Shown: one piece after another, positions 1 to 64,000 of the stretch
Numbering within the stretch: position 1 is the stretch's first letter
Layout: every line of letters starts with the position of its first letter
Assembly (NCBI RefSeq): GCF_001971585.1
Contig: NZ_CP019323.1
Location: 2,346,053 to 2,410,052, forward strand
Direction: 5' to 3'
Length of the DNA: 64,000 bases
Origin: Companilactobacillus allii
Lineage (GTDB): Bacteria; Bacillota; Bacilli; Lactobacillales; Lactobacillaceae
Made by a program: the position numbers and the translations under genes
Notes under the pieces: model-generated
Told to the model about the DNA's origin: nothing
What the model saw: only the letters and a program-made list of their open reading frames with translations
Databases searched by the model: none

Positions 1-1167
1 TAATTTATCTAAATTTATTGAAGTTTTCATATCCTTAAATTGACGCATATAAAAGCTATATTTCTTGGTATCAAAAGCACCCAAGAATGGATCAGATGCA
101 CTTTGCAATATTAATTGGCTATCAACAATATTTTGACCCTGACTGTTGTTTTTGTCAGTATACAATTCGTCATTGTTATAAATTGGAAGAGCTTGCTTTG
201 CTTGAAGAACCAAATAATTTTTATCGAGATCTCTTAATAAGATCAAATAACAAAGTGTTCCAACACTACCTACACCAACGCTATGTCTAACTACATCTAT
301 AACGTTGAAATCTTCAAGAAATAACCTGACATCACTACGCTGTTTTTTCTTGTATTTACTATAGCCATCAATAAGTGCTTTAAAATCTTCTTTACTAATA
401 TGTTGTGTTACCGGCTTATTCTCAACAAATTTTCGTTCACCGAGTTCATTTACAGTCGTGTATTTTTCAATAACTAATTTTGAATTACTTTTTTGTGCTT
501 TTTTAATACTTTTTGTAATCAGTTTCTCAAATGATTGTTGGAAATATTCCTCATTATCTTTTAAATCACCGAATATTTCAGTGATATTTTGTAAAGTATT
601 AGGTAAAATAAAACGTTTCATTTCAGATATCTTAGTCATATGTTTCAAAGTATCAAAATAAGTATGAACCGTCTTCAATAAGAATTCCTGAATGTCAGTT
701 TCTTCAAAAGAATGAGATCTAGCAACTAATAACGCACTTATCAAGAATCTTTTTAAGTCATATTCCCAATAACTCAAATGTGCCTCATCAAAATCATTCA
801 TGTCAAAAAGTAATTGTCCTTCTGATGAACCGTAGAAACCAAAGTTTCCCAGATGTGCATCCCCACCTATCAAAACCTTGATTCCACTATCAGGTCGGTT
901 TGATAGATCATAATGCATAACATCAGCTGTTCCACGGAAATATGCAAACAGTGACTTCGACATTCGTTCACGTTTTACCTCAATTAATTCTGGAACTAAT
1001 AACTTATTTTTGATATTTAAAATCTTATGAATATTTCTTTTCTCTGGTACAAATTGATCAAAATCTTCAGGAACCATGGTCGCAAAGTAACGGCCTTTAA
1101 TAATTAATTGTTCCGTACTCTTAAAAGCGTCGGTATCCTGGAAAGTATATGGTGTAGGATTTGTCAT
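1..1167 (-). CDS. DUF2252 family protein (3' end beyond window)
   Basis: The minus-strand frame is open from an ATG at 1167 to the left edge (389 codons) with no stop, so the C-terminus is missing. The start is preceded by a clear AAGGAG ribosome site. The protein begins MTNPTPYTFQDTD and contains LIGGDAHLGNFGF followed by LLFDMNDFDEAH. This arrangement resembles the D-x-H-x-x-N and D-x-N-D-F-D-E signatures of the DUF2252 family, which is distantly related to aminoglycoside-phosphotransferase-like kinases. Its biochemical role is not established. It is transcribed away from the PPOX gene at 1425. Confidence 0.8.
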   Translation of the reverse strand, partial: MTNPTPYTFQDTDAFKSTEQLIIKGRYFATMVPEDFDQFVPEKRNIHKILNIKNKLLVPELIEVKRERMSKSLFAYFRGTADVMHYDLSNRPDSGIKVLIGGDAHLGNFGFYGSSEGQLLFDMNDFDEAHLSYWEYDLKRFLISALLVARSHSFEETDIQEFLLKTVHTYFDTLKHMTKISEMKRFILPNTLQNITEIFGDLKDNEEYFQQSFEKLITKSIKKAQKSNSKLVIEKYTTVNELGERKFVENKPVTQHISKEDFKALIDGYSKYKKKQRSDVRLFLEDFNVIDVVRHSVGVGSVGTLCYLILLRDLDKNYLVLQAKQALPIYNNDELYTDKNNSQGQNIVDSQLILQSASDPFLGAFDTKKYSFYMRQFKDMKTSINLDKL

Positions 1168-1350
1168 CGTTTCATCTCCTTAAAGTAATTATACAATAGT
1201 GCGACTAAATAATTAGTGACAATTGTACGTTTAGTTCAGGGATTATATGAAATTGAACTTAAATTAATCTTTATTCCTTGCTTGATCCTAATTAAATTAC
1301 GTAATGTATGTTTAATTCGCTCTAAAGTTAATTGATTGTCAAAATATACG

Positions 1351-1387
1351 AACGTACGTTTAGAAAAAACTAAAAATAAGTTATAAT
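1351..1387 (+). promoter_or_regulatory. Putative promoter and palindromic operator of the PPOX gene
   Basis: A perfect 10-bp palindrome AACGTACGTT lies at 1351-1360, and a TATAAT-type -10 lies at 1382-1387, with a weak TTTAGA at 1359-1364 as the only -35 at usual spacing. Related ACGTTTAG words recur near 1225. No adjacent regulator gene is visible in the window, so the cognate factor is unknown. Confidence 0.4.
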
Positions 1388-1424
1388 TGGAACACATACT
1401 AAATATACTAAGGAGAATCAACTA

Positions 1425-1862
1425 ATGGACATTTCACTATTAAAACAAGTACTTACAACTACCAATAAAATTGCACTAAGTACGTCGATCGATAACCAGG
1501 CGAATGTTAAAATCGTTAACTTTGTTTGGTTTGATAACACTCCAGACACATTATATTTCTCATCTGTTCGTGGTACCAATGGTGTTGCTGACTACGACAA
1601 AAGCCCAAGTGTTGCCATTATTACTATTCCTAACAGTGATACAATTGGTAATCCCTACATTAGAACACAAAATGTCACTTTACAGCATTCAGACAAAGTA
1701 ATGAAAGACCTGTTACCACGTTATTTGGAAACAGTTCCCAATTATCAAAAGGTGTGGGAATTAATTGGTCCTAAACTACAAGTATTTGAATTGAAACTGC
1801 GAGATGTCTATGTTGACGCTGGTTTAGATAAAGAAAAAGTTATTTTGAAATTTAAAAATTAA
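1425..1862 (+). CDS. Pyridoxamine 5'-phosphate oxidase-fold (PPOX) flavin-binding protein
   Basis: This 145-residue protein has the layout of small split-barrel FMN-binding proteins. It has an N-terminal helix, strand KIALSTSIDNQANVKIVNF, then TLYFSSVRGT and VAIITI. Family members bind FMN, F420 or haem, and some are general-stress reductases; the substrate cannot be read here. The ATG at 1425 follows an AAGGAGAATC ribosome site. It is monocistronic and ends at a copy of the intergenic inverted repeat, facing the convergent peptidase gene at 2045. Confidence 0.75.
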   Translation: MDISLLKQVLTTTNKIALSTSIDNQANVKIVNFVWFDNTPDTLYFSSVRGTNGVADYDKSPSVAIITIPNSDTIGNPYIRTQNVTLQHSDKVMKDLLPRYLETVPNYQKVWELIGPKLQVFELKLRDVYVDAGLDKEKVILKFKN

Positions 1863-2044
1863 AACATGTGCCAAAACACAATTCAATATAATTCAAGAGG
1901 TGTCTTGATATAACTTGTTTTCTTACGAAAACGTGTGCCAAAACACAATTTTCTCGATATAAGCCTAAAAGGCCAGTATTTACATGCGTAAATACTGGCC
2001 TTTTAGGCTTATAAACGAAAACTGAACGTGTTTTGTCACACTCT
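1863..2044. repeat. Intergenic nested inverted repeat, copy A
   Basis: The core is a perfect 25-bp stem with a 4-base loop (1959-2012). Around it an outer arm with GTGTGCCAAAACAC (1932-1945) is complemented by GTGTTTTGTCACAC near 2028-2042. A second copy of the 5' arm sits at 1865-1880. It lies between the convergent stops of the PPOX gene and the M50 peptidase gene. It probably works as a bidirectional terminator, and it belongs to the dispersed family described in the findings. Confidence 0.8.
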
Positions 2045-2824
2045 CTAAAATATATTAAACATTCCTATAATCTTAATCACAACAATCGCCAGCAACATAC
2101 TTAATGCGGCATGAACCATAAACAAAATTGAAAATGACGTGAATTCAAGTAAGTAATTATTTAAAGTATCCATCTTACCCAATAAAATAAACACATTACC
2201 AATTACAAATTGAACAACTACCCAAGGTAGTATTCCTTTATTTACTGTTTGAAAATCAGCATCACTCAAATCATATCCAGTACTAGCAATCATGATTGTT
2301 AGTACTAAATACAATAAGATCATCGACCAAGTTCCGTTTGTATATGACGTCTTAAGATTATTCAAGACCAATTCTGTAATACCACTGAGTGTAATATCTG
2401 TATTTGAACCTAAACCACTAAAGCTTAAACGTGCATTCAGCATTATTTTTTGTAACAAATATAACACTATCGAACACATATAATAAGGAGCCAATCCAAT
2501 GAAAAAATTACCTAATCGTTGATAAATATTCTTTTCATTCCATGTATGCTCGACTGATCCAAGAGAGCCCGAGTTGCGATAATTAAAATTCAATAACTGG
2601 ACCTTTTTCACATTATGACCAAATATAAAAGCAAAAATGGCATGTCCTAATTCATGAATAATCACACCAAGACCACCAACGACCAACTGGCTATTATTTC
2701 CCAAATTATTAACCAAAACACTCTTTGCCACATGACCAAACCATGATACTAATCTGGCTGTCAAATATGGCACCAATGTGAAGGCCACGATTATTTCTAA
2801 GATCCATTTCAGATAATCACTCAA
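2045..2824 (-). CDS. M50-like membrane metallopeptidase
   Basis: This 259-residue polytopic protein carries H-E-L-G-H at residues 57-61 inside a hydrophobic stretch, the zinc motif of site-2-protease/M50-like peptidases. At least five further membrane segments follow. The start is TTG at 2824, supported by AAGGAGAG five bases upstream; no better ATG exists. It is the last gene of the exopolysaccharide transcription unit, 31 bp after the c-di-GMP receptor, so a role in envelope or polysaccharide maturation is plausible but inferred. It could equally be an unrelated DUF-type membrane protein with a HExxH motif. Confidence 0.65.
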   Translation of the reverse strand: MSDYLKWILEIIVAFTLVPYLTARLVSWFGHVAKSVLVNNLGNNSQLVVGGLGVIIHELGHAIFAFIFGHNVKKVQLLNFNYRNSGSLGSVEHTWNEKNIYQRLGNFFIGLAPYYMCSIVLYLLQKIMLNARLSFSGLGSNTDITLSGITELVLNNLKTSYTNGTWSMILLYLVLTIMIASTGYDLSDADFQTVNKGILPWVVVQFVIGNVFILLGKMDTLNNYLLEFTSFSILFMVHAALSMLLAIVVIKIIGMFNIF

Positions 2825-2855
2825 AAGAACTCTCCTTCACAATGTAGATTTTAAA

Positions 2856-3710
2856 TTAAACATCATACTGTGTCTCTCTTACAGCAGCATTTAATAGATC
2901 ATAAGGTGTCTTCATCTTTTCTCCATCCCATGAGGCAATACCAACAACAAGTGAAATAGCCATTGTTGATAAGTCTGGATTATTCTTAAGACGCTCATCG
3001 AATCCTTCTTTTACACGATTAGTTGCAATTGTTGTACCATCAGCATTTGAGAACAATAAAATGGCCCATGTAGGATCATCATTATTAACCAAATAAATAA
3101 TATCGTTGATTCTTGTCTTGTCCTTAATGGCATCTGTTGTCATCTGCAATAATGATTGCACTTGGTGTTCACTCATCATACGACGAATATCATTATAATA
3201 TCCAATTTTTATAACAGCCGTAGTAACTGGTAACTGAAATCGTTTGTTTGTTTCAGCATAGACTGCTGTATCTTCCATATAAGCAACTGTAGTACGAAGA
3301 TGCGTTTGCTCATCAAAGGCACCTTGTTCGACCATCGCCGTACGTAATTCAGCGTTGGCATCTTGCAATTTCAATTGATTATATGTCATACAATAAAGCG
3401 TCAAACAAAGAAGAATTGGAATCACCATCCAAAATGCTAACTGCCAATGAATCGTACTTCCCTTGGCGACGTATTGATATACCATTATTGTTGCCTGCAT
3501 GGCAATAAATAATATATTGGCAATTAAACTCGGCATGATACCGAAGAAATACGTCAGCATCAACAAAGCTACTGTTCCAAACAAATAAATAACATTTAAC
3601 AATACCTGACCCGATAGTGACATTAAAATGGCTGTGGCACTGAACAAAACCAGAAACATTAATAAGCCAACATCGGCTAACAAAGAAGTCCGTTGATCTT
3701 TATTTCCCAT
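2856..3710 (-). CDS. pssE: Membrane c-di-GMP receptor with degenerate GGDEF domain (PssE-like)
   Basis: This 284-residue protein has about four N-terminal membrane helices (residues 11-110), a short helical linker, and a C-terminal domain that aligns with GGDEF. The catalytic G-G-D-E-F is replaced by N-N-D-D-P (209-213), so cyclase activity should be lost. The inhibitory-site motif R-x-x-D survives as R200-I-N-D203, exactly five residues upstream as in active cyclases. This matches c-di-GMP receptors such as PelD and Listeria PssE that switch on polysaccharide synthesis. The start overlaps the BcsB-like gene by 11 bp. The symbol follows the Listeria operon and is tentative. Confidence 0.75.
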   Translation of the reverse strand: MGNKDQRTSLLADVGLLMFLVLFSATAILMSLSGQVLLNVIYLFGTVALLMLTYFFGIMPSLIANILFIAMQATIMVYQYVAKGSTIHWQLAFWMVIPILLCLTLYCMTYNQLKLQDANAELRTAMVEQGAFDEQTHLRTTVAYMEDTAVYAETNKRFQLPVTTAVIKIGYYNDIRRMMSEHQVQSLLQMTTDAIKDKTRINDIIYLVNNDDPTWAILLFSNADGTTIATNRVKEGFDERLKNNPDLSTMAISLVVGIASWDGEKMKTPYDLLNAAVRETQYDV

Positions 3711-5826
3711 GCTTGTGACCTCCGCTCATCAATCCTTGTTTTCTCATTACTAAGAATACAGCCGCACCGATTATGATAATAGCTACTAAAGCTAAGACTA
3801 AATAAATTATCAATTGCGTATTATTACTAATCAGTTGCTTAGTAGTCAATGACTTATCAATTGCTTTATTCTTCTTAAAGCGATATCCATAATGTGTATT
3901 ATTCGTATCAACTACAATACCATCCCCAGAATATTGTTGTATATTAGCTTGAAAGTTGATTTGTGTTGAAGCCAAATATACAGCATTATCGTTAGCACCA
4001 GTAACAACCAACATTCCTCTTTTGTCATTATAAGGAGAACGTAACAGTTGTGCTGTACCTATAGTCTTACCATAATTATGTTCGATACTTAACTTTTCAT
4101 TTGAAATTATTCTACTAAAATTCTTAGAATATTTAAAGTATAATTTTGAATTCAATGACTTGATCATAGCATTATTCTTAGGCGTACCAATAACGATAAC
4201 GTTCTTATTCTTCAGCACATTTTTACTTGGCATTTTAGAATAAAATTGAATATTACCAGTATTACTCTTTGAAAAATTACCAATTAGATTGAATACATTG
4301 GTCAAAGTTTTGAAATCATCGTCACTTAATTTATTGGGAGCAACTACAGCAATATTATCGTATGTCTGATTATTTATAAATAATGTTGGGTAGTTACTGA
4401 ATAATAAGTCATTACTACGCTTAGACTTAACATACATCTTTGATTGCGTATCTACTTCGGCCCAAGGTGTTTGACTGTTGTCAGAACTATTTTGATCTTC
4501 CATTTCTAGATCAAAACCAACACTAACAGTAAAACTATTGCCAAGGTCCAATCCTCTTGGAACTTTGACAGTCAAAGTATCATTATCAGCACGAACTGAA
4601 CTTAACTTCTTACTTCCCAGTGTTGTGCCATTGATCTTAATTGTAACTAGCGATCGATGGAAGTTAAGGTTTTTGCTATAACGGAATTTCAAATAAACTT
4701 CGGAACCATCGGCGTTGGTACGATCATTTGGCAAACTAACCAAATAGTCACTTTCACGATGCCCAGCACCAGTAATAGTATCAATTGATGAAGTCAAAGT
4801 TTTGACACCATTGTCATGCAATGAAGATGTAAACGTTGCTGTTGAATCAGTGATATATTCTGTACTCTGTGTAGATTCTTTCATCAACTCAGCATTAGCA
4901 ACGAATCTAGCCGCCTTTTTTAATAACGACCCAGTATTTGCGGTTACGATCAGATACCGTTTACCACCGTTATAATAGGTCTTGATCACACCACGACCAT
5001 TGATTTCTTCAGATGAAATTTGCTTTTTGAATTCTGAGGCTAAGTGATTGTATTTGGCAATAACCATTACATAATCACCATCTGAAGAGTTTATCTTATC
5101 CATTTTTACAACCGGAATCTGGTCATTTACAGTAGTAATAACACGAGATTCACCGGCCAATGCGATCATACTTGCTGTAAGTTCGTAAGGAGTTGGATCA
5201 TTGGCTGTAGCGATTCTTGATCTAGCATAAGAGATCGTGTCCTGCCCTGAAAAGTGATCATAAAAGGAGTCGATAGTATCATCGGCATCTTTTAAGTCGT
5301 ACTCAAAATTAACATTTGAGCCCTTTTCAATCGTCAACCAATTGGCTGGTGTCTGGGCCAACTGATAATTATCATTATTATCAGAACTCAGAATTTGCCC
5401 TTCAATTTGAAGTTTGTTACTACCGCCCAACAACTTAACAGGCACAGTAATCGTCTTAGATTGCGTACCTGTTTTTTTGGATGGTCTAAACGAATAGAAT
5501 TTCACACCATTCAGTGAAACCGTTATATCAGACATATCACGAGTTGCTAATTGAGAAACTTGAAAGTTGAAATTAAAGGTAACTTTTTTAACATCCCAAT
5601 AATCCATCTTTGTCAGATACATATTTGATTCTACTGAACGTCCAGATAACGTCGTAGTACTATTTTGAAATTGTTGTGTATAAGTTTGCATGTCCGCAGC
5701 AGATACATTCGTAGTCGTAACCATATTGCCAAATAACACTGCTACAACAAAACATGTTACAAATAACAACTTATTGATAACGTTTTGTTTTATACCATTT
5801 TGCTTGTTTATGAAATACTTGTTCAC
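3700..5826 (-). CDS. pssD: BcsB-like exopolysaccharide synthase accessory protein (PssD-like)
   Basis: A large extracytoplasmic protein with an N-terminal hydrophobic signal (NKLLFVTCFVVAVLF) and a single C-terminal membrane anchor (QLIIYLVLALVAIIIIGAAV) followed by a basic tail. The body contains beta-rich segments with the ligand-binding layout of cellulose synthase subunit B. It should pair with the adjacent glycosyltransferase to guide the nascent glycan outside the membrane. I place the start at GTG 5826, giving about 708 residues; the reading frame stays open to 5898, but that extension lies inside the upstream gene. Even so it overlaps that gene by 56 bp, typical of a tightly coupled operon. 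Confidence 0.75.
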   Translation of the reverse strand: MNKYFINKQNGIKQNVINKLLFVTCFVVAVLFGNMVTTTNVSAADMQTYTQQFQNSTTTLSGRSVESNMYLTKMDYWDVKKVTFNFNFQVSQLATRDMSDITVSLNGVKFYSFRPSKKTGTQSKTITVPVKLLGGSNKLQIEGQILSSDNNDNYQLAQTPANWLTIEKGSNVNFEYDLKDADDTIDSFYDHFSGQDTISYARSRIATANDPTPYELTASMIALAGESRVITTVNDQIPVVKMDKINSSDGDYVMVIAKYNHLASEFKKQISSEEINGRGVIKTYYNGGKRYLIVTANTGSLLKKAARFVANAELMKESTQSTEYITDSTATFTSSLHDNGVKTLTSSIDTITGAGHRESDYLVSLPNDRTNADGSEVYLKFRYSKNLNFHRSLVTIKINGTTLGSKKLSSVRADNDTLTVKVPRGLDLGNSFTVSVGFDLEMEDQNSSDNSQTPWAEVDTQSKMYVKSKRSNDLLFSNYPTLFINNQTYDNIAVVAPNKLSDDDFKTLTNVFNLIGNFSKSNTGNIQFYSKMPSKNVLKNKNVIVIGTPKNNAMIKSLNSKLYFKYSKNFSRIISNEKLSIEHNYGKTIGTAQLLRSPYNDKRGMLVVTGANDNAVYLASTQINFQANIQQYSGDGIVVDTNNTHYGYRFKKNKAIDKSLTTKQLISNNTQLIIYLVLALVAIIIIGAAVFLVMRKQGLMSGGHKHGK

Positions 5827-7033
5827 GAATATACCCCACCATTCCGTAGGCTGCCACTGCAAGCCACATTTGACTATATACCAAGTACATAAATACAATT
5901 AATAATAAATTACTAAAGGTCAATTCCCCACGCTCAGTTGTTATCGTTACAAACGTACTTATAACAAACATTAAAACTGCAAATAACCATAGTGAATTAC
6001 TGAATCCTTGCAAATCTGAATGTGCTAACCCAGCTACTGACAATATAAATACTGAGTCTGACAATATTAATGAAGTCATCAATAAAAAGTATATTGATAA
6101 GAAGTATAGCAAATCAAATCTGATTCGACGACCTTCTTTTTTGAACAACAAATGTGCGTTCTTAACAACAACATAAATATTTCCCTTTACCCAACGAGTA
6201 CGTTGATGAAACCAAACGTCCAATGTTTGTGGCTCTTGTTCCCAAGTAACAGCCTTAGGCTGAAACCTAATACGATAGCCCATCTCATATACTCTAAAAC
6301 TTATTTCTGTATCCTCAGCTAATGCTTTAACATCCCAGCCACCAACTTTTTCAATAACACTTCTACGAATTACATAGTTAGTTCCCGGAATAGTACACAG
6401 ATTGAACAATTGTTGACGACCAGCTTGTGCCATCCATTGAAACGATAAAGTCTCAATATTGATGAATCTTGTTAACAAAGTGGCCATCTTATTACGGGTT
6501 CTAAATTTACCAATAACCGCTGCAGCCTTGTCATCTTGTAATAACTCAGCTACTAGAACTCTTAAAGCCTGATGTTCTGGAGTGTTGTCAGCATCATAAA
6601 TAGAAATAATACTACCTTTAGCTTGTTTCAGTCCGATGTTTAAAGCATTGGACTTGCCTTTACCACCATTAGTCTTATCAGTATTGATAACTTTTAATCT
6701 TTCATGTGGAAACTTATCCTGTAGATTGGCCAATAATTGTGCTGAATTATCATCCGAATTGTCATTAATAATAATGATTTCATATCTATCTTGAGGATAA
6801 TCAAAAGATAACAACGACAAAACCGTCTTAACAATTACCACACCTTCGTTATGCGCAGGAACAAGAATTGAAACGAATGGAGCTTTCTTGGGTAATTTAG
6901 GGGCTGGTTTATTAACGTTTCTTAAATACCAAGTATATCCAGCGATAGTTAATATCAAATTGACCACTAACGTTCCCCAAATCGCTATAACTGCTATAAA
7001 CAAAAATATATCTAGAATTGAAATCTCTATCAC
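5771..7033 (-). CDS. pssC: Processive family 2 glycosyltransferase, BcsA-like (PssC-like)
   Basis: This 420-residue membrane glycosyltransferase has the full GT2 motif set: PAHNEGVV, NDNSDD, the D-x-D motif in YDADN, the acceptor-site acidic pair in ALAEDTEIS, and Q-R-T-R-W near residue 280. An N-terminal membrane helix and a C-terminal cluster of four or so helices form the translocation channel. No PilZ domain follows, so control by c-di-GMP would have to come through the separate receptor encoded two genes downstream. The GTG start overlaps the upstream stop codon (GTGA). Confidence 0.85.
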   Translation of the reverse strand: MIEISILDIFLFIAVIAIWGTLVVNLILTIAGYTWYLRNVNKPAPKLPKKAPFVSILVPAHNEGVVIVKTVLSLLSFDYPQDRYEIIIINDNSDDNSAQLLANLQDKFPHERLKVINTDKTNGGKGKSNALNIGLKQAKGSIISIYDADNTPEHQALRVLVAELLQDDKAAAVIGKFRTRNKMATLLTRFINIETLSFQWMAQAGRQQLFNLCTIPGTNYVIRRSVIEKVGGWDVKALAEDTEISFRVYEMGYRIRFQPKAVTWEQEPQTLDVWFHQRTRWVKGNIYVVVKNAHLLFKKEGRRIRFDLLYFLSIYFLLMTSLILSDSVFILSVAGLAHSDLQGFSNSLWLFAVLMFVISTFVTITTERGELTFSNLLLIVFMYLVYSQMWLAVAAYGMVGYIREQVFHKQAKWYKTKRYQ

Positions 7034-8592
7034 TTCCTCTTATTAAATCTATTCCAATAAATCCTTCTACCTATTAATATGAAGACTATTAATATAATTG
7101 CAACTATTATAAATAAAATTGTTAAAACATTACCCTGAATATTGAAATAATTACTCAATACTGGCTTAGTTTTAATGGTCTCATTGAATATCTTCGACGA
7201 ATCGGCCGTACCAATCTCTTCTTGCTTACCGTTAACAAAATAATTACTGTCTTTAAACGATACCGTAGAAGTTCCAGTCGTAATTGAGGTCGACATACTC
7301 GTTGACATCGGATCGAACCACGAGAATTTCAACTTATTAACTTGTTTCTCAAAATCAACTAATCCCTTACTTGAATTGGGCATTGGGATAGTTACAGCGC
7401 TAGGAGTTGAAAATCTAGTCTCTTCAGTTTTTTTAACACTATTAAGTGATGAAGCTGATATTGCAAAAAAACTCTGCTTAGCCGCCTTTGCATCATCATC
7501 TTCACTAACGTAGACGACTTGCTTATTAGGAAGCAATATCCAATGATCCGCCTTAATCAAAAAGTTCTGACGTAGAACTTTATCCTGATTCCAAAATCCT
7601 TCAGAACTGATTCCAATCGGATAAACTTGTCCTTTAGCCAAACTTACCACATAACTCGTTAGCCGCTGGCGCAAATCATTCCCACTATCAACACCGGGAC
7701 CACCAATTTCTGGAGACCTTATAAAAATGACTCCTCCACGGTTCTCGATATTTCTTAACACTGCCGTAAATTTACTAAAAGCTTTCATTTCTGTATTTTT
7801 GGATACCGTTGTAGTACTAATTGCAAACGGAATACTATTCTCATAACAAAACTTACTTAATTGATCAAGAATCTTTAAATCACTAACCGGTGTTACATCG
7901 GTAATTGTCAATAATGGTTGATAACTTCCAGCACGATTAAATAACTTGGCAATCATTTCTGTCGCCGTAATCAGACTCAATCCCTTAGAATCAAAATACG
8001 GCAAAAATCCATAATTGCCATTAATTACTCCATACCCATAGATCTTGGCATTTTCTTGTTGGGTACTCAAAGTACCGATCTGTTGTGATCCACTAGGCAA
8101 ATCTTGTAAAACATCTATCGTTTCACTAAACGGTAACACCTGGCTAGTGTTCTTATTTTTTAAAATCAATTGTTGTTGATACAGCCGAGTCGACTTAGCT
8201 CCAAGCTGTGTTTTCTCCTCACTAGTCAGCTCATCTCCAATATGAAGTTTGATTCCCGAAAATTTGGATCTATCTTTGATAAATGTCTTATTAGTTAAAC
8301 CAACTTGTTTCCAATTGATCATAGTGATTACACCAACATACTTCTTCGTTAACATGCCAGATTTATAATCATTTTGAGACAATGTTTTAACCTGTAGATT
8401 CATACTGGTTAAACTGCGTTGTAATGCATCAACTTTTACATCGTATTGATCAGTCGTGTTTTTTGAATCATAGACCAGCATCACCTTGTTTGAAGTCGCG
8501 GCTTCAGCTTTAACTAATTGCGTGCTGAACACATAAAATAGCAACGGCAGACAAAGAAGACTCACTAACTTACTTAGTTTATTTAGCCTCAT
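7030..8592 (-). CDS. pssB: DUF2334-type exported protein (PssB-like)
   Basis: Exported protein with an N-terminal signal (LSKLVSLLCLPLLFYVFST) and a C-terminal membrane anchor (VLTILFIIVAIILIVFILIG). The middle contains LLTITDVTPVSD and IFIRSPEIGG, resembling the DUF2334/polysaccharide-deacetylase-like fold. A deacetylase role on the secreted glycan is the family-based guess. The upstream ATG at 8661 lies within the preceding gene; ATG 8592, with AGGAG ten bases ahead and overlapping the previous stop, is preferred and exposes the signal peptide at the terminus. The resulting protein has 520 residues. Confidence 0.7.
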   Translation of the reverse strand: MRLNKLSKLVSLLCLPLLFYVFSTQLVKAEAATSNKVMLVYDSKNTTDQYDVKVDALQRSLTSMNLQVKTLSQNDYKSGMLTKKYVGVITMINWKQVGLTNKTFIKDRSKFSGIKLHIGDELTSEEKTQLGAKSTRLYQQQLILKNKNTSQVLPFSETIDVLQDLPSGSQQIGTLSTQQENAKIYGYGVINGNYGFLPYFDSKGLSLITATEMIAKLFNRAGSYQPLLTITDVTPVSDLKILDQLSKFCYENSIPFAISTTTVSKNTEMKAFSKFTAVLRNIENRGGVIFIRSPEIGGPGVDSGNDLRQRLTSYVVSLAKGQVYPIGISSEGFWNQDKVLRQNFLIKADHWILLPNKQVVYVSEDDDAKAAKQSFFAISASSLNSVKKTEETRFSTPSAVTIPMPNSSKGLVDFEKQVNKLKFSWFDPMSTSMSTSITTGTSTVSFKDSNYFVNGKQEEIGTADSSKIFNETIKTKPVLSNYFNIQGNVLTILFIIVAIILIVFILIGRRIYWNRFNKRK

Positions 8593-10072
8593 CCAAGAAC
8601 TCCTCTCTTGGGGACGTATCCCATAATCGATGATGTAAAACATCCGAAATAAACAAGACAAACATCAAATCAAGACTAAGTGGAGTCATGAATATATGCT
8701 TAGCCAAATCGGCATCACCATCACCAACAATAGCAATAATGGGTACGAAGAATACGATCGTACATAGCCCAAAGACTAGAAAGAATCTCACTACTCCATG
8801 CGGTCTTTTCTCTCTTAAGTCCATATATAATCCAACACTATAACAGCTGATCAAACCGATCAACAACATGATAATAAACGCAAACTTTCCTGGGAAAAAT
8901 GCTCCCATAAATTGACTATAGGTTGTAAAATATCGAAGCTGTTTACTAGGCTTGTGACTGCTGGGAATATAATCACCAACTGCCTTTACCTGTGTGATCA
9001 TAATATCTTGTGAAGCTAGATCCATCAGTACTCCGAATTGCTTAGGATTATGAGCATAATATTTCAATGTCCAACCAATACCATTATTAGGCAATAATTT
9101 CTTTTGAATGACGCCATTATCTACTTTTATAACCGTGTAAGTTTTGGGATAATAATCTTCCTCTCGCAACAACGCAAACTGCTCATCCATCCCCTGTTTT
9201 TCGATTTTCTTACTAGGATCACCAGTATCCATCAAAACACCATGTGTGAATGACTGATATTGATTAACATCATTAAACTCTTTTTTGATAGCGGTATATG
9301 TGAATACACCTGTACCCATCAAAACAAACATACCCAGCATAATGGCAAATCTTCTCGCCCTAAAATGTGGCAAAAACATCATACCGATCGAAACAGCTGA
9401 AAAACTTAATGCCAGTGGCGCATTCTGTGATTTATCAGTAATCAGCAATATTATACTGACAAAAAACAAAGTGATCATAGGCCAATTTCTCTTATAACTT
9501 CCCTTTGCCAGTAACATTATTGCCGCAAAACCATACAGCATAAAAATATACATAACTGGTTCAGCAAAAAATGAATTGAAATACAGTGTAAACGATGAAT
9601 CAGCAAAAACTAATACTACTAGAAGTGCTACCATATAGCTTCTAACTCGCTTATATGGATAAACAAATGACTTAGTCAACAAATAAATTGCGCCTAAATA
9701 AAAAACATAATAAACCGCACCCAAAAATCTTATATCAAAGAATTTGGTACTATAAAATATTTTATTAAAAAACAATGCTATCTGAATAAAAATAGTCTGT
9801 GATGAAAAAGCTATCATCCCATTTTCATTAAAATATTGATAGATTCCAAATTTTGTCACAACATAATCAATTGTGGACGTATGATCATAAGGCAATCTAT
9901 AAATGCTGTTGGTTAACATTGCACGATAAAAGTCACCATTGTCAGCATATCCATGTATTGGTGAGACAAACAATAAAACACCACTTATAATTGCCGCCAA
10001 TATTGTTGCTAGTAATGCTGGTGAAATATAATCACTGAATTTTACCAACAATTTTTTTGTAATTATTTTCAA
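8579..10072 (-). CDS. pssA: Polytopic membrane protein of the exopolysaccharide operon (PssA-like)
   Basis: This 497-residue protein has about ten hydrophobic helices and an extended loop of roughly 150 residues (about 240-390) between helices, a layout seen in glycan-polymerase or GT-C-type membrane proteins. I do not recognise catalytic residues. Translation starts at TTG 10072 with GAGG nine bases upstream, only 11 bp after the GH8 gene stop. Its position between the hydrolase and the DUF2334 gene matches pssA of the Listeria pss operon, which is the main basis for the name. Confidence 0.6.
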   Translation of the reverse strand: MKIITKKLLVKFSDYISPALLATILAAIISGVLLFVSPIHGYADNGDFYRAMLTNSIYRLPYDHTSTIDYVVTKFGIYQYFNENGMIAFSSQTIFIQIALFFNKIFYSTKFFDIRFLGAVYYVFYLGAIYLLTKSFVYPYKRVRSYMVALLVVLVFADSSFTLYFNSFFAEPVMYIFMLYGFAAIMLLAKGSYKRNWPMITLFFVSIILLITDKSQNAPLALSFSAVSIGMMFLPHFRARRFAIMLGMFVLMGTGVFTYTAIKKEFNDVNQYQSFTHGVLMDTGDPSKKIEKQGMDEQFALLREEDYYPKTYTVIKVDNGVIQKKLLPNNGIGWTLKYYAHNPKQFGVLMDLASQDIMITQVKAVGDYIPSSHKPSKQLRYFTTYSQFMGAFFPGKFAFIIMLLIGLISCYSVGLYMDLREKRPHGVVRFFLVFGLCTIVFFVPIIAIVGDGDADLAKHIFMTPLSLDLMFVLFISDVLHHRLWDTSPREEFLDEAK

Positions 10073-10083
10073 GTTAATCTACC

Positions 10084-11208
10084 TCAATATTTTGAAGCTA
10101 TCAAACCATACAAGTTATTGAATGAATATGCCTGTTTCAAATGCTTAACACCTAAGGCTCCATAAATAGGTGAACTATCATCAGTAACTTGGGAACTCCA
10201 CATTATTTTCATAGTATACTTATACATTTTCTCATTTTTAGCATTGGCAAAAATCATGGCAGCCAGTGCATAACTACCAGTTGATTGATCCTTATCAACA
10301 ACACTTCCATTGATAGTGTATGTATTGTAAAGTTTGCGTTGTTTAACTTGTCTTTCTAGCCAATTCAATGTAACCTTTTTAACTTTTCCAACTTCAGATA
10401 GGTGCAAAACCGTCTCTAAAGCCTCTGAAGTATTCAAATCCTTACTACTATAACTACCTTGTCCCCAATCATAACTGGAAGAATATAGCGGGAAGGCATC
10501 CCCCAAATAACCATTTTGAACAACCTTTAATTGTTTCTTATAATACTTTTTCTCTTTAGACGAAGTAGATTCAAAATACTTCAAAGTTTTAAAGTCATAG
10601 TAGGCCAATGAACCGGTAGAACTAGACTTCTTAGCCTTGGTATCATAAAAATCAACCAATTTACCATTTGGAATAGAACCAGATTTGAGCTTAGCAAATC
10701 TAGTAGCAGCCTCTTTTTTGTACTTACTGCTCTTAGTAGCTTGCGCGTACATTTGAAGTGAACGAATAATTCTTAAATCATCTAATGTTGCATTAACGTT
10801 AGACTTCTTCTTAGTATTTGGATCATAACGATAACTAAATTGGTCACCTTGATCAAAGGTATTTTTTGTTTGTTTATAAAATTCTCTAAACTTCTTATAT
10901 TGTTTTGTATAAACCAGATACTCAAGCCATAATCCAGAAGATTCAGATAACATCTCGTGTCCAGTAGCAACATTACTTTGGTTCTTGGTCTCTTTATAGT
11001 TGGTATAGATACCTTCTTTAGTCAACATCTTATTAGTAACGAATTTATACAACAATTTATTTTGAGTCGAATAGTCACCATAGTTACTGCTGTTCAAAAA
11101 ATTACTTGTACTCATGTCTGGTTCACTAACTTTTACGTCACTTTTTTTACTACATCCAGCCAAGACAATCGTTGGTAAAATCATTAATAAAATCAATATC
11201 TTTTTCAT
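10084..11208 (-). CDS. pssZ: Lipoprotein glycoside hydrolase, GH8-like (PssZ/BcsZ-like)
   Basis: A secreted lipoprotein: the start at ATG 11208 gives MKKILILLMILPTIVLAGC with an L-A-G-C lipobox, and GGGGGAAG lies upstream. The mature part is an alpha-helical (alpha/alpha)6-type protein with VATGHEMLSESSG and DLRIIRSL segments, resembling GH8 endoglucanases such as BcsZ or Listeria PssZ, which trim the polysaccharide made by the same operon. Of the two acidic catalytic residues, E in GHEMLSES is the likely acid. First gene of the pss-like transcription unit, separated from the upstream esterase by a terminator. Confidence 0.65.
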   Translation of the reverse strand: MKKILILLMILPTIVLAGCSKKSDVKVSEPDMSTSNFLNSSNYGDYSTQNKLLYKFVTNKMLTKEGIYTNYKETKNQSNVATGHEMLSESSGLWLEYLVYTKQYKKFREFYKQTKNTFDQGDQFSYRYDPNTKKKSNVNATLDDLRIIRSLQMYAQATKSSKYKKEAATRFAKLKSGSIPNGKLVDFYDTKAKKSSSTGSLAYYDFKTLKYFESTSSKEKKYYKKQLKVVQNGYLGDAFPLYSSSYDWGQGSYSSKDLNTSEALETVLHLSEVGKVKKVTLNWLERQVKQRKLYNTYTINGSVVDKDQSTGSYALAAMIFANAKNEKMYKYTMKIMWSSQVTDDSSPIYGALGVKHLKQAYSFNNLYGLIASKY

Positions 11209-11283
11209 AAAAACACTACTTCCCCCTATTCGACATCTACCATCCATTGTATTACATATCGTAAATATTATCCTTTTAATTAT

Positions 11284-11326
11284 AAAAGCCCAGAACTAAG
11301 AATACCACTCAGTTCTAGGCTTTTTA
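11284..11326. terminator. Intrinsic terminator, possibly bidirectional
   Basis: An inverted repeat AAAAGCCcAGAACT ... AGTTCTaGGCTTTTT with A/T tracts on both sides. It lies between the DUF915-type hydrolase gene and the pss-like operon, so the two are probably separate transcripts. Confidence 0.75.
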
Positions 11327-11340
11327 TAATTATTTTAATA

Positions 11341-12171
11341 TTATTTATTCCACAAAAAATCACCCATAATTCGATCCACTTTGGGGTTCTCATGTAACAT
11401 GCTGTGTTCTCCCATGTAGCCTGTGATTTTAACCTGACGATAACTCTTGTAACGACCACGCAGAATATATTTAATTGAACGTGCTGAAACAGTCGAGACG
11501 CGTCCATCAGTATTAGTCCCATTTGACAAATTGCCATAAAAATTAAGTATTTTTACTTGTTTATAAGGATAATTCTTACGCAATTTTAATGCATGTTGAT
11601 AATCATACGTGATATATGCTGGACGGCCACTTTTCATAAACCAATTGGAATTAGGCTTATCTTTGATCCCAGCAATTCCATCATAATGTCCGGCGATATC
11701 AACTTGTTTATTCAATTGTGGAAGATTCTTATCTTTTCCATAATTCAACATATAATACAACAACGTCATATTCCCCATTGAATGTGCCACTGCATTGAAC
11801 TTTGTTACACCGTAATTCTGCTTCAATTGCGTCATGATCTCATGTAACCAACCACTTGTAACATTGAAGTTAGTATTCATATTATCTTTGAAAACAACTT
11901 GTACGATTGGTCTGTAAGTAGACTTATCCATAGTACCAAAAAAATGTGGAACTCCCTGTCTATCAACAACTACCAATAATGCTCGAGTTGCATGAAAATG
12001 TGTCTGGGCAAAATTTATCATATCATCTGTTGAACGTGCCCCTGCTCCATGGCCATGCAAATATATTGTTGGAATATAGTCACTAGAAGCAGCCTGCACA
12101 TTAGTAGGTTTGCTGACATTAAAAATCGCCAGAAAGGCAATTATAGCGATGAACACTTTTAACTTTTTCAA
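11341..12171 (-). CDS. Secreted alpha/beta hydrolase, DUF915 type
   Basis: Contains YLHGHGAGARS (oxyanion region) and the nucleophile elbow A-H-S-M-G-N, plus a late H in GEHSMLHENP. This is the lactobacillar cell-surface hydrolase family (DUF915), members of which are carboxylesterases or lipases of unknown substrate. I choose TTG at 12171 as start because AGAGGAG lies seven bases upstream; upstream ATG codons lack a ribosome site. It then starts with a typical signal peptide (LKKLKVFIAIIAFLAIFN) ending near VQAAS. About 276 residues. Confidence 0.75.
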   Translation of the reverse strand: MKKLKVFIAIIAFLAIFNVSKPTNVQAASSDYIPTIYLHGHGAGARSTDDMINFAQTHFHATRALLVVVDRQGVPHFFGTMDKSTYRPIVQVVFKDNMNTNFNVTSGWLHEIMTQLKQNYGVTKFNAVAHSMGNMTLLYYMLNYGKDKNLPQLNKQVDIAGHYDGIAGIKDKPNSNWFMKSGRPAYITYDYQHALKLRKNYPYKQVKILNFYGNLSNGTNTDGRVSTVSARSIKYILRGRYKSYRQVKITGYMGEHSMLHENPKVDRIMGDFLWNK

Positions 12172-12368
12172 ATTACTGCTCCTCTGGTAATTCATTATAT
12201 ATTTAAATATTAATATTGTTCGCATAAATTATCTAAAGAATCGAATCCAGATTAATAGACGTCCTGTCTGTTTTTAATTGAAAAAATTAATAGAAGCAAA
12301 ATAGTAGAGCAATATTCCGTGATATGTCATCATAATAGTGACAAATCCTTTGATTAGTAGGTGATTTC

Positions 12369-12479
12369 ATGAAAATACCAAAAAATAGACATAAATTACC
12401 AGTTATCTTTATTGCTATAGCACTAATCTTTCCATTGATTGGAATCGAAAAAGCCAAGTTTTCAGGACGAAAGTCCTAA
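12369..12479 (+). CDS. Possible 36-residue membrane peptide
   Basis: A short frame reading MKIPKNRHKLPVIFIAIALI, with one hydrophobic stretch, preceded by AGTAGGTG seven bases before the ATG. Its last codons run into the terminator hairpin at 12452. No homolog is recognised. It may be a real small peptide, or a chance frame. Confidence 0.3.
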   Translation: MKIPKNRHKLPVIFIAIALIFPLIGIEKAKFSGRKS

Positions 12480-12500
12480 AGACTTGGCTCTTTTATTTTT
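12452..12500 (+). terminator. Terminator with GNRA-type loop
   Basis: AGCCAAGT (12452-12459) pairs with ACTTGGCT (12482-12489), enclosing AGGAC-GAAA-GTCCT, followed by CTCTTTTATTTTT. It would stop a rightward transcript carrying the small frame at 12369. Confidence 0.7.
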
Positions 12501-12867
12501 TACGCCAAAACGTATCACAATCTTTTTTATCTTCAATATTAAACTCAATAATTTCTTTCAACAGATCATAATCAACTTCTTGATCAAAACCTATTCGAAA
12601 CATCCTTGTTCCATGCGTGTATCCAGAACCTTCAGCTTTTGAAACAAACAAATTCATCCATTTTTCTTCAGGTGCCACTGAAATATGTTTATTAGCCACA
12701 CTAAAACCAATAATAAATGTTCCGTGGTCAGTGAACATAGGCTGTTTCCAAGCAAAACGTTTTTTCAAATTGGGAAATGTAAAACTCACCCAATTGATTA
12801 TATCAGCCATACGTTTACGATGTGATTCATCCTCAATATTGAGTAAGAAATCTTCAAATTCATCCAT
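12493..12867 (-). CDS. DUF1801 / YdhG-like small protein (iron-chaperone fold)
   Basis: This 124-residue protein has WVSFTFPNLKKRFAWKQPMF, then GTFIIGFSVANKHISVAPE, the pattern of DUF1801 (YdhG/Fra-type) proteins. Bacillus Fra of this fold is a frataxin-like iron chaperone; the exact function here is unknown. It starts at ATG 12867 with GGAGAGAAG upstream. Its stop lies in the tail of the preceding terminator. Confidence 0.75.
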   Translation of the reverse strand: MDEFEDFLLNIEDESHRKRMADIINWVSFTFPNLKKRFAWKQPMFTDHGTFIIGFSVANKHISVAPEEKWMNLFVSKAEGSGYTHGTRMFRIGFDQEVDYDLLKEIIEFNIEDKKDCDTFWRKK

Positions 12868-12922
12868 ATCTTCTCTCCGATAAATACAATTTCTTTTAGT
12901 ATATCAGTTATCATCACACATA

Positions 12923-14671
12923 CTATGGTAAATTTTTCTTCATCGGTTCAGTGTAACCATTGATAATTTTATAAACAAATACATAATCATTATTTACTGG
13001 TTCAATAAGTAACGGAACACTATCTGATAATGAAGTATTATCGCGTCTCTTCTTTAAAAGCATCAATAATGTTAACAGTAATACCGATGCAGAAACCATC
13101 AAACTGAACTTTTGAATGAAGGTATTCTCATATTGAACTTTGACAGTACCACTACCAACTAGCTCAATGGTAGTCAATCCATTACTAGATATTCTAGGCG
13201 TCGTTGAACTACCAGTATTACCATAAACTTCTGATTGATAACCCTTGTAATAGATCAATGGTAATTGTACTTTTGAGGTTTTACCATGCGTATTAAAGTT
13301 AAAGGCAATGTATTGACGATTAATAGTTGAGTTACTTATTTTTACATTGGATTTATTATATTTTATCAGTCTGTCTTTATGATCTAATACCTCAGGATAA
13401 CTAACTTCACTAGGTAAATATTCATGACCCGCTCCAATAAAGAAACTATCAACTTTATTGAATTGTTGATAACTCTCTAATTTATCGGGCGATTCAGCCA
13501 ATGTTTGTTGACTGAGACCTGCCGTAACGATAGATAGTAACGCGACAAATCCATAAATAACATATTGATTCCTGAATAAGTTCAAATCATCATTTGCCAA
13601 TAAATAAGCCACGATTAAAGAAATAACCGAGAAGAATCTCCATGGGAATTGAATCATAGCAAAAATTGAATGACTAAAGATTCCCCATGGAAATAGATTA
13701 GTACATGCAATGAAAAATACCAACGCTATCAAGGTCAAATCAAGATTCCTTCGATGTATCAGATTATAAATAGCATAAACTGCTAATCCCAAAAAGATAA
13801 TTGCACCAAGATTCACTGTATTTGCGTGAAATACTTGATTGGTCAATGAATTCAATATCAAATTTTTCATCGGCAATATCTCATTGGTTACTTTGATCAA
13901 TGGATCGGTAGTAAGAGCGTACTTTTGCCCTTGCATTTGTTCCAATATAGGCAAATAAACAGCCGCACTAATACCTATCGTGAGTCCTGCTGCTTTTACA
14001 ATTGCCAAGATACGTTTTTTGTTCCAAAAAATTCTGATGTTCAATAATACAAACAACGAAGCAAATACAATGATCATAAATAACGAAATTGTGTGTGAAC
14101 AAGAAATCCCAATCATCGCAAACGCCAAAACATACCACTGTTTGACATTACCACGTTTAAGATTAATCAGTTCAGACAGGACTAATGGAAAGAACATCGC
14201 TCCCATTAATTCACCGAGATCTTGACGACTGAATAAAGTCTGTAATCTATAAGCATTGAAAGTGTAAATCAACGTGAATAATAAGGCTTTATTGGGTGAA
14301 AGACTCATTCTTTTTCCAGCAATAAAACCAATCCACAAGGTAACAAAGTTAATCATTACTAACGTAAATAAATAAGAAAATACCGGCGTTGCACCAATAA
14401 CTCGCAATAATGCGGCTGGATATAAGAATAAATCAGGATAGAACAGACTGGAAGCATAACCATATCCACCTATAAAGTGTCCATCGACCTTGGGCCAGAA
14501 ATTAAGATGTTTGATAGAGCTTGCTAAAGTTTCAATACGATCAAGGTGATAATGAAAATCCCCTGTCGCAAAAACATATCCATAGTGCCAATCGATTATT
14601 CCAATCAGTGCAATACTAATAAATAAGAACAACAATAAGATAAGATACTTTTCTTTAACTAACTTCTTCAT
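12923..14671 (-). CDS. Large polytopic membrane protein (GT-C / YfhO-like)
   Basis: A 582-residue protein with about twelve membrane helices and an early loop containing GDFHYHLDRIE (about residues 37-47), like the acidic first loop of GT-C fold glycosyltransferases that use lipid-linked sugars. A beta-rich extracytoplasmic section (about 415-525) precedes the last helix and a short cytosolic tail. Lactobacilli carry many such proteins, often annotated '6-pyruvoyl-tetrahydropterin synthase related membrane protein'. Donor and acceptor are unknown. Single-gene unit. Confidence 0.6.
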   Translation of the reverse strand: MKKLVKEKYLILLLFLFISIALIGIIDWHYGYVFATGDFHYHLDRIETLASSIKHLNFWPKVDGHFIGGYGYASSLFYPDLFLYPAALLRVIGATPVFSYLFTLVMINFVTLWIGFIAGKRMSLSPNKALLFTLIYTFNAYRLQTLFSRQDLGELMGAMFFPLVLSELINLKRGNVKQWYVLAFAMIGISCSHTISLFMIIVFASLFVLLNIRIFWNKKRILAIVKAAGLTIGISAAVYLPILEQMQGQKYALTTDPLIKVTNEILPMKNLILNSLTNQVFHANTVNLGAIIFLGLAVYAIYNLIHRRNLDLTLIALVFFIACTNLFPWGIFSHSIFAMIQFPWRFFSVISLIVAYLLANDDLNLFRNQYVIYGFVALLSIVTAGLSQQTLAESPDKLESYQQFNKVDSFFIGAGHEYLPSEVSYPEVLDHKDRLIKYNKSNVKISNSTINRQYIAFNFNTHGKTSKVQLPLIYYKGYQSEVYGNTGSSTTPRISSNGLTTIELVGSGTVKVQYENTFIQKFSLMVSASVLLLTLLMLLKKRRDNTSLSDSVPLLIEPVNNDYVFVYKIINGYTEPMKKNLP

Positions 14672-14858
14672 AATTATTCAACACCTAATATTCATTCATT
14701 TTGAATAAATATTAACTATTAAGTCACAGGTAATCCAATAATTTGATACTAGTTAATTTTTTAAAAAACGTATGTATCCCTTGGTATGACTGAATTATAT
14801 TAATTTCCAGATACAAAGGTTATACAATATGTCTCAAACTTCCAATATTTTTTGATTA
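14672..14858. other. Intergenic region, no gene seen
   Basis: 187 bp of AT-rich sequence between the membrane protein start and the oxidoreductase stop. I see no convincing open frame or terminator with a T-tract. Confidence 0.5.
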
Positions 14859-15860
14859 TTAAAAACGAATTATTACTTTACCTTTAGGGTGTCCGTTATT
14901 AACTAAATTTAGAGCTTGGTTAACATCAGCCAATTTAAAACTAGTTGGATCAATTGCTGGTTGAATTTTTTCATCTTCAACAATTTGAGTTATCTTTTTC
15001 AGTTGAGTTCCGTCACTTCTAACAAAGATAAAGTGATATTCAACGCCGACACGATTAGCTTTCCTATCAATACCACTACCTGCAACTGAAAATAACAAAG
15101 TTTTTAATGATGAATAATTCCTATTTTTAGCAAATAATTTATTGGGTCCCATTTTTAAAGAGAGTAATTTTCCGTTTTTCTTTATTATTCCTAATTCATG
15201 ATTCAATTCACTTTGTCCTACTGTATCTATCACATAATCAACTGACTTTGAAGTTTCCCAATAATTTTCTTTACGATAATCAAAATATTGACTGACTCCC
15301 ATCTTAATAAGGGAGTCTTTAGAACGAGCATTTCCACTGACTATAATCTCTAATCCCATTTGTTTAGCGATTGGGATTGCCATTTGACCAAAAGAACCCG
15401 ATCCACCCGGTATCATGATACTTTGTCCTGGTTGTGCCTTTAGTTCTTCATTCAATACTTGATATGCTGTTAATCCAGTTAGTGGAACAGCAGCACTTTG
15501 GACAAAATTTAAATTAGTCGGTTTAAGCGCAATTGCGTGATAATCTATTGCGACATATTCTGCAAAAGCTCCAATTTTATCCAATGGCAATCGTGAATAG
15601 ATTTCATCGCCAACTTTAAAATCGACAACCTTCTTACCAACTGAAGTAATGACACCTGAAAGTTCATTACCCATAATTAATGGCATTGAGTAATTTTGAA
15701 TTAATTTGACGCTACCTGTTCCAACCAATATGTCCAATGGATTTACAGCGGCGGCCTTAACCTTTACTAGAACTTCATTTTCATTTGGTGTAGGAGTCGG
15801 TACATCCCTAATCACCAGTTGAAATTTTTTGTCATATTTTAATAATTGTGCTGCTTGCAT
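14859..15860 (-). CDS. Zinc-independent NADP-dependent alcohol dehydrogenase / quinone oxidoreductase (MDR family)
   Basis: 333 residues from ATG 15860 (AAAGGAGA upstream; the longer frame to 15890 is not favoured). N-terminal GroES-like domain with VKAAAVNPLDILVG and MGNELSGVI. The Rossmann domain has MIPGGSGSFGQMAIPIAKQMG. The cysteine and histidine zinc ligands of classical ADHs are absent, fitting quinone or enone reductases. Substrate unknown. It has its own promoter overlapped by a four-box GTAACTTT operator, suggesting stress-inducible control. Confidence 0.8.
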   Translation of the reverse strand: MQAAQLLKYDKKFQLVIRDVPTPTPNENEVLVKVKAAAVNPLDILVGTGSVKLIQNYSMPLIMGNELSGVITSVGKKVVDFKVGDEIYSRLPLDKIGAFAEYVAIDYHAIALKPTNLNFVQSAAVPLTGLTAYQVLNEELKAQPGQSIMIPGGSGSFGQMAIPIAKQMGLEIIVSGNARSKDSLIKMGVSQYFDYRKENYWETSKSVDYVIDTVGQSELNHELGIIKKNGKLLSLKMGPNKLFAKNRNYSSLKTLLFSVAGSGIDRKANRVGVEYHFIFVRSDGTQLKKITQIVEDEKIQPAIDPTSFKLADVNQALNLVNNGHPKGKVIIRF

Positions 15861-15890
15861 ATTTATGTATTCTCCTTTGAGAATCTTCAA

Positions 15891-15960
15891 GTAACTTTAT
15901 TCTAAATTAGTAACTTTGCATAGTATAATTTTTAAAGTTACAAAAGTCAAATAAAGTTAC
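15891..15960 (-). promoter_or_regulatory. Promoter with four-box dyad operator
   Basis: On the minus strand, TTGACT (15945-15950) and TATACT (15922-15927) are separated by 17 bp. Four 8-bp boxes overlap them: GTAACTTT at 15891-15898 and 15910-15917, and AAAGTTAC at 15934-15941 and 15953-15960. The two pairs have the same 19-bp periodicity and form one large dyad centred between the promoter elements. Confidence 0.7.
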
Positions 15961-15970
15961 CTAATATAAT

Positions 15971-16018
15971 AAAAGAGATCAAATGAATTCAATTAATGAA
16001 CTCATTTGATCTCTTTTA
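15971..16018 (-). terminator. Terminator after SDR gene
   Basis: A 16-bp perfect stem (AAAAGAGATCAAATGA with its complement) and 16-base loop immediately after the SDR stop codon, with T-rich flank on the minus strand. Confidence 0.8.
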
Positions 16019-16741
16019 GTTATCTTGAAGTGTCGCAGCAATATCAACTTCACGAATATTTACTTCCTGTGGCATTTCATACATAAACTTTACAGTTTCT
16101 GCCACGTGTTTTGGATCCAATGTGATTCCGCCCATTGATTGTTTCCACTGCTCATATTCATCTAGAGCATCATGATCAGTTACATGAGTTAATAATTCCG
16201 TTTCAGCGGCTCCGGGAGCTACTAACATCACACGAACATTTTCTCCGGCAACTTCTTGTCTAATTGTTTCGCTTAAACCATGAACTCCATATTTACTTGC
16301 AACGTACGCAGCATGATTTTGAAACGCCTTAAATCCGGCAATCGATGAAATGTTGATAATGGTTCCATGATGACTTGCTTTCATTTCTGGCAACACTATC
16401 TGCATTCCGTTCAATACACCCATGACATTGGTATCAAGCATCGTTTGCCATTCTTTAGAAGACTGCTTCCAAACGTTACCTAACAACATTATGCCGGCAT
16501 TATTTATTAATAAATCAGTTGGGCCAAAGACTTTTTCTGCAGACTTAATTGCCTCAGATAATTCACTTTGATCCGTCACATCAGCATGTTTGATCATTAC
16601 GTTACCAGTTAAATGTAATTCTTCAATTTTTTCTGTTCGACGACCCAATAATAGTAGTGGATAATCATTTTCATTGAACAATCTTGCCATAGCAGCTCCA
16701 AATCCAGAACTTGCTCCAGTTATAACTATTAGCTTTTTCAT
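16016..16741 (-). CDS. Short-chain dehydrogenase/reductase
   Basis: A 241-residue classical SDR. T-G-A-S-S-G-F-G at residues 7-14 binds the nucleotide, and NNAG is in strand 4. The catalytic triad is S (ISSIAG), Y and K (YVASK). L-L-G-R-R-T after strand 2 favours NADP(H). Substrate not readable. ATG 16741 has AGAGGG upstream. It is divergent from the HxlR-type regulator at 16861, which is therefore its likely controller. Confidence 0.85.
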   Translation of the reverse strand: MKKLIVITGASSGFGAAMARLFNENDYPLLLLGRRTEKIEELHLTGNVMIKHADVTDQSELSEAIKSAEKVFGPTDLLINNAGIMLLGNVWKQSSKEWQTMLDTNVMGVLNGMQIVLPEMKASHHGTIINISSIAGFKAFQNHAAYVASKYGVHGLSETIRQEVAGENVRVMLVAPGAAETELLTHVTDHDALDEYEQWKQSMGGITLDPKHVAETVKFMYEMPQEVNIREVDIAATLQDN

Positions 16742-16860
16742 TTCATATACCCTCTTTATAATCTATAGCTCATTTGACGACTTCGGTTTATTATTATAAG
16801 CTGTACAGATTATTTTCCTAGTACGCACTTTTAGGTTACTAGGTGTCAGGAGCAATACAA

Positions 16861-17193
16861 ATGTACGAAAATGAATTCGATGCAACCATGCAATTGATTC
16901 GAGGTAAGTGGAAAATACGCCTTATCTACGAGCTAGACTCCAATCCACATTCTAGATTTAATAATTTACAACGTAACTTAAAGACCATCACGCACAAAAT
17001 CCTGGCCGAACAGATCCAACAAATGATTGACGACAATTTAGTTGAACGACACGACTTTCATGAACAACCATTACATGTTGAATATAACTTAACAAAAAAG
17101 GGCAAATCATTGGTCCCTGTCGTGGACGTTATCTGTGATTGGGGATTAGAAAATATTGATCACTTAAAATTAAGAGAAACTCTTTGTAATTGA
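16861..17193 (+). CDS. HxlR-family transcriptional regulator
   Basis: A 110-residue winged-helix protein: MQLIRGKWKIRLIYEL, then FNNLQRNLKTITHKILAEQIQQM and the wing HVEYNLTKKGKSLVPV. This is the HxlR/YodB/HypR pattern; several members sense quinones or aldehydes through an N-terminal cysteine, which is absent here. ATG 16861 is preferred over the GTG at 16843 because CAGGAG lies eight bases upstream of it, inside the longer frame. Divergent from the SDR gene with a 119-bp shared promoter region. Confidence 0.8.
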   Translation: MYENEFDATMQLIRGKWKIRLIYELDSNPHSRFNNLQRNLKTITHKILAEQIQQMIDDNLVERHDFHEQPLHVEYNLTKKGKSLVPVVDVICDWGLENIDHLKLRETLCN

Positions 17194-17196
17194 TTA

Positions 17197-17832
17197 TCAA
17201 TCAAAAATAGTCTCCCAATCTTTACTATCGTGACACTTAAATGCGACCTCTAAATCTTCAGGTAAATTTCTGTTTAATGATAAGTTCAACTCTAAAGCTT
17301 CTTTTAATGTGAAATACTGTGCATCATCAGTTTCTGAATTATCCACTTTTGACAATAACTTGTCATTTTCTGGTACACATTCAACGAAGTTCTTGTAAAT
17401 ATAACTCAAATTCTTTTTTGAATAATTATGCTTTTGCATATCTATGACCGCAATCAATCGCTTAGGAGATACTTTGATTCCTGCTTCTTCTTGGGTCTCT
17501 TTGGTGGCAATTTCACCAATGGAATACCCTATATCTGCCCAACCACCTGGGATCGACCAAGTATTGCCACGTTTTTCATTCACCAACAGAATTTTCCCAT
17601 CGTCATTAAATGTGACCGCTCGAACATCAACTTTGGGTGTAACATATCCATTATCTGAATCAAAGAATATATTCAATTGTTCATGTGTTGCCCCAGTTAG
17701 TTTAGCTGTCAGTTTCTTAGCTACTTCTTCTAACTGTTCGTAACGCTCAGAATCGAAAACGTCCTTGGAATAATGTTTACCTGACTGTGCTATAGCTTGT
17801 AATTGCTGAATTAACAACTCTAAATCATCCAT
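17197..17832 (-). CDS. NUDIX hydrolase with N-terminal NUDIX_N_2-like domain
   Basis: A 211-residue protein. Residues 1-60 are helical, as in the NUDIX-associated N-terminal domain. The Nudix box reads GWADIGYSIGEIATKE followed by TQEEAG, with the essential E-E pair present. Family members hydrolyse nucleoside diphosphates linked to another group, for example ADP-ribose or NADH. ATG 17832 with AAGGAG is preferred to the GTG nine bases earlier. Convergent with the HxlR gene, with only 3 bp between stops. Confidence 0.8.
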   Translation of the reverse strand: MDDLELLIQQLQAIAQSGKHYSKDVFDSERYEQLEEVAKKLTAKLTGATHEQLNIFFDSDNGYVTPKVDVRAVTFNDDGKILLVNEKRGNTWSIPGGWADIGYSIGEIATKETQEEAGIKVSPKRLIAVIDMQKHNYSKKNLSYIYKNFVECVPENDKLLSKVDNSETDDAQYFTLKEALELNLSLNRNLPEDLEVAFKCHDSKDWETIFD

Positions 17833-17856
17833 ACCTAACACTCCTTTAAGCCAAAT

Positions 17857-17894
17857 AATAAAGTCACTGTGAATTTTTCCACAGTGACTTTATT
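17857..17894 (-). terminator. Terminator after immunity genes
   Basis: AATAAAGTCACTGTG and its perfect complement around an 8-base loop, with A/T tracts on both sides, directly downstream of the 17906 gene. Confidence 0.8.
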
Positions 17895-17905
17895 TATATC
17901 AAATA

Positions 17906-18181
17906 TTAGTAAATTGCGTAATTTGCACCTTTAGCAAAGTATGTGATCTTCTCTTCATAATCTTTACCATTTTTGATGACACCCAGAGTTCTAGCAATTT
18001 GTGTGTCATCTTTAAGTCGTCCAAATAAATAACTGAATGAATAATTCTTATCAAGTAAATTATAAGTTCTCAATACAAGGTTCTTTGAATAATCATCTTT
18101 GTCTACTTCTTTATCAGAATTAATATCTGTATATAATTCTGATAAGACTTTCTTTGCTTCTGTATTGTCTGTCATTTTCAT
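17906..18181 (-). CDS. Bacteriocin immunity protein, enterocin A immunity type
   Basis: 91 residues, soluble, mostly helical, with the spacing of class IIa bacteriocin immunity proteins (four-helix bundle plus structured C-terminus): EAKKVLSELYTDIN, NLVLRTYNLLDKN, FSYLFGRLK. Such proteins protect the cell by locking the bacteriocin-bound mannose PTS receptor. Second gene of a two-gene unit, 24 bp after its paralog. No class IIa precursor (YGNGV-type) is seen nearby, so it looks like an orphan immunity gene. Confidence 0.65.
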   Translation of the reverse strand: MKMTDNTEAKKVLSELYTDINSDKEVDKDDYSKNLVLRTYNLLDKNYSFSYLFGRLKDDTQIARTLGVIKNGKDYEEKITYFAKGANYAIY

Positions 18182-18205
18182 AATATATACCTACTTTTTA
18201 TTTTT

Positions 18206-18511
18206 TTACTGTCCATTAACTGTTTTATCAACTGAAATACTAGTGATATATTTTTGATCCATACTCTCGATTTGCTTATATAACTCTTTACCTTCATCAG
18301 TTAATTTGAAATCATCAAACAATGATAAACGGCCCAAGTCTGACTCTAAAGAAATAAGTGTCCTACCACCTAAATCGCTAGAATCATCTAATTCTCTATA
18401 CACATCCACGATAGCTTTACCAGCAGTTTTGTTACTGATTAAAGACATGTCCAGGGTTTCGTACAATTTTGAAAGAATCACCTTCAATTCTTCCAAATCT
18501 TCTAACTTCAA
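18206..18511 (-). CDS. Bacteriocin immunity protein, enterocin A immunity type
   Basis: 101 residues: KVILSKLYETLDMSLISN, AIVDVYRELDDS, LISLESDLGRLSLFDDF, LTDEGKELYKQIES. The helical layout matches class IIa immunity proteins and is distantly like its neighbour. The start is TTG 18511 with AGGTG upstream. It is led by a TAGACA-17-TATGAT promoter. The cognate bacteriocin gene is not in this window. Confidence 0.65.
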   Translation of the reverse strand: MKLEDLEELKVILSKLYETLDMSLISNKTAGKAIVDVYRELDDSSDLGGRTLISLESDLGRLSLFDDFKLTDEGKELYKQIESMDQKYITSISVDKTVNGQ

Positions 18512-18549
18512 TGATCTTCACCTGCCAATCATCTTCTGATTTGTATGCA

Positions 18550-18578
18550 ATCATACAACATAGCTTTTTCTATGTCTA
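18550..18578 (-). promoter_or_regulatory. Promoter of the immunity gene pair
   Basis: On the minus strand TAGACA (18573-18578) is followed after 17 bp by TATGAT (18550-18555), about 40 bp before the TTG start. Confidence 0.5.
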
Positions 18579-18632
18579 TACTTATGATAACGCTTTCTGT
18601 ATAAATCTTAAATGGTACTTAATACTTTCATT

Positions 18633-18796
18633 AAAAAAGGTTGTAGCAAACTTCATTTCTACTCAAATTGGCGGTGAAAACGTGTAAAAATGCACAATTT
18701 CTTCCGCTTAATAAAAATAATTCCGATATTCACTTTCGTGAATACCGAAATTATTTACGTTAATGCTCGGAAATTACCCGTACATTTTTACACTCT
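18633..18796. repeat. Intergenic nested inverted repeat, copy B
   Basis: About 164 bp. The left flank contains CTTCATTTCTACTCAA, then the arm GTGTAAAAATGCAC, a central AT-rich hairpin with loop around CACTTTCGTG, and the return arm ending GTACATTTTTACACTCT. It is nearly identical to copy C read in the opposite direction. It sits downstream of the esterase gene and upstream of the immunity genes, filling most of a 300-bp gap. Confidence 0.8.
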
Positions 18797-18815
18797 GATT
18801 AACTACTAAAAATCT

Positions 18816-19676
18816 CTAAAATAACTTTTCTACTAACCAGTCACAAACGAAATCAATGATTTCTGGTTGATACCACTCAATAGTCGCATGATCAGCACCT
18901 TCAACGACTACCTTATCAACTGGAACATCATCTTCTTTGAGACGACTTTCCATTTCCTCAGCCTGATATTTTGAAACAATCGTATCACTATCTCCATGCA
19001 TCAATAAAAATGGTTCCAATCCTTTTTTAACGTGATCAATTGGACTAGCAAATTTAGCATTTTCCTCAACATCTGAAATAGCATGTGCTGTATCTTCTCC
19101 AAAAGAAACACCATTGACTAATAGAGCTTCTGTTGAAGTAGTGGATTTATGAAAGTCGGTATCAATACCCTTACCTATCGTCAACAAATTAGAAATCCCA
19201 TATAATGACACTACCGCTGAAACAGTAGTATTCACAACTTCGCCAGTGTCAGGCATATATTCACTCTTTTCAGCAGTTGTTCCAAGAAATTGAGCTAGAT
19301 ATCCACCCGCAGAATCACCCATTACAGCGATTTTTTCTGGATCGATCCCATATTTCTTCGCATTATTTCGAATATAGCCTAATGCATTTTTACCGTCATT
19401 CAAGATACCAGGAAATGCGTCCGGTACTACCCGATATTCAGCCGCTGCAACAACGATTCCACGTTGTGCAATAGCAGTACGCATCTGAATGAACTTGTGA
19501 TAATTGGCGGATGTAAAACCACCACCTGGGAAATAAATTACCGCTGGCTTGGCGACATCAGTATCTGGTACAAGTAATGACATATGCATTTCTCTTATAG
19601 TGTCATTTTCTTTTATCTGTGAATAAGCTATATCGTGATACTCATTGATTTTTGGAACTGTAACTTTTACCTTCAT
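18816..19676 (-). CDS. Alpha/beta hydrolase, acetyl-esterase (Aes/HSL) type
   Basis: 286 residues from ATG 19676 (AAGGAGAGG upstream, preferred over the frame start at 19715 inside the upstream gene). Oxyanion motif YFPGGGF, nucleophile G-D-S-A-G-G, acid in HGDSDTIV and base in GADHATIEW define the hormone-sensitive-lipase-like esterases. It probably deacylates small esters. The stop of the YczE-type gene overlaps its ribosome site region, so the two are co-transcribed. Confidence 0.8.
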   Translation of the reverse strand: MKVKVTVPKINEYHDIAYSQIKENDTIREMHMSLLVPDTDVAKPAVIYFPGGGFTSANYHKFIQMRTAIAQRGIVVAAAEYRVVPDAFPGILNDGKNALGYIRNNAKKYGIDPEKIAVMGDSAGGYLAQFLGTTAEKSEYMPDTGEVVNTTVSAVVSLYGISNLLTIGKGIDTDFHKSTTSTEALLVNGVSFGEDTAHAISDVEENAKFASPIDHVKKGLEPFLLMHGDSDTIVSKYQAEEMESRLKEDDVPVDKVVVEGADHATIEWYQPEIIDFVCDWLVEKLF

Positions 19677-19695
19677 AATAACCTCTCCTTTTTGA

Positions 19696-20373
19696 TCATT
19701 GTTCTTCAATCCCATGTGCTTTGAAATTATGCTTCAAACTAGGCCAGATCAACTTGTCAGCTTCGGCGATGATAACACCATTCAATAGAATTGAAAATAA
19801 CGTACCAACATTGACCGCATAAATGGAACGTGTAGCAATAAATGCGATAAGTACAATTATAATCGGTGGTACAAAATCGATTATTTGTGCAGCTGTAGAA
19901 TTACCCTTCAAATACATGAATCTCAATATATTCGTTGTATCATCATTAGGATGCATAACAATATTTGCTCGTTGATACAGGGATATAGCAACACAAAAAC
20001 ACGCTACACCAGTAAATGACAGAATCGTTCTAATAAGCATTGGTAACTGTTGAACACCAAGTGTCGTTAACAAATTAGTGAATACATCTACAAAATAACT
20101 GAAAAATGTAATATATAATACTTCGGCAACAAAACGCTTAACATCAAGTCTTTTTATAAGAATCAAATTAGTTGTGGCATTTAAAACACCAAATATGAAC
20201 AGCATGACACCAACGTTTATACCCAGCCACTCGTTCAAATTAACAGCTGCTGCGGTCCAAATCCCACTACCCATATTGGAAGTAATGCATAATCCATTTC
20301 CAAACGCATTTAATATCAAACCAACGATCAATGCGATAATTCTGGTTTGTAATGAATTCTTGATAAGATCCAC
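19696..20373 (-). CDS. YczE/YitT-like integral membrane protein
   Basis: 225 residues with five to six membrane helices; GNGLCITSNMGSGIWTAAAVNL resembles the YczE family of Bacillus, whose biochemical role is unclear. The frame starts at GTG 20373 right after AAAGGGA, an unusually short spacing, so the exact start is uncertain. First gene of a pair with the esterase. Confidence 0.65.
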   Translation of the reverse strand: MDLIKNSLQTRIIALIVGLILNAFGNGLCITSNMGSGIWTAAAVNLNEWLGINVGVMLFIFGVLNATTNLILIKRLDVKRFVAEVLYITFFSYFVDVFTNLLTTLGVQQLPMLIRTILSFTGVACFCVAISLYQRANIVMHPNDDTTNILRFMYLKGNSTAAQIIDFVPPIIIVLIAFIATRSIYAVNVGTLFSILLNGVIIAEADKLIWPSLKHNFKAHGIEEQ

Positions 20374-20442
20374 TCCCTTTAAAATTAATTGTACAGTTCA
20401 TCTTATCACGTTAACGACTGGTACAATTACTTCATTTCATAC

Positions 20443-20484
20443 AAATAACCGATATTTACGTAAGAAAGTAAATATCGGCTATTT
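20443..20484 (-). terminator. Terminator of the surface-protein gene
   Basis: AAATA-CCGATATTTAC pairs with GTAAATATCGG-TATTT. The stem resembles the core of the dispersed intergenic repeat (GATATTTACGTAA...), but the outer arms are absent. Confidence 0.6.
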
Positions 20485-20521
20485 GCATTAGACTCAAAAA
20501 TCGAGCATATCATATTATTTT

Positions 20522-21586
20522 TTAGTGCTTAATTATACGAATTCCAATTAAACCTAATAATGAAACTAATGAAAAACTGGCTAAAGTAGTATAAAAGGCA
20601 GTCTGTCCATTACTAGTCTGTGGTAAAAGTCCTTGGTCAGCCGCAGTTTGTCCAGCAGTTTTATCTACATCAGTATCATCAGATTTTTTATCTGTAGCAG
20701 TTGTATTTGAAGTGGTTGATGGACTACTACTATTGTCAACTGTCGTAGTCGATGGTAAAAGACCACTTTGCTGAGTAGTTTCTGAATTAGAATCATTATC
20801 ATTAGTATTCAAAAGCGTAGGCTCATCACTAGACTTAGTAGCACTAGTGGAGTCAGCGGTTTGACTAGGCTCATTATCCACAGTTTCTGAGGATGTGTCC
20901 TTTTCGTTGGAATCATCAGATTCAGAAGTTACAACTTCGGCACTAGCAGCGTTGGTCACACTCTTTGGATCATCATTGCCTGTGATCACATCTTGCTTAG
21001 CTGAACTAGCCTTGCAAACATAGACTACTGTTCCACCAGTCCCTGATAACGAGCCATTTGCTGGAAGACTATCAGCACCCATCTTCACAAAAGTATATCC
21101 ATCAATACTCAATTGTTTAGTGGTGTAATTAAGATAGTTGACGTCAGTTTGATCATTTGAATGTGTAGCCTCAGTTCCTGTAGCGATTTCATTGCCGTCG
21201 GTATCAACGTACTTAACTTTGACATCCCCAACAACAACTTTACCCTGTAACTCAATCAATCCATTTTCATCAACATCGTTACTAAAGTTATAGCTAGTAT
21301 TCTCTTTAGGATCAACTGTAACCGTTACATCTTCCTCACCAATATCAGACTGTCCATCAGTAAAATGTGCTACAACCCTATTGCTAATACTATCACCCAA
21401 AATATCCGGTAACTTAACTGAACCATCATACCAATAAGTATTAGTAGTACTTGATAATGTAGTTTTCACCTGATTGCTTGTCGTAGTTTGCTCATCTGCA
21501 TGTGCAATTACAGGCTGAGATTCATATACTCCAAATCCTAATACCCACAACCCCATTGACAGTATTGCGTATTTCTTGAAATTCAT
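20522..21586 (-). CDS. Sortase-anchored surface protein with MucBP-like domain, LPQTS motif
   Basis: About 354 residues from ATG 21586 (GGGAG eight bases upstream). Signal peptide (FKKYAILSMGLWVLGFG), then a beta-domain with VKYVDTDGNEIATG as in mucin-binding MucBP repeats (about 105-180), then a long Ser/Thr/Asp-rich stalk. The C-terminus has LPQTSNGQT, a hydrophobic helix and RIIKH, a cell-wall sorting signal in which the usual G after LPxT is replaced by S. A second partial word GLLPSTT occurs in the stalk. Likely adhesin. Single gene with its own terminator. Confidence 0.7.
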   Translation of the reverse strand: MNFKKYAILSMGLWVLGFGVYESQPVIAHADEQTTTSNQVKTTLSSTTNTYWYDGSVKLPDILGDSISNRVVAHFTDGQSDIGEEDVTVTVDPKENTSYNFSNDVDENGLIELQGKVVVGDVKVKYVDTDGNEIATGTEATHSNDQTDVNYLNYTTKQLSIDGYTFVKMGADSLPANGSLSGTGGTVVYVCKASSAKQDVITGNDDPKSVTNAASAEVVTSESDDSNEKDTSSETVDNEPSQTADSTSATKSSDEPTLLNTNDNDSNSETTQQSGLLPSTTTVDNSSSPSTTSNTTATDKKSDDTDVDKTAGQTAADQGLLPQTSNGQTAFYTTLASFSLVSLLGLIGIRIIKH

Positions 21587-21720
21587 AACCAAAACTCCCT
21601 CTCCGTAAAGTCAGTAAAAATTTACATTACATTTAAATTGTAATGGCTATGTTTGAAGTAATTATGAAGTTTACGATTACATTTTGATTACTAATATATT
21701 TCAATTTTTTTATTTGTTAC

Positions 21721-22668
21721 TTAAGGTAGGACTACAACCTTACCAAAACTGTGATTACCTTGCAGATAGGAATGTGCCTGTGATACTTCTTTTAGACTGA
21801 ATACTTTGGTCGGTTCTACATCGATATGCTTAACTTCTATTAATTCAATCAATTTATTTAATAGGTTAATATCAACATCTCCAGAGTAAAACGATGTCAG
21901 ATAACAATTATTAGGTATCTCCATTATTGGATCAAATTCATCTAACGTCCAAACTCCTCCCAATTGTCCAGTTGAACTGACGATTCCATATTCATTCAAC
22001 ATCTTCAAAGAATCAGGAACAGTCTTAGGCCCCATCAGATCCAATATTTTATCGAACTTCTCACTAGTAACTAATGTTCCGTTATCATCTTGAATAACAT
22101 TATCAACACCAATCTTTACTAACAGATCAGACTTATTAAGGTTTCTAGTTGTGCTAGTTACATTGATATTACCCATAGCTTTAGCCAGTTTGGCCGCTGA
22201 AACTCCAACTCCACTAGTACCTGCACGGATCAACAAGTGATCACCATCATGAAGTTGTAAGCCAGTTAGAGAACCAAATGCAGTGTAAAAAGTCTCTGGA
22301 ATAGCAGCAAGCTTTGCCCAATCAAGATCTGAATCAATAGGGAAAATCTGCTTATTGGGAACTAATACATACTCAGCATAACTGCCATCATAATTACGTC
22401 CCATTTCTCCCATAAAAGTCATGACCTTTTGACCAACTTTTAAGTTGACATCAGTCGAATCAGAAATCACACCTACAGCTTCAATTCCTAGAATTCTAGG
22501 AAATTTTACATCTGGTGACTTACCTTCACGAGTGAATATTTCAGAATGATTGATACCAAATCCCTTAACCTCAATCAGACTCCATCCCTTTTTGACCTTT
22601 GGTGTTGGCACTTTAGTATATTTCAAAACCTCAGGACCACCGGGATTTTCTACAACGACTGCATTCAT
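21721..22668 (-). CDS. Zinc-independent quinone oxidoreductase (MDR family)
   Basis: 315 residues: EVKGFGINHSEIFTREG, RILGIEAVGVI, then LLIRAGTSGVGVSAAKLAK as the nucleotide-binding Rossmann turn. Zinc ligands are missing, as in quinone oxidoreductases. GGAAGG lies before ATG 22668. Only 12 bp separate it from the transporter gene upstream, so it is the third gene of the Rrf2-facing operon. That ties the transporter to redox or electrophile stress rather than pure osmotic control (inference). Confidence 0.8.
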   Translation of the reverse strand: MNAVVVENPGGPEVLKYTKVPTPKVKKGWSLIEVKGFGINHSEIFTREGKSPDVKFPRILGIEAVGVISDSTDVNLKVGQKVMTFMGEMGRNYDGSYAEYVLVPNKQIFPIDSDLDWAKLAAIPETFYTAFGSLTGLQLHDGDHLLIRAGTSGVGVSAAKLAKAMGNINVTSTTRNLNKSDLLVKIGVDNVIQDDNGTLVTSEKFDKILDLMGPKTVPDSLKMLNEYGIVSSTGQLGGVWTLDEFDPIMEIPNNCYLTSFYSGDVDINLLNKLIELIEVKHIDVEPTKVFSLKEVSQAHSYLQGNHSFGKVVVLP

Positions 22669-22680
22669 AATATACCTTCC

Positions 22681-24216
22681 TTATTTATCCAAAATATTGT
22701 GTTCGACTAGATAGGCATGTGCAACCTTAGATGCCTTCTCATGTTTTACTGAAACAAGATAATTCATCTTTTGCATATCTGTCACACTGATTTTTCCTGC
22801 TAATTTGTTCAAAGTCTTACGAATTCCAGGATACTTTGTCAATAACTTCTCAGATACCAATGGTGCGCCTTGATATGGTGGGAAGAATTTTTTATTATCC
22901 TTCAATGCTACCAAGTCATATTCTTGAATCTGTGGATCCGTTGTGTATCCATCAACCAAATTAACTTTTCCATTAGCAATGGCCTTATAACGGATCGACG
23001 ACTCCATAGTCTGTGTATTCCCAAATTTCAAATTATAAGCTTTACTAATTCCAGGATATCCATCACTCAATTGATAAAAGTCCGGATCAAATCCTGCATT
23101 GATCTTATCTTCAACCTTAACTAAATCAGAGACAGTCTTCAAATTATATTTTTTAGCAAAGCTCCTCTTAACGACCAATGCATAGCCATTCTCATACTTC
23201 ATTGGTTTTAAATATTCTAGATTTTCTTGCGATTTCAATAACGATTTAGCCAGTTTGTACGTAGCCTCAGGATCATGACTAGCACTCTTCTTAGTCTTGA
23301 CTAAGGATTCCAAAACAGTTCCTGTAAATTCTGGGTAAATATCAATAGATCCAGATTTCAAGGCTTTATATAGGAAGGATGTTCCACCAAAATTAGATTT
23401 TGTTGTAACTTTGATGTGTGGATTATCTTGTTCGATCAATTCCTTATACATATTGATCAAGATCTCTGGTTCACTACCCATCTTACCGGCAATCGTAATG
23501 TTAGTAGTTGGTTTAGCGACGATTCGATATCCAGCAACACCACCGATTAAGATAACCAATGTTGCAAAGACAATTCCAATTTTTCTCAAAGATAACTTAG
23601 AGATGCCACGAATCAACGCACTAAATATCAATGCTAAAATAGCGGACAAGACAGCACCGACGATCAACAATGAATTATTATTGGTTTCGATACCCAAGAT
23701 AATATAAGTTCCCAATCCACCGGCACCAATCAATGCTGCCAATGTAGCTGTACCAATAATCATAACCATGGCAATTCTTAATCCAGAGATAATCATTGGC
23801 ATAGCCAGTGGAATTTCTATTTTCACTAACTTTTTGGTTCTCGATAAACCGAATGCCTCCGCTGCTTCCTCCAAGTCAGGATCAATTGTTGTTAATCCTG
23901 AATACGTATTTTGGAATATTGGCATAACAGCATAAACTACCAGAGCAATAACTGATGGCACCGTACCAATTCCAACCAAAGGAATCAATATACCTAGTAA
24001 TGCCAAACTAGGAATAGTTTGTAAAACACTAGTTACATTTAAGATAAATTCTGCGGCTCGTTTATGTCTCATCAGAATAATTGCCAAAGGTATCGCGATA
24101 ACTGCGGCAATTAGTAATGAAACTAAAGAAATAGATATATGTTGTCCTACTGAATTTATTATGTCATTACCTTGCGTCTTGAATATATGAACAATTCCTG
24201 ACATCCTACTCACCAT
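22681..24216 (-). CDS. OpuC/EgtU-type ABC permease fused to substrate-binding domain
   Basis: 511 residues. Residues 1-215 form a six-helix ABC permease with the EAA-like loop LEEAAEAFGLSRTKKLVKIEIP. A membrane anchor leads to an extracellular binding domain beginning ITIAGKMGSEPEIL and containing IDIYPEFTGTVLESL, as in glycine betaine/carnitine/choline OpuC and ergothioneine EgtU proteins. The specificity residues cannot be assigned by eye. Its start overlaps the ATPase stop; an ATG at 24204 is an alternative start. Confidence 0.8.
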   Translation of the reverse strand: MVSRMSGIVHIFKTQGNDIINSVGQHISISLVSLLIAAVIAIPLAIILMRHKRAAEFILNVTSVLQTIPSLALLGILIPLVGIGTVPSVIALVVYAVMPIFQNTYSGLTTIDPDLEEAAEAFGLSRTKKLVKIEIPLAMPMIISGLRIAMVMIIGTATLAALIGAGGLGTYIILGIETNNNSLLIVGAVLSAILALIFSALIRGISKLSLRKIGIVFATLVILIGGVAGYRIVAKPTTNITIAGKMGSEPEILINMYKELIEQDNPHIKVTTKSNFGGTSFLYKALKSGSIDIYPEFTGTVLESLVKTKKSASHDPEATYKLAKSLLKSQENLEYLKPMKYENGYALVVKRSFAKKYNLKTVSDLVKVEDKINAGFDPDFYQLSDGYPGISKAYNLKFGNTQTMESSIRYKAIANGKVNLVDGYTTDPQIQEYDLVALKDNKKFFPPYQGAPLVSEKLLTKYPGIRKTLNKLAGKISVTDMQKMNYLVSVKHEKASKVAHAYLVEHNILDK

Positions 24217-25144
24217 CCCTTGCTAAATAATTTAAGAGACTTTGAGTGGTGATTTTAAAAATCCGTTCGTCTGAACTTTTGACCAATACAAAATCTTTTT
24301 CCTTTAATAAACGTGCGAGATCAGAGATATTATCTTCTTCATTCAAATCAGAACCTAGACCTTTAACTTCAGGACAATCTTGACTATCAATAATCAACTT
24401 GATCTTCTTATCATCAGTATGTTGACTCTTAAAGAATCCATCAACAAAGTTATTCTTAGGATTATTGATTATTTCATCTCGACTACCGATCTGCTCCAAA
24501 TGACCAACACGCATAATAGCAATCGTATTACCCAGTCTCAAAGCCTCATTCATATCATGTGTAACAAAGATAAATGTCATTTTCATTTCTTTATGAAGTT
24601 TCAAAACTAGTTCCTGTAACTGATTACGAGAAATTGGATCTAGCGCACTGAATGGTTCATCCATCAAAACAATCTTGGGATTAGAAGCCAATGCTCGAAC
24701 AATTCCGACACGTTGCTGTTCACCACCCGATAACTCATTTGGCAAACGTTTCGCATATTCTTTGGGATCAAGACCAACTTTTTCAAGTAAATCAAAGGCT
24801 ACTTTATGACGGCGTTCTTTAGTCCACTTTAAAGACTCCGGTTGAATAGTAATATTATCTTCGATAGTCAAGTTTGGGAACAAGGCGATATTTTGTAAGA
24901 CATATCCCATTTGAAGACGCATTTCTTGAAGATTGAAATCATCAATATTTTTACCATCAATAGTAATATCACCAGATGTTTGTTTTATGAGGCGATTGAT
25001 CATTTTTAAAGTAGTGGTTTTACCACTACCACTGGGTCCAACTAACACAAAAAAATCTCCGTCTTCAATTTGGAGATTCAAATCATTAATTGCAGTATTA
25101 TTATTATTTTCATACTTTTTATAGACATTCTTAAATTCAATCAT
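24206..25144 (-). CDS. ABC transporter ATP-binding protein, OpuCA-like
   Basis: 312 residues from ATG 25144, chosen because AAAGGAGC precedes it; the frame continues upstream but through the promoter. Walker A GPSGSGKTT, Q-loop MGYVLQNIALFPN, signature LSGGEQQR, Walker B VLMDEPFSALD and switch H are all present. The C-terminal 70 residues do not form a clear tandem CBS pair as in longer OpuCA proteins. It powers the fused permease-binding protein encoded next. Confidence 0.85.
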   Translation of the reverse strand: MIEFKNVYKKYENNNNTAINDLNLQIEDGDFFVLVGPSGSGKTTTLKMINRLIKQTSGDITIDGKNIDDFNLQEMRLQMGYVLQNIALFPNLTIEDNITIQPESLKWTKERRHKVAFDLLEKVGLDPKEYAKRLPNELSGGEQQRVGIVRALASNPKIVLMDEPFSALDPISRNQLQELVLKLHKEMKMTFIFVTHDMNEALRLGNTIAIMRVGHLEQIGSRDEIINNPKNNFVDGFFKSQHTDDKKIKLIIDSQDCPEVKGLGSDLNEEDNISDLARLLKEKDFVLVKSSDERIFKITTQSLLNYLARDGE

Positions 25145-25168
25145 ACAAGCTCCTTTAAATATGCACAT

Positions 25169-25219
25169 TGTAACTCGATAAGTTACAAATATAATATAAT
25201 TACATATACGCATTGTCAA
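25169..25219 (-). promoter_or_regulatory. Promoter and Rrf2-type operator of the transporter operon
   Basis: On the minus strand TTGACA (25214-25219), a 17-bp spacer and TATTAT (25191-25196) are followed by the 19-bp palindrome TGTAACT-N5-AGTTACA (25169-25187), at about the transcription start. Confidence 0.8.
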
Positions 25220-25246
25220 CATATACGCACTGAATATACATATATA

Positions 25247-25298
25247 TTGACTAAAGGCAGATCTTACCATAAGATGATATGTAATTAATAAAGTTACA
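25247..25298 (+). promoter_or_regulatory. Promoter and Rrf2-type operator of the regulator gene
   Basis: TTGACT (25247-25252), 17 bp, TAAGAT (25270-25275), then TGTAAT-N7-GTTACA (25280-25298), placed like the operator of the divergent operon. This is a mirror-image arrangement around the shared region. Confidence 0.8.
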
Positions 25299-25316
25299 TT
25301 GTTTGGAGGCAAAATA

Positions 25317-25763
25317 ATGCGTGTATCAACTAGATTCAGTGATTCCATTCATATTCTAGCGTTTATCGAAATATATAAAGACATTAGACTATCCAGTGAA
25401 GTGATTGCTAGTAGTGTTGAAACTTCCCCTGTCGTAATAAGAAGACTGATGGGAGTTCTTCGAGAGGCTGGACTAATCGCTACAAAACAAGGATCAGCCG
25501 AACCAAAATTAGCTCGAGAACCCAAAGATATTACACTACTAGATATTTATTTTGCCACGGAAGGAAACAAACCATTATTTGAATTGGATAAGAAAACTAA
25601 TCCAGAATGCATCGTAGGTGGAAATATTCAAGATGTCCTAGGCGATTATTACGAACAAGCAAAAATTTCAGCCCAACGAAAACTAAACGATACAACATTA
25701 CAGGATTTGATTGAAACAATTCTGGTAAAACAAAAAGCTAAAGAAATAGCTAACAGAGTGTGA
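25317..25763 (+). CDS. Rrf2-family transcriptional regulator
   Basis: 148 residues from ATG 25317 (GGAGG upstream; the TTG at 25299 is not favoured). Winged helix: MRVSTRFSDSIHILAFIE, SSEVIASSVETSPVVIRRLMGVLREAGLI, then LLDIYFATEG. Only one cysteine (PECIVGG) is present, so it is unlikely to be an Fe-S type such as IscR; it resembles YwnA/SaiR-type regulators that sense thiol stress. It probably represses itself, the divergent transporter operon and the NmrA-type gene at 25928. Confidence 0.8.
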   Translation: MRVSTRFSDSIHILAFIEIYKDIRLSSEVIASSVETSPVVIRRLMGVLREAGLIATKQGSAEPKLAREPKDITLLDIYFATEGNKPLFELDKKTNPECIVGGNIQDVLGDYYEQAKISAQRKLNDTTLQDLIETILVKQKAKEIANRV

Positions 25764-25919
25764 AAATGCACGGGTAATTTCCGAGCATTAACAAAAATAA
25801 TTTCGGTATTCACAAAAGCGAATATCGGAATTATTTTTGTTAAGCGGAAGAAATTGTGTTTTGGCACGCGTTTTCACTGCAAACTTGAGTAGAAATGAAG
25901 TTTGCCACAACTTTTTTTC
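25756..25919. repeat. Intergenic nested inverted repeat, copy C (inverted relative to B)
   Basis: Read on the minus strand it matches copy B nearly base for base over about 160 bp, including CTTCATTTCTACTCAA, the arm around CCAAAACACAATTTCTTCCG, the central hairpin and the return arm. The stop codon of the Rrf2 gene lies inside its outer arm (GTGTGA). It separates two convergent genes. Confidence 0.85.
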
Positions 25920-25927
25920 TAAACAAT

Positions 25928-26785
25928 CTAATTTAATTTCAAAGTTAAGAATTCACTCAAATCAGTCGCTGAATGTCCTAATATTTCTTGGTAGTCATCA
26001 GTAACAGTATCCAACAATCCCATGGCACCAGCACGATACATCGAACTTAACATATTTCCTTCACCATTTTGATCATATAAATCAGAGAATTTTTGTAGTG
26101 TAACTGGTTGATAACCGATTTTATGTCCTGAAACTTCAGACAATACATCTGCCAATTCCACCATTGTATAATTCCTATCTTGAGTAAGAGTGTAAATTTT
26201 ACCATCTTGACGTAATTCATCGGTCACTGCAACTTTGGCAAAGGCCTTGGCACTATCCTCTAAGCTAATAAATGATAAAGCCTCATTACCGACTGGGTAA
26301 ATAACATTTTTACGTTCAATTAATTCTGGCAAATACGGTATCAAGGGATCAGCGTACAATGCATTCTTAATAATTGTGAATTTTAACTTTGATTCTGCCA
26401 GACGTCTTGGTAAATAACCATAGAATGCTGACAAATCAAACGGATTATTTTCCTGATCGGCAATGAATCCCATAGCAAGAATATGTCCAATTCCAGATTT
26501 TTCAGCTGCTTTGATAACATTTTCTAGTTCACTAACACGACTGAAGCTATCATGACTTTTACTGGGAACATATACCAAAATATCCTTGCCCGTCAATGCA
26601 CTGATCATCATAGTTTCGTTATTATAATCAATTGGTAAAACTTCAATTCCCATAGAGGCAATTAAATTTGCTTTACTGGGCGTATGAACACCAACACTTA
26701 TATCTGAGTTAGGTACAAGTTTGACAATTTCTTTTAAAATTTGTGACCCCAAATGACCGGTAGCACCAGTAATAATGTATTTCAT
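25928..26785 (-). CDS. NmrA-like NAD(P)H-binding protein, quinone oxidoreductase 2 (QorB) type
   Basis: 285 residues: GATGHLGSQILKEI nucleotide-binding turn at the N-terminus, later AFYGYLPRRLAESKLKFTII. Atypical short-chain dehydrogenases of this kind act as NADPH:quinone oxidoreductases or redox sensors. Its promoter region carries the same 19-bp operator as the Rrf2 gene and the transporter operon, so it belongs to that regulon. Confidence 0.8.
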   Translation of the reverse strand: MKYIITGATGHLGSQILKEIVKLVPNSDISVGVHTPSKANLIASMGIEVLPIDYNNETMMISALTGKDILVYVPSKSHDSFSRVSELENVIKAAEKSGIGHILAMGFIADQENNPFDLSAFYGYLPRRLAESKLKFTIIKNALYADPLIPYLPELIERKNVIYPVGNEALSFISLEDSAKAFAKVAVTDELRQDGKIYTLTQDRNYTMVELADVLSEVSGHKIGYQPVTLQKFSDLYDQNGEGNMLSSMYRAGAMGLLDTVTDDYQEILGHSATDLSEFLTLKLN

Positions 26786-26815
26786 ATCTAATGACCTCTT
26801 TTCTTAATACACACA

Positions 26816-26834
26816 TGTTACTTCATTAGTTACA
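26816..26834 (-). promoter_or_regulatory. Third Rrf2-type operator
   Basis: TGTTACT-N5-AGTTACA, 31 bp upstream of the NmrA-like start, is the same length and half-site as the operators at 25169 and 25280. It is further embedded in ACACATG...CATGTGTG dyad sequence. Confidence 0.75.
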
Positions 26835-26893
26835 TGTGTGCAAGAACAAAGTTTCATTATTATGTTTATGACTAGAAAATAGCGAGAAACAAA

Positions 26894-26914
26894 AAAACCG
26901 CAAAATGCGGTTTT
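26894..26914 (-). terminator. Terminator of the WxL operon
   Basis: AAAACCGCA-AAA-TGCGGTTTT followed by a T-run on the minus strand, 18 bp after the 26932 stop. Confidence 0.85.
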
Positions 26915-26931
26915 AATTTATAACGGTTTAT

Positions 26932-27948
26932 TTAATTTTTTCTATACTTCTTATGATATACAAAAATGACAAGAATCATAATTAATAGAATGGCGATTAT
27001 AAAGGCAATTAATAAGTAATTTGGTCCACTACTCTTAGGAGCAACTGTTGTCTTCTCAAGTTTCTTAGCAGTCGCTGTTGTGATGGTGAATTTCCTATCA
27101 AAATGCCAAATTGTTGATCCACTTTTAGCATCCATGACTAGCTCATAATTGCCGGCTTTTAATGTCTGTTTTGGACTGCCAATCAAATATCCAAAGTCAC
27201 TATTAGGAGCCATGGATAAATTGGTCTTATTTTGCGTATAAACATTTTTACCCTTAGTGTTCTTTACGGTGGCATTGATCGATAAATTATCAATAATTGA
27301 AGGTGTTGGATTTATTAAATTTGCCGAAACATAATTATAGTAATTATATTGTTTCTCGCTTATGTCACCTAGTTGCAACTTTGGTTTTATTTTATCGGAA
27401 TTTTGTCTTAATTCCAATCCAATGACGTATGCATATTGATTATTGATTGTAAGACCTTTTTTACTACTATTCTTTGAAGTACTAGTTAATTCCTTAACCC
27501 TGATTCCTCCAAGGATTATTCCTGAAAATGCTTGTTTAGGAGCATTTAAGTGTAGTGTCACTAATTTAGTTGAGTTCCCATCGACTGTAACATTCTGTGG
27601 GTCATCAACTAGAGATTCAATATTATATTCTAGTCCATCTTTTTCTTCAGAACCATGAGTTCCATAATCAATAATCCCATTTTGATTTGTTAATCCACGA
27701 TTAATTGAAACTTCATATTGATGACTAGTCGTATCCTTATTGGTTATCTTAATAGTTAAATCCTGGCTTTGCCCTGGAGTAACTTTTAAATTAAAATATG
27801 ATCCTGATTTTTCAATTTGATTATCCGGAAGATCCGCGCCTACGGTATAGTTCAAAGTATCGGCTTTGACCGACGTAGATCCCACCGTAAAAAGTAAAAA
27901 TATTGAAACCAATCCCAAAATCATTGGTAAAAATATCTTCTTTAGCAT
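26932..27948 (-). CDS. WxL-interacting cell-surface protein (DUF916/DUF3324)
   Basis: About 338 residues from ATG 27948 (GGAAGG upstream). Signal peptide, then an Ig-like DUF916 domain (YFNLKVTPGQSQDLTIKITN), a DUF3324 domain (GGIRVKEL ... LELRQN), and a C-terminal membrane helix with a basic tail. In Enterococcus and Lactobacillus these proteins bind WxL-domain proteins and peptidoglycan. It follows the WxL gene at 28047 by about 100 bp, forming the classic two-gene pair. Confidence 0.85.
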   Translation of the reverse strand: MLKKIFLPMILGLVSIFLLFTVGSTSVKADTLNYTVGADLPDNQIEKSGSYFNLKVTPGQSQDLTIKITNKDTTSHQYEVSINRGLTNQNGIIDYGTHGSEEKDGLEYNIESLVDDPQNVTVDGNSTKLVTLHLNAPKQAFSGIILGGIRVKELTSTSKNSSKKGLTINNQYAYVIGLELRQNSDKIKPKLQLGDISEKQYNYYNYVSANLINPTPSIIDNLSINATVKNTKGKNVYTQNKTNLSMAPNSDFGYLIGSPKQTLKAGNYELVMDAKSGSTIWHFDRKFTITTATAKKLEKTTVAPKSSGPNYLLIAFIIAILLIMILVIFVYHKKYRKN

Positions 27949-28046
27949 TGTCACACATCCTTCCAAAAAAAACGAGATGTGAGGTTACACGCCTCAGATT
28001 TCGATAAAAGAAAGACAATACAAATTAGTATTGTCTCTCAAAAATA

Positions 28047-28658
28047 TTAAGCAGGGGCATCATTTAAAGTCCAAGTTAATGTTGAACTATAAGTACCTGG
28101 TAAATTACCAGCAGGTACGTTCAAACTTGCATCTGCAGCACCATATGATGTTGAATAAGCACCAACACCATCACCGGCACCAGCTGATTCAACTTCTGTA
28201 GCTGAAGATCCAATCGTTAATGGAGCAACGTAACTTGGAAGTCCTGAAACGTTAGACGAATCATCTGCTGTAATTGGAGCAGCCTTTGAAGAATCCAAAG
28301 ATAACGTTGTACCTTTCAATGTATTAGAAGTTGCTGAATCGGTAAATGGAGTGGCCGAAACAGTAACTGACCATCCTGATGCAAATCCGGGATTAGTTAC
28401 ATGTAAATCGGATCCAATTGCAGATGAGGCATATTTAGTTTCACCTACAGTGTATGCTTGCGATCCAAAATCAATGCTAGGTGCAGAATCAAGATTCAAA
28501 GCACCCGTTTGAGTAATTGTTGCTGTTGAATTTGTCGTTGTTGGGGCCGGCGACGTTTCAGCCGCATCAGTTGTTGCAGCGCCAACGGTTAAAAACGTTG
28601 ATGCAGCACCGACAACTATAGCCCCCAATACAGCCGTTCCCTTAATTAAATTTTTCAT
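28047..28658 (-). CDS. WxL-domain surface protein
   Basis: 203 residues with a signal peptide and almost nothing but the WxL domain: GWSVTV in the middle and LTWTLNDAPA at the very end give the two W-x-L/V motifs that bind peptidoglycan non-covalently. Thr/Ser-rich with no added enzymatic module. GAGGA precedes ATG 28658. It should be displayed on the wall together with its DUF916 partner. Confidence 0.85.
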   Translation of the reverse strand: MKNLIKGTAVLGAIVVGAASTFLTVGAATTDAAETSPAPTTTNSTATITQTGALNLDSAPSIDFGSQAYTVGETKYASSAIGSDLHVTNPGFASGWSVTVSATPFTDSATSNTLKGTTLSLDSSKAAPITADDSSNVSGLPSYVAPLTIGSSATEVESAGAGDGVGAYSTSYGAADASLNVPAGNLPGTYSSTLTWTLNDAPA

Positions 28659-28788
28659 AATTTAATCCTCGAATAAAAAAGCTTTCTCGTAAAAATACTA
28701 TTGTATTTGGATGCCATTAGTCTGTTTAAACATCCACCTCATTTATAGTCTGTTTGTCTACCAATATCAAAGTTTACGCACACAAAAA

Positions 28789-28825
28789 ATAAACTAAAAG
28801 TATCATTAAAATACCTTTAGTTTAT
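28789..28825 (-). terminator. Terminator after the 28838 gene
   Basis: ATAAACTAAA-GTA and its near-perfect complement around an 8-base loop, followed by TTTTTT on the minus strand. Confidence 0.8.
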
Positions 28826-28837
28826 ATTAAAAAATCA

Positions 28838-29020
28838 TTACCATTTATCGTGATTCCACAGTCTTCCATCGAGTTCATGTTGTATTTGGTCAGTTCTAGT
28901 TGACTGTTCTATGACGACTTGTTTTAATGCACTTAAAAATGCTCTATCTTCATATTTTACTTGTTTATCTTTTAATTGATTAATCTGATCGATCAACCAA
29001 CTTGATTGTTCATCCATCAT
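28838..29020 (-). CDS. Small hypothetical protein
   Basis: 60 residues, charged and helical (LIDQINQLKDKQ, FLSALKQVVIEQS). AAGGGG precedes the ATG ATG start. It follows the oxidoreductase gene by 18 bp and ends just before a good terminator, so it is probably translated. No family recognised. Confidence 0.55.
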   Translation of the reverse strand: MMDEQSSWLIDQINQLKDKQVKYEDRAFLSALKQVVIEQSTRTDQIQHELDGRLWNHDKW

Positions 29021-29038
29021 ATTCCCCTTTGAAGTTAA

Positions 29039-29731
29039 CTATTCTTCACCATTTTTAATCATTTTCAACGTATCGTTTAGCTGGCTTAAGTCCTCTTTAT
29101 TATTCGTAAATGTATCCAAAATCAAATTTCCAGTGAACTTATCGCCGTCATCTAACTTAGACACAAATTTGTTTAATCGGTCATTAAACCATTCTTCTCG
29201 ATTAAGTAAAGAATCTGGCATTTTTTGACTGAGATATCGCTCATAATCAATCAATAATTGCATTTGTCTGTCTTCATCCATATACCAAAATTGTGGTACG
29301 GAGAATACGGTAAGTATTTTCATTTTACCTAAATGTGCGATGGCTCGATATGGTGCCATTGCTTCGTCCAACGTGATATTTTCTTTAGCGCCATGTTGGA
29401 AATCTTTAAGTGGCATCCCTGTCGTGACAACCAATCCAAATTCCTTATCTTTTAATGGATAAGTACCATCCCCATAAATAAAATTACGAGTTAAAACTTC
29501 ATCTTCCCATTTTTTTAATCCAAACGGTGCGGCATACCAATAAAGTGGAAACTGAAAAATAATTCTGTCTGCATTTTTTAACAACTTTTGTTCTGCCAAA
29601 ACATCAATTTTATCAAGAGATTCAATATGATGCCAAGTTGTATCAACCTCTTCTGAACCTTTTTTTAAGAATTGTTGTGTTTGAGAATTATCAATTTCTG
29701 GATGTGAAACTATTATTAACGTCTTAATTAT
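29039..29731 (-). CDS. Flavodoxin-fold NAD(P)H oxidoreductase (MdaB/YwrO type) with apparent ATA start
   Basis: The recognisable protein covers about 230 codons: KTLIIVSHPE near the start (FMN phosphate region), then DRIIFQFPLYWYAAPFGLKKW and FGLVVTTGMP. GGAGG lies six bases before a codon ATA (29729-29731) where ATG is expected; the next codon is ATT, and no in-frame ATG, GTG or TTG exists until TTG 29599, which would delete the flavin-binding N-terminus. So either a non-standard start is used or the gene has lost its start codon. It is followed by the small gene at 28838. Confidence 0.6.
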   Translation of the reverse strand: MIKTLIIVSHPEIDNSQTQQFLKKGSEEVDTTWHHIESLDKIDVLAEQKLLKNADRIIFQFPLYWYAAPFGLKKWEDEVLTRNFIYGDGTYPLKDKEFGLVVTTGMPLKDFQHGAKENITLDEAMAPYRAIAHLGKMKILTVFSVPQFWYMDEDRQMQLLIDYERYLSQKMPDSLLNREEWFNDRLNKFVSKLDDGDKFTGNLILDTFTNNKEDLSQLNDTLKMIKNGEE

Positions 29732-29794
29732 CGTATACCTCCAATAATTTCAGAATATCATATTTTGAAATTATTTACACATTCAAGAATTCTT

Positions 29795-30571
29795 CTACTC
29801 CTGAAATAACTGAATCAATTCCTCAGATTTTAAATTCTCCTTATCCAAACCACTAACATCAAGCTTTATTTGACCGTCTTGCACCATGATCAATCTATTA
29901 CCATATTTCAATGCATCAGACATCTTATGTGTAATCATCATAGTTGTTAACTTTTCACGTTGCACAATACTTTGAGTTATATCCATCACATCAAAGCTAG
30001 TCTTTGGATCCAAGGCTGCCGTATGTTCATCTAATAATAATAAATCAGGTTTACTTAACGTTGCCATCAATAATGACAATGCTTGGCGTTGTCCTCCAGA
30101 TAAGTACTTTACCTGGGTTTCCAATCTATTCTCTAATCCCATATTCAATGTCTTTAATAATTTTTTAAATTCAACCCATTTATCAGCAGTTTTAAATCTG
30201 TGTAAACTAGCTGTGTGCGTATGCTTTTGTGCTAATACTAAATTTTCAGCAACACTCAAGTCACCGGCAGTGCCCATTTTGGGATCCTGAAAGACTCTTG
30301 ACATAAAGCGGGCACGATAAGCAATCGACTTATTAACAATATTATGATTATCCAAGTCAATCTCTCCGGCATCCGCTGATAAAGTACCAGCAATGGTATT
30401 TAACAAAGTCGACTTGCCAGCACCATTATTTCCGATAACAGAAATAAAATCTCCATTGTATATTTTTAAATTAATATTCTTTAAAATATGTTTTTCATTC
30501 TCGGTTCCCGGAAAGAATACCTTTTGTAAATTTTTTACTACCAATATTTCTGATTTCTTCGCTTTGTCCAT
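29795..30571 (-). CDS. ABC transporter ATPase, TrpZ-like
   Basis: 258 residues from ATG 30571 (AAGGGG upstream; the frame extends further inside the permease gene). Walker A GNNGAGKST, signature LSGGQRQ, Walker B LLLLDEHTAALDP. Family: ATPases of the ABC_sub_bind transporters (TrpXYZ), linked in streptococci and lactobacilli to aromatic amino acid uptake. It overlaps the permease 3' end by 77 bp. Confidence 0.8.
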   Translation of the reverse strand: MDKAKKSEILVVKNLQKVFFPGTENEKHILKNINLKIYNGDFISVIGNNGAGKSTLLNTIAGTLSADAGEIDLDNHNIVNKSIAYRARFMSRVFQDPKMGTAGDLSVAENLVLAQKHTHTASLHRFKTADKWVEFKKLLKTLNMGLENRLETQVKYLSGGQRQALSLLMATLSKPDLLLLDEHTAALDPKTSFDVMDITQSIVQREKLTTMMITHKMSDALKYGNRLIMVQDGQIKLDVSGLDKENLKSEELIQLFQE

Positions 30572-31472
30572 AAGTTTCCCCTTTTGATAATTCTGATAAA
30601 TATTCTTTAAGTTGTTTTTTAGTTTTAATTCGATTTTGAACAATGGGTACACAGATAACAATTATCAATATTACTGCTGAAAGAATCTTCAGATCATCTG
30701 GTGGAAAACCTAATCCCATTGCAATTGTTAATAATAATCTATAAATGATTGCACCAAATACCATGGCCAACAATCTAACAAGTATTTTTCTGCCTCTAAA
30801 AAATATTTCACCGACCAATACTGATGCCAAACCAATTACAATGGTCCCAATTCCCATTCCGATGTCAGCATATCCGTTACTTTGAGCAATCAATGAACCA
30901 GATAACGCAATTAATCCATTTGAAATCATATAACCAAAAATTATCATTCTATCAGTTTGAATCCCATTGGCAGCACTCATCGACTTGTTATTGCCAGTAG
31001 CCATAAGTGATAGACCCAATCGTGTTTTGAACATGGAATAAAGCAGTCCCAAAATAATAGCTACAATGATAAGACCAATTATTATAGTTTGAATATCCGA
31101 GGATAGACTTTCTGGTAAATAACTAGTCAAAACTTTTTGATCTAATAAAGGTACATTGGATTTACCCATAATATGCATATTCACTGAATACAATCCGGTC
31201 ATTGTTAAAATTCCTGCCAATAATGAAGGTATCTTTAATTTTGTATCCAAAACTCCAGTGACTATTCCGGCAACACATCCAACGACAAATCCAGCTATCG
31301 TTGCGATTAACGTTGATTGCCCATGGATCATCAAGCTGATCGTGGTTGCTGCACCAAGTGGAAAACTCCCCTCAGTCGTTAAATCAGGTATGTCCAAAAT
31401 TCTAAAGGTTATAAAAACTCCAATTACTAATGGTGCCCACAATAATCCTTGTCCTAAACTTGATATAAACAT
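30495..31472 (-). CDS. ABC transporter permease, TrpY-like
   Basis: 325 residues with about eight to nine helices, like branched-chain-type permeases: FRILDIPDLTTEGSFPLGAA is the characteristic early segment of this family. It partners the lipoprotein and ATPase genes of the same operon. Its last 25 residues are encoded within the ATPase gene start region. Confidence 0.8.
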   Translation of the reverse strand: MFISSLGQGLLWAPLVIGVFITFRILDIPDLTTEGSFPLGAATTISLMIHGQSTLIATIAGFVVGCVAGIVTGVLDTKLKIPSLLAGILTMTGLYSVNMHIMGKSNVPLLDQKVLTSYLPESLSSDIQTIIIGLIIVAIILGLLYSMFKTRLGLSLMATGNNKSMSAANGIQTDRMIIFGYMISNGLIALSGSLIAQSNGYADIGMGIGTIVIGLASVLVGEIFFRGRKILVRLLAMVFGAIIYRLLLTIAMGLGFPPDDLKILSAVILIIVICVPIVQNRIKTKKQLKEYLSELSKGETYGQSEEIRNIGSKKFTKGILSGNRE

Positions 31473-31497
31473 AAATATTCTCCTTTACTTAGATCCA

Positions 31498-32463
31498 CTA
31501 GGGTTTAGTAATGCTTGCACTATCGATTCCAATTGCCTTGGCATTAGCTTTATTTACATATAATCTCAAAGTCTTAGAAGTCTCGATTGCCATAGACTTG
31601 GGGTCTTTTTTATTAACCAATACTTGATAAGCCATTTCGCCTGCTTGTTTACCAAGATCTTTGTAGTTAATACCATAAGTAGCTGTACCACCATCTTGAG
31701 CCATCTCAATGGATCCTGTAACTACTGGTAAACTTGCCTCTTTAGCTTTTTTACCAATAGTCTTCATAGAGCTTGCCATCAAGTTATCTGTTGGTAGATA
31801 GATACCAGATACTGAATCTTTCATACCTGAAACAGCACTAGCAACATCATTTGTACTCGTAACACTTACTGTCTTAATTTTAATATTGTGTTTCTTAGCA
31901 TATTTCTTAGCAAGATTAACTTGTAATACAGAATTTTCTTCCGATGAATTGTACATAATTCCTATTGGCTTATCATTCTTAGTAATGGATTTAAGTAGTT
32001 TTATTTGTTTACCAACTGGTGATATATCACTGGCACCAGTCACGTTTGTTTGTGGTTTTTCATTGGATTTTACTAATCCTGCAGATTTAGGATCAGTAAC
32101 AGCTGTAACAATAATAGGTGTGTCCTTAGTTTTCTTTGCCAAGCCTTGAGCAGCCTGTGTACCAATTGCTAACAATAGATCAGGCTTTTTTTGAGTAAGT
32201 TGTTGGCTCATTGATGTAACGTTTGACTGATCACCTTGGGCATTCATATATGTGTATTTAACCTTCATCGACTTATCATGCTTTTTTACTGCCTCATTTA
32301 ATCCCGATTTGAAACCACTTCTAGCTGCATCTAGCGAACCATGTTGCACGATTTGTAATATGCCTACGTCCAGCGTCTTATTATCACTTGCTGAAGTTTT
32401 ACAACCTGCCAGTAGTGTTGTTGCCATGATCAATGTAATTAATCCCATTAAATATTTTTTCAT
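31498..32463 (-). CDS. ABC transporter substrate-binding lipoprotein, TrpX-like
   Basis: 321 residues. Lipobox L-L-A-G-C near residue 20, then LDVGILQIVQHGSLDAARSGF and LAIGTQAAQGLAKKTKDTPIIVTAVTDP, typical of the ABC_sub_bind family. Streptococcal members are near aromatic amino acid genes. Here the upstream leader encodes a Phe-rich peptide, which suggests phenylalanine or an aromatic compound as the regulating signal. GGGAGG precedes ATG 32463. Confidence 0.8.
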   Translation of the reverse strand: MKKYLMGLITLIMATTLLAGCKTSASDNKTLDVGILQIVQHGSLDAARSGFKSGLNEAVKKHDKSMKVKYTYMNAQGDQSNVTSMSQQLTQKKPDLLLAIGTQAAQGLAKKTKDTPIIVTAVTDPKSAGLVKSNEKPQTNVTGASDISPVGKQIKLLKSITKNDKPIGIMYNSSEENSVLQVNLAKKYAKKHNIKIKTVSVTSTNDVASAVSGMKDSVSGIYLPTDNLMASSMKTIGKKAKEASLPVVTGSIEMAQDGGTATYGINYKDLGKQAGEMAYQVLVNKKDPKSMAIETSKTLRLYVNKANAKAIGIDSASITKP

Positions 32464-32501
32464 TTTGAATATCCTCCCGATAATTGCAAAAATAGGTAAA
32501 T

Positions 32502-32586
32502 AAAAAACCAGATAGATTTTGGAAAATCCATCTGGTCAACATTGGGTCAAATATTCTCCAGATAGATTTTACTCGCATCTATCTGG
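32502..32586 (-). promoter_or_regulatory. Attenuator: mutually exclusive hairpins and terminator
   Basis: On the minus strand hairpin 1 (32558-32586, CCAGATAGAT ... ATCTATCTGG) precedes hairpin 2 (32508-32535, CCAGATGGAT ... ATCTATCTGG) followed by TTTTTTATTT, a standard terminator 45 bp before the lipoprotein start. All four arms are nearly the same sequence or its complement. The 3' arm of hairpin 1 can therefore pair with the 5' arm of hairpin 2 and act as antiterminator. Confidence 0.75.
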
Positions 32587-32674
32587 CTTAATGACATGCT
32601 CAAAAACTTTAGCCAATCAATAGATACGAACGCTACTGCTTCTGCGTTCGCATCCAATCGATTGAATACAAACG

Positions 32675-32746
32675 CTATCTAAAGAAAAAGCTAAAGGCAA
32701 ATTGGCTATTCAAATTTGTTTTACTAACACTATTTAGTTTTATCAT
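32675..32746 (-). CDS. Phe-rich leader peptide (23 residues)
   Basis: A short frame MIKLNSVSKT... ending QFAFSFFFR-stop: five of the last eight residues are Phe. AAAGGAAG lies ten bases before the ATG. Behind it are GCGTTTGT (32668-32675), GCGAACGC (32644-32651) and GCGTTCGT (32626-32633), which can pair 1:2 or 2:3. TAGCCAAT within the leader (32701-32708) is complementary to 32610-32617. This is the classic layout of translation-coupled attenuation. Confidence 0.7.
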   Translation of the reverse strand: MIKLNSVSKTNLNSQFAFSFFFR

Positions 32747-32786
32747 AGTCAATTTACTTCCTTTCTGTCTTTGATTTACAATGACT

Positions 32787-32815
32787 AGTAAACCATGTAA
32801 AAATTAAATTGTCAA
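32787..32815 (-). promoter_or_regulatory. Promoter of the leader/transporter operon
   Basis: TTGACA (32810-32815), 17-bp spacer, TTTACT (32787-32792) on the minus strand, about 40 bp before the leader peptide. The -10 is weak (4 of 6 consensus). Confidence 0.5.
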
Positions 32816-32862
32816 CTCTAATTTTAATTAAGTAATAATTTTATTAGTCATTTCTTAATGTT

Positions 32863-34662
32863 CTATTTATTATCTTTGTCGTCTGTATTCTGCAATTGAA
32901 TCATGTCATAGTAGTATCCACGTTGCTTCATCAACTCTTCATTATCTCCACGTTCAACAATCTTGCCTTGATTCAAAACTAATATCAAATCAGCATTTTG
33001 AATCGTTGATAATCTATGCGCTATAGCTATAGTTGTCCGATTCTCTTGAATCTTTTGCAGTCCCGTCTGAATCATTTCTTCAGTTTCAGTATCAACATTA
33101 GCAGTCGCCTCATCCAAGATAAGAATCTTAGGATCAGTAACAATAGTTCTAGCAAACGAAATCAATTGACGCTGTCCAGACGAATAACTGGCACCACGTT
33201 CAATAACCCGAGAGCGATAATTTTGTGGCAGATTATTAATGAAATCATCCGCCATAACAAATTTTGCGGCATCTCTTACTTGCTCATCTGAGATACTCTC
33301 ATCAAACATTCTAATATTGGAATTGATATCCCCATAGAACATGAATGGTTCCTGTAAAACCAAACCAAATTTTTTACGTAATTCCGCAGTTGGATATTCT
33401 CTAATATCTCTGTCATCGATTAATATTTCACCAGACTGGAATTCATAAAAACGCATTAAAACATTAATAGTCGAAGTTTTACCACTACCAGTTTGGCCAA
33501 CTAATGCAATTGTTTGACCAGGTTTTGCAACAAAGGATACGTCTTTTAGCACTGGATTAACTCCATCATATGCAAATGTAACGTGTTTGAATTCAATCTT
33601 TCCTTCAGTGATCTTCAATCCCTCAACAGGATGCTGAGTTGGAGCCATAGTTTGGTCATCCATAACTTTTAAGACACGAGAACCTGCAACAATACCATCT
33701 TGAAAGTCAGATAAATTATCCATCATTCTTGTTAGTGGATTGTAAAAATTGTCTAGATAAGTTACGAATGCATAAACCATACCAGCAGCAACGTATCCAT
33801 CCAAACCACGTATTCCAAATACACCAAGTACCATAACTGTTCCTAATGCATAAAATAGATCAATAATTGGACTTAATAATAACGAATTTGTTCTAATCAT
33901 TGCTTGACGTGTTTTGAAGTAAGCATTATTAGTAGTATCAAATTCATCATTGATTCGATGTTCCTGTCTGAATTGTTGAATCACACTAATACCCGTAATC
34001 GCTTCACTAAGTTTGGTATTCAATTCACTTAATCTCTCACGCATACGGCGATAAACCTTGGAACTATATCTTTGGTAATACCAAATAACAACACCTAAAA
34101 ACGGCATAAATATTAATAACCACAGTGAAATTTTGCGGTCAGTGAAATACATCGCCAAAAATGATGTTATAACTGCAAAGAAAGCAGTAAAAAGTGTATT
34201 GAATAGTGCCCAGAAATTGGAAAATGACATTGTATCATTGGTTAATCTGGATAATATTGAACCACCTGGTACCTGATCAAAATATCTCATACCCATCTTA
34301 TGTAATTTTGTGAACATTTCTCTACGTACACTCTCCAACATATACTCAGCACCCATAGTACTAGTATAGTTTTGGAAGAATTGCATCACGGCACGAGTCA
34401 ACATCCCAAACAAATATAGTCCAGCAAAGAACCACATAATATTGATATCAGCCTTACCAACTCTCAAATACTTATCAATGAATATTTGTAATATTTTGGG
34501 CAAATATATATTAACGAGACTAATGGTCCCGGACAAAATAATTGTAATAATAAAATACCATTTAAAGGGTTTAGCGTATGATATTAATCGCTTAATAACT
34601 GTTAATTGTTCTTTAACAGGCATACTACGAGCCCATATTGATTGGCGCTTATTTTCAGCCAT
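32863..34662 (-). CDS. ABC-type multidrug exporter half (LmrD-like)
   Basis: 599 residues: six-helix exporter domain (1-320), then the nucleotide-binding domain with Walker A GQTGSGKTS, signature YSSGQRQ, Walker B ILILDEATANVD and switch H in AHRLSTI. This fits the LmrD/YheH half of heterodimeric exporters. Its ATG overlaps the stop of the other half (TAATG). Function depends on a partner that is frameshifted in this sequence. Confidence 0.8.
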   Translation of the reverse strand: MAENKRQSIWARSMPVKEQLTVIKRLISYAKPFKWYFIITIILSGTISLVNIYLPKILQIFIDKYLRVGKADINIMWFFAGLYLFGMLTRAVMQFFQNYTSTMGAEYMLESVRREMFTKLHKMGMRYFDQVPGGSILSRLTNDTMSFSNFWALFNTLFTAFFAVITSFLAMYFTDRKISLWLLIFMPFLGVVIWYYQRYSSKVYRRMRERLSELNTKLSEAITGISVIQQFRQEHRINDEFDTTNNAYFKTRQAMIRTNSLLLSPIIDLFYALGTVMVLGVFGIRGLDGYVAAGMVYAFVTYLDNFYNPLTRMMDNLSDFQDGIVAGSRVLKVMDDQTMAPTQHPVEGLKITEGKIEFKHVTFAYDGVNPVLKDVSFVAKPGQTIALVGQTGSGKTSTINVLMRFYEFQSGEILIDDRDIREYPTAELRKKFGLVLQEPFMFYGDINSNIRMFDESISDEQVRDAAKFVMADDFINNLPQNYRSRVIERGASYSSGQRQLISFARTIVTDPKILILDEATANVDTETEEMIQTGLQKIQENRTTIAIAHRLSTIQNADLILVLNQGKIVERGDNEELMKQRGYYYDMIQLQNTDDKDNK

Positions 34663-36417
34663 TATTGTACCGCCCCCTCAACTTTTGTTTCTAGTTGTTG
34701 ACGCTCAAACATCTCTTGATACCAACCGTGTTTTTTCATCAATTGATCATGAGTACCACGTTCTACAACTCTACCTTTATCCATGACTAATATTTCATCA
34801 GCATTCATAACTGAACTTAGTCGATGTGCCGCAATTATCGTTGTTTTATCAGCTCTTTCAGCCTTCAAATTGGCTAATATTTCAGATTCCGTCTCAGCAT
34901 CTACTGCAGATAGTGCATCATCTAGAATTAATAATTCTGGATTGATCAATAACGCACGTGCAATTGCCAAACGTTGACGTTGACCACCAGAAAGTGAGAT
35001 ACCCTCCTCACCAACCTGGGTGTCATAGCCTTCAGCCATACCAGATATCTGGCCACTCAAATCACTTTTTGCAGCTACATCCTCGACGACTTGTTGACTG
35101 ACCTTTGGATCTGCAAATCTGATATTCTCCCTAATAGTATTTGAGAATAAGAAACTATCCTGTGGAACATAACCAATAGCTGGTAAATAGCTATCTAGCG
35201 CATAATGCTTAATATCTTCACCACCATAATTAATCGAGCCATCATAGTCGTCAAACTCACGCAAAATAAGCTTCATTATTGTTGATTTACCTGCACCAAC
35301 ACGGCCAACAATACCCAAAGTTTGTCCAGCGTGTAATTCAAAATGAACATCAACTAAACTAGTTCCATCATCATTGGGATAATTAAAACTTTTTATTTTA
35401 TAACTCATGTCACCACGTGGACGTTGTTCTAATCCATTCTTTTGGTCAATAATTGCCCCTTTTTGATCTAATAATTCCATCACACGATCATATGAAGCAT
35501 TACCACGTTCCATAGTATTAAATAGCATTCCTACCGCAAACATAGGCCATACCATCATACCTAGATAAGTAATAAATGAAACCAAATTACCGATCGTGAT
35601 TATATTATTAGTGACATATAAACCACCCAATACGATTGTGGCCACATATGAAATGGAAATAATGATTGTAATTGCAGGATCAAATAACGAATCCAAAATA
35701 TTAACTTTACGGTTGATATTTACAGTCCTGTCAATTTGTTGATTAAAATCTTTCATATCTGCTTTTTCTTGACCCAGTGCCTTAATAACTTTGATTCCGC
35801 TAATACTTTCTTGAGCTTTGTTATTAAGACGTGAAAAAGCTGCCTGTGAATCTCTAAATGCTACATGAATTTTTTGTCCCAAATACCAAGAAGCCGCTGC
35901 CAATAAGGGAAAGGGTACAATGGCAATCAAAGTTAATCGCCAATCAATCAGCATCATCATTGCAATCAAAGTAGTTCCACCAGTGATAATCGAATCCGCA
36001 AACTGCAGTATTCCACCACCAGCAACACGTTCGACGGCACTCAGGTCATTTGTTGCATGTGCCCATTAAGTCACCAGTACGATATTTCTGATAAAAAGTG
36101 GCATCCATTTTCATAAAATGCCAAAATAGGCGTTCTCTTAAAGTACGCTCTAATCCTGCAGCTCCGCCCCAAATAGCCGTACGCCACAAAAAACGTGTCA
36201 AATATTGACCAACAGCCGAAACCACCATAATTGATAAGTACACTGTTAAAGAGTGAACAGTTAAACTATGTTTATTAATGCCATCAATAACATCCCCAAT
36301 AATCCTTGGTGGAATAATACCAATAACAGCCGTCAAAATAAGGCCGATAATTCCAACTAGGTATAACTTCCACTCACGCTTAAAATACCAGCCGAGTTTA
36401 AAAAATATGCTCATCAT
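34662..36417 (-). pseudogene. ABC-type multidrug exporter half (LmrC-like), frameshifted
   Basis: The reading frame from ATG 36417 (GGGGGTAT upstream) ends early with YRTGDLMGTCNK; removing one G from the G-run at 36062-36064 gives YRTGDLMAHATNDLS and continues in frame to the stop at 34662. The second part has Walker A GRVGAGKST, signature LSGGQRQR and LLILDDALSAVD. Without the extra base the protein would be about 585 residues, normal for LmrC/YheI. Either a real inactivating insertion or a sequencing error. Confidence 0.8.
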
Positions 36418-36454
36418 ATACCCCCTAATTACGATAAAAAATCAAATATACGTC

Positions 36455-36497
36455 TAACGTTAATACTACTACATATAACGTTACACTAATCAGTCAA
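36455..36497 (-). promoter_or_regulatory. Operator/promoter of the exporter pair
   Basis: Two copies of the 8-bp palindrome TAACGTTA (36455-36462 and 36476-36483), 13 bp apart, lie downstream of a TTGACT -35 (36492-36497). No -10 at standard spacing is convincing. No regulator gene is adjacent. Confidence 0.45.
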
Positions 36498-36557
36498 GAA
36501 CATCATATAAATATAAACCATGAAGTTCACTTTAAGGCAAGAAAAAGGGGTTATTTA

Positions 36558-36760
36558 AACTCGATACAAAACATAATTTCTTCCGCTTAACTTTTCCAGT
36601 CAAAAGAATGTGTGCTTTTCTTTTTTATCCTCAAACTTGCTGAAACGCGATACAAAACACAATTTCTTCCGCTTAACGTAATATAGGGTGTCATTCACAT
36701 TCGTGAATGGCGCCCTATATTATGTTAATGCTCGGAAATTCCCGTGTTTTGTATCGCTCT
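36558..36760. repeat. Intergenic nested inverted repeat, copy D
   Basis: The outer arm GCGATACAAAACAC (36647-36660) has its exact complement at 36744-36757; a second 5' arm with CGATACAAAACA starts at 36560. The core hairpin (about 36675-36727) has loop CACATTCGTG. The arm sequence differs from other copies (GTGTG changed to CGATAC), but both sides changed together. It lies just after the stop of the lectin gene at 36763. Confidence 0.85.
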
Positions 36761-36762
36761 AA

Positions 36763-39003
36763 CTAATGAACACTATCAATTAAATTCCAATGAATCTTAC
36801 CCGTATATTTACCTGATGGATTCACTTCATTCATTTGTAATAGTATCCCGGCATTTTTTGTCCACAGTCCGGCAACGTCAATTGTTTGTACATCTGTAAT
36901 ATTCTTTATATGTGTTTTGACGCTTTGATAATCAATCAGTGAGGACAAATTACCATCTTCATCTTTAAAAACCAGATTACCATTCAACTTAGTATCATTG
37001 TCAGAATATAAATTATCAGCCTTAGCCTGAAGATCCCATGATTGACCAGGTGTTCTACCATCTACCACTTCAACACGCCATCCACTTTGTCGCTGAACTA
37101 ATTGATCTTTTAATCCTTGATTAATCGTTTTGAAGGAGACATCATTAACCACTCCAAAGGTTAATCCTCCTCCAATATCAAAGATAATCTTTATTTCATT
37201 AGACTTCTTACCACTGACATCCTCAGCATAAATAGTTAACGTATTTTTCCCCGCAATTAAATCACTTCGTTTAACATTTACTACAAACTCTCCTGGATTT
37301 TGACCATTTAACTTATATGATTGCTTAACACCATTCAGCTCAGTGTGAACATCTGTAGTGGAATTATCAATTACTTTTCCAGTACTATTTTTAACCAACC
37401 CGTTTATCACAGTAGTTTCAGGTGCAGACATTAAGTTATCATAATTAATTGTACCTTCTACATCAGTCGATAAATTCAACGTACTAATATCCTTATATCT
37501 AATATTAAACGCCTGCGCGTCATCATCAATGATGAAATTGTCACCTTTGAACGAGGCGTGAGATTTAGGAACACTTACTGCACTTGTAACTGGTTTCACT
37601 TTGGTATGGATCTCAATTGTGGCTTGCTTATTTGAATTAGACAAGTTCCTTTGTAAAAGATGTTGAACACTACTATTACTGAACTCTGAAGCAGGAATCA
37701 CTTCTACATTTGGATCATCTCCATATTTGATACTTGCAGATTCAAAGCTAACTTGACTAGGAAGATTCATACTTGCCAGAATATTCTCCCACTCCTTACT
37801 ACCACTTTCAAAATTCAAGTTGTAAATAAAGCTTAGATCATCTCCAGCATCAACATAATTATCGGATGTTGATAAAACTTTATCCAACGTATTATCTTTG
37901 ATACTTACGCTGGAATCAGCACTAACAAATGATGGGATAGATTCAAACACAACTAGATTGTTCTCAAAATACTTACCGGTCGAGCCGGTAAATCCCCATC
38001 TCAATTTATTATCACTTAATTTAAAATGACTTGGATCAATTTGATATGAACCAGTATATGCATCATTTATATGTGTACCATCTAGCTTTTTATCATTGAA
38101 TGAATAGTTCATTGTCTCTGTTGCTGCATTCCAATTATAAGTAATATGATGCCAATTGGCATCAGTCAGACTCAACGAACCAGGGCCATCATGTGACAAA
38201 ACATAATAGTCTCTAGCAAGAGGAGTTCCAGTACTGTGATAATCATAGGCTGTTTGCTGTCTATAAGAAGATGGACTATCTGGATAATTTGCCCCTATAT
38301 GTTGTCCATTTTGCAAATTATCAAACGAAAAACCCTCTCCACTAATATCGTCATAGTTGGTAGCCTTATTAAGAAATGTATCAAATTCCATTGCCCAACT
38401 TTTTTGAATAGCAGTTTTTGCAATTGATGTTGTCGAAGTTGCCCCATGATCGTAATTAAAATCTGTTCCCCAAACACCCATTGATTCACCAATACCGAGT
38501 TTATTCACAGCGCTTGGATTATGTGACGGCTTGGGACCTGTATATCTAGAAATAGCATCAATTCCACTATTTTGAAGAACAAAAGCCATCCCATCGCCAA
38601 CTCCAGCGGGTAAAGATGGATCCACTGGACGGCCAAAATATAACCACATTGATAATGTTTGATTATTATTTAAATCAATATAATTATCTTTATTAATATC
38701 TCCCCAAATAGAACCCAATTGATTAGCTGCAGAAGTAATCTGCAGTATTCCGGTCTTGTCATCTGGTGTCTTATTTCGATCAATTACTTTCGCAGAATTA
38801 TTCCCAAATGTACCAACTACAAATGCACCATTTTTTATATCTAGCCCCTGTGGAGCAGTATTTATAGCGTTATTTAAATCTGCTGGGTCACTTAATTTGG
38901 CAGCACTAACTATGTGATTATCGATAATAAATGTGGTAGTTATACTCACGATAATCACAAATAAAACATATGATATTTTATTAAAAAAATTGTTCCTTCC
39001 CAT
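36763..39003 (-). CDS. L-type lectin-domain surface protein with WxL domain
   Basis: 746 residues from ATG 39003 (AAGGGTG upstream). Signal peptide, then a legume-lectin-like domain (about 40-370: SIWGDINKDNYIDLNNNQTLSMWLYF, GDGMAFVLQN, WAMEFDTFLN, DYYVLSHDGPGS, NWHHITYNW), bacterial Ig-type repeats, and a C-terminal WxL domain with W-D-L and IHWNL. It should bind glycans and attach to peptidoglycan through WxL. No DUF916 partner is adjacent; the one at 26932 may serve. Confidence 0.8.
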   Translation of the reverse strand: MGRNNFFNKISYVLFVIIVSITTTFIIDNHIVSAAKLSDPADLNNAINTAPQGLDIKNGAFVVGTFGNNSAKVIDRNKTPDDKTGILQITSAANQLGSIWGDINKDNYIDLNNNQTLSMWLYFGRPVDPSLPAGVGDGMAFVLQNSGIDAISRYTGPKPSHNPSAVNKLGIGESMGVWGTDFNYDHGATSTTSIAKTAIQKSWAMEFDTFLNKATNYDDISGEGFSFDNLQNGQHIGANYPDSPSSYRQQTAYDYHSTGTPLARDYYVLSHDGPGSLSLTDANWHHITYNWNAATETMNYSFNDKKLDGTHINDAYTGSYQIDPSHFKLSDNKLRWGFTGSTGKYFENNLVVFESIPSFVSADSSVSIKDNTLDKVLSTSDNYVDAGDDLSFIYNLNFESGSKEWENILASMNLPSQVSFESASIKYGDDPNVEVIPASEFSNSSVQHLLQRNLSNSNKQATIEIHTKVKPVTSAVSVPKSHASFKGDNFIIDDDAQAFNIRYKDISTLNLSTDVEGTINYDNLMSAPETTVINGLVKNSTGKVIDNSTTDVHTELNGVKQSYKLNGQNPGEFVVNVKRSDLIAGKNTLTIYAEDVSGKKSNEIKIIFDIGGGLTFGVVNDVSFKTINQGLKDQLVQRQSGWRVEVVDGRTPGQSWDLQAKADNLYSDNDTKLNGNLVFKDEDGNLSSLIDYQSVKTHIKNITDVQTIDVAGLWTKNAGILLQMNEVNPSGKYTGKIHWNLIDSVH

Positions 39004-39184
39004 AATTTTCACCCTTCTCAATAAAAAATAGTCAATTTATCGCTTTTATTATATCAAGTTTTTGTTCAAAAAGTGAAATGATTGAAACTGAGATATTTAA
39101 AAAAATAGATATCATCACATGCCTAATTCACACATAACAATATCTATCTAGTAAGAGTCTTATGGATACTTTTTGGTACCTACT

Positions 39185-39230
39185 GTACTTTAAAGTACGT
39201 AATTGTTTATTAGTTTCAACCCCCTATAAT
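39185..39230 (+). promoter_or_regulatory. MFS promoter with palindromic operator
   Basis: Perfect 14-bp palindrome GTACTTTAAAGTAC (39185-39198), then TTGTTT (39203-39208), 16 bp, TATAAT (39225-39230). The operator abuts the -35. The HxlR-type regulator encoded after the transporter is the likely ligand of this site. Confidence 0.65.
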
Positions 39231-39270
39231 GATATCCATGTTCAAAAAACACACATAGGGAGTTGAAATT

Positions 39271-40455
39271 ATGAATAGTAAGAAAATATCACCAAATTTA
39301 ATTCTAATGTCATTAGCAATCAGTGCTTTTGCCATTGGATCAACAGAATTTATCAGTGTCGGGATTATGCCGATTTTGACAGAAACATTTAATATTTCAT
39401 TAGCAAAAGGAGGATTAACAGTTTCAATATACGCTGCCGGGATTATGTTTGGCGCACCAATTTTAACTCTGGTAACAAATAGGTGGAATCGAAAAAAGTT
39501 ACTCATAGGTATCATGGTCAGTTTTGTTATCGGTAATTTAATTGCTGCTCTTGCACCAACTTTTTTAATTCTATTATTGGGTAGAATTATCACGGCACTA
39601 TCGCATGGAATATTTATGGCAATAGCATCATTGATTGCTGCCGATGTAGTGACACCTGACAAACGTGCATCAGCAATTGCCGTTATGTTCACGGGTTTAA
39701 CCGTTGCAACTGTTACTGGTGTTCCGTTAGGAACATTTATTGGGCAGAATATTAACTGGCGTGCATCATTTTTCTTCTTAGTAATATTAGGATTAATAGG
39801 ATTGATCACAAACATTATTCTGGTACCAAACAACCTACCACTTCCAAGAAAGACTAACGTTAAAGGAATCTGGAAAATCATCAAACAACCAGAGTTACTT
39901 TTAATATTACTTATTACAGCATTGGGATACGGTGCGACCTTCCCCGTTTACACTTATTTAACAACGATTTTAAATAAAAATATGGGATGGTCTGAATCGG
40001 CCATTGTTATAATTCTAATTTTCTATGGTCTCTTTGTTGCAATCGGCAATACACTAGGCGGACGTTTCGCAAATAAGGAGCCCTTAAGTGCACTACTAAA
40101 AATGTTGTTAGGACTTGGAATTGCCTTAATTTTGGTTAGATTAACAATGAATATGCATTTCTTAGGACTAATAGCTACACTTATTATGGGACTGTTTGCA
40201 TTTATGAATGTTCCAGGCTTACAACTATATATTGTTCAATTGGCGGAGAAATTCACTCCAAATGAAATCTCACTGGCTTCTGCATTGAATATTTCAGCTT
40301 TTAACGTTGGAATAGCAGTTGGCTCATCACTAGGTGGTAATGCCGTATCCGCAAATCAATTAGTCAACACTCCTTGGTTAGGAGTCGGAATGTTGATTAT
40401 TGGAATTATTTTGATTATTGTTCTACAAAAAAGAATAAAAGCAAACAATCAATAA
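39271..40455 (+). CDS. Major facilitator drug/sugar efflux transporter (AraJ/YdhP-like, 12 TM)
   Basis: 394 residues, twelve membrane helices. FAIGSTEFISVGIMPILTETF is the typical first-helix motif of the DHA1 AraJ/NepI-like group. FVIGNLIAALAPTFLILLLGR and GIFMAIASLIAADVV follow. Likely proton-driven efflux. AGGGAG precedes ATG 39271. It is followed by an HxlR regulator 62 bp downstream, a common pairing for inducible efflux. Confidence 0.85.
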   Translation: MNSKKISPNLILMSLAISAFAIGSTEFISVGIMPILTETFNISLAKGGLTVSIYAAGIMFGAPILTLVTNRWNRKKLLIGIMVSFVIGNLIAALAPTFLILLLGRIITALSHGIFMAIASLIAADVVTPDKRASAIAVMFTGLTVATVTGVPLGTFIGQNINWRASFFFLVILGLIGLITNIILVPNNLPLPRKTNVKGIWKIIKQPELLLILLITALGYGATFPVYTYLTTILNKNMGWSESAIVIILIFYGLFVAIGNTLGGRFANKEPLSALLKMLLGLGIALILVRLTMNMHFLGLIATLIMGLFAFMNVPGLQLYIVQLAEKFTPNEISLASALNISAFNVGIAVGSSLGGNAVSANQLVNTPWLGVGMLIIGIILIIVLQKRIKANNQ

Positions 40456-40517
40456 TTCTTGAGTAAACAACAAATGATGGTAAGATGTTAATACTAGTTT
40501 ACAAGGATGGTAAAATC

Positions 40518-40907
40518 ATGAAACAATCTATTTATAACATTGGAGTCGAGGCCACAATGAATATTATCGGTGGAAAATGGAAACCAATTATCCTTTGCCA
40601 TCTCAAACATCAAACCATGCGTACCGGCCAATTACGCCGAGCAATTCCAAATATCACTCAAAAAATGTTAACTCAACAGTTAAGAGAACTTGAGGATGAT
40701 GGAATCGTCGATCGTAAAGTTTACAACCAAATACCACCGAAAGTTGAATATTCACTAACTCAATATGGTGACAGTTTGAATCGTATCTTAGAGGAATTAT
40801 GTCTTTGGGGAGAAGAAAACATTGAGCGTCGTAAACAAAATGGTGAAAATATTATTCTTCTAAAAAGTGAGAATGTGGAAACACAAGATTTACCAAATGT
40901 TGAGTAA
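40518..40907 (+). CDS. HxlR-family transcriptional regulator
   Basis: About 129 residues from ATG 40518 (AAGGATGG upstream; the frame start at 40485 lacks one). MNIIGGKWKPIILCHLKH, FLRRAIPNITQ-type recognition region (LRRAIPNITQKMLTQQLREL) and PKVEYSLTQYG wing. A single Cys (ILCHL) sits in the helix where YodB/HypR-type sensors have a redox cysteine. It probably controls the MFS gene upstream. Ends at a strong terminator. Confidence 0.8.
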   Translation: MKQSIYNIGVEATMNIIGGKWKPIILCHLKHQTMRTGQLRRAIPNITQKMLTQQLRELEDDGIVDRKVYNQIPPKVEYSLTQYGDSLNRILEELCLWGEENIERRKQNGENIILLKSENVETQDLPNVE

Positions 40908-40911
40908 ACAA

Positions 40912-40940
40912 AAAGAACAGTTTTGAGCAAACTGTTCTTT
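40912..40940 (+). terminator. Terminator of MFS-HxlR unit
   Basis: AAAGAACAGTTT-TGAGC-AAACTGTTCTTT followed by TTT. Confidence 0.85.
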
Positions 40941-40967
40941 TTTGATACATTATTAATAATATTATCG

Positions 40968-40976
40968 TGATATAAT
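40968..40976 (+). promoter_or_regulatory. Extended -10 promoter of the ACT-domain gene
   Basis: TGATATAAT gives an extended -10 (TG-N-TATAAT) 38 bp before the GTG start. No -35 at 17 bp is convincing. Confidence 0.5.
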
Positions 40977-41013
40977 TTAAGATGTATAAACGTTTAAATC
41001 AAGGAGTGATATC

Positions 41014-41448
41014 GTGGAAAAATATTATATTGTCGATAGTTCAATTCTTCCGGAATCGTTTGATAAAGTTATAAAAGCACGAGAATTATTGGAAACTGGT
41101 AAATCCAATAACGTTAGTGAAGCAGTCAAGATAGTTGGTATAAGTCGTGGTACTTACTATAAATATAAAGACCTGGTCTTTTTGCCCGATGATAATATGA
41201 CAGATCGCAAAGCCTTAATATCTATGATGTTAAATCACGAACAAGGTATCCTTGCAAAAGCAATAGCAATCATTTCAGAGACTAATGCTAGTATCTTAAC
41301 AATTAACCAAAATATACCAATTCATGGTATTGCCAGCGTGGTAATCTCAATAGATGTCAGTCATCTAACCGGGACCATTGATGACTTAATGGACAAATTG
41401 AAACAAACTGACAATATTAATAATGTCCAATTGATCTCTGTAGAATAG
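41014..41448 (+). CDS. pheB: ACT-domain protein PheB (UPF0735 family)
   Basis: 144 residues, the usual family length. An N-terminal HTH-like part (AVKIVGISRGTYYKYKDLVF) is followed by an ACT domain (ISMMLNHEQGILAKAIAIISETNASILTINQNIPI). In Bacillus, PheB is encoded near prephenate or homoserine genes and is thought to be an amino-acid-sensing regulator; the exact role is open. GTG start with AAGGAG eight bases ahead. Its stop is directly abutted by the stop of a small gene on the other strand. Confidence 0.8.
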   Translation: MEKYYIVDSSILPESFDKVIKARELLETGKSNNVSEAVKIVGISRGTYYKYKDLVFLPDDNMTDRKALISMMLNHEQGILAKAIAIISETNASILTINQNIPIHGIASVVISIDVSHLTGTIDDLMDKLKQTDNINNVQLISVE

Positions 41449-41601
41449 TTATTTGGGCCATGCGATATACATTGCCATAACTATTCCAAATGTGCCAATA
41501 CAATATAGAAACTTGGAGATTTTGTTACTTTTAACATGGCTAGCTGATAAAAGAAATGACAGTCCAATGATAAAAGTCAAAGCCATAGTCAAAAAATTCA
41601 T
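41449..41601 (-). CDS. Small two-helix membrane protein (50 residues)
   Basis: A frame with GGAGG seven bases before ATG 41601. Two hydrophobic segments (residues 2-19, FLTMALTFIIGLSFLLSA, and about 32-48, YCIGTFGIVMAMYIAW) are linked by a basic loop HVKSNKISK. Its stop codon abuts the pheB stop tail to tail. The strong ribosome site and amphipathic layout argue for a real gene that a 60-codon cut-off would miss. Function unknown. Confidence 0.65.
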   Translation of the reverse strand: MNFLTMALTFIIGLSFLLSASHVKSNKISKFLYCIGTFGIVMAMYIAWPK

Positions 41602-41699
41602 ATTCAATCCTCCGTCTACTTAGTATCTTCTTAATATTAATATATACAAAAAGTATGACGAATCGATGAATATGTTGTGGTTATTTATTGCAGAAATAG

Positions 41700-41828
41700 C
41701 CTGTGATAACTCTATCTACAAAAATTTGCAGTGAAAATTTTTCTCCATATAAATCAAAAAAGCCGATATTTACTTACGTAAATACCGATTTTTTTTATCC
41801 ATGAAAACTGAACGTGTTTTGTCACACT

Positions 41829-41830
<2 letters not shown>
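41700..41830. repeat. Intergenic nested inverted repeat, copy E
   Basis: Core hairpin at about 41755-41797 (AAAAAAGCCGATATTTAC with near-complement; loop TTAC). The 3' arm GTGTTTTGTCACACTCT (to 41830) matches copy A exactly. The 5' arm (TTTGCAGTGAAAA, near 41726) is degenerate. The element overlaps the stop codon of the aldo/keto reductase gene. Confidence 0.75.
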
Positions 41831-42704
<874 letters not shown>

Positions 42705-42722
42705 TCATTTTGACTCAAATTC

Positions 42723-42753
42723 ATCTTAAGCTATGGAGTGAACTCCACAGCAA
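42723..42753 (-). promoter_or_regulatory. MerR-type promoter of the aldo/keto reductase
   Basis: TTGCTG (42748-42753), 19-bp spacer, TAAGAT (42723-42728); the dyad TGGAGT-GA-ACTCCA (42734-42747) lies within the spacer. The long spacer is diagnostic of MerR-activated promoters. Confidence 0.85.
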
Positions 42754-42766
42754 GAACTTTTTTTAA

Positions 42767-43189
42767 TTATTTTTTAAAATGTTTCATAGTCCATAACTCT
42801 TCGGTGTTATCTTTGTCTAATTCACCTGATTTGAACTTCGCAATATGATCATCATAAGTATCAATCTTATATTGCAATAAATCTTTTGTTCGCTGTAAAT
42901 CAGATAACTTCTCGTTTAAGTTTTCCATTTGTTCATTTAAAATCTCTTTTTGAGCCCCTTTGACATCTTCCTTACTCTCAGCCAAGCTTGCAAATTCCGC
43001 TAGAGATTCAATGGACAATCCTGCAGCCCTTAAATTTTTAGCTAAGAAAATCCAATTCAAGTCATTTGTCTTATAATCACGATACCCATTCTTATCTCGA
43101 TCAACTGGAGGTATAACCCCAATTCTTTCGTAATACCGTAATGTATCGACCGTTAAATCCATTAATTCAGATACTTTTTTACTATTCAT
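42767..43189 (-). CDS. MerR-family transcriptional regulator
   Basis: 140 residues from ATG 43189 (AAAGGAC upstream). N-terminal winged helix KVSELMDLTVDTLRYYERIGVIPPV, then a long dimerising coiled coil (LNEQMENLNEKLSDLQRTKDLLQYK). No metal-binding cysteines; it resembles AdhR-type regulators that respond to aldehydes. It controls itself and the adjacent reductase through matching 19-bp promoters. Confidence 0.85.
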   Translation of the reverse strand: MNSKKVSELMDLTVDTLRYYERIGVIPPVDRDKNGYRDYKTNDLNWIFLAKNLRAAGLSIESLAEFASLAESKEDVKGAQKEILNEQMENLNEKLSDLQRTKDLLQYKIDTYDDHIAKFKSGELDKDNTEELWTMKHFKK

Positions 43190-43218
43190 AATATGTCCTT
43201 TCATAACTTATGTTTCTT

Positions 43219-43249
43219 ATAATAAACTCTGGAGTTAACTCCAGAGCAA
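43219..43249 (-). promoter_or_regulatory. MerR-type autoregulated promoter
   Basis: TTGCTC (43244-43249), 19 bp, TATTAT (43219-43224). A perfect 20-bp palindrome CTCTGGAGTTAACTCCAGAG (43227-43246) fills the spacer. Confidence 0.85.
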
Positions 43250-43257
43250 GCCTTTTT

Positions 43258-44586
43258 TTAAATTTTTTTATCAGCTTGAATAATTCCAATTGCACATATC
43301 ATAGCAATAGCAGATATAACTGTAATCCAGACCATCGACATATTATATGAAGTAACTGGACCTTTATATTGACTAGTTAATGCTACAACCGCTGATAATC
43401 CAACCGATCCACCTATTTGGTGAACCGTATTAACTATCCCTGATGCTGAACCACTCAACTTTGGCGTTGTATGTGCGACACCAGCAACTGTTAAAATTCC
43501 AAGTGCTAAACCTTGTCCAATACCCATTATGACCATTGGAATCGCAATGGCAATCCAATAACTGGATTGAATCTTAACTAAAGCCGCTAACAGCGACCCA
43601 ACAAATACAAGAATAGTCCCAACTGATATAGTCTTAGATACATTAATATTAACCATTCTAGCTACAAGTGTCGCAGCTATAAATTGTGGTATCGTCTCTG
43701 GTAAAAACCCAATAGCTGCTTGAAGTGGTGTGAAACCGTAGACACTTTGCAAAGCTAATGGAGTTAGGAAAAAATAAGAAATACTGGCTCCAACGAAGAA
43801 GAATCTTGTTAGATATGCAAAGCTTCTCTCTTTATCTTTAAATAACACAAGTGGCATGATTGGTTTATCTGATCTACTTTCGTAAAGAACGAATAATATC
43901 AACGAAATTATCGAGACTATTAAAGATATTTGTCTATAAGAAGTTCCATTAATACTATAAACAAGTGCTGATATACCTAATATAGAAAGAATCGTACCGA
44001 TAAAATCCAGTTTTTGATTATAAACTTTTGAAGTTTTCAAATATCTATATGACAACAATAATAATATCAATCCAATTGGCACATTAATTATAAATCCGAT
44101 TCTCCACGATGAATAAGTGGTAATCATACCACCGATAATTAATCCAAAACTAGCTCCCAGTCCACCAATAGTTCCGTAATAAGCAATCGCCTTTGTCCGC
44201 ATATCATCACTATAATTATCCATCAATAAAGCTAATGTACTGGGGGCAAGAATTGATGATCCGATTCCTTGAATAGCACGCATAGCAATGATCATTTCCG
44301 CATTAACAGATATTCCAACTAATAATGAACTAACACTAAAAAGAACTAATCCAATTTGAAAGAATTTTTTACGACCGATGATATCCCCAGCTTTACCGGA
44401 AAATAACAAAAAGCCACCAAAAGTTAGTGCATAGGCATTCGTTATCCAAGCTAACGATTGTGTATCTAATGATAAATTTTCAGCAATTTTGGCTGTACTA
44501 GTAAAAATAATAGAATTATCTAAAACAATCATAAAATAACTTAACAATACAATAGGAAGAACTATTCCAAATTCTTGTTTTTGCAT
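43258..44586 (-). CDS. MFS multidrug exporter, DHA2 (EmrB/QacA) family
   Basis: 442 residues from ATG 44586 (GGAGAAA upstream). About 13-14 helices with LPIVLLSYFMIVLDNSIIFTSTAKIAE, WITNAYALTFGGFLLFSGKAGDIIGRKKFF (motif A) and a later GSGIVNTVHQIGGSVGLS. Acidic D in helix 1 is typical for drug/H+ antiporters. A TetR gene is divergent, and the intergenic region holds three copies of its operator. Confidence 0.85.
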   Translation of the reverse strand: MQKQEFGIVLPIVLLSYFMIVLDNSIIFTSTAKIAENLSLDTQSLAWITNAYALTFGGFLLFSGKAGDIIGRKKFFQIGLVLFSVSSLLVGISVNAEMIIAMRAIQGIGSSILAPSTLALLMDNYSDDMRTKAIAYYGTIGGLGASFGLIIGGMITTYSSWRIGFIINVPIGLILLLLSYRYLKTSKVYNQKLDFIGTILSILGISALVYSINGTSYRQISLIVSIISLILFVLYESRSDKPIMPLVLFKDKERSFAYLTRFFFVGASISYFFLTPLALQSVYGFTPLQAAIGFLPETIPQFIAATLVARMVNINVSKTISVGTILVFVGSLLAALVKIQSSYWIAIAIPMVIMGIGQGLALGILTVAGVAHTTPKLSGSASGIVNTVHQIGGSVGLSAVVALTSQYKGPVTSYNMSMVWITVISAIAMICAIGIIQADKKI

Positions 44587-44607
44587 TTTAATTTCTCCAT
44601 TCTCTTT

Positions 44608-44741
44608 ATGACCACGGGTCATTTTTAAATCAATGTTTGTTACTATAATGCTATTTATTTTAAATGTCAATGACCGATAGTCATATTTATTACAAAAAAT
44701 GACCGTTGGTCATTGACTTCCTCAAATAAAAGTTTTATAGT
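44608..44741. promoter_or_regulatory. Divergent promoters with three TetR operators
   Basis: 15-bp palindromes ATGAC-N5-GTCAT occur at 44608-44622, 44670-44684 and 44699-44713. Minus strand: TTGACA (44665-44670), 17 bp, TATAGT for the MFS gene. Plus strand: TTGACT (44713-44718), 17 bp, TATAGT (44736-44741) for the TetR gene. Two operators overlap the -35 hexamers; the third lies in the MFS 5' leader. Confidence 0.85.
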
Positions 44742-44760
44742 ACTAGTCGTGGTGATGAAT

Positions 44761-45348
44761 ATGACAAAAAGAGAACTTGCAGCCGCTACTACTAGAGAGA
44801 ATCTACTAGAAACTGCTGAAAATCTGCTACAACAAAAAGGATACGAAAAAATGTCCGTATCTGATATAACTAAAGCTAGTGGTGTTGCCAAAGGTACTTT
44901 CTATAATTACTTCGACAAAAAAGAAGATATTATCTTTGAATTAAACAAAAGACATATGCATAACTTATCTGGTCAACTTATAGAATTATCACAAGGAAAA
45001 CCTGATGAAAGTATCCGTTATTATCTTAATAACTTTTTACAAACTATTGTAGATTCAAAGGTCAATATGGCACGCCAATGGGTCAGATTTATTACTGCTT
45101 CATCGAATCAGGAAAAATGGCAGTACGATAAGGGTCTATTAAAGAAGCTAATAAATCACTTGATTGATAATGGAAAACTAAAACAAAATACACCTGTTGA
45201 TGATCTAACTTCCCTATTAATAACCGAAGTTTATGGCATCATATTAAGCTGGTGCATCACACCTGAAACAATTGAACCAGTTCAAACTATCAACAAATTC
45301 TGTGATTTACAATTAGACTTTTTATTAAAACCATATATTAATGATTAG
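44761..45348 (+). CDS. TetR-family transcriptional repressor
   Basis: About 195 residues from ATG 44761; ATG 44755 is also possible. HTH: TRENLLETAENLLQQKGYEKMSVSDITKASGVAKGTFYNYFDKKEDI in outline, the canonical TetR domain. The C-terminal ligand domain is diverse. It most likely represses itself, the divergent exporter and, through an identical operator at 45388, the downstream redox genes. Confidence 0.85.
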   Translation: MTKRELAAATTRENLLETAENLLQQKGYEKMSVSDITKASGVAKGTFYNYFDKKEDIIFELNKRHMHNLSGQLIELSQGKPDESIRYYLNNFLQTIVDSKVNMARQWVRFITASSNQEKWQYDKGLLKKLINHLIDNGKLKQNTPVDDLTSLLITEVYGIILSWCITPETIEPVQTINKFCDLQLDFLLKPYIND

Positions 45349-45387
45349 TAACTTTACTTCTGGTAAAGTTATTATTTTACGAAATAA

Positions 45388-45402
45388 ATGACTGACAGTC
45401 AT
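45388..45402 (+). promoter_or_regulatory. Fourth TetR operator
   Basis: ATGACTGACAGTCAT, the same ATGAC-N5-GTCAT palindrome, 20 bp before the flavodoxin start, inside the 5' leader. Confidence 0.8.
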
Positions 45403-45422
45403 TTAAAGAAAGGAGTGTTCAA

Positions 45423-45995
45423 ATGAACAATATAACAACCGGCTATGGTGCAATTTCGGATGGTAAAGATACCAATGCTAATGTAGATCCAACAAGGATT
45501 CTAGATAATAACACAAAAATCTTAATAATTTACTTTTCACGCAGTGGTAATACTGAAAAGCAAGCAAAGTTAGCACAAGATGTATTGAATTCAGATATCT
45601 TCGAATTAACAGTTTCAAATCCTTATCCATCTAACTACAAAGCAACTGTTAATAGAGCAACCAATGAACGGGATGCCAAAAACTGGCCTGAATTAAATTC
45701 AGATATTCCTAATCTAGATAAGTACGATACGATACTTCTGGGACATCCCATCTGGGCAATGACAATTGCCAATCCGATGAGAGAATTTCTAGAAGAATAT
45801 GGAACACTGTTATCGAATAAATCCGTTGCATCATTTTCAACGAATGATGGATATGGTTCAGGTGAAACAAACGATGTTATATCTAGATTAACAACAGGTT
45901 CAACAAAATTGTTAACTAACTACACAATTAGAGATACCATGGCAAAACAAGATCGAACCAATTTCATCAATTGGCTAAAAAAAATCAATAAATAA
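45423..45995 (+). CDS. Flavodoxin-like protein
   Basis: 190 residues. IIYFSRSGNTEKQAKLAQ is the FMN phosphate loop, and ILLGHPIWAMTIANPMREFLEEY follows. The N-terminal 35 residues are an extension. Such flavodoxins often serve as NAD(P)H-dependent quinone or azo reductases. AAAGGAG precedes the ATG. First of three genes (flavodoxin, NmrA-like, antiporter) behind a TetR operator. Confidence 0.85.
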   Translation: MNNITTGYGAISDGKDTNANVDPTRILDNNTKILIIYFSRSGNTEKQAKLAQDVLNSDIFELTVSNPYPSNYKATVNRATNERDAKNWPELNSDIPNLDKYDTILLGHPIWAMTIANPMREFLEEYGTLLSNKSVASFSTNDGYGSGETNDVISRLTTGSTKLLTNYTIRDTMAKQDRTNFINWLKKINK

Positions 45996-46010
45996 AAGAG
46001 GATAATAAAT

Positions 46011-46658
46011 ATGAAATTATTAATTTTAGCAGCAAACGGACAAATAGCACGTATAGTTGAGAATAGAATTATAAACGAAGATGAATTTAAAAATGTAGAA
46101 TTAACACTCGGTCTTCGTAATAGCAGTCGCCTTTCAAGTTTGGCAAGTAGTCGTGTAAAGGTCATTGAAACCGACTTAGAGAGCGAGTCTTCAGTTAACG
46201 ATGCTATTAGTGATCAAGACATGGTCTTTGTTGCAGTTGTTGATCATACCAGCAATAATGTCATGACAAAAAATGTGATTAAAGCAATGAAAGAAAACAA
46301 TGTTAATCGTGTGATCTTCACAAATATTCTTGGAATTTATAATGAAGTCCCTGGTGAATTTGGACGCTGGAACTATTCTCAAGTTTCAAGTGGCTTGAAT
46401 ATGGCAATCGATTCAGATAAACTTCTTGAAAAATCAGGTTTAAATTACACAACACTACGCCTTCCTTGGTTAAATAATCGTGATGAAGTTAAATACTCTG
46501 TTACGACAAAGGACCAAAAATACGTTGGTGTTTCAGGATCACGTCAAAGTGTTGCTGACGTAGTATTACAGATTGTCAAAGATTCACATTTTGGTGAAAA
46601 TGACAGCTTAGGTATGGCAGATCCTGATACAGAAGGATTAGACAGACCAGTATATTAA
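46011..46658 (+). CDS. NmrA-like NAD(P)H-binding protein
   Basis: 215 residues. LILAANGQIARIVENRII at the N-terminus is a Rossmann turn in which the usual GxxGxxG is altered to A-N-G-Q-I-A. VFVAVVDHTSNN and VIFTNILGIYNEVPGEFG follow. Similar to the proteins at 50804 and 25928. Likely NADPH-dependent reductase or redox-linked. 15 bp after the flavodoxin gene. Confidence 0.8.
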   Translation: MKLLILAANGQIARIVENRIINEDEFKNVELTLGLRNSSRLSSLASSRVKVIETDLESESSVNDAISDQDMVFVAVVDHTSNNVMTKNVIKAMKENNVNRVIFTNILGIYNEVPGEFGRWNYSQVSSGLNMAIDSDKLLEKSGLNYTTLRLPWLNNRDEVKYSVTTKDQKYVGVSGSRQSVADVVLQIVKDSHFGENDSLGMADPDTEGLDRPVY

Positions 46659-46738
46659 AATTTGCGGTATAAATACGAGACAAAAAGCTTCAAGTAAGCT
46701 AAACTCTTAATGTACAAAAACAAAAGAGGGTTTATTTT

Positions 46739-47899
46739 ATGAGCAAATTTTCAGTCCTGATTACACTTTTTGCAGCTCTGGCGACACCACTAATCATGGC
46801 ACGTTTTAGGATTACCAGAATTCCGGGAACTGTTGCAGAGATAATCATGGGTATCATTATTGGTAAAACCGGTTTCAACTTAATTCAACCTAATTCGACC
46901 CTTACCTATCTGGCCAACTTAGGTGTAATTATGTTAATTTTCTTAGGTGGTATGGAAATTGACTTTTCATTATTTGAAAAAAAACCTAAAGGTGCTGAAA
47001 AATCACCTTTAGGTTTAGCTTTTGGAAGTTTTGTATCAGTTCTAATAATGTCAATAGTTTTAAGTGTGGTACTTTATTACACTGGATTATTTAACAACAT
47101 AATTCTGGCCACAATATTAGTCAGCACCATTGCACTTGGAGTTATCATTTCATTACTGACTGAAGCTGGATTACTGGATAATGAATATGGACAAACACTG
47201 TTACTGATATCAGCAATGGGTGAATTCATTCCTTTAGTTGCCCTAACGATTTATTCAGCTATTCAACAAAAGAATTATTTTTCGGCACTACTATTACCGA
47301 CAATATTCTTAGTTGCAATTTTCCTATTAAGAAGATTCAAACGTGTCTATATTTTCTTCGACAACATAGATAAGACAACCACTCAACTAGATATCCGACT
47401 AGCATTTTTCTTGATATTCACACTAGTCACTGTAGCTGAACAAATCGGTGCCGAAAGCATATTGGGTGCATTCTTAGCTGGAGTGATAATGAAACTACTC
47501 AATCCCAAGAAAGATACTCAAGAAAAGTTAAGCTCAATGGCTTATGGCTTCTTTGTCCCCATATTCTTCATTGTAACTGGAGTTAATTTGAACCTACGAA
47601 CTCTATTGAAGGATCAAGAGGCATTGATATTAATACCAGTTTTCTTCATTGCTTTTATTTTATCAAAATCAATCATATACCTAGTATTAAGACGCAAATT
47701 TGGTAATAAGCATTCATTTGGAGCTGCTATATTAATGTCAACAACCATTACTTTAGTACTACCTATTTTACAAGTTGGCCAAAACTTAAAGATCATTAAC
47801 GAAGCACAAAATGGTGCCATAACACTTGCCGCCATTATAACCTGTATAGTTTGTCCAATGATGTTTAATAAGATGCTAAGTTCTGAACAAACCGAATAG
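46739..47899 (+). CDS. Monovalent cation:proton antiporter (CPA2, NapA/KefB-like)
   Basis: 386 residues, about twelve helices. RITRIPGTVAEIIMGIIIGKTGF and LGVIMLIFLGGMEIDFS are the conserved CPA2 starts; AEQIGAESILGAFLAGVIM is the core helix region. No C-terminal TrkA/RCK domain. Exchanges Na+ or K+ for protons; NapA-like in lactobacilli. AGAGGG before ATG. Last gene of the TetR-linked set, ending at repeat copy F. Confidence 0.8.
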   Translation: MSKFSVLITLFAALATPLIMARFRITRIPGTVAEIIMGIIIGKTGFNLIQPNSTLTYLANLGVIMLIFLGGMEIDFSLFEKKPKGAEKSPLGLAFGSFVSVLIMSIVLSVVLYYTGLFNNIILATILVSTIALGVIISLLTEAGLLDNEYGQTLLLISAMGEFIPLVALTIYSAIQQKNYFSALLLPTIFLVAIFLLRRFKRVYIFFDNIDKTTTQLDIRLAFFLIFTLVTVAEQIGAESILGAFLAGVIMKLLNPKKDTQEKLSSMAYGFFVPIFFIVTGVNLNLRTLLKDQEALILIPVFFIAFILSKSIIYLVLRRKFGNKHSFGAAILMSTTITLVLPILQVGQNLKIINEAQNGAITLAAIITCIVCPMMFNKMLSSEQTE

Positions 47900-47900
47900 A

Positions 47901-48097
47901 GAAACGTGTACCAAAACACAATTTGCTCTATATAAATTGGTTGGTGTGACACTTTGTTTCTACTCAAACTTGCGGTTAAAACGTGTGAAAATACGCAACT
48001 TTTTCCGTTTAATAAAAAATAAGTAGGCATCCACTTACGTGAATGTCTACTTATTTTGCATTATACTCGAAAGTTGAACACGTATTTTCACACTCTG
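47901..48097. repeat. Intergenic nested inverted repeat, copy F
   Basis: Outer arm GTGTGAAAATACG (47983-47995) is exactly complemented at 48081-48093. The core hairpin is at about 48016-48057 with loop TTAC and G:U-compatible differences. A second 5' arm ACGTGTACCAAAACACAA begins at 47904, and TTTCTACTCAAACTTGC at 47957 matches copies B and C. It lies between convergent genes. Confidence 0.85.
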
Positions 48098-48104
48098 TCT
48101 ACGG

Positions 48105-48563
48105 CTAAATATGTTTTGAAAGGATTTCACCAAATTCTGCTAGTTCTACTTCATTATCCTCAGTGAATCGATCTAGTGATGGTGAGTCAATGTCTAAAAC
48201 ACCGATTTTTCTCTCACCTTTAACAATAGGAACGACAATTTCTGAATTACTAGCGCTATCGCAAGCAATATGTCCGGGAAATTCATGAACATTGGCCACA
48301 CGATGGACTTTTTGATCTTTAAACGCAGTTCCAACTACGCCAGAACCGTTCTTAATATGCATGCACGCAACCTTACCTTGGAATGGACCAAGATCAAGTT
48401 CGTCAGTATCTTCATTGTATAAGTAAAATCCTGACCAATTCAAGTCCTCATAAGTATCATTGATCAAAGCACTGGCATTTGCCAAGTTAGCTATTAAATT
48501 CGTCTCATTGAATAATAGTGCATCTAATTGTTTGTTCATTAATGATGTTTTTTTCTCTGTCAT
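48105..48563 (-). CDS. Free methionine-(R)-sulfoxide reductase (GAF domain)
   Basis: 152 residues, a single GAF domain. WSGFYLY, GKVACMHIKNGSGVVGTA and HIACDSASNSEIVVPIV contain the conserved cysteines of fRMsr (including the catalytic Cys in I-A-C-D). Reduces free Met-R-sulfoxide in oxidative stress. Monocistronic, convergent with the antiporter gene. Confidence 0.9.
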   Translation of the reverse strand: MTEKKTSLMNKQLDALLFNETNLIANLANASALINDTYEDLNWSGFYLYNEDTDELDLGPFQGKVACMHIKNGSGVVGTAFKDQKVHRVANVHEFPGHIACDSASNSEIVVPIVKGERKIGVLDIDSPSLDRFTEDNEVELAEFGEILSKHI

Positions 48564-48612
48564 GAAAATTTCTCCTCAATTTGTAAATACATGTAAACCA
48601 TATTAAAACAAA

Positions 48613-48647
48613 AAATACCAGAAATCAATTTTTGATTTCTGGTATTT
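48613..48647 (-). terminator. Terminator of the LysM gene
   Basis: AAATACCAGAAATCA-ATTTT-TGATTTCTGGTATTT, 20 bp after the 48667 stop. Confidence 0.85.
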
Positions 48648-48666
48648 CGTATTAATATTATTTGAT

Positions 48667-49356
48667 TTAGACAACTTCTACAGTAGCTGAAGTAACTCCG
48701 TATGAAGGAATTGAAGCATTAGGCATAGCAACATCTAATTGTTGTGGATTGCTGTATGCAAATGTACCTGTATCATTAACTGTTCTATACATTACTGTAC
48801 CGTCAGCCAATGTAATCTTCAATTGTGTACCCTTAGGGAATACTGAAAGATTAGCAGCAACACCGCCATATCCCATGTTTGAACCTAGTACAGCTGGATC
48901 ATAAAAACTGATCTTAAATGTACCGTATGATGTTCCTGTTGATGAACTTTGTGTCTGTGTACTTTGTGCTGGTGTACTTTGTGTCTGTGTTGTTGGTGCT
49001 TGTGTAGCAGCTTGTGTTGTAGCTGTTTGTGTCTGGTCAACAGCTGTTGTTGTATCACTTGTTGCTTGTGTTGTTGTGTCTTGTGTTGTAGTTGCTACAT
49101 TACTTGTAGCTGATGGAAGATAGACTGTTTCCCCTGGAAAAATCAAATCAAATCCACCAATTTCACGGCCATTAGCTTGTTCTAGTTCTGGAATTGTAAT
49201 TCCATTATTAGCAGCGATACTCTTATATGTGTCCCCTGCTTCAACGGTTACGCGAGTGCTGTCGACTGTAATTGCAGCTTCAGCAGTCTTTGCAGTTGCT
49301 CCCATTGCAGTTAGGGCTGTTGTACTTAGTAAAGCAATAGATAATACTTTTTTCAT
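48667..49356 (-). CDS. Secreted LysM protein with RlpA/3D-like domain
   Basis: 229 residues. Signal peptide ending TAEAA, one LysM (VEAGDTYKSIAANNGITIPELEQAN), a long Thr/Gln-rich linker with repeated TTQATT-type words, then a C-terminal double-psi barrel-like part (YGGVAANLSVFPKGTQLKI, RTVNDTGTF, LDVAMPN). Such proteins are wall-bound muralytic or resuscitation-type factors in lactobacilli. Monocistronic with a long 5' region. Confidence 0.8.
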   Translation of the reverse strand: MKKVLSIALLSTTALTAMGATAKTAEAAITVDSTRVTVEAGDTYKSIAANNGITIPELEQANGREIGGFDLIFPGETVYLPSATSNVATTTQDTTTQATSDTTTAVDQTQTATTQAATQAPTTQTQSTPAQSTQTQSSSTGTSYGTFKISFYDPAVLGSNMGYGGVAANLSVFPKGTQLKITLADGTVMYRTVNDTGTFAYSNPQQLDVAMPNASIPSYGVTSATVEVV

Positions 49357-49637
49357 AAATTAAAAACATCCTTATATTTTCTTTAGCTCTCAACGCTATG
49401 TTGCATATAATAGCAGGCTTATGTTACATAAAAGCCTAAATAAGGTTACAAAAAACGGCTTTTCTGTAACTTTGGTAACACAAATGAAATATAAATAAGT
49501 AAAAACCTATCATATCAATAACTATACATCCTGTAAATTTCAGAAAAAAACTTATATTTTACAAAAAACTTTTACATTTCGATGAAAATATCAAATATAA
49601 TTGCATTATTCCGTAAATTGGCAGTAAATTTGAATCT
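49357..49637. other. 5' region of LysM gene, no gene seen
   Basis: About 280 bp of AT-rich sequence containing several TGTTAC/TGTAAC words (near 49410, 49450, 49470) and a small GGCTTATGTTACATAAAAGCC dyad at about 49414. WalR-type control of this wall gene is conceivable, but the motif spacing is not right for a clear site. Confidence 0.35.
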
Positions 49638-49676
49638 AAAATAGCCAGCATCCACTTTTGGAATGCTGGCTATTTT
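49638..49676 (-). terminator. Terminator after the MerR-linked gene
   Basis: AAAATAGCCAGCAT and its complement around CCACTTTTGGA, resembling the core of the intergenic repeats but without arms. Confidence 0.7.
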
Positions 49677-49710
49677 GGTTCAAATCAATAATTTACAGTA
49701 ATTAACTATA

Positions 49711-50409
49711 CTATGAAAAATATTTAAGCAATTCAAAACTCATTCTAATTAACCCAAATGAATATGAACTCTGTAAATTATTCAATGAAATATCATTTTT
49801 ATCAATTTTAGATAATTCAGTCAAATCTTGAAAAGCTTTGGCCACATAATTATAAGTAGAAAGTGGTTTAGATTCAAAAAAGGTTTCGACTTTTTGATCT
49901 GTAAAGGGTTGTTCATATGGTTCTTCAATTAACTTATCAAAAAATTCACTGTCAAATGGACTCCAATCTTTTCCGGGATAACTAAAAGTCACATTTTTGA
50001 GTTCTGGAATTCGACTAACTAAAAATGATGTCATCAATAACCAGCTCATTTTCTGTGACAATTTCATCCTTTTTGAAAGTGCAGTTGCCAAGTAAATTTC
50101 AAAGGAATATTTAGAATCATCACTATTATATTGAGCTTCCAAATCATCAATTAATGTAAAGGCATTATCGAGATAAACATCCCCACAAGTCTTCTCATTC
50201 ATAAAATGATCCATCGTTTCTTGTTCATAAATGTTTAGTTTACCGATATCCATCAAATCATCTATTGGAATTGATGAGTTGCCACTCAAAGATACCAAGA
50301 TACACTTGCTATCTTGCTTCAGTGTTTTAACTACATCTTGGCTATGAGTTGTCCAATCCAGTACTAGTGAATCGTTTTTCATTACTGAATAGTAAGTTTT
50401 ATTAGACAT
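49711..50409 (-). CDS. Protein of unknown function encoded with a MerR regulator
   Basis: 232 residues from ATG 50409, which overlaps the MerR 3' end by 8 bp. Mostly helical. Words: MSNKTYYSVMKNDSLVLDW, DDLMDIGKLNIYEQETMDHF, FSYPGKDWSPFDSEFFDKL. No membrane segment. Translational coupling suggests it acts with the regulator, perhaps as ligand-binding or co-sensor protein. Not recognised. Confidence 0.6.
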   Translation of the reverse strand: MSNKTYYSVMKNDSLVLDWTTHSQDVVKTLKQDSKCILVSLSGNSSIPIDDLMDIGKLNIYEQETMDHFMNEKTCGDVYLDNAFTLIDDLEAQYNSDDSKYSFEIYLATALSKRMKLSQKMSWLLMTSFLVSRIPELKNVTFSYPGKDWSPFDSEFFDKLIEEPYEQPFTDQKVETFFESKPLSTYNYVAKAFQDLTELSKIDKNDISLNNLQSSYSFGLIRMSFELLKYFS

Positions 50410-50794
50410 TTTCTCTTTGTTCTTCAAGTTCCTTTTCAAATTTTGACAAATGGTCATCATAGTTATCAATTTTCATTGAGATCCTATCATAAGTGCTTTG
50501 CATCTCATCAAGTTTTGCTTTGATCACAGCCTGTTGTTCCTCAAGAATCCTTTTACGGCGAATAACCGTTGAATCCCCTTGATCAAAAAGTGAAATATAT
50601 TCAGCCAACGATTCAACGGACATACCGGCATTTCTCATACATTTGGCGAAACTGACCCAATTACCATCTTCTTGTGTAAAATCTCTATATCCAACACTGT
50701 TTCGATGTACTGGTGGGATCAATCCCACTTTTTCATAATATCTAATAGTAGCTTCACTAAGTTCATACTCTTTTGCGACTTCTTTAATATTCAT
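50402..50794 (-). CDS. MerR-family transcriptional regulator
   Basis: 130 residues. VAKEYELSEATIRYYEKVGLIPPVHRNSVGYRDFTQED, then a coiled coil (ILEEQQAVIKAKLDEMQSTYDRISMK). No metal-binding cysteines. Close in layout to the MerR at 42767. It follows the NmrA-like gene by 9 bp and probably activates the promoter in front of that gene. Confidence 0.85.
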   Translation of the reverse strand: MNIKEVAKEYELSEATIRYYEKVGLIPPVHRNSVGYRDFTQEDGNWVSFAKCMRNAGMSVESLAEYISLFDQGDSTVIRRKRILEEQQAVIKAKLDEMQSTYDRISMKIDNYDDHLSKFEKELEEQRENV

Positions 50795-50803
50795 AATATA
50801 CCT

Positions 50804-51409
50804 CTATGCTCGACTAATTCCCAAGCTTTCATTTTCGTAGAGTGTTGGTTCATTAATAATACGTGTAGCTAAGTCGGCCACACTATTTCTAGAAACATTC
50901 CTCCCAACAAAGGTCTCACCTTTAAAGGTCAATTGATAGTTTGTATCTAACTCATCATCAAACCAACTTGGGCGAATGATTGTTGAATCTAGATCTGACT
51001 GTTCTATAACATCAGCGGCTTTACGATATGGTATCAGTGCTGATGAGATATTGTTACTATCACCATCTGAATTCACCTCGTTGTAAATCCCCATGGAACT
51101 TATGAATATAATACGTTGAACTGCTTCATCGTCCATAGCCGTAACAATGTTTTGGGCAATTTCAGGTAAATTACCAGTCACGCTAACAAACACAATATCT
51201 TGGTCCTCAATGGCTGAATTAATATCAGATATTTTCGCGGCATCACCAGAGACGACACTCTCACGTTCAATATTCACATCTTTTATTTTGCTAGTATCTC
51301 GAACAAACAATGTCAAATGGCTATCGCTTGATTCTAGTAAATTTTTCCTCACAATAGAGCCAATTGAACCGGTCGCACCAATTATTAATACATTTTCCAT
51401 ATCGTCCAC
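50804..51409 (-). CDS. NmrA-like NAD(P)H-binding protein
   Basis: 201 residues. NVLIIGATGSIGSIVRKNLLESS is a complete Rossmann turn; VFVSVTGNLPEIAQNIV and IIFISSMGIYNEVNS follow. Clearly related to the protein at 46011. First gene of a three-gene set (NmrA-like, MerR, unknown) behind a 19-bp-spacer promoter. Confidence 0.85.
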   Translation of the reverse strand: MDDMENVLIIGATGSIGSIVRKNLLESSDSHLTLFVRDTSKIKDVNIERESVVSGDAAKISDINSAIEDQDIVFVSVTGNLPEIAQNIVTAMDDEAVQRIIFISSMGIYNEVNSDGDSNNISSALIPYRKAADVIEQSDLDSTIIRPSWFDDELDTNYQLTFKGETFVGRNVSRNSVADLATRIINEPTLYENESLGISRA

Positions 51410-51436
51410 CTCATGTTTTCTTCCACTCTGTTTATT

Positions 51437-51467
51437 AATATAAACCTTAAACTGTACTTTAATGCAA
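51437..51467 (-). promoter_or_regulatory. MerR-type promoter of the NmrA-MerR unit
   Basis: TTGCAT (51462-51467), 19-bp spacer, TATATT (51437-51442). The spacer contains TTAAAGTACAGTTTAA, an imperfect dyad. Confidence 0.75.
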
Positions 51468-51502
51468 CTTATTTGTGAATTTATTTTATTATATTTTGGC
51501 TA

Positions 51503-51685
51503 TTACCTCAAAATGCACATTTCTAATTGTTTTATGCATTGCTCGTTGCAAAGAACATCGAATATTACCACTCGCCCTTGGCAAGTGTCCTCACAATTTC
51601 TATAAGAGCAATCAAAAAAATACCTCTTAATATTGTCTATACATGCCATTAGTAACATTTTGAATCGATAGATGAACTGAGACAT
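51503..51685 (-). CDS. Doubtful 60-residue Cys-rich frame
   Basis: A frame with AAAGG before ATG 51685 and five cysteines (CIDN, CSYRNC, CQG, CNEQC, C-I-L-R region). Upstream at 51705-51735 are a TAGAAT -10 and a CCTTAAAGTCACATTTAG box resembling the MerR box at 51443. It might be a small target of the same regulator or debris of a former gene. No homology recognised. Confidence 0.3.
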   Translation of the reverse strand: MSQFIYRFKMLLMACIDNIKRYFFDCSYRNCEDTCQGRVVIFDVLCNEQCIKQLEMCILR

Positions 51686-51760
51686 TTTTTGAACCTTTCT
51701 ATTAATTCTAGCCTTAAAGTCACATTTAGAACAGCTTATCTCTTTTTACAAAATAAAAAT

Positions 51761-51788
51761 GGTGCAATAGGATTTCTCCTATCACACC
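51761..51788 (-). terminator. Terminator of the zinc-ribbon cluster
   Basis: GGTG-AATAGGA-TTTC-TCCTAT-ACACC stem followed by ATTTTTATTTT on the minus strand. Confidence 0.8.
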
Positions 51789-51895
51789 AAAAACCATAGG
51801 GTCAGAAAAAGTAAATTTACTTAGAATGACCATCGTGACTAATTTGATTTTACGTTTCATCACAATTATCCAATAAAGTTGCTGGTTTTCTGACA

Positions 51896-52549
51896 CTATT
51901 CACTAAAATCGTAAGTAATCGTCCCATTTTCAATAATATACAAATGTCGATCCTCATTCTCAGGATTGAGTAATTGAACTTTAACATCATGATCCTTCGT
52001 CGGCATTTGATCCGCCATCTCCTCAGAAATTTTTTTTAATTCTTCCAAGTAGTTTGAGAGACTTTCAGTTCCTTCACCATAAACGATTACTTCTTCAACA
52101 TCTTCATAAAAATTAGAACCATAAATCGGGACCACATCAATTGTGTTAGTACTTTTTGAATAATAAACTTCATTGTTTGAACCGAGGTGTTTGGAAACTA
52201 CCGTTCTGCTCATATCAGCAATCTCTTGGTCCGATAAATGATTACGCTGATAAGTATTATAGCCATACTTACCTAATCCAGCTACGATAACTAAGACAAT
52301 CACCCCAATAATAATTGATAAACTACTATGACTAGTCTTTGTTGTGGGATGGCTGATTGGCTGATTGACAGGAGAAGCATCAGTCTGTTGTGCCGATTGT
52401 CTAGAATGACTTCCATCACCAGTCTTGCTTACCGAAGATGTAACCTGACTAAGCAGCCTTACAGATGGTGACGGTTGCTTAGCACCACAAAATGGACAAA
52501 ATGCAGAATCGGCTTCAATTTTTTTACCACACTTGATGCAGAATTTCAT
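51896..52549 (-). CDS. Zinc-ribbon membrane protein of unknown function
   Basis: 217 residues. N-terminal zinc ribbon (FCIKCGKKIEADSAFCPFCG), Ser/Gln-rich linker, one membrane helix (LSIIIGVIVLVIVAGLG, about 80-97), then an extracytoplasmic part with IDVVPIYGSNFYEDVEEVIVYG. Fourth and last member of a set of four zinc-ribbon genes; starts directly at the stop of the previous gene (0 bp apart). Confidence 0.7.
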   Translation of the reverse strand: MKFCIKCGKKIEADSAFCPFCGAKQPSPSVRLLSQVTSSVSKTGDGSHSRQSAQQTDASPVNQPISHPTTKTSHSSLSIIIGVIVLVIVAGLGKYGYNTYQRNHLSDQEIADMSRTVVSKHLGSNNEVYYSKSTNTIDVVPIYGSNFYEDVEEVIVYGEGTESLSNYLEELKKISEEMADQMPTKDHDVKVQLLNPENEDRHLYIIENGTITYDFSE

Positions 52550-53803
52550 TTAGTTATCCTCCAAAATAGTCTGATATAGCTCGGTTCCTAGACTGTTCAT
52601 AGCTGAAACTTGTTCAGATTCATTACCATCCTGTGATAAGACAACAACGACAAACGCCCCATGATTATTCTTGATAATAGCAGCATCATTTTGAACACCA
52701 TAATCACCATACTCACCGGTTTTATTATAAACAGTCGCGTCACTCGGTAAATCATGAGGTAATTTAGCGTGGTTAGCATTTTGATGCATAATGGTCAACA
52801 TGGCCCGATCAGCTTTCTGAGAAATCAGATTACCAGCGTATATCTTACTTAAAACTGTCGCCACATCAGTCACCGACGTATAGTTATCTTTGCCATCTGC
52901 CAAAGCATCTGTATCCATCATCTTTCGTTCTAGTTGTGTATCATTTAAATCTAACCGTTCAATTTCGGCATTAATTGTACTAATACCACCAATTTTGTCA
53001 ATCATGATATTAGCCGCTGTATTATCGCTTTCATCCATCATCCGTTTCAATATTTCACGATAACTTAACTCACTACCTGTGGGTAATCCTTGGATTGTAC
53101 CTGTCCCACCTACTTTATCAGTAGCGGATAATGTATAAGTATCATCCAGGTTTAGCTCTTTAGAATTGGCTTGCTGGTAAGCTGTAATCAAAATAAATAG
53201 TTTAATCAAACTCGCTGCCCGTTGTGACTGGTTATTTTGAACCACTTTAGCTTGATTGGTCGTTGAAGCTACTGCTACTGACGTTGTTCCCTTTAGCCCA
53301 GATAAGTTTGTATTAATTACCTGTTTGATTCTTGCCTTAGGAAATGGCGTCGTCGTTGGTTCAGATGATGTCTTCTTTTTAGTTGATTCGCTTGATTGCG
53401 ATACCAAGTTTTTAGCACTCGATTGTTTTCCTTTTTTAGCCACCGCCGTTGACTTGGATTGACTACGATATGTCATCACTGCATAGGTCGTGCCACCACC
53501 AATCGTGACTACGGCGATGAACAATATGATAAACCACCAATAATGATGCTTTTTAGACGGCTTTCTCGGTATTAATGGTTGAGGCGCATTGACCGTTTTA
53601 TTGCCCTGATTTGTAGCTGACGCTTGATTAGAACCCTTTGCTACTGAGTCATTTCTTGGCACTTGACTAGTAGTCTCAGCATCTACTGATTTAGTTACCT
53701 CTTGTTGTGACTTAGACGACGCTATTTTGCTAAGCGGCCGACCACAATTAAGACAAAATTGCGACCCGGCTTGGTTTTTTGTCCCACAGTATTTACAAAA
53801 CAT
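52550..53803 (-). CDS. Zinc-ribbon membrane protein with class A beta-lactamase-like serine hydrolase domain
   Basis: 417 residues. Zinc ribbon (FCKYCGTKNQAGSQFCLNCG), linker, membrane helix at about 90-112, then an extracellular penicillin-interacting domain. SxxK is S-L-I-K, S-D-N is in MDESDNTAAN, and K-T-G is in VYNKTGEYG. The class A Glu of the omega loop is not obvious, so a D-Ala-D-Ala carboxypeptidase-like or non-resistance role is more likely than antibiotic hydrolysis. Confidence 0.8.
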   Translation of the reverse strand: MFCKYCGTKNQAGSQFCLNCGRPLSKIASSKSQQEVTKSVDAETTSQVPRNDSVAKGSNQASATNQGNKTVNAPQPLIPRKPSKKHHYWWFIILFIAVVTIGGGTTYAVMTYRSQSKSTAVAKKGKQSSAKNLVSQSSESTKKKTSSEPTTTPFPKARIKQVINTNLSGLKGTTSVAVASTTNQAKVVQNNQSQRAASLIKLFILITAYQQANSKELNLDDTYTLSATDKVGGTGTIQGLPTGSELSYREILKRMMDESDNTAANIMIDKIGGISTINAEIERLDLNDTQLERKMMDTDALADGKDNYTSVTDVATVLSKIYAGNLISQKADRAMLTIMHQNANHAKLPHDLPSDATVYNKTGEYGDYGVQNDAAIIKNNHGAFVVVVLSQDGNESEQVSAMNSLGTELYQTILEDN

Positions 53804-53825
53804 TTATCTTATTTCCTCCAAAGGG

Positions 53826-54905
53826 TTAATGTGTCTGATTCTGTTGCAACGTCTTAATTTCACGTAACCCAGCATCAATTAATACTAATATAACGACCCA
53901 TGCAATAATTATCAAAATAGTGTACTTTTTCATATCAGAAATTAACGGTGCATCCCAAATAGCATGTAAGGCTATTGATAATAAGAAAAATCGGATAAAA
54001 CTGCCATTCTGAAAGGTGCTCGCTGAAAGTGGTTCTGATCCCTTGGCTAGAGCTAAAGCGGCACCGACAATGGCACACCATAGGGTATGTGTACCCAATG
54101 CAGTAACCCCCCGTAATAGTAATACAGATACACCTAATTCACCTGCATAGCCAGCTGTCTCAAACGTCGCAAAACCTGCGCCAATGGCCGCGCCAATCAA
54201 CATTCCATTTAGAATAAATTTTGTATTGATTCGATTAATATAATAAGCAATCATGATTAACTTACCGGATTCTTCAACCACTGCGACAATAGCCGCAGTA
54301 ACAATTGACATTTGATCAACTTCAACAAATTGATACAACCCCAACGTGGTTAATAGTGAGGCCACGCCTCCCACCATGAAAATTTTAGTAACTTTAAAAA
54401 TACTAATATTTTTAAACGTATTAATTTCGAAGAACATAATTAATAGTGAAAACGGAACTGCTAACGAACTAATCGAAATTAATCCAACATACATCTTTTG
54501 CCCATTTAACACATAGATGCTGCCGACAAGTAAGCTAATCGTCAAAACAAACAATATCAACACACGTGAAAATAGCCACGGCTTTACAGGTGAATCACTT
54601 ACCTGTTCCAAAGTTGGTGTTGTTTTACTAGTTCCAACAATGAATAGAGCTTCGGCTTCGGCTTCAGAATGAGATTTAAAAACTTCACTGAACATGGTAC
54701 CTAAATGAATTGGCACCATTTTATCTTCACCAGTCCAGCCGTTTATCTTTTCCGTCGCAGAATCAAACAAATTTTGCTTTGGATGAGATACTGTTTGCTG
54801 ATCAATAACATGCATGCCACTAACATTAAAACCACAATTAGTGCAAAACTTGGCTCCATCGTCCAATGATTGACCACATTTAGGACAAAATCTAACATTA
54901 TTCAT
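53826..54905 (-). CDS. Zinc-ribbon PrsW-family intramembrane protease
   Basis: 359 residues. N-terminal zinc ribbon (FCPKCGQSLDDGAKFCTNCG), then about eight membrane helices. VVEESGKLIMIAYYINR contains the E-E-x-x-K motif of PrsW. GFATFETAGYAG and ALGTHTLWCAIVGA hold the later E and H. HAIWDAP is the final conserved histidine. PrsW of Bacillus cleaves anti-sigma RsiW; here the substrate may lie in the same operon. Confidence 0.85.
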   Translation of the reverse strand: MNNVRFCPKCGQSLDDGAKFCTNCGFNVSGMHVIDQQTVSHPKQNLFDSATEKINGWTGEDKMVPIHLGTMFSEVFKSHSEAEAEALFIVGTSKTTPTLEQVSDSPVKPWLFSRVLILFVLTISLLVGSIYVLNGQKMYVGLISISSLAVPFSLLIMFFEINTFKNISIFKVTKIFMVGGVASLLTTLGLYQFVEVDQMSIVTAAIVAVVEESGKLIMIAYYINRINTKFILNGMLIGAAIGAGFATFETAGYAGELGVSVLLLRGVTALGTHTLWCAIVGAALALAKGSEPLSASTFQNGSFIRFFLLSIALHAIWDAPLISDMKKYTILIIIAWVVILVLIDAGLREIKTLQQNQTH

Positions 54906-54916
54906 ATTAAAATCCT

Positions 54917-55432
54917 CTATTCAAATCGATTGGCTTGAATATCCCCACGACGACATAATAAAACGAGCACATATATCGAGCCCACTATTGGTAGTAGTGA
55001 CCACCAATAATTGGCAAATGATAGATTAATATCATGTAAGCGGCGACTAATGGCCGTCAAAGATGGCAAAAAAAGACCTAATCCAAAAATAGTCAATAAG
55101 AACATGCCTAATTGCGCACTAAACAACAGATAAATGACTATCAACACCAAATAGCATAATCCATAGGCCAACATTGACCACCAGTAATTTGCGCGACTCA
55201 TCCGACCACTGAATTGCGTATATTTACTAAGAAATTCCTTAGAGGCACCCACTAATCCCAAATTTGATTGATAATCAGTATATGACACTGCTTGATTACG
55301 TGTAAATTGGGACTGTGCTTGATCCACGGTCGGCTTCACTGTATCGCCAATTTGGCTTAAATCTAAACCACAATTAGTACAAAAACGATCATCACTATCC
55401 AGCTTCGAACCACATCTAGGACAAAAAATCAT
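54917..55432 (-). CDS. Zinc-ribbon DUF805 membrane protein
   Basis: 171 residues. FCPRCGSKLDSDDRFCTNCG ribbon, then a DUF805 domain (FSGRMSRANYWWSMLAYGLCYLV and RRLHDINLSFANYWWSLLPIVG). Three to four membrane helices. First gene of the four; 11 bp before the PrsW gene. DUF805 proteins have no firm function. Confidence 0.85.
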   Translation of the reverse strand: MIFCPRCGSKLDSDDRFCTNCGLDLSQIGDTVKPTVDQAQSQFTRNQAVSYTDYQSNLGLVGASKEFLSKYTQFSGRMSRANYWWSMLAYGLCYLVLIVIYLLFSAQLGMFLLTIFGLGLFLPSLTAISRRLHDINLSFANYWWSLLPIVGSIYVLVLLCRRGDIQANRFE

Positions 55433-56180
55433 TATAACCCCTCCAAAATATATTAATTTTGCGAACTACATTACATAATTAGACTACATTTTAAGTATTA
55501 CAACTGATGACTTCTTTATCTTGTCACCACTTCAGTAAATGTGTCATCATCTGTCAGTAATAACTTAAAATACCAAATCAATAAATATATTCACATATTT
55601 CTATACAAAATTATAATTACAATGTTTTACTTTAGCAAGCAATTTAAGCAATATAATCCTTATATTAATATATAATATGGATTTTATTACTAAACCAATA
55701 TTATATAATTGGTGTCTTTGGTCGATAATACCTTAGGTAAACTTTTAAAAGAACTCAGAATACAAAAGAACCGTTCAGTATGCAGAGTCACTTTTTACGG
55801 TGACATTTCATCGTAGGCGATTCGCTACAACCAACTTAAAATATCAATATAATACTGTAATTTACCGTGTTATTTTAAGCACTAACAATCAAATACTTCA
55901 TTCTCAGTTCGAATAAAAATGAAGAACTAATCGTCATAAACAACGTCAAATTCATTAATACTAAGCTCAATTTGTCATTTATTATGCTTTAATGAACGAA
56001 CTGGATATCGTTTAATACAACCTTATTAGCAGTTTTTCCATTGTTTACTTGACGAATATAAAGAACGTCATTTAGTTGTAAATAAGCATTAGTCAAAAAT
56101 GAAAGCGATTTTAAAAATTCTACATAAAATTTACGATAAGCGTTAAACTATATATATACAAATACTTAAGGAGTAGGTTA
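55433..56180. other. Long AT-rich gap with a regulator fragment
   Basis: 748 bp without an intact gene. At 55718-55793 (+) a short frame reads LVDNTLGKLLKELRIQKNRS, resembling the first helix of Rgg/XRE-type HTH regulators, and then decays. The rest is AT-rich and shows no open frame of interest. The 3' end is the promoter region of the 56181 gene. Confidence 0.45.
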
Positions 56181-56519
56181 ATGGCTAATGTTCTAATATT
56201 GGGAAATAAAATCGATGCATCTAATTTAATTGACAGTGAGTCTAATACTACCATTATGGACAGCAATTCAATCAATCGAATTGACTTGGATAACAAAATG
56301 AAGGATACAAATATTATCGTTGTTGAACTAGATAATAATTCTAGTATTGATCTGATTCCTACCGTTGTGGAATCGATGAAAGTCTATCAAGTAAAGAAGA
56401 TAATTGTCTTGAATAAGGATCCTAATTCAAAATCAAAAGTCATTCGTATTTCAACTGAGTTCTTAGAGTTGTCAAATTTGGATTATCAAATTGTCAATTC
56501 ACCAGAATCTGTTAAGTAA
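56181..56519 (+). CDS. Small Rossmann-like protein, truncated NmrA-like
   Basis: 112 residues. ANVLILGNKIDASNLI keeps the first strand and turn of the NmrA-like proteins at 46011 and 50804, but the glycine motif is gone. IIVVELDNN and VKKIIVLNKDPNSKSKVIR correspond to later strands. It looks like a shortened, diverged relative. AAGGAG precedes the ATG, and a flavodoxin gene follows at 33 bp, so the flavodoxin/NmrA pairing is kept. Confidence 0.6.
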   Translation: MANVLILGNKIDASNLIDSESNTTIMDSNSINRIDLDNKMKDTNIIVVELDNNSSIDLIPTVVESMKVYQVKKIIVLNKDPNSKSKVIRISTEFLELSNLDYQIVNSPESVK

Positions 56520-56552
56520 AACCCATTTCTAATAAATACAGGAGGAATTATC

Positions 56553-56999
56553 ATGAAATCTATCGTTATTTATTTTTCTACATCAGGAAATACAGAAAAA
56601 GCCGCAAAGCTAATTGCTAAGGAAACTGGATCAGATATTGAAAGATTACAAGCTAAAACAGCTTGGCCAACTAACTTTGACGATTTAGCTGCACTTGCTA
56701 AAGAACAAAGTGAAAATAATATCCATCCAGATATCACTACTGATTTGGATTTAAGTAGTTATGACAAAATTTACTTGGGTTATCCTACTTGGTACGAGAA
56801 GCCACCAATGATCATTGATAGTTTCTTTGAAAAATTCGATTTATCAGATAAGACTGTTATCCCATTTTCAACAAGTGGTTCAAGTACATTTGAAATCACT
56901 CTTCCATATATTGAATCAATGGTTAAGGGATCTTCAATTAAACTAGAAGAAGGATTCCGTGCTAATTCTGAAACTGAAATTACAGAGGCTCTCGCATAG
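56553..56999 (+). CDS. Flavodoxin
   Basis: 148 residues. IVIYFSTSGNTEKAAKLIAKETG is the FMN loop; IYLGYPTWYEKPPMIIDSFFEKF and VIPFSTSGSSTF are the flavin-contacting loops. Single-domain flavodoxin, electron carrier or quinone reductase. AGGAGG precedes the ATG. Its stop is followed directly by a truncated copy of the intergenic repeat. Confidence 0.85.
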   Translation: MKSIVIYFSTSGNTEKAAKLIAKETGSDIERLQAKTAWPTNFDDLAALAKEQSENNIHPDITTDLDLSSYDKIYLGYPTWYEKPPMIIDSFFEKFDLSDKTVIPFSTSGSSTFEITLPYIESMVKGSSIKLEEGFRANSETEITEALA

Positions 57000-57000
57000 A

Positions 57001-57041
57001 GTATGACAAAGTTTCGTTTAATAAAAAATAAGTAGACATCC
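57001..57041. repeat. Intergenic repeat, copy G, truncated by an IS element
   Basis: TTTCGTTTAATAAAAAATAA and the following GTAGACATCC match copy F at 48003-48032, but the hairpin is interrupted at its loop by TGCGATAATCCC, the left end of the IS element. No right half is found downstream in the window. Confidence 0.7.
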
Positions 57042-57112
57042 TGCGATAATCCCTTTATGGTTGTCAGATGAAATAATATAATTTCATTTGACTTTCATGG
57101 AGGTATTTTTTT

Positions 57113-57790
57113 ATGTCTAGATCCAAATTTGGTTTATCGGAAAAGCTTGATTTAATTAATGAGTTTGATAAAACTGTAGTTTCTGTGAGTGCTTTCACAA
57201 AAATAAATGGTATTACAAGAAGCACTTTAAGACGGTGGCTTACACTCTTTGAACGCGACGGAGTCGACGGTCTAAGAGAGAAAACCAAAAACGATACTTA
57301 TCCTGAGGAACTGAAATTAAAAGTTGTACATGACTTCCTTGATGGTAAAGATACGATGGAGGGTCTGGTAAATAAATATGGACTCAGAAGTGTTTTTCAG
57401 GTATATGACTGGGTATTCAAGTATAATAATGGAAAATCATTGGCGAGACATAATCCGTCAAGGAAGCAGGATTCCATTATGTCGAGAAAGACAACATTTG
57501 AAGAACGTATTGAAATAGTCGAATATGTGACGAAGAATAATCATTCATATAGTGAGGCAGCTAAACATTTTTCTGTGACATATCAACAAGTTAGATCATG
57601 GGTTTTGAAATCTAAAAAAGATGGGTATGAGGCCTTGCTCGATGGTCGAGGCCATCGAAAGGCTAAAAAGGATCTAACTGATTTAGATAAAGCCAATTTA
57701 AAGATTAGACAATTGGAATCCCAACTTGAAGATCAAAAAATAATCGAGGCATTCGTAAAAAAACTGAAGGAACTTCAGCACAGGGGGTGA
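57113..57790 (+). CDS. IS3-family transposase OrfA (two HTH domains)
   Basis: 225 residues with two helix-turn-helix units (SVSAFTKINGITRSTLRRWL and HSYSEAAKHFSVTYQQVRSW) and a C-terminal leucine-zipper-like coil (LKIRQLESQLEDQKIIEAFVKKLKEL). This is the IS150-group OrfA. ATG follows GGAGG. The A-rich GTAAAAAAACTG near its end is a plausible frameshift site to OrfB. Confidence 0.9.
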   Translation: MSRSKFGLSEKLDLINEFDKTVVSVSAFTKINGITRSTLRRWLTLFERDGVDGLREKTKNDTYPEELKLKVVHDFLDGKDTMEGLVNKYGLRSVFQVYDWVFKYNNGKSLARHNPSRKQDSIMSRKTTFEERIEIVEYVTKNNHSYSEAAKHFSVTYQQVRSWVLKSKKDGYEALLDGRGHRKAKKDLTDLDKANLKIRQLESQLEDQKIIEAFVKKLKELQHRG

Positions 57791-58226
57791 ATCAAAGACA
57801 CAGACTAGCTTACCAAGCAATAAAGGAAGTTAGTCAAAATAAGCACGGTGCAATAACACTTCTACTAGGCATTGTCGGCGTTAGCCGACAGTCATATAAT
57901 AAGTTCTTCAATCGAAAGCAAACTTCAAGAGAAGCTCAAGATGAATTGTTAAAAGAGAGAATAACCTATTGGTACGAATTGAATACTAAATCTATTGGTG
58001 CCGGTACAATTCTTACTAATTTGAAAAGAAATCCACAAGTCACATGTAAAGTTACTATTAAACAGGTGAAACGTTTAATGCGTGAACTCTATATAAGATG
58101 TCAGGTAAGAATTAAGAAATGTGACCATGAAAAGCAATCAGAAATATATTTACAAGTTAAATGAGCACAATGTGATAAGAAGTATGTCTAGGCCAGGAAC
58201 ATCCTATGACAACACTCCTATGGAGC
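57787..58226 (+). pseudogene. IS3-family transposase OrfB, deleted
   Basis: Begins with a GTGA overlap with OrfA and reads RLAYQAIKEVSQNKHGAITL, SRQSYNKFFNRKQ, the standard OrfB start. The DDE catalytic core is missing: after KKCDHEKQSEIYLQVK the frame stops at 58164, and only a C-terminal scrap with E of the DDE triad (TPMEP) is left. Confidence 0.85.
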
Positions 58227-58336
58227 CGTTGGTGGAGCAAATTTAAAGTCTACTGGATAGATACCCAAAACGTACGAACAACTAGTTAAGTTGGTAGAGG
58301 ATGGTATTAATTATATAAGCAGATCAGAAACAAGAA

Positions 58337-58372
58337 ATGGCCATACCCCACATAATTTAGGGATATGGCCAT
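58337..58372. terminator. Hairpin between IS remnant and lanthipeptide operon
   Basis: ATGGCCAT-CCC pairs with GGG-ATGGCCAT around an AT-rich loop; T-rich on the minus strand. A probable terminator for the operon ending at 58482. Confidence 0.55.
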
Positions 58373-58481
58373 CTAAAATAATATTCAATTTTTATATTAT
58401 TTCAAATGTCAACTTGACAGGTACTAGTGCACTCCAAATTCTGGTCTTTTTTTGCGGAATTTTGTCACAAATATTTTTTAT

Positions 58482-58799
58482 TTATATAGGCCTATTATTT
58501 ACCATACATATAATGGAAGGAATTAAATATAAAGGATTATGTATTAACCCTAAAATGAGCAAGTTAATATTCCATTTATAGGAATCTATATTTCTTATCG
58601 AAAAATATGTGATTATTTGTAAAATTATTATTACCCCAAGAAACCCAAAGGAGAAGATAACTTTGGATATATTATCTGGAATTCCAGTTACATCCTTTGG
58701 GTGCAATACCGTAACAACAGGAATACTTATTATTAAAATATTTTCTATCCAAAAAATTACCCAAGCAAATATCTGAGACAATCTATTTGTTTTAGTCAT
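58482..58799 (-). CDS. Small membrane protein, possible lanthipeptide immunity factor
   Basis: 105 residues with three membrane helices (about 10-30, 46-66, 78-98). AAGG that starts inside the stop codon of the synthetase gene lies 11 bases ahead of ATG 58799, indicating translational coupling. Last gene of the lanthipeptide operon. Producer-immunity proteins are often small polytopic proteins in this position, but no homology supports the assignment. AT-rich like its neighbours. Confidence 0.55.
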   Translation of the reverse strand: MTKTNRLSQIFAWVIFWIENILIISIPVVTVLHPKDVTGIPDNISKVIFSFGFLGVIIILQIITYFSIRNIDSYKWNINLLILGLIHNPLYLIPSIICMVNNRPI

Positions 58800-58812
58800 A
58801 ACATATATACCT

Positions 58813-59931
58813 TCAATAATTTACTTTCTTTGCTTTATTAATATTAAATAAATTCATATCACTTTTTGGTAAGGGAATCCAAGATCCCCACTTATCATTT
58901 GAAACAACATCATTTAACACTGACATTACCCCTGCAGAACCTGTACTAATATCCATCGAGCATTTATAACCTAATTTACCAGGGAATATATCCATACCAT
59001 CATAAGAAATGGCATAATTATTCAGAGATAATATATGTTTTTTTAGTGATTTATTAACCCCATATATTTTATAAATTGCATTAGACAGAACAATAAATCC
59101 TGTTACACCACTGAATAGACATGACATATATGAACAAGAAGAATAATTACTGTCTATCAATTTGCTTAACAAATCACTAAACTTCATACTAATTGAATCC
59201 AGATCATCCTTTTGCATTTCCAATAAGGTAAGGGCAATCCCCACAGACCCTGTATCTAAATACGGAATCAATCTTCTAAATCCCCTACTGTCGTCCTTAA
59301 AGGTTATTCCTTGTTCATCATTGACTAAATTGTCATTAACAATTTTTTCTAATATAATAATTGCATACTTTTTATATTTCTCATCAAGTAATATTCCGGT
59401 TTTCCAAAGAAATAATGCTGCCCCCGTCCATCCGGTTATCAATCCTATTTTCTCTTCAGACTCCTTTTCCTCCTCGAATTTTCCATTATTAATCTTATTA
59501 ACAATAATATTTGCAATTTCAATGGCTCTATTTTTAAAAACCATTATATTTGATAATGAATAAAACGATAAAAGAGACAATCCAATTCCAGATAAACCAT
59601 TATAAATAGATATGTTCATACTTTTATTATTAAAATTGCATTTTTCCAAAAGTTTATATGACAAATCTTGATTACCGTTCTCATATATTACTGAACAGAT
59701 ACCACTCATGCCACTGAATAAACCATTGTCGCATAATTCATTTTCACTAATATTTAATAAATTTTTCTCGGCACTATTTAACCATTCTTTCCATTTCTTT
59801 GAATTTTCAAAATATTTTTTGTTATTTTCCTTCAAAGACATAATTACACCCATAGAACCATTGGAAATCGAATATTTACTGATGCTAGAATTGTACTGAT
59901 CAATATCTCCAAAAATAAGATTTTCATTTTC
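58813..59931 (-). pseudogene. LanKC cyclase half (class III LanC-like), out of frame with the kinase half
   Basis: About 372 codons are in the LanC-like frame. It opens with FENENLIFGDIDQYNSS and YSISNGSMGVI, upstream of any good start; the first ATG (59853) has no ribosome site. It contains six Gly-rich toroid motifs: FSGMSG, YNGLSGIG, ITGWTG, DTGSVGIAL, FSGVTG, STGSAGV. No CHG or WCxG zinc motif is seen, as in class III enzymes. IFPGK near the end is typical of LanKC C-termini. It should follow the kinase in one polypeptide. Confidence 0.75.
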
Positions 59932-61510
59932 AAAAATTTAAATTCTTAATTAACCCTAAATCTAATCCTACAATATTATTCTCGACATTTTTCATACTGT
60001 ATTTATACTTAGGAACATCTAACTCTTTATTATAAAAATTAGGTGACGGATAAATATTGATATACTTACTAATTTCATTGCTTACATAGGTGAGTGTTTT
60101 GATTGCCGATTTTCCAAATTTATCTTCAATATTTTCATTTTGCCTCATTATGAAATTTTTACTGAAGTTCATCCCTGATTCTATCGGTAAAAATAAATGT
60201 CTAGAAATTTTATAAACAGCATACCAATCAGCAGCACCAAAAGTTTTTGAATGTTGCGAAACAAAATCTTGAGTGACTAGTCCGGGTTCAAATTTATTAT
60301 TTATTCTCGTAGCACATTCTAAATCAATAAGCTTTAAAGAAATACAATCGTGATTGTTTATGACCATAATATTGGATGGCTGCAAATCTCCTATGGCAAT
60401 ACCATAATTATGAACTTTTTTTACAATTGACATTAATGTAATTGAAATTCTTGTAGCCTTTTTCAAATAATCTTTAGCGGAAATATCATTTGAAAAAGGA
60501 TACTCTCTTGCAATAAATTCACTAAGACTTTCACCATCTACTATGTCTTCAACTAAATAATTATGATTCCAAATTTCTTTATAATTGATGGGATTTACAA
60601 TCTCATCAACATACCTAAGTTTAACCAGAGTATTATACTCATGCTTAATTCTTGCAAATCCATCATTATTATTCCTATCTAATCCGACATTTGGCCGTCC
60701 TTCTTTTAAAATAACCCTTTTACTATTGTACTTTGCACTATATACTCCTCCAGCATTACTAAAATGAATGGCCTCATCTATTTTAAATGATTTGAGATCT
60801 GAAAAAACCTTTTCGTTTGGAAAAACATTGTTTTCTAAAATAAATTTAGGTTCTTTTATAAAATTAGGTAGTGAATAATATGGTGCTCTTACATCTTCTA
60901 TACATTTTCCTCTTGGATCTTTTATAATATACGTTATATTTCCATCAATATTATATGTCATTTTTTTAAATGCACCATAACGAAAGAAAACATTGCTTTG
61001 TTTCCATTGTTGATCGTTTAATATATATGGTCCATTCCTATAGGCAGACATTATGTTCAGTAATGGATCTAAAAGACTACAAAATTGTTTCTCAGTTGAC
61101 GGATATACAGTAATAAATTTTCCAGATTCTTCTCTATGTCCATATTTTGAATAAGTGATTTTAAGAGTATAAGAATCCGGTACAAATTTGAATGATATCT
61201 TTTTATCTATTAAAAATGAAGATATATCTTGTAATACTTCAGCAGCATCATTAATATTAGCCGATATGTGAATTTTCCATCCTTGATTAGGCAGCAAATT
61301 ATTATTAAAAATAATATATTTCCAATTATTATCTCTAGTTACACTCCATTTTGATTTATCTAGTTCCTTCGTAGAAAAAATAGTACCACTTTGATTTAAT
61401 ATTTTCTCATATGAGTAAAACGGTAAATTATTATTATTCACAAATTTTAGATACTCGGTTCCATCTAATGACAATATAATGTCCTCCCATATCCTATTTA
61501 ATTGATCCAA
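59930..61510 (-). CDS. Class III lanthipeptide synthetase LanKC, lyase and kinase domains
   Basis: 526 residues. Residues 1-205 are the lyase-type domain (GWKIHISANINDAAEVL, SGKFITVYPSTEKQF, GPYILNDQQW, RYGAF). Residues 240-500 are the Ser/Thr kinase-like domain, with VILKEGRP (K269), IGDLQPSNIMV (D375) and LIDLECA (D396). It should phosphorylate Ser in the precursor and eliminate phosphate to dehydroalanine. The frame ends 5 bp after entering the cyclase linker, at a T5 run. It overlaps the ABC gene by 17 bp. Confidence 0.85.
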   Translation of the reverse strand: MDQLNRIWEDIILSLDGTEYLKFVNNNNLPFYSYEKILNQSGTIFSTKELDKSKWSVTRDNNWKYIIFNNNLLPNQGWKIHISANINDAAEVLQDISSFLIDKKISFKFVPDSYTLKITYSKYGHREESGKFITVYPSTEKQFCSLLDPLLNIMSAYRNGPYILNDQQWKQSNVFFRYGAFKKMTYNIDGNITYIIKDPRGKCIEDVRAPYYSLPNFIKEPKFILENNVFPNEKVFSDLKSFKIDEAIHFSNAGGVYSAKYNSKRVILKEGRPNVGLDRNNNDGFARIKHEYNTLVKLRYVDEIVNPINYKEIWNHNYLVEDIVDGESLSEFIAREYPFSNDISAKDYLKKATRISITLMSIVKKVHNYGIAIGDLQPSNIMVINNHDCISLKLIDLECATRINNKFEPGLVTQDFVSQHSKTFGAADWYAVYKISRHLFLPIESGMNFSKNFIMRQNENIEDKFGKSAIKTLTYVSNEISKYINIYPSPNFYNKELDVPKYKYSMKNVENNIVGLDLGLIKNLNF

Positions 61511-63221
61511 ATTGCTTTTTTACAAATTCCTTATATTCAGGTAATCTTGAAAGAAGATCTGAATGTTTACCATGATCGAGTATTGTATGCTTATCAACAA
61601 AGTAAATTTCATCTGCATCCATTACTGTAGACAACCTGTGTGCAACCGCAACTATCATCTTTCCACTCATTACTTTCCTCAATGCTTCTGAAACAAGTGA
61701 CTCGGTACTCGGGTCTAAACTTGATGTTGCTTCATCTAGTATTAAAACTTTTGGATTTTTTATATAAGCTCTAGCTATCTGTAATCGCTGTCTTTGACCT
61801 CCGGAAAATTGAACACCTTGTTCTCCAACTAACGTTTCGATACCATTAGGTAAATCTTTGATATCGTCCCATAAATTACTAGCTTTTATTGCATCATCTA
61901 ATTCTCTATTATTAGGTATATAATTCAAGCCAAATATAAGATTATCTTTGATTGTTCCCGTCAATACGGTGTTTTCCTGAGAAACTACTCCAAAAAGTTT
62001 TCTCCAATCATAAATCAAAATATCTTCGGAAGAAATATCTTCGTTTAATATTATTTTCCCGCCAATATTTATTGTATATAATCTTGTTAATAAATTTATA
62101 ATAGTTGTTTTACCACTTCCTGAAGGTCCAACTATTGCTATTTTTTTATTTCTCTCAAATTTAATATTTACATTTTTTAATATTAAATCATTTTCATATG
62201 AAAATGATACATTCTCAAATCTGATACTATTAACTAAATAATTGGAGGGTAATTTCATATTGAAAGGTATATCATTCTCAGTGGACATTTGGATAATCTC
62301 ACTAACTTTACTTAAAGATCCTTTACATTCTTTAAAGTTAGTATAAAAAGAAGATACTGTATTTATAGGTTGAATAATTTGTACTAAATACATAACAATC
62401 GTTACCAAACTAGACATTGACAATGTTCCATTATTAACTCTTAGGCCACCATATAAAATAATTGATAATATTACACCAAATGAAATTACCGATTGAAGCG
62501 GTGCAACAACTGAATTAATTAAATCTCCACGAAGTGAAATTTTATACATATTATTTATATAACCATTTATATTTTTTACAACAATTGATTCTGCATTATT
62601 TAATTTAACTGTTCTAATATTTCTTAAGAATTCTGTTACAACACCTGACAACTTACTTAATTCTGATTGAAGTATTATTATCAGTTTTTCATTTATATTT
62701 GCTACCGGAATAGTTAAAAGAGCGTATATTGGAAAACTAATGCAAATAACAAAGGTTAGTTTCCAATCCGTATATACTAGTATACTGAGTGCCCCAAATA
62801 ATGTAATTATGCCCGATAAATTTTGTGGGATTATTATAGTAATAAATTCTTTTATTATTGAAACATCATTTATAACTCTACTAGATAATTGCCCACTAAT
62901 TGAATTATCGAAATACGATGTCGGTAAATATAATAAATGTGTATTCACTTTTTCACGAATTTCTTTTATTGTTTTATCCCCTTCTCGACTAATTATGTAT
63001 CCACCAATAGAGGTTAGAATGGTTGTTAATAATAGTAATATGATAATCTTTAATATATATATCGAATTATTGGTTCCAGAAATCAATATTTCTTTGAGAC
63101 TAATTGCTTTTCCAACAAGAATGGGTACATAAAGATTTAATGAGCTACCTATCATGGTTAATATCAACCCAATAAGGAACTTAAAATTAATATTAAAAAC
63201 TCTTATCTCATTTTTATTCAT
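61494..63221 (-). CDS. ABC exporter of the lanthipeptide locus (LanT-like)
   Basis: 575 residues from ATG 63221 (GGGAGATA upstream). Six-helix exporter domain (1-320) then Walker A GPSGSGKTT, signature FSGGQRQR, Walker B VLILDEATSSLD and AHRLSTV. There is no N-terminal C39 peptidase domain, so leader removal needs another protease. Likely exports the modified peptide. The start follows a 14-bp hairpin after the precursor gene. Its end overlaps lanKC by 17 bp. Confidence 0.85.
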   Translation of the reverse strand: MNKNEIRVFNINFKFLIGLILTMIGSSLNLYVPILVGKAISLKEILISGTNNSIYILKIIILLLLTTILTSIGGYIISREGDKTIKEIREKVNTHLLYLPTSYFDNSISGQLSSRVINDVSIIKEFITIIIPQNLSGIITLFGALSILVYTDWKLTFVICISFPIYALLTIPVANINEKLIIILQSELSKLSGVVTEFLRNIRTVKLNNAESIVVKNINGYINNMYKISLRGDLINSVVAPLQSVISFGVILSIILYGGLRVNNGTLSMSSLVTIVMYLVQIIQPINTVSSFYTNFKECKGSLSKVSEIIQMSTENDIPFNMKLPSNYLVNSIRFENVSFSYENDLILKNVNIKFERNKKIAIVGPSGSGKTTIINLLTRLYTINIGGKIILNEDISSEDILIYDWRKLFGVVSQENTVLTGTIKDNLIFGLNYIPNNRELDDAIKASNLWDDIKDLPNGIETLVGEQGVQFSGGQRQRLQIARAYIKNPKVLILDEATSSLDPSTESLVSEALRKVMSGKMIVAVAHRLSTVMDADEIYFVDKHTILDHGKHSDLLSRLPEYKEFVKKQFGSIK

Positions 63222-63237
63222 AGATATCTCCCACAAA

Positions 63238-63275
63238 TAGACAGACAGATGTTGAAATCAGCATCTGTCTGTCTA
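63238..63275 (-). terminator. Hairpin between precursor gene and exporter
   Basis: TAGACAGACAGATG (63238-63251) and exact complement (63262-63275) with a 10-base loop, 15 bp after the precursor stop. The following T-tract is short (ATTTG), so read-through is likely; such partial terminators raise precursor over enzyme levels, or stabilise the short mRNA. Confidence 0.7.
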
Positions 63276-63289
63276 TTGCCTATTAAGAT

Positions 63290-63418
63290 TTAACAACCAA
63301 AACTATAAAAACTACGGCCGGTACACATAAAACTTATATTGCTTCTAGATGCTTTTTTAGCAGCAATTGTAAGTGGTTGTTGTGTATTTTGCAAACTAAC
63401 TATTGGATTAGTATTCAT
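63290..63418 (-). CDS. Class III lanthipeptide precursor LanA (42 residues)
   Basis: Begins MNTNPIVSLQNT and ends SFYSFGC. AGGAGG lies nine bases before ATG 63418. The leader has I-V-S-L-Q (residues 6-10), matching the hydrophobic-x-x-LQ recognition motif of class III leaders. The core has two perfect S-x-x-S-x-x-C units: S26-S29-C32 and S36-S39-C42, each able to form a labionin or lanthionine ring, the second at the C-terminus. It is first in the operon before the exporter and synthetase. Confidence 0.85.
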   Translation of the reverse strand: MNTNPIVSLQNTQQPLTIAAKKASRSNISFMCTGRSFYSFGC

Positions 63419-63584
63419 ACCCTTTTCCTCCTAAAAAAATATTTTTAGTACGCATATAAATTACCATGCATAACCTACTTTTTGTTGTAAATACCTTGAA
63501 CTATATATATTTCCATCTTTCTAAAACCATCAGAAATATTAATACTACTTTTATTAAAAATTGAATATAAGAGATTGAAACTTT
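63419..63584. other. Upstream region of the precursor gene
   Basis: 166 bp of very AT-rich sequence without an open frame. It must contain the promoter of the lanthipeptide operon. TTTACA (near 63488) and TATGCA-like words are present, but no pair with normal spacing is convincing. Confidence 0.4.
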
Positions 63585-63589
63585 AGTCT

Positions 63590-63825
63590 GAGCACTTCAG
63601 ATGGCAGTATCAGCACAAGAATTATCAAGATGCAATGAGGGAACTTAGAATAACTCCAAGTATGTCTCGAAAAGGCAATTGTCATGGTAACACACCTATG
63701 GAAAGTTTCTTTAACCTGTTAAATCTAGAATATTTAAATCGTATGAAGATTAATAATTTAGAGGAATTGAAATAAATTGTTGCTAAATACATTACTTGGT
63801 ATAATACCAAACGAATTTCAATGAA
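63590..63825 (+). pseudogene. IS3-family OrfB C-terminal remnant
   Basis: The frame reads RWQYQHKNYQDAMRELRITP, SMSRKGNCHGNTPMESFFNL, a stop inside EELK, then YITWYNTKRISMK. This is the C-terminal DDE region of an IS150-group transposase; the start of orfB is missing. It is not a continuation of the left element, since both keep the SMSR...TPME segment with different sequence. Confidence 0.85.
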
Positions 63826-64000
63826 ATCGAGTAGGAGGTAATTTTGATTACCGACCTCTCACACCACCGTACGTAAGGACCCGTATACAGCGGTTCATTA
63901 ATTTAAGCATTGTGAATAGACTGGAATTTCTTAGACATATTTATTAGTTCAAGAGATTCCAGCTTTTTATTCGTTAGAGTATATGACAATGTCCTGCTGT
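63826..64000 (-). mobile_element. Group II intron, 3' part (domains V and VI and end of RT gene)
   Basis: On the minus strand, after the RT stop, GAACCGCTGTATACGG and CGTACGGTGGTGTGAGAGG form a domain V-like hairpin (about 63852-63898). GGTAATC-AAA-ATTACC and CCTCCTACTCGAT make domain VI and the 3' end (AT) at 63826. The intron lies antisense in the IS3 orfB remnant. Its 5' part is beyond the window. Confidence 0.75.
63903..64000 (-). CDS. ltrA: Group II intron reverse transcriptase/maturase, C-terminal end
   Basis: 31 residues in frame from the right edge: RTLSYTLTNKKLESLELIN then KKFQSIHNA-stop, resembling intron-encoded protein C-termini. The rest is beyond the window. It lies in domain IV, directly before the domain V hairpin. 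Confidence 0.6.
   Translation of the reverse strand, partial: SRTLSYTLTNKKLESLELINMSKKFQSIHNA

Follow-up and report, generated by a model that had tools for sequence, protein, structure and literature searches.

A divergent class III lanthipeptide cluster in Companilactobacillus allii with its synthetase divided between two reading frames

Genes and features of the locus

The window considered here is a stretch of 64,000 nucleotides from Companilactobacillus allii (contig NZ_CP019323.1), and all positions are counted from its first letter. Five open reading frames (ORFs) of a lanthipeptide (lan) locus lie on its minus strand, in the transcription order precursor, exporter, lyase-kinase, LanC, and small protein. 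The initial annotation had these genes on one strand with overlaps; the strand is correct, but only the exporter and lyase-kinase ORFs overlap, and this depends on a mechanically assigned TTG at 61510.

The precursor gene (lanA-like; 63290..63418, minus strand) encodes 42 aa with a leader that begins MNTNPIVSLQ, and AGGAGG stands 8 nt ahead of its ATG; it is the short Ser/Cys-rich precursor with a strong ribosome site that had been described. Its core consists of two SxxSxxC motifs (S26-x2-S29-x2-C32 and S36-x2-S39-x2-C42). The NP...LQ pattern of the leader is common to three related loci (L044, L045, and L048). Motifs similar to NPIVSLQ are seen in Jeotgalibaca (NPVLDLQ), Terribacillus (NPVLELQ), and Lactobacillus helsingborgensis (NPVLALQ), and SNISFMC in the core is similar to SSISIFC of Terribacillus. 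The peptide thus has the Ser/Cys core and leader motif of a class III precursor, with a match to the class III lanthipeptide model NF038159 that remains under the cut-off (16.2 bits against 30). Although no other ORF in the window carries a double SxxSxxC motif, such an ORF arose in 12 of 100 order-1 Markov copies of the window, and the motif by itself is weak evidence for a precursor. What makes this one convincing is its position, ribosome site, and leader together with the adjoining class III genes.

Between the precursor and exporter genes lies a long hairpin (63236..63277, minus strand), detected as a self-match, with a folding energy of -26.5 kcal/mol and a z score of -6.35; none of 200 shuffles was equally stable. 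It is probably an attenuator or an mRNA-stabilising stem. A search for a direct-repeat operator upstream of lanA gave nothing beyond one 8-nt pair, and the promoter scan was uninformative (43 found, 42.1 expected; for terminators, 0 found and 2.0 expected).

The ABC exporter (61494..63236, minus strand) has the transmembrane and ATPase families PF00664 and PF00005 and, as had been noted, no peptidase family; the Pfam search returned no C39 peptidase at the lan locus. Its start is likely ATG 63221, which has GGGAG ahead of it; the hairpin overlaps the mechanical TTG. The protein is ~46% identical to the exporters of L034, L044, and L048.

Two ORFs on the same strand hold the synthetase. The lyase-kinase ORF (59930..61510; 526 codons) matches RamC_N (PF25816, 9.3e-54, 182.2 bits) and protein kinase (PF00069, 1.4e-10, 41.5 bits), both of which clear the cut-off. 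A start at TTG 61474, behind GGGAGG, is likelier than the mechanical TTG 61510, and aligned relatives begin at about that place. The LanC-like cyclase ORF (58813..59853; 346 codons) matches PF05147 at 5e-13 (48.8 bits against a cut-off of 23.2). The interdomain linker (59854..59931) is coding in the LanC frame and out of frame with the lyase-kinase ORF.

The last gene (58482..58799, minus strand) encodes a small membrane protein of 105 aa, hydrophobic when judged by eye, as had been proposed; it is a putative immunity protein. Its start has only GAAGG, placed further off. Neither Pfam nor NCBIfam gave a match to the protein, and no relative of it turned up on the plasmids searched. Relatives do occur in 24 of 397 family genomes, its own genome counted, and a histidine kinase (HK)-LytTR cassette stands beside them in four of five neighbourhoods (L163-L166; two of the five come from G213, a near relative in the genus). 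In L163, a 64% relative comes after the histidine kinase and the LytTR regulator, and L164, L165, and L166 have the same order; L167 has two relatives of the small protein and no such cassette. Given these neighbourhoods, the small protein is probably a piece of a regulator/immunity cassette. A LytTR regulator does lie to the right of the lan genes, ~0.9 kb beyond the window edge (L042:8940-9722); it is 52.6% identical to the regulator of L163 and has no kinase gene beside it. The small protein has both the similarity and the LytTR neighbourhood of an HK-LytTR-associated small membrane protein. In our reading, it and the regulator are left over or recruited from such a cassette and lie outside the class III core. 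Two further observations may be recorded here: the lan clusters of L031 and L032 are also accompanied by a similar regulator and kinase, and L165 encodes a class IIc bacteriocin-like peptide ~5 kb from its small-protein relative (22.5 bits, cut-off 27.1).

Class of the synthetase and the change of frame

The assignment to class III, made initially from the letters alone, is borne out by profile searches, which found both the PF00069-like kinase and the LanC-like match to class III enzymes. For both enzyme ORFs the top-scoring model is the class III synthetase model NF038151, which they cover in turn: the lyase-kinase ORF aligns to positions 10-472 (458.8 bits) and the LanC ORF to positions 530-833 of 833 (168.1 bits), each half alone falling short of the cut-off of 575 bits. 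The nearest solved structure to the lyase-kinase half is ThurKC (8SAP, 2.1e-89); for the LanC half it is 9WJ0 (3.3e-26), followed by 8SAP. 9WJ0, which was deposited as a protein kinase domain-containing protein, matches the lyase-kinase half as well.

In an alignment read by eye, the zinc-ligand places of the LanC half are D, F, and S, as against C, C, and H in L039, so the claim that a zinc-motif cyclase is absent holds; S, F, and D are reported at these places in ThurKC (PMC10604976). The same source names K65, H67, K94, K108, K117, D152, R163, and R191 as ThurKC lyase residues (PMC10604976), and all eight are identical here (K79, H81, K108, K122, K131, D166, R177, and R208; mapping by eye). 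These eight are invariant across seven aligned sequences, as are kinase residues K269, D375, N380, and D396. With the lyase residues kept, the parts of the synthetase look sound.

Could the locus belong to class IV or class V, or be an unrelated kinase pair? The class IV model NF038150 does match the lyase-kinase ORF at 245.9 bits, but NF038151 gives 458.8 there and 168.1 against 29.3 on the LanC ORF, and the class II models also score under NF038151 on the enzyme ORFs. As the zinc-ligand places are not Cys/Cys/His and the best structures include class III enzymes, the chance that the locus is not class III is practically negligible. A class IV (LanL) enzyme was rejected on the higher score of NF038151 and the missing zinc-binding ligands.

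The initial annotation had described one synthetase with lyase, kinase, and LanC-like parts. The parts are all there, but the single gene is not: the lyase-kinase ORF ends TTT TGA (stop at 59930-59932), and the LanC ATG follows 76 nt past this stop in a different frame, with no overlap, so that lyase, kinase, and cyclase are not joined in one LanKC polypeptide. In the LanC frame, the 26 codons that lead up to its ATG (ENENLIFGDIDQYNSSISKYSISNGS) match the interdomain linker of relatives, with 15 of 24 residues identical to L027, 14 of 26 to L045, and 8-15 over 22-26 residues in nine relatives overall. For seven of the nine, none of 200 shuffles did as well; the exceptions, L055 (11/200) and L057 (5/200), are the two most distant. 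The linker scores 33-79 in the LanC frame and 19-33 in the other two frames, and all nine relatives read through it without a stop. Unlike lanA, the exporter ATG 63221, and the lyase-kinase TTG 61474, the LanC ATG 59853 has no ribosome site.

Relatives were sought by a genome_contigs scan with alignment A1 as query, which confirmed 563 (a single-protein query confirmed none). Among the best 80 of these, 3 lie at a contig edge and all 77 others have an open frame of at least 779 codons. Of 19 further loci, 4 of which are from the same genomes as 4 of the best 80, 2 are at an edge and 13 of the other 17 have at least 835 open codons, the exceptions being L035, L038, L040, and L041. These counts measure the length of the open frame, not the LanC content of each locus. 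The family search gave 28 rows besides the window's own, and 13 of them fall below 780 open codons. The short rows from G308 and G109, at 41-50% identity, are contig ends; the other short rows are at most 36% identical and include natural splits and one apparent IS insertion. Shortened or split synthetases are therefore not rare among distant family members.

Taken together, the successive coverage of NF038151, the linker that still codes, the intact relatives, and the LanC ORF without a ribosome site indicate that this was likely one fused LanKC gene that lost its frame. Since its halves are otherwise free of stops, any loss would be recent. A designed split gene, in which LanC would have its own translation start, was rejected, because this LanC ORF lacks a ribosome site and its linker still codes.

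Origin of the block and what it would produce

That the cluster was acquired, as had been suggested, is well supported. In G213 the corresponding flanks are ~0.8 kb apart (C20: 15054-17994 and 18787-19691), compared with ~9.0 kb here, and of the 36 genus genomes searched only that of the window has LanC, the other 35 being without it. It is the empty site in G213 and this distribution that mark the block as foreign. The locus is also more AT-rich than its neighbours, as claimed, with a GC content of 28.2% against 34.5% on the left. Around it stand an IS3-type element, the remnant of a transposase, and a fragment of a group II intron maturase. The proposed bracketing by IS elements stands on the left, where a remnant (57113..58164, plus strand) comprises an HTH orf and a truncated orfB that matches HTH_21 only (21.7 bits, cut-off 28.1), with partial copies elsewhere in the genome. 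On the right it comes down to an rve_3 remnant (63635..63775, plus strand) below the Pfam cut-off (E 3.1e-4; 20.9 bits against 26.5).

By analogy with the rest of its family, an intact pathway would proceed as follows. The kinase would place phosphate on Ser residues in the LanA core, and the lyase would eliminate it to give dehydroalanine. Addition of Cys to the dehydroalanines by the zinc-free LanC domain would then form labionin or lanthionine rings across the two SxxSxxC motifs. The exporter, having no peptidase, would release the peptide, and the leader would be removed by a protease from outside the cluster. As sequenced, what was probably once a single LanKC gene changes frame between kinase and cyclase. 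The lyase-kinase ORF stops after 526 codons, and the cyclase half, with no start signal, would most likely yield little or no cyclase and, in turn, little or no modified peptide. The labionin- or lanthionine-bearing product first proposed does not follow, because the synthetase is broken into two frames. Our preferred reading, to which we give a probability of roughly 60%, is therefore an acquired class III cluster whose former single LanKC gene has been frame-shifted and which makes little or no modified peptide as sequenced. The sequence itself shows the domains, the class, the change of frame, and the absence of the cluster from the other genus genomes searched; the chemistry, the loss of product, and a real mutation are what we infer from the genes. 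The pathway is probably silent in this sequence. The initial annotation is accordingly confirmed in part as an observation and supported in part as an interpretation.

The chief competitor to this reading is mundane: the change of frame may be an artefact of sequencing or assembly, with an ordinary intact class III cluster in the strain itself. We consider this possible but rather doubtful. It occurs at a T run, where both sequencing errors and slippage arise, and apart from it each half is open and well conserved. A second gene of the window, an ABC exporter, is likewise cut into two ORFs (34662-36417, beside 32863-34662), which could mean scattered errors. However, the T run is short, and each of the 38 orthologue ORF rows of G213 aligns in a single frame with the window or its right flank (matches of at least 55% identity and ORFs of at least 100 codons only, some of the rows being antisense ORFs), so frame errors do not pervade the assembly.

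Alternatively, the halves may be used as they stand, through a forward slip at UUU-UGA that gives a minority of full-length protein, or through a separate LanC acting in trans. TTT TGA is a shift-prone pair, as at the prfB site. The Lactobacillus group also has a lineage in which the lyase-kinase and LanC ORFs are naturally separate. In ThurKC, the kinase alone or the lyase-kinase alone is reported to leave the substrate unmodified, and lyase-kinase and cyclase mixed as separate polypeptides to modify it, so its halves are active in trans (PMC10604976) and, provided that LanC is made, function may survive a split. Here, though, no element like a Shine-Dalgarno sequence is seen by eye close ahead of the frame-change site, and no stable structure follows it (z 0.37, with 125 of 200 shuffles folding at least as stably), so a structured recoding signal was rejected. 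The LanC ATG without a ribosome site also differs from the natural split of L038, with its overlapping start and AAGGAA upstream, and the nine relatives that read through the linker point the same way. We regard this use of the halves as unlikely. It is quite unlikely that two products arise by design, with a forward frameshift at TTT TGA or phase variation of the T run setting the level of cyclase to lyase-kinase and the halves acting in trans. Were the halves used as they stand, the locus would amount to the split ThurKC experiment done by nature, and one could test with it whether dehydration needs the cyclase domain. If the locus is ordinary, it is a class III cluster probably decaying after transfer.

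Comparison with known systems

Class III clusters are already well known: a 2020 survey reports 2377 of them across all phyla, and Actinobacteria and Firmicutes contribute most of the LanKCs and LanLs. A lyase-kinase relative is present in 82 plasmid records. A literature search that paired class III lanthipeptides with Lactobacillaceae returned no paper, which does not prove absence in print; at least one paper, on the roseocin family (PMC10027976), reportedly mentions both LanKC and a frameshift. In addition to PMC10604976, we drew on PMC7268733, PMC8960859, and PMC10134562. In the survey, the Firmicutes family III 3 has a Ser-x2-Ser-x3-Cys core and clusters that carry proteases, and family III 6 has an ABC-type transporter and no conserved protease; paenithopeptins are reported to carry labionin. 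We liken III 3, III 6, and the paenithopeptins/bacinapeptins to the window's cluster by description, not by sequence; the proteases of III 3 clusters are a point of difference.

ThurKC of Bacillus thuringiensis (PDB 8SAM, 8SAO, 8SAP) has the same RamC-type lyase, kinase, and zinc-free LanC and the same eight lyase residues, and in both kinases Asp-x-Glu replaces Asp-Phe-Gly. It differs in being one polypeptide, where the window has its cyclase in another frame. D771, needed for labionin in ThurKC (PMC10604976), corresponds on reading by eye to Ser in the window (LFSG), as in L031, L032, and L044.

Among natural splits (L038/L135, L136, and L137/L041, of the Lactobacillus group), lyase-kinase and LanC are separate ORFs, as here; the lyase-kinase frames span 505-509 codons, and 3 of 75 Lactobacillus-group genomes have them. 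These are only 30-32% identical to the window protein, and in L038, unlike here, the LanC start overlaps the stop and has a ribosome site of its own. Because the L038 split is common to versions 48% identical, it is an old arrangement and not a recent change of frame.

The closest relatives found are at most 45% identical over the whole lyase-kinase part, and 49-50% over a contig-end fragment. This fragment (L034, genome G109), with its synthetase cut by the contig end, is 49% identical over 182 lyase residues and 46% in the exporter. A Jeotgalibaca dankookensis plasmid (L044) has the same order of precursor, exporter, and LanKC as the window, followed by a DUF3021 protein instead of the window's small protein. 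Both it and Terribacillus halophilus (L048) resemble the window in an NPVL(D/E)LQ leader and an S-x-I/F-S-I-F-C core end, with 41.5% and 45% identity, respectively, in the lyase-kinase part. They are unlike the window in their poly-Ser core and intact LanKC (893 open codons each). Beside them, the window's cluster is a divergent member, probably inactive as sequenced; if ordinary, it adds such a member to a little characterised group, the class III lanthipeptides found in lactic acid bacteria.

A second frame-broken gene within the window

Besides the class III lanthipeptide synthetase, a second gene within the window is frame-broken. This is an ABC exporter subunit (window 34662-36417, minus strand), which is divided into two ORFs of 123 and 435 codons. 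The domain search places a single ABC_membrane domain across them, with positions 2-101 covered by the shorter ORF, and then 133-274 by the longer. Its partner subunit, encoded by the adjoining gene (window 32863-34662), is intact.

Other genes in and beside the window

Four adjacent genes (window 51896-55432, minus strand) encode proteins that share a zinc-ribbon-like Cys pattern at the start, followed by differing remainders. One of these seems to resemble a serine beta-lactamase-like enzyme, another a PrsW-like membrane protease, and another DUF805. Just right of the window, a LytTR response regulator adjoins the lan genes (positions 8940-9722 of stretch L042, minus strand); no kinase gene lies beside it there.

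Split and apparently interrupted class III synthetases in other genomes

At locus L040 of genome G208 (6477-10221), inspection of the ORF list by eye reveals a class III synthetase in which an IS3-type transposase ORF appears to sit between the kinase and LanC-like parts. On a Melissococcus plutonius plasmid (L134), a single lanKC-like match extends over two proteins annotated as hypothetical; this may be one more class III synthetase that is broken.

In one lineage of the Lactobacillus group, the class III lyase-kinase and LanC occur as two separate ORFs at L038 (6464-9077), L041 (5718-8299), L136, and L137; at L041, the LanC part is itself divided over two ORFs. The two versions of the split synthetase in this lineage share 48% identity with each other.
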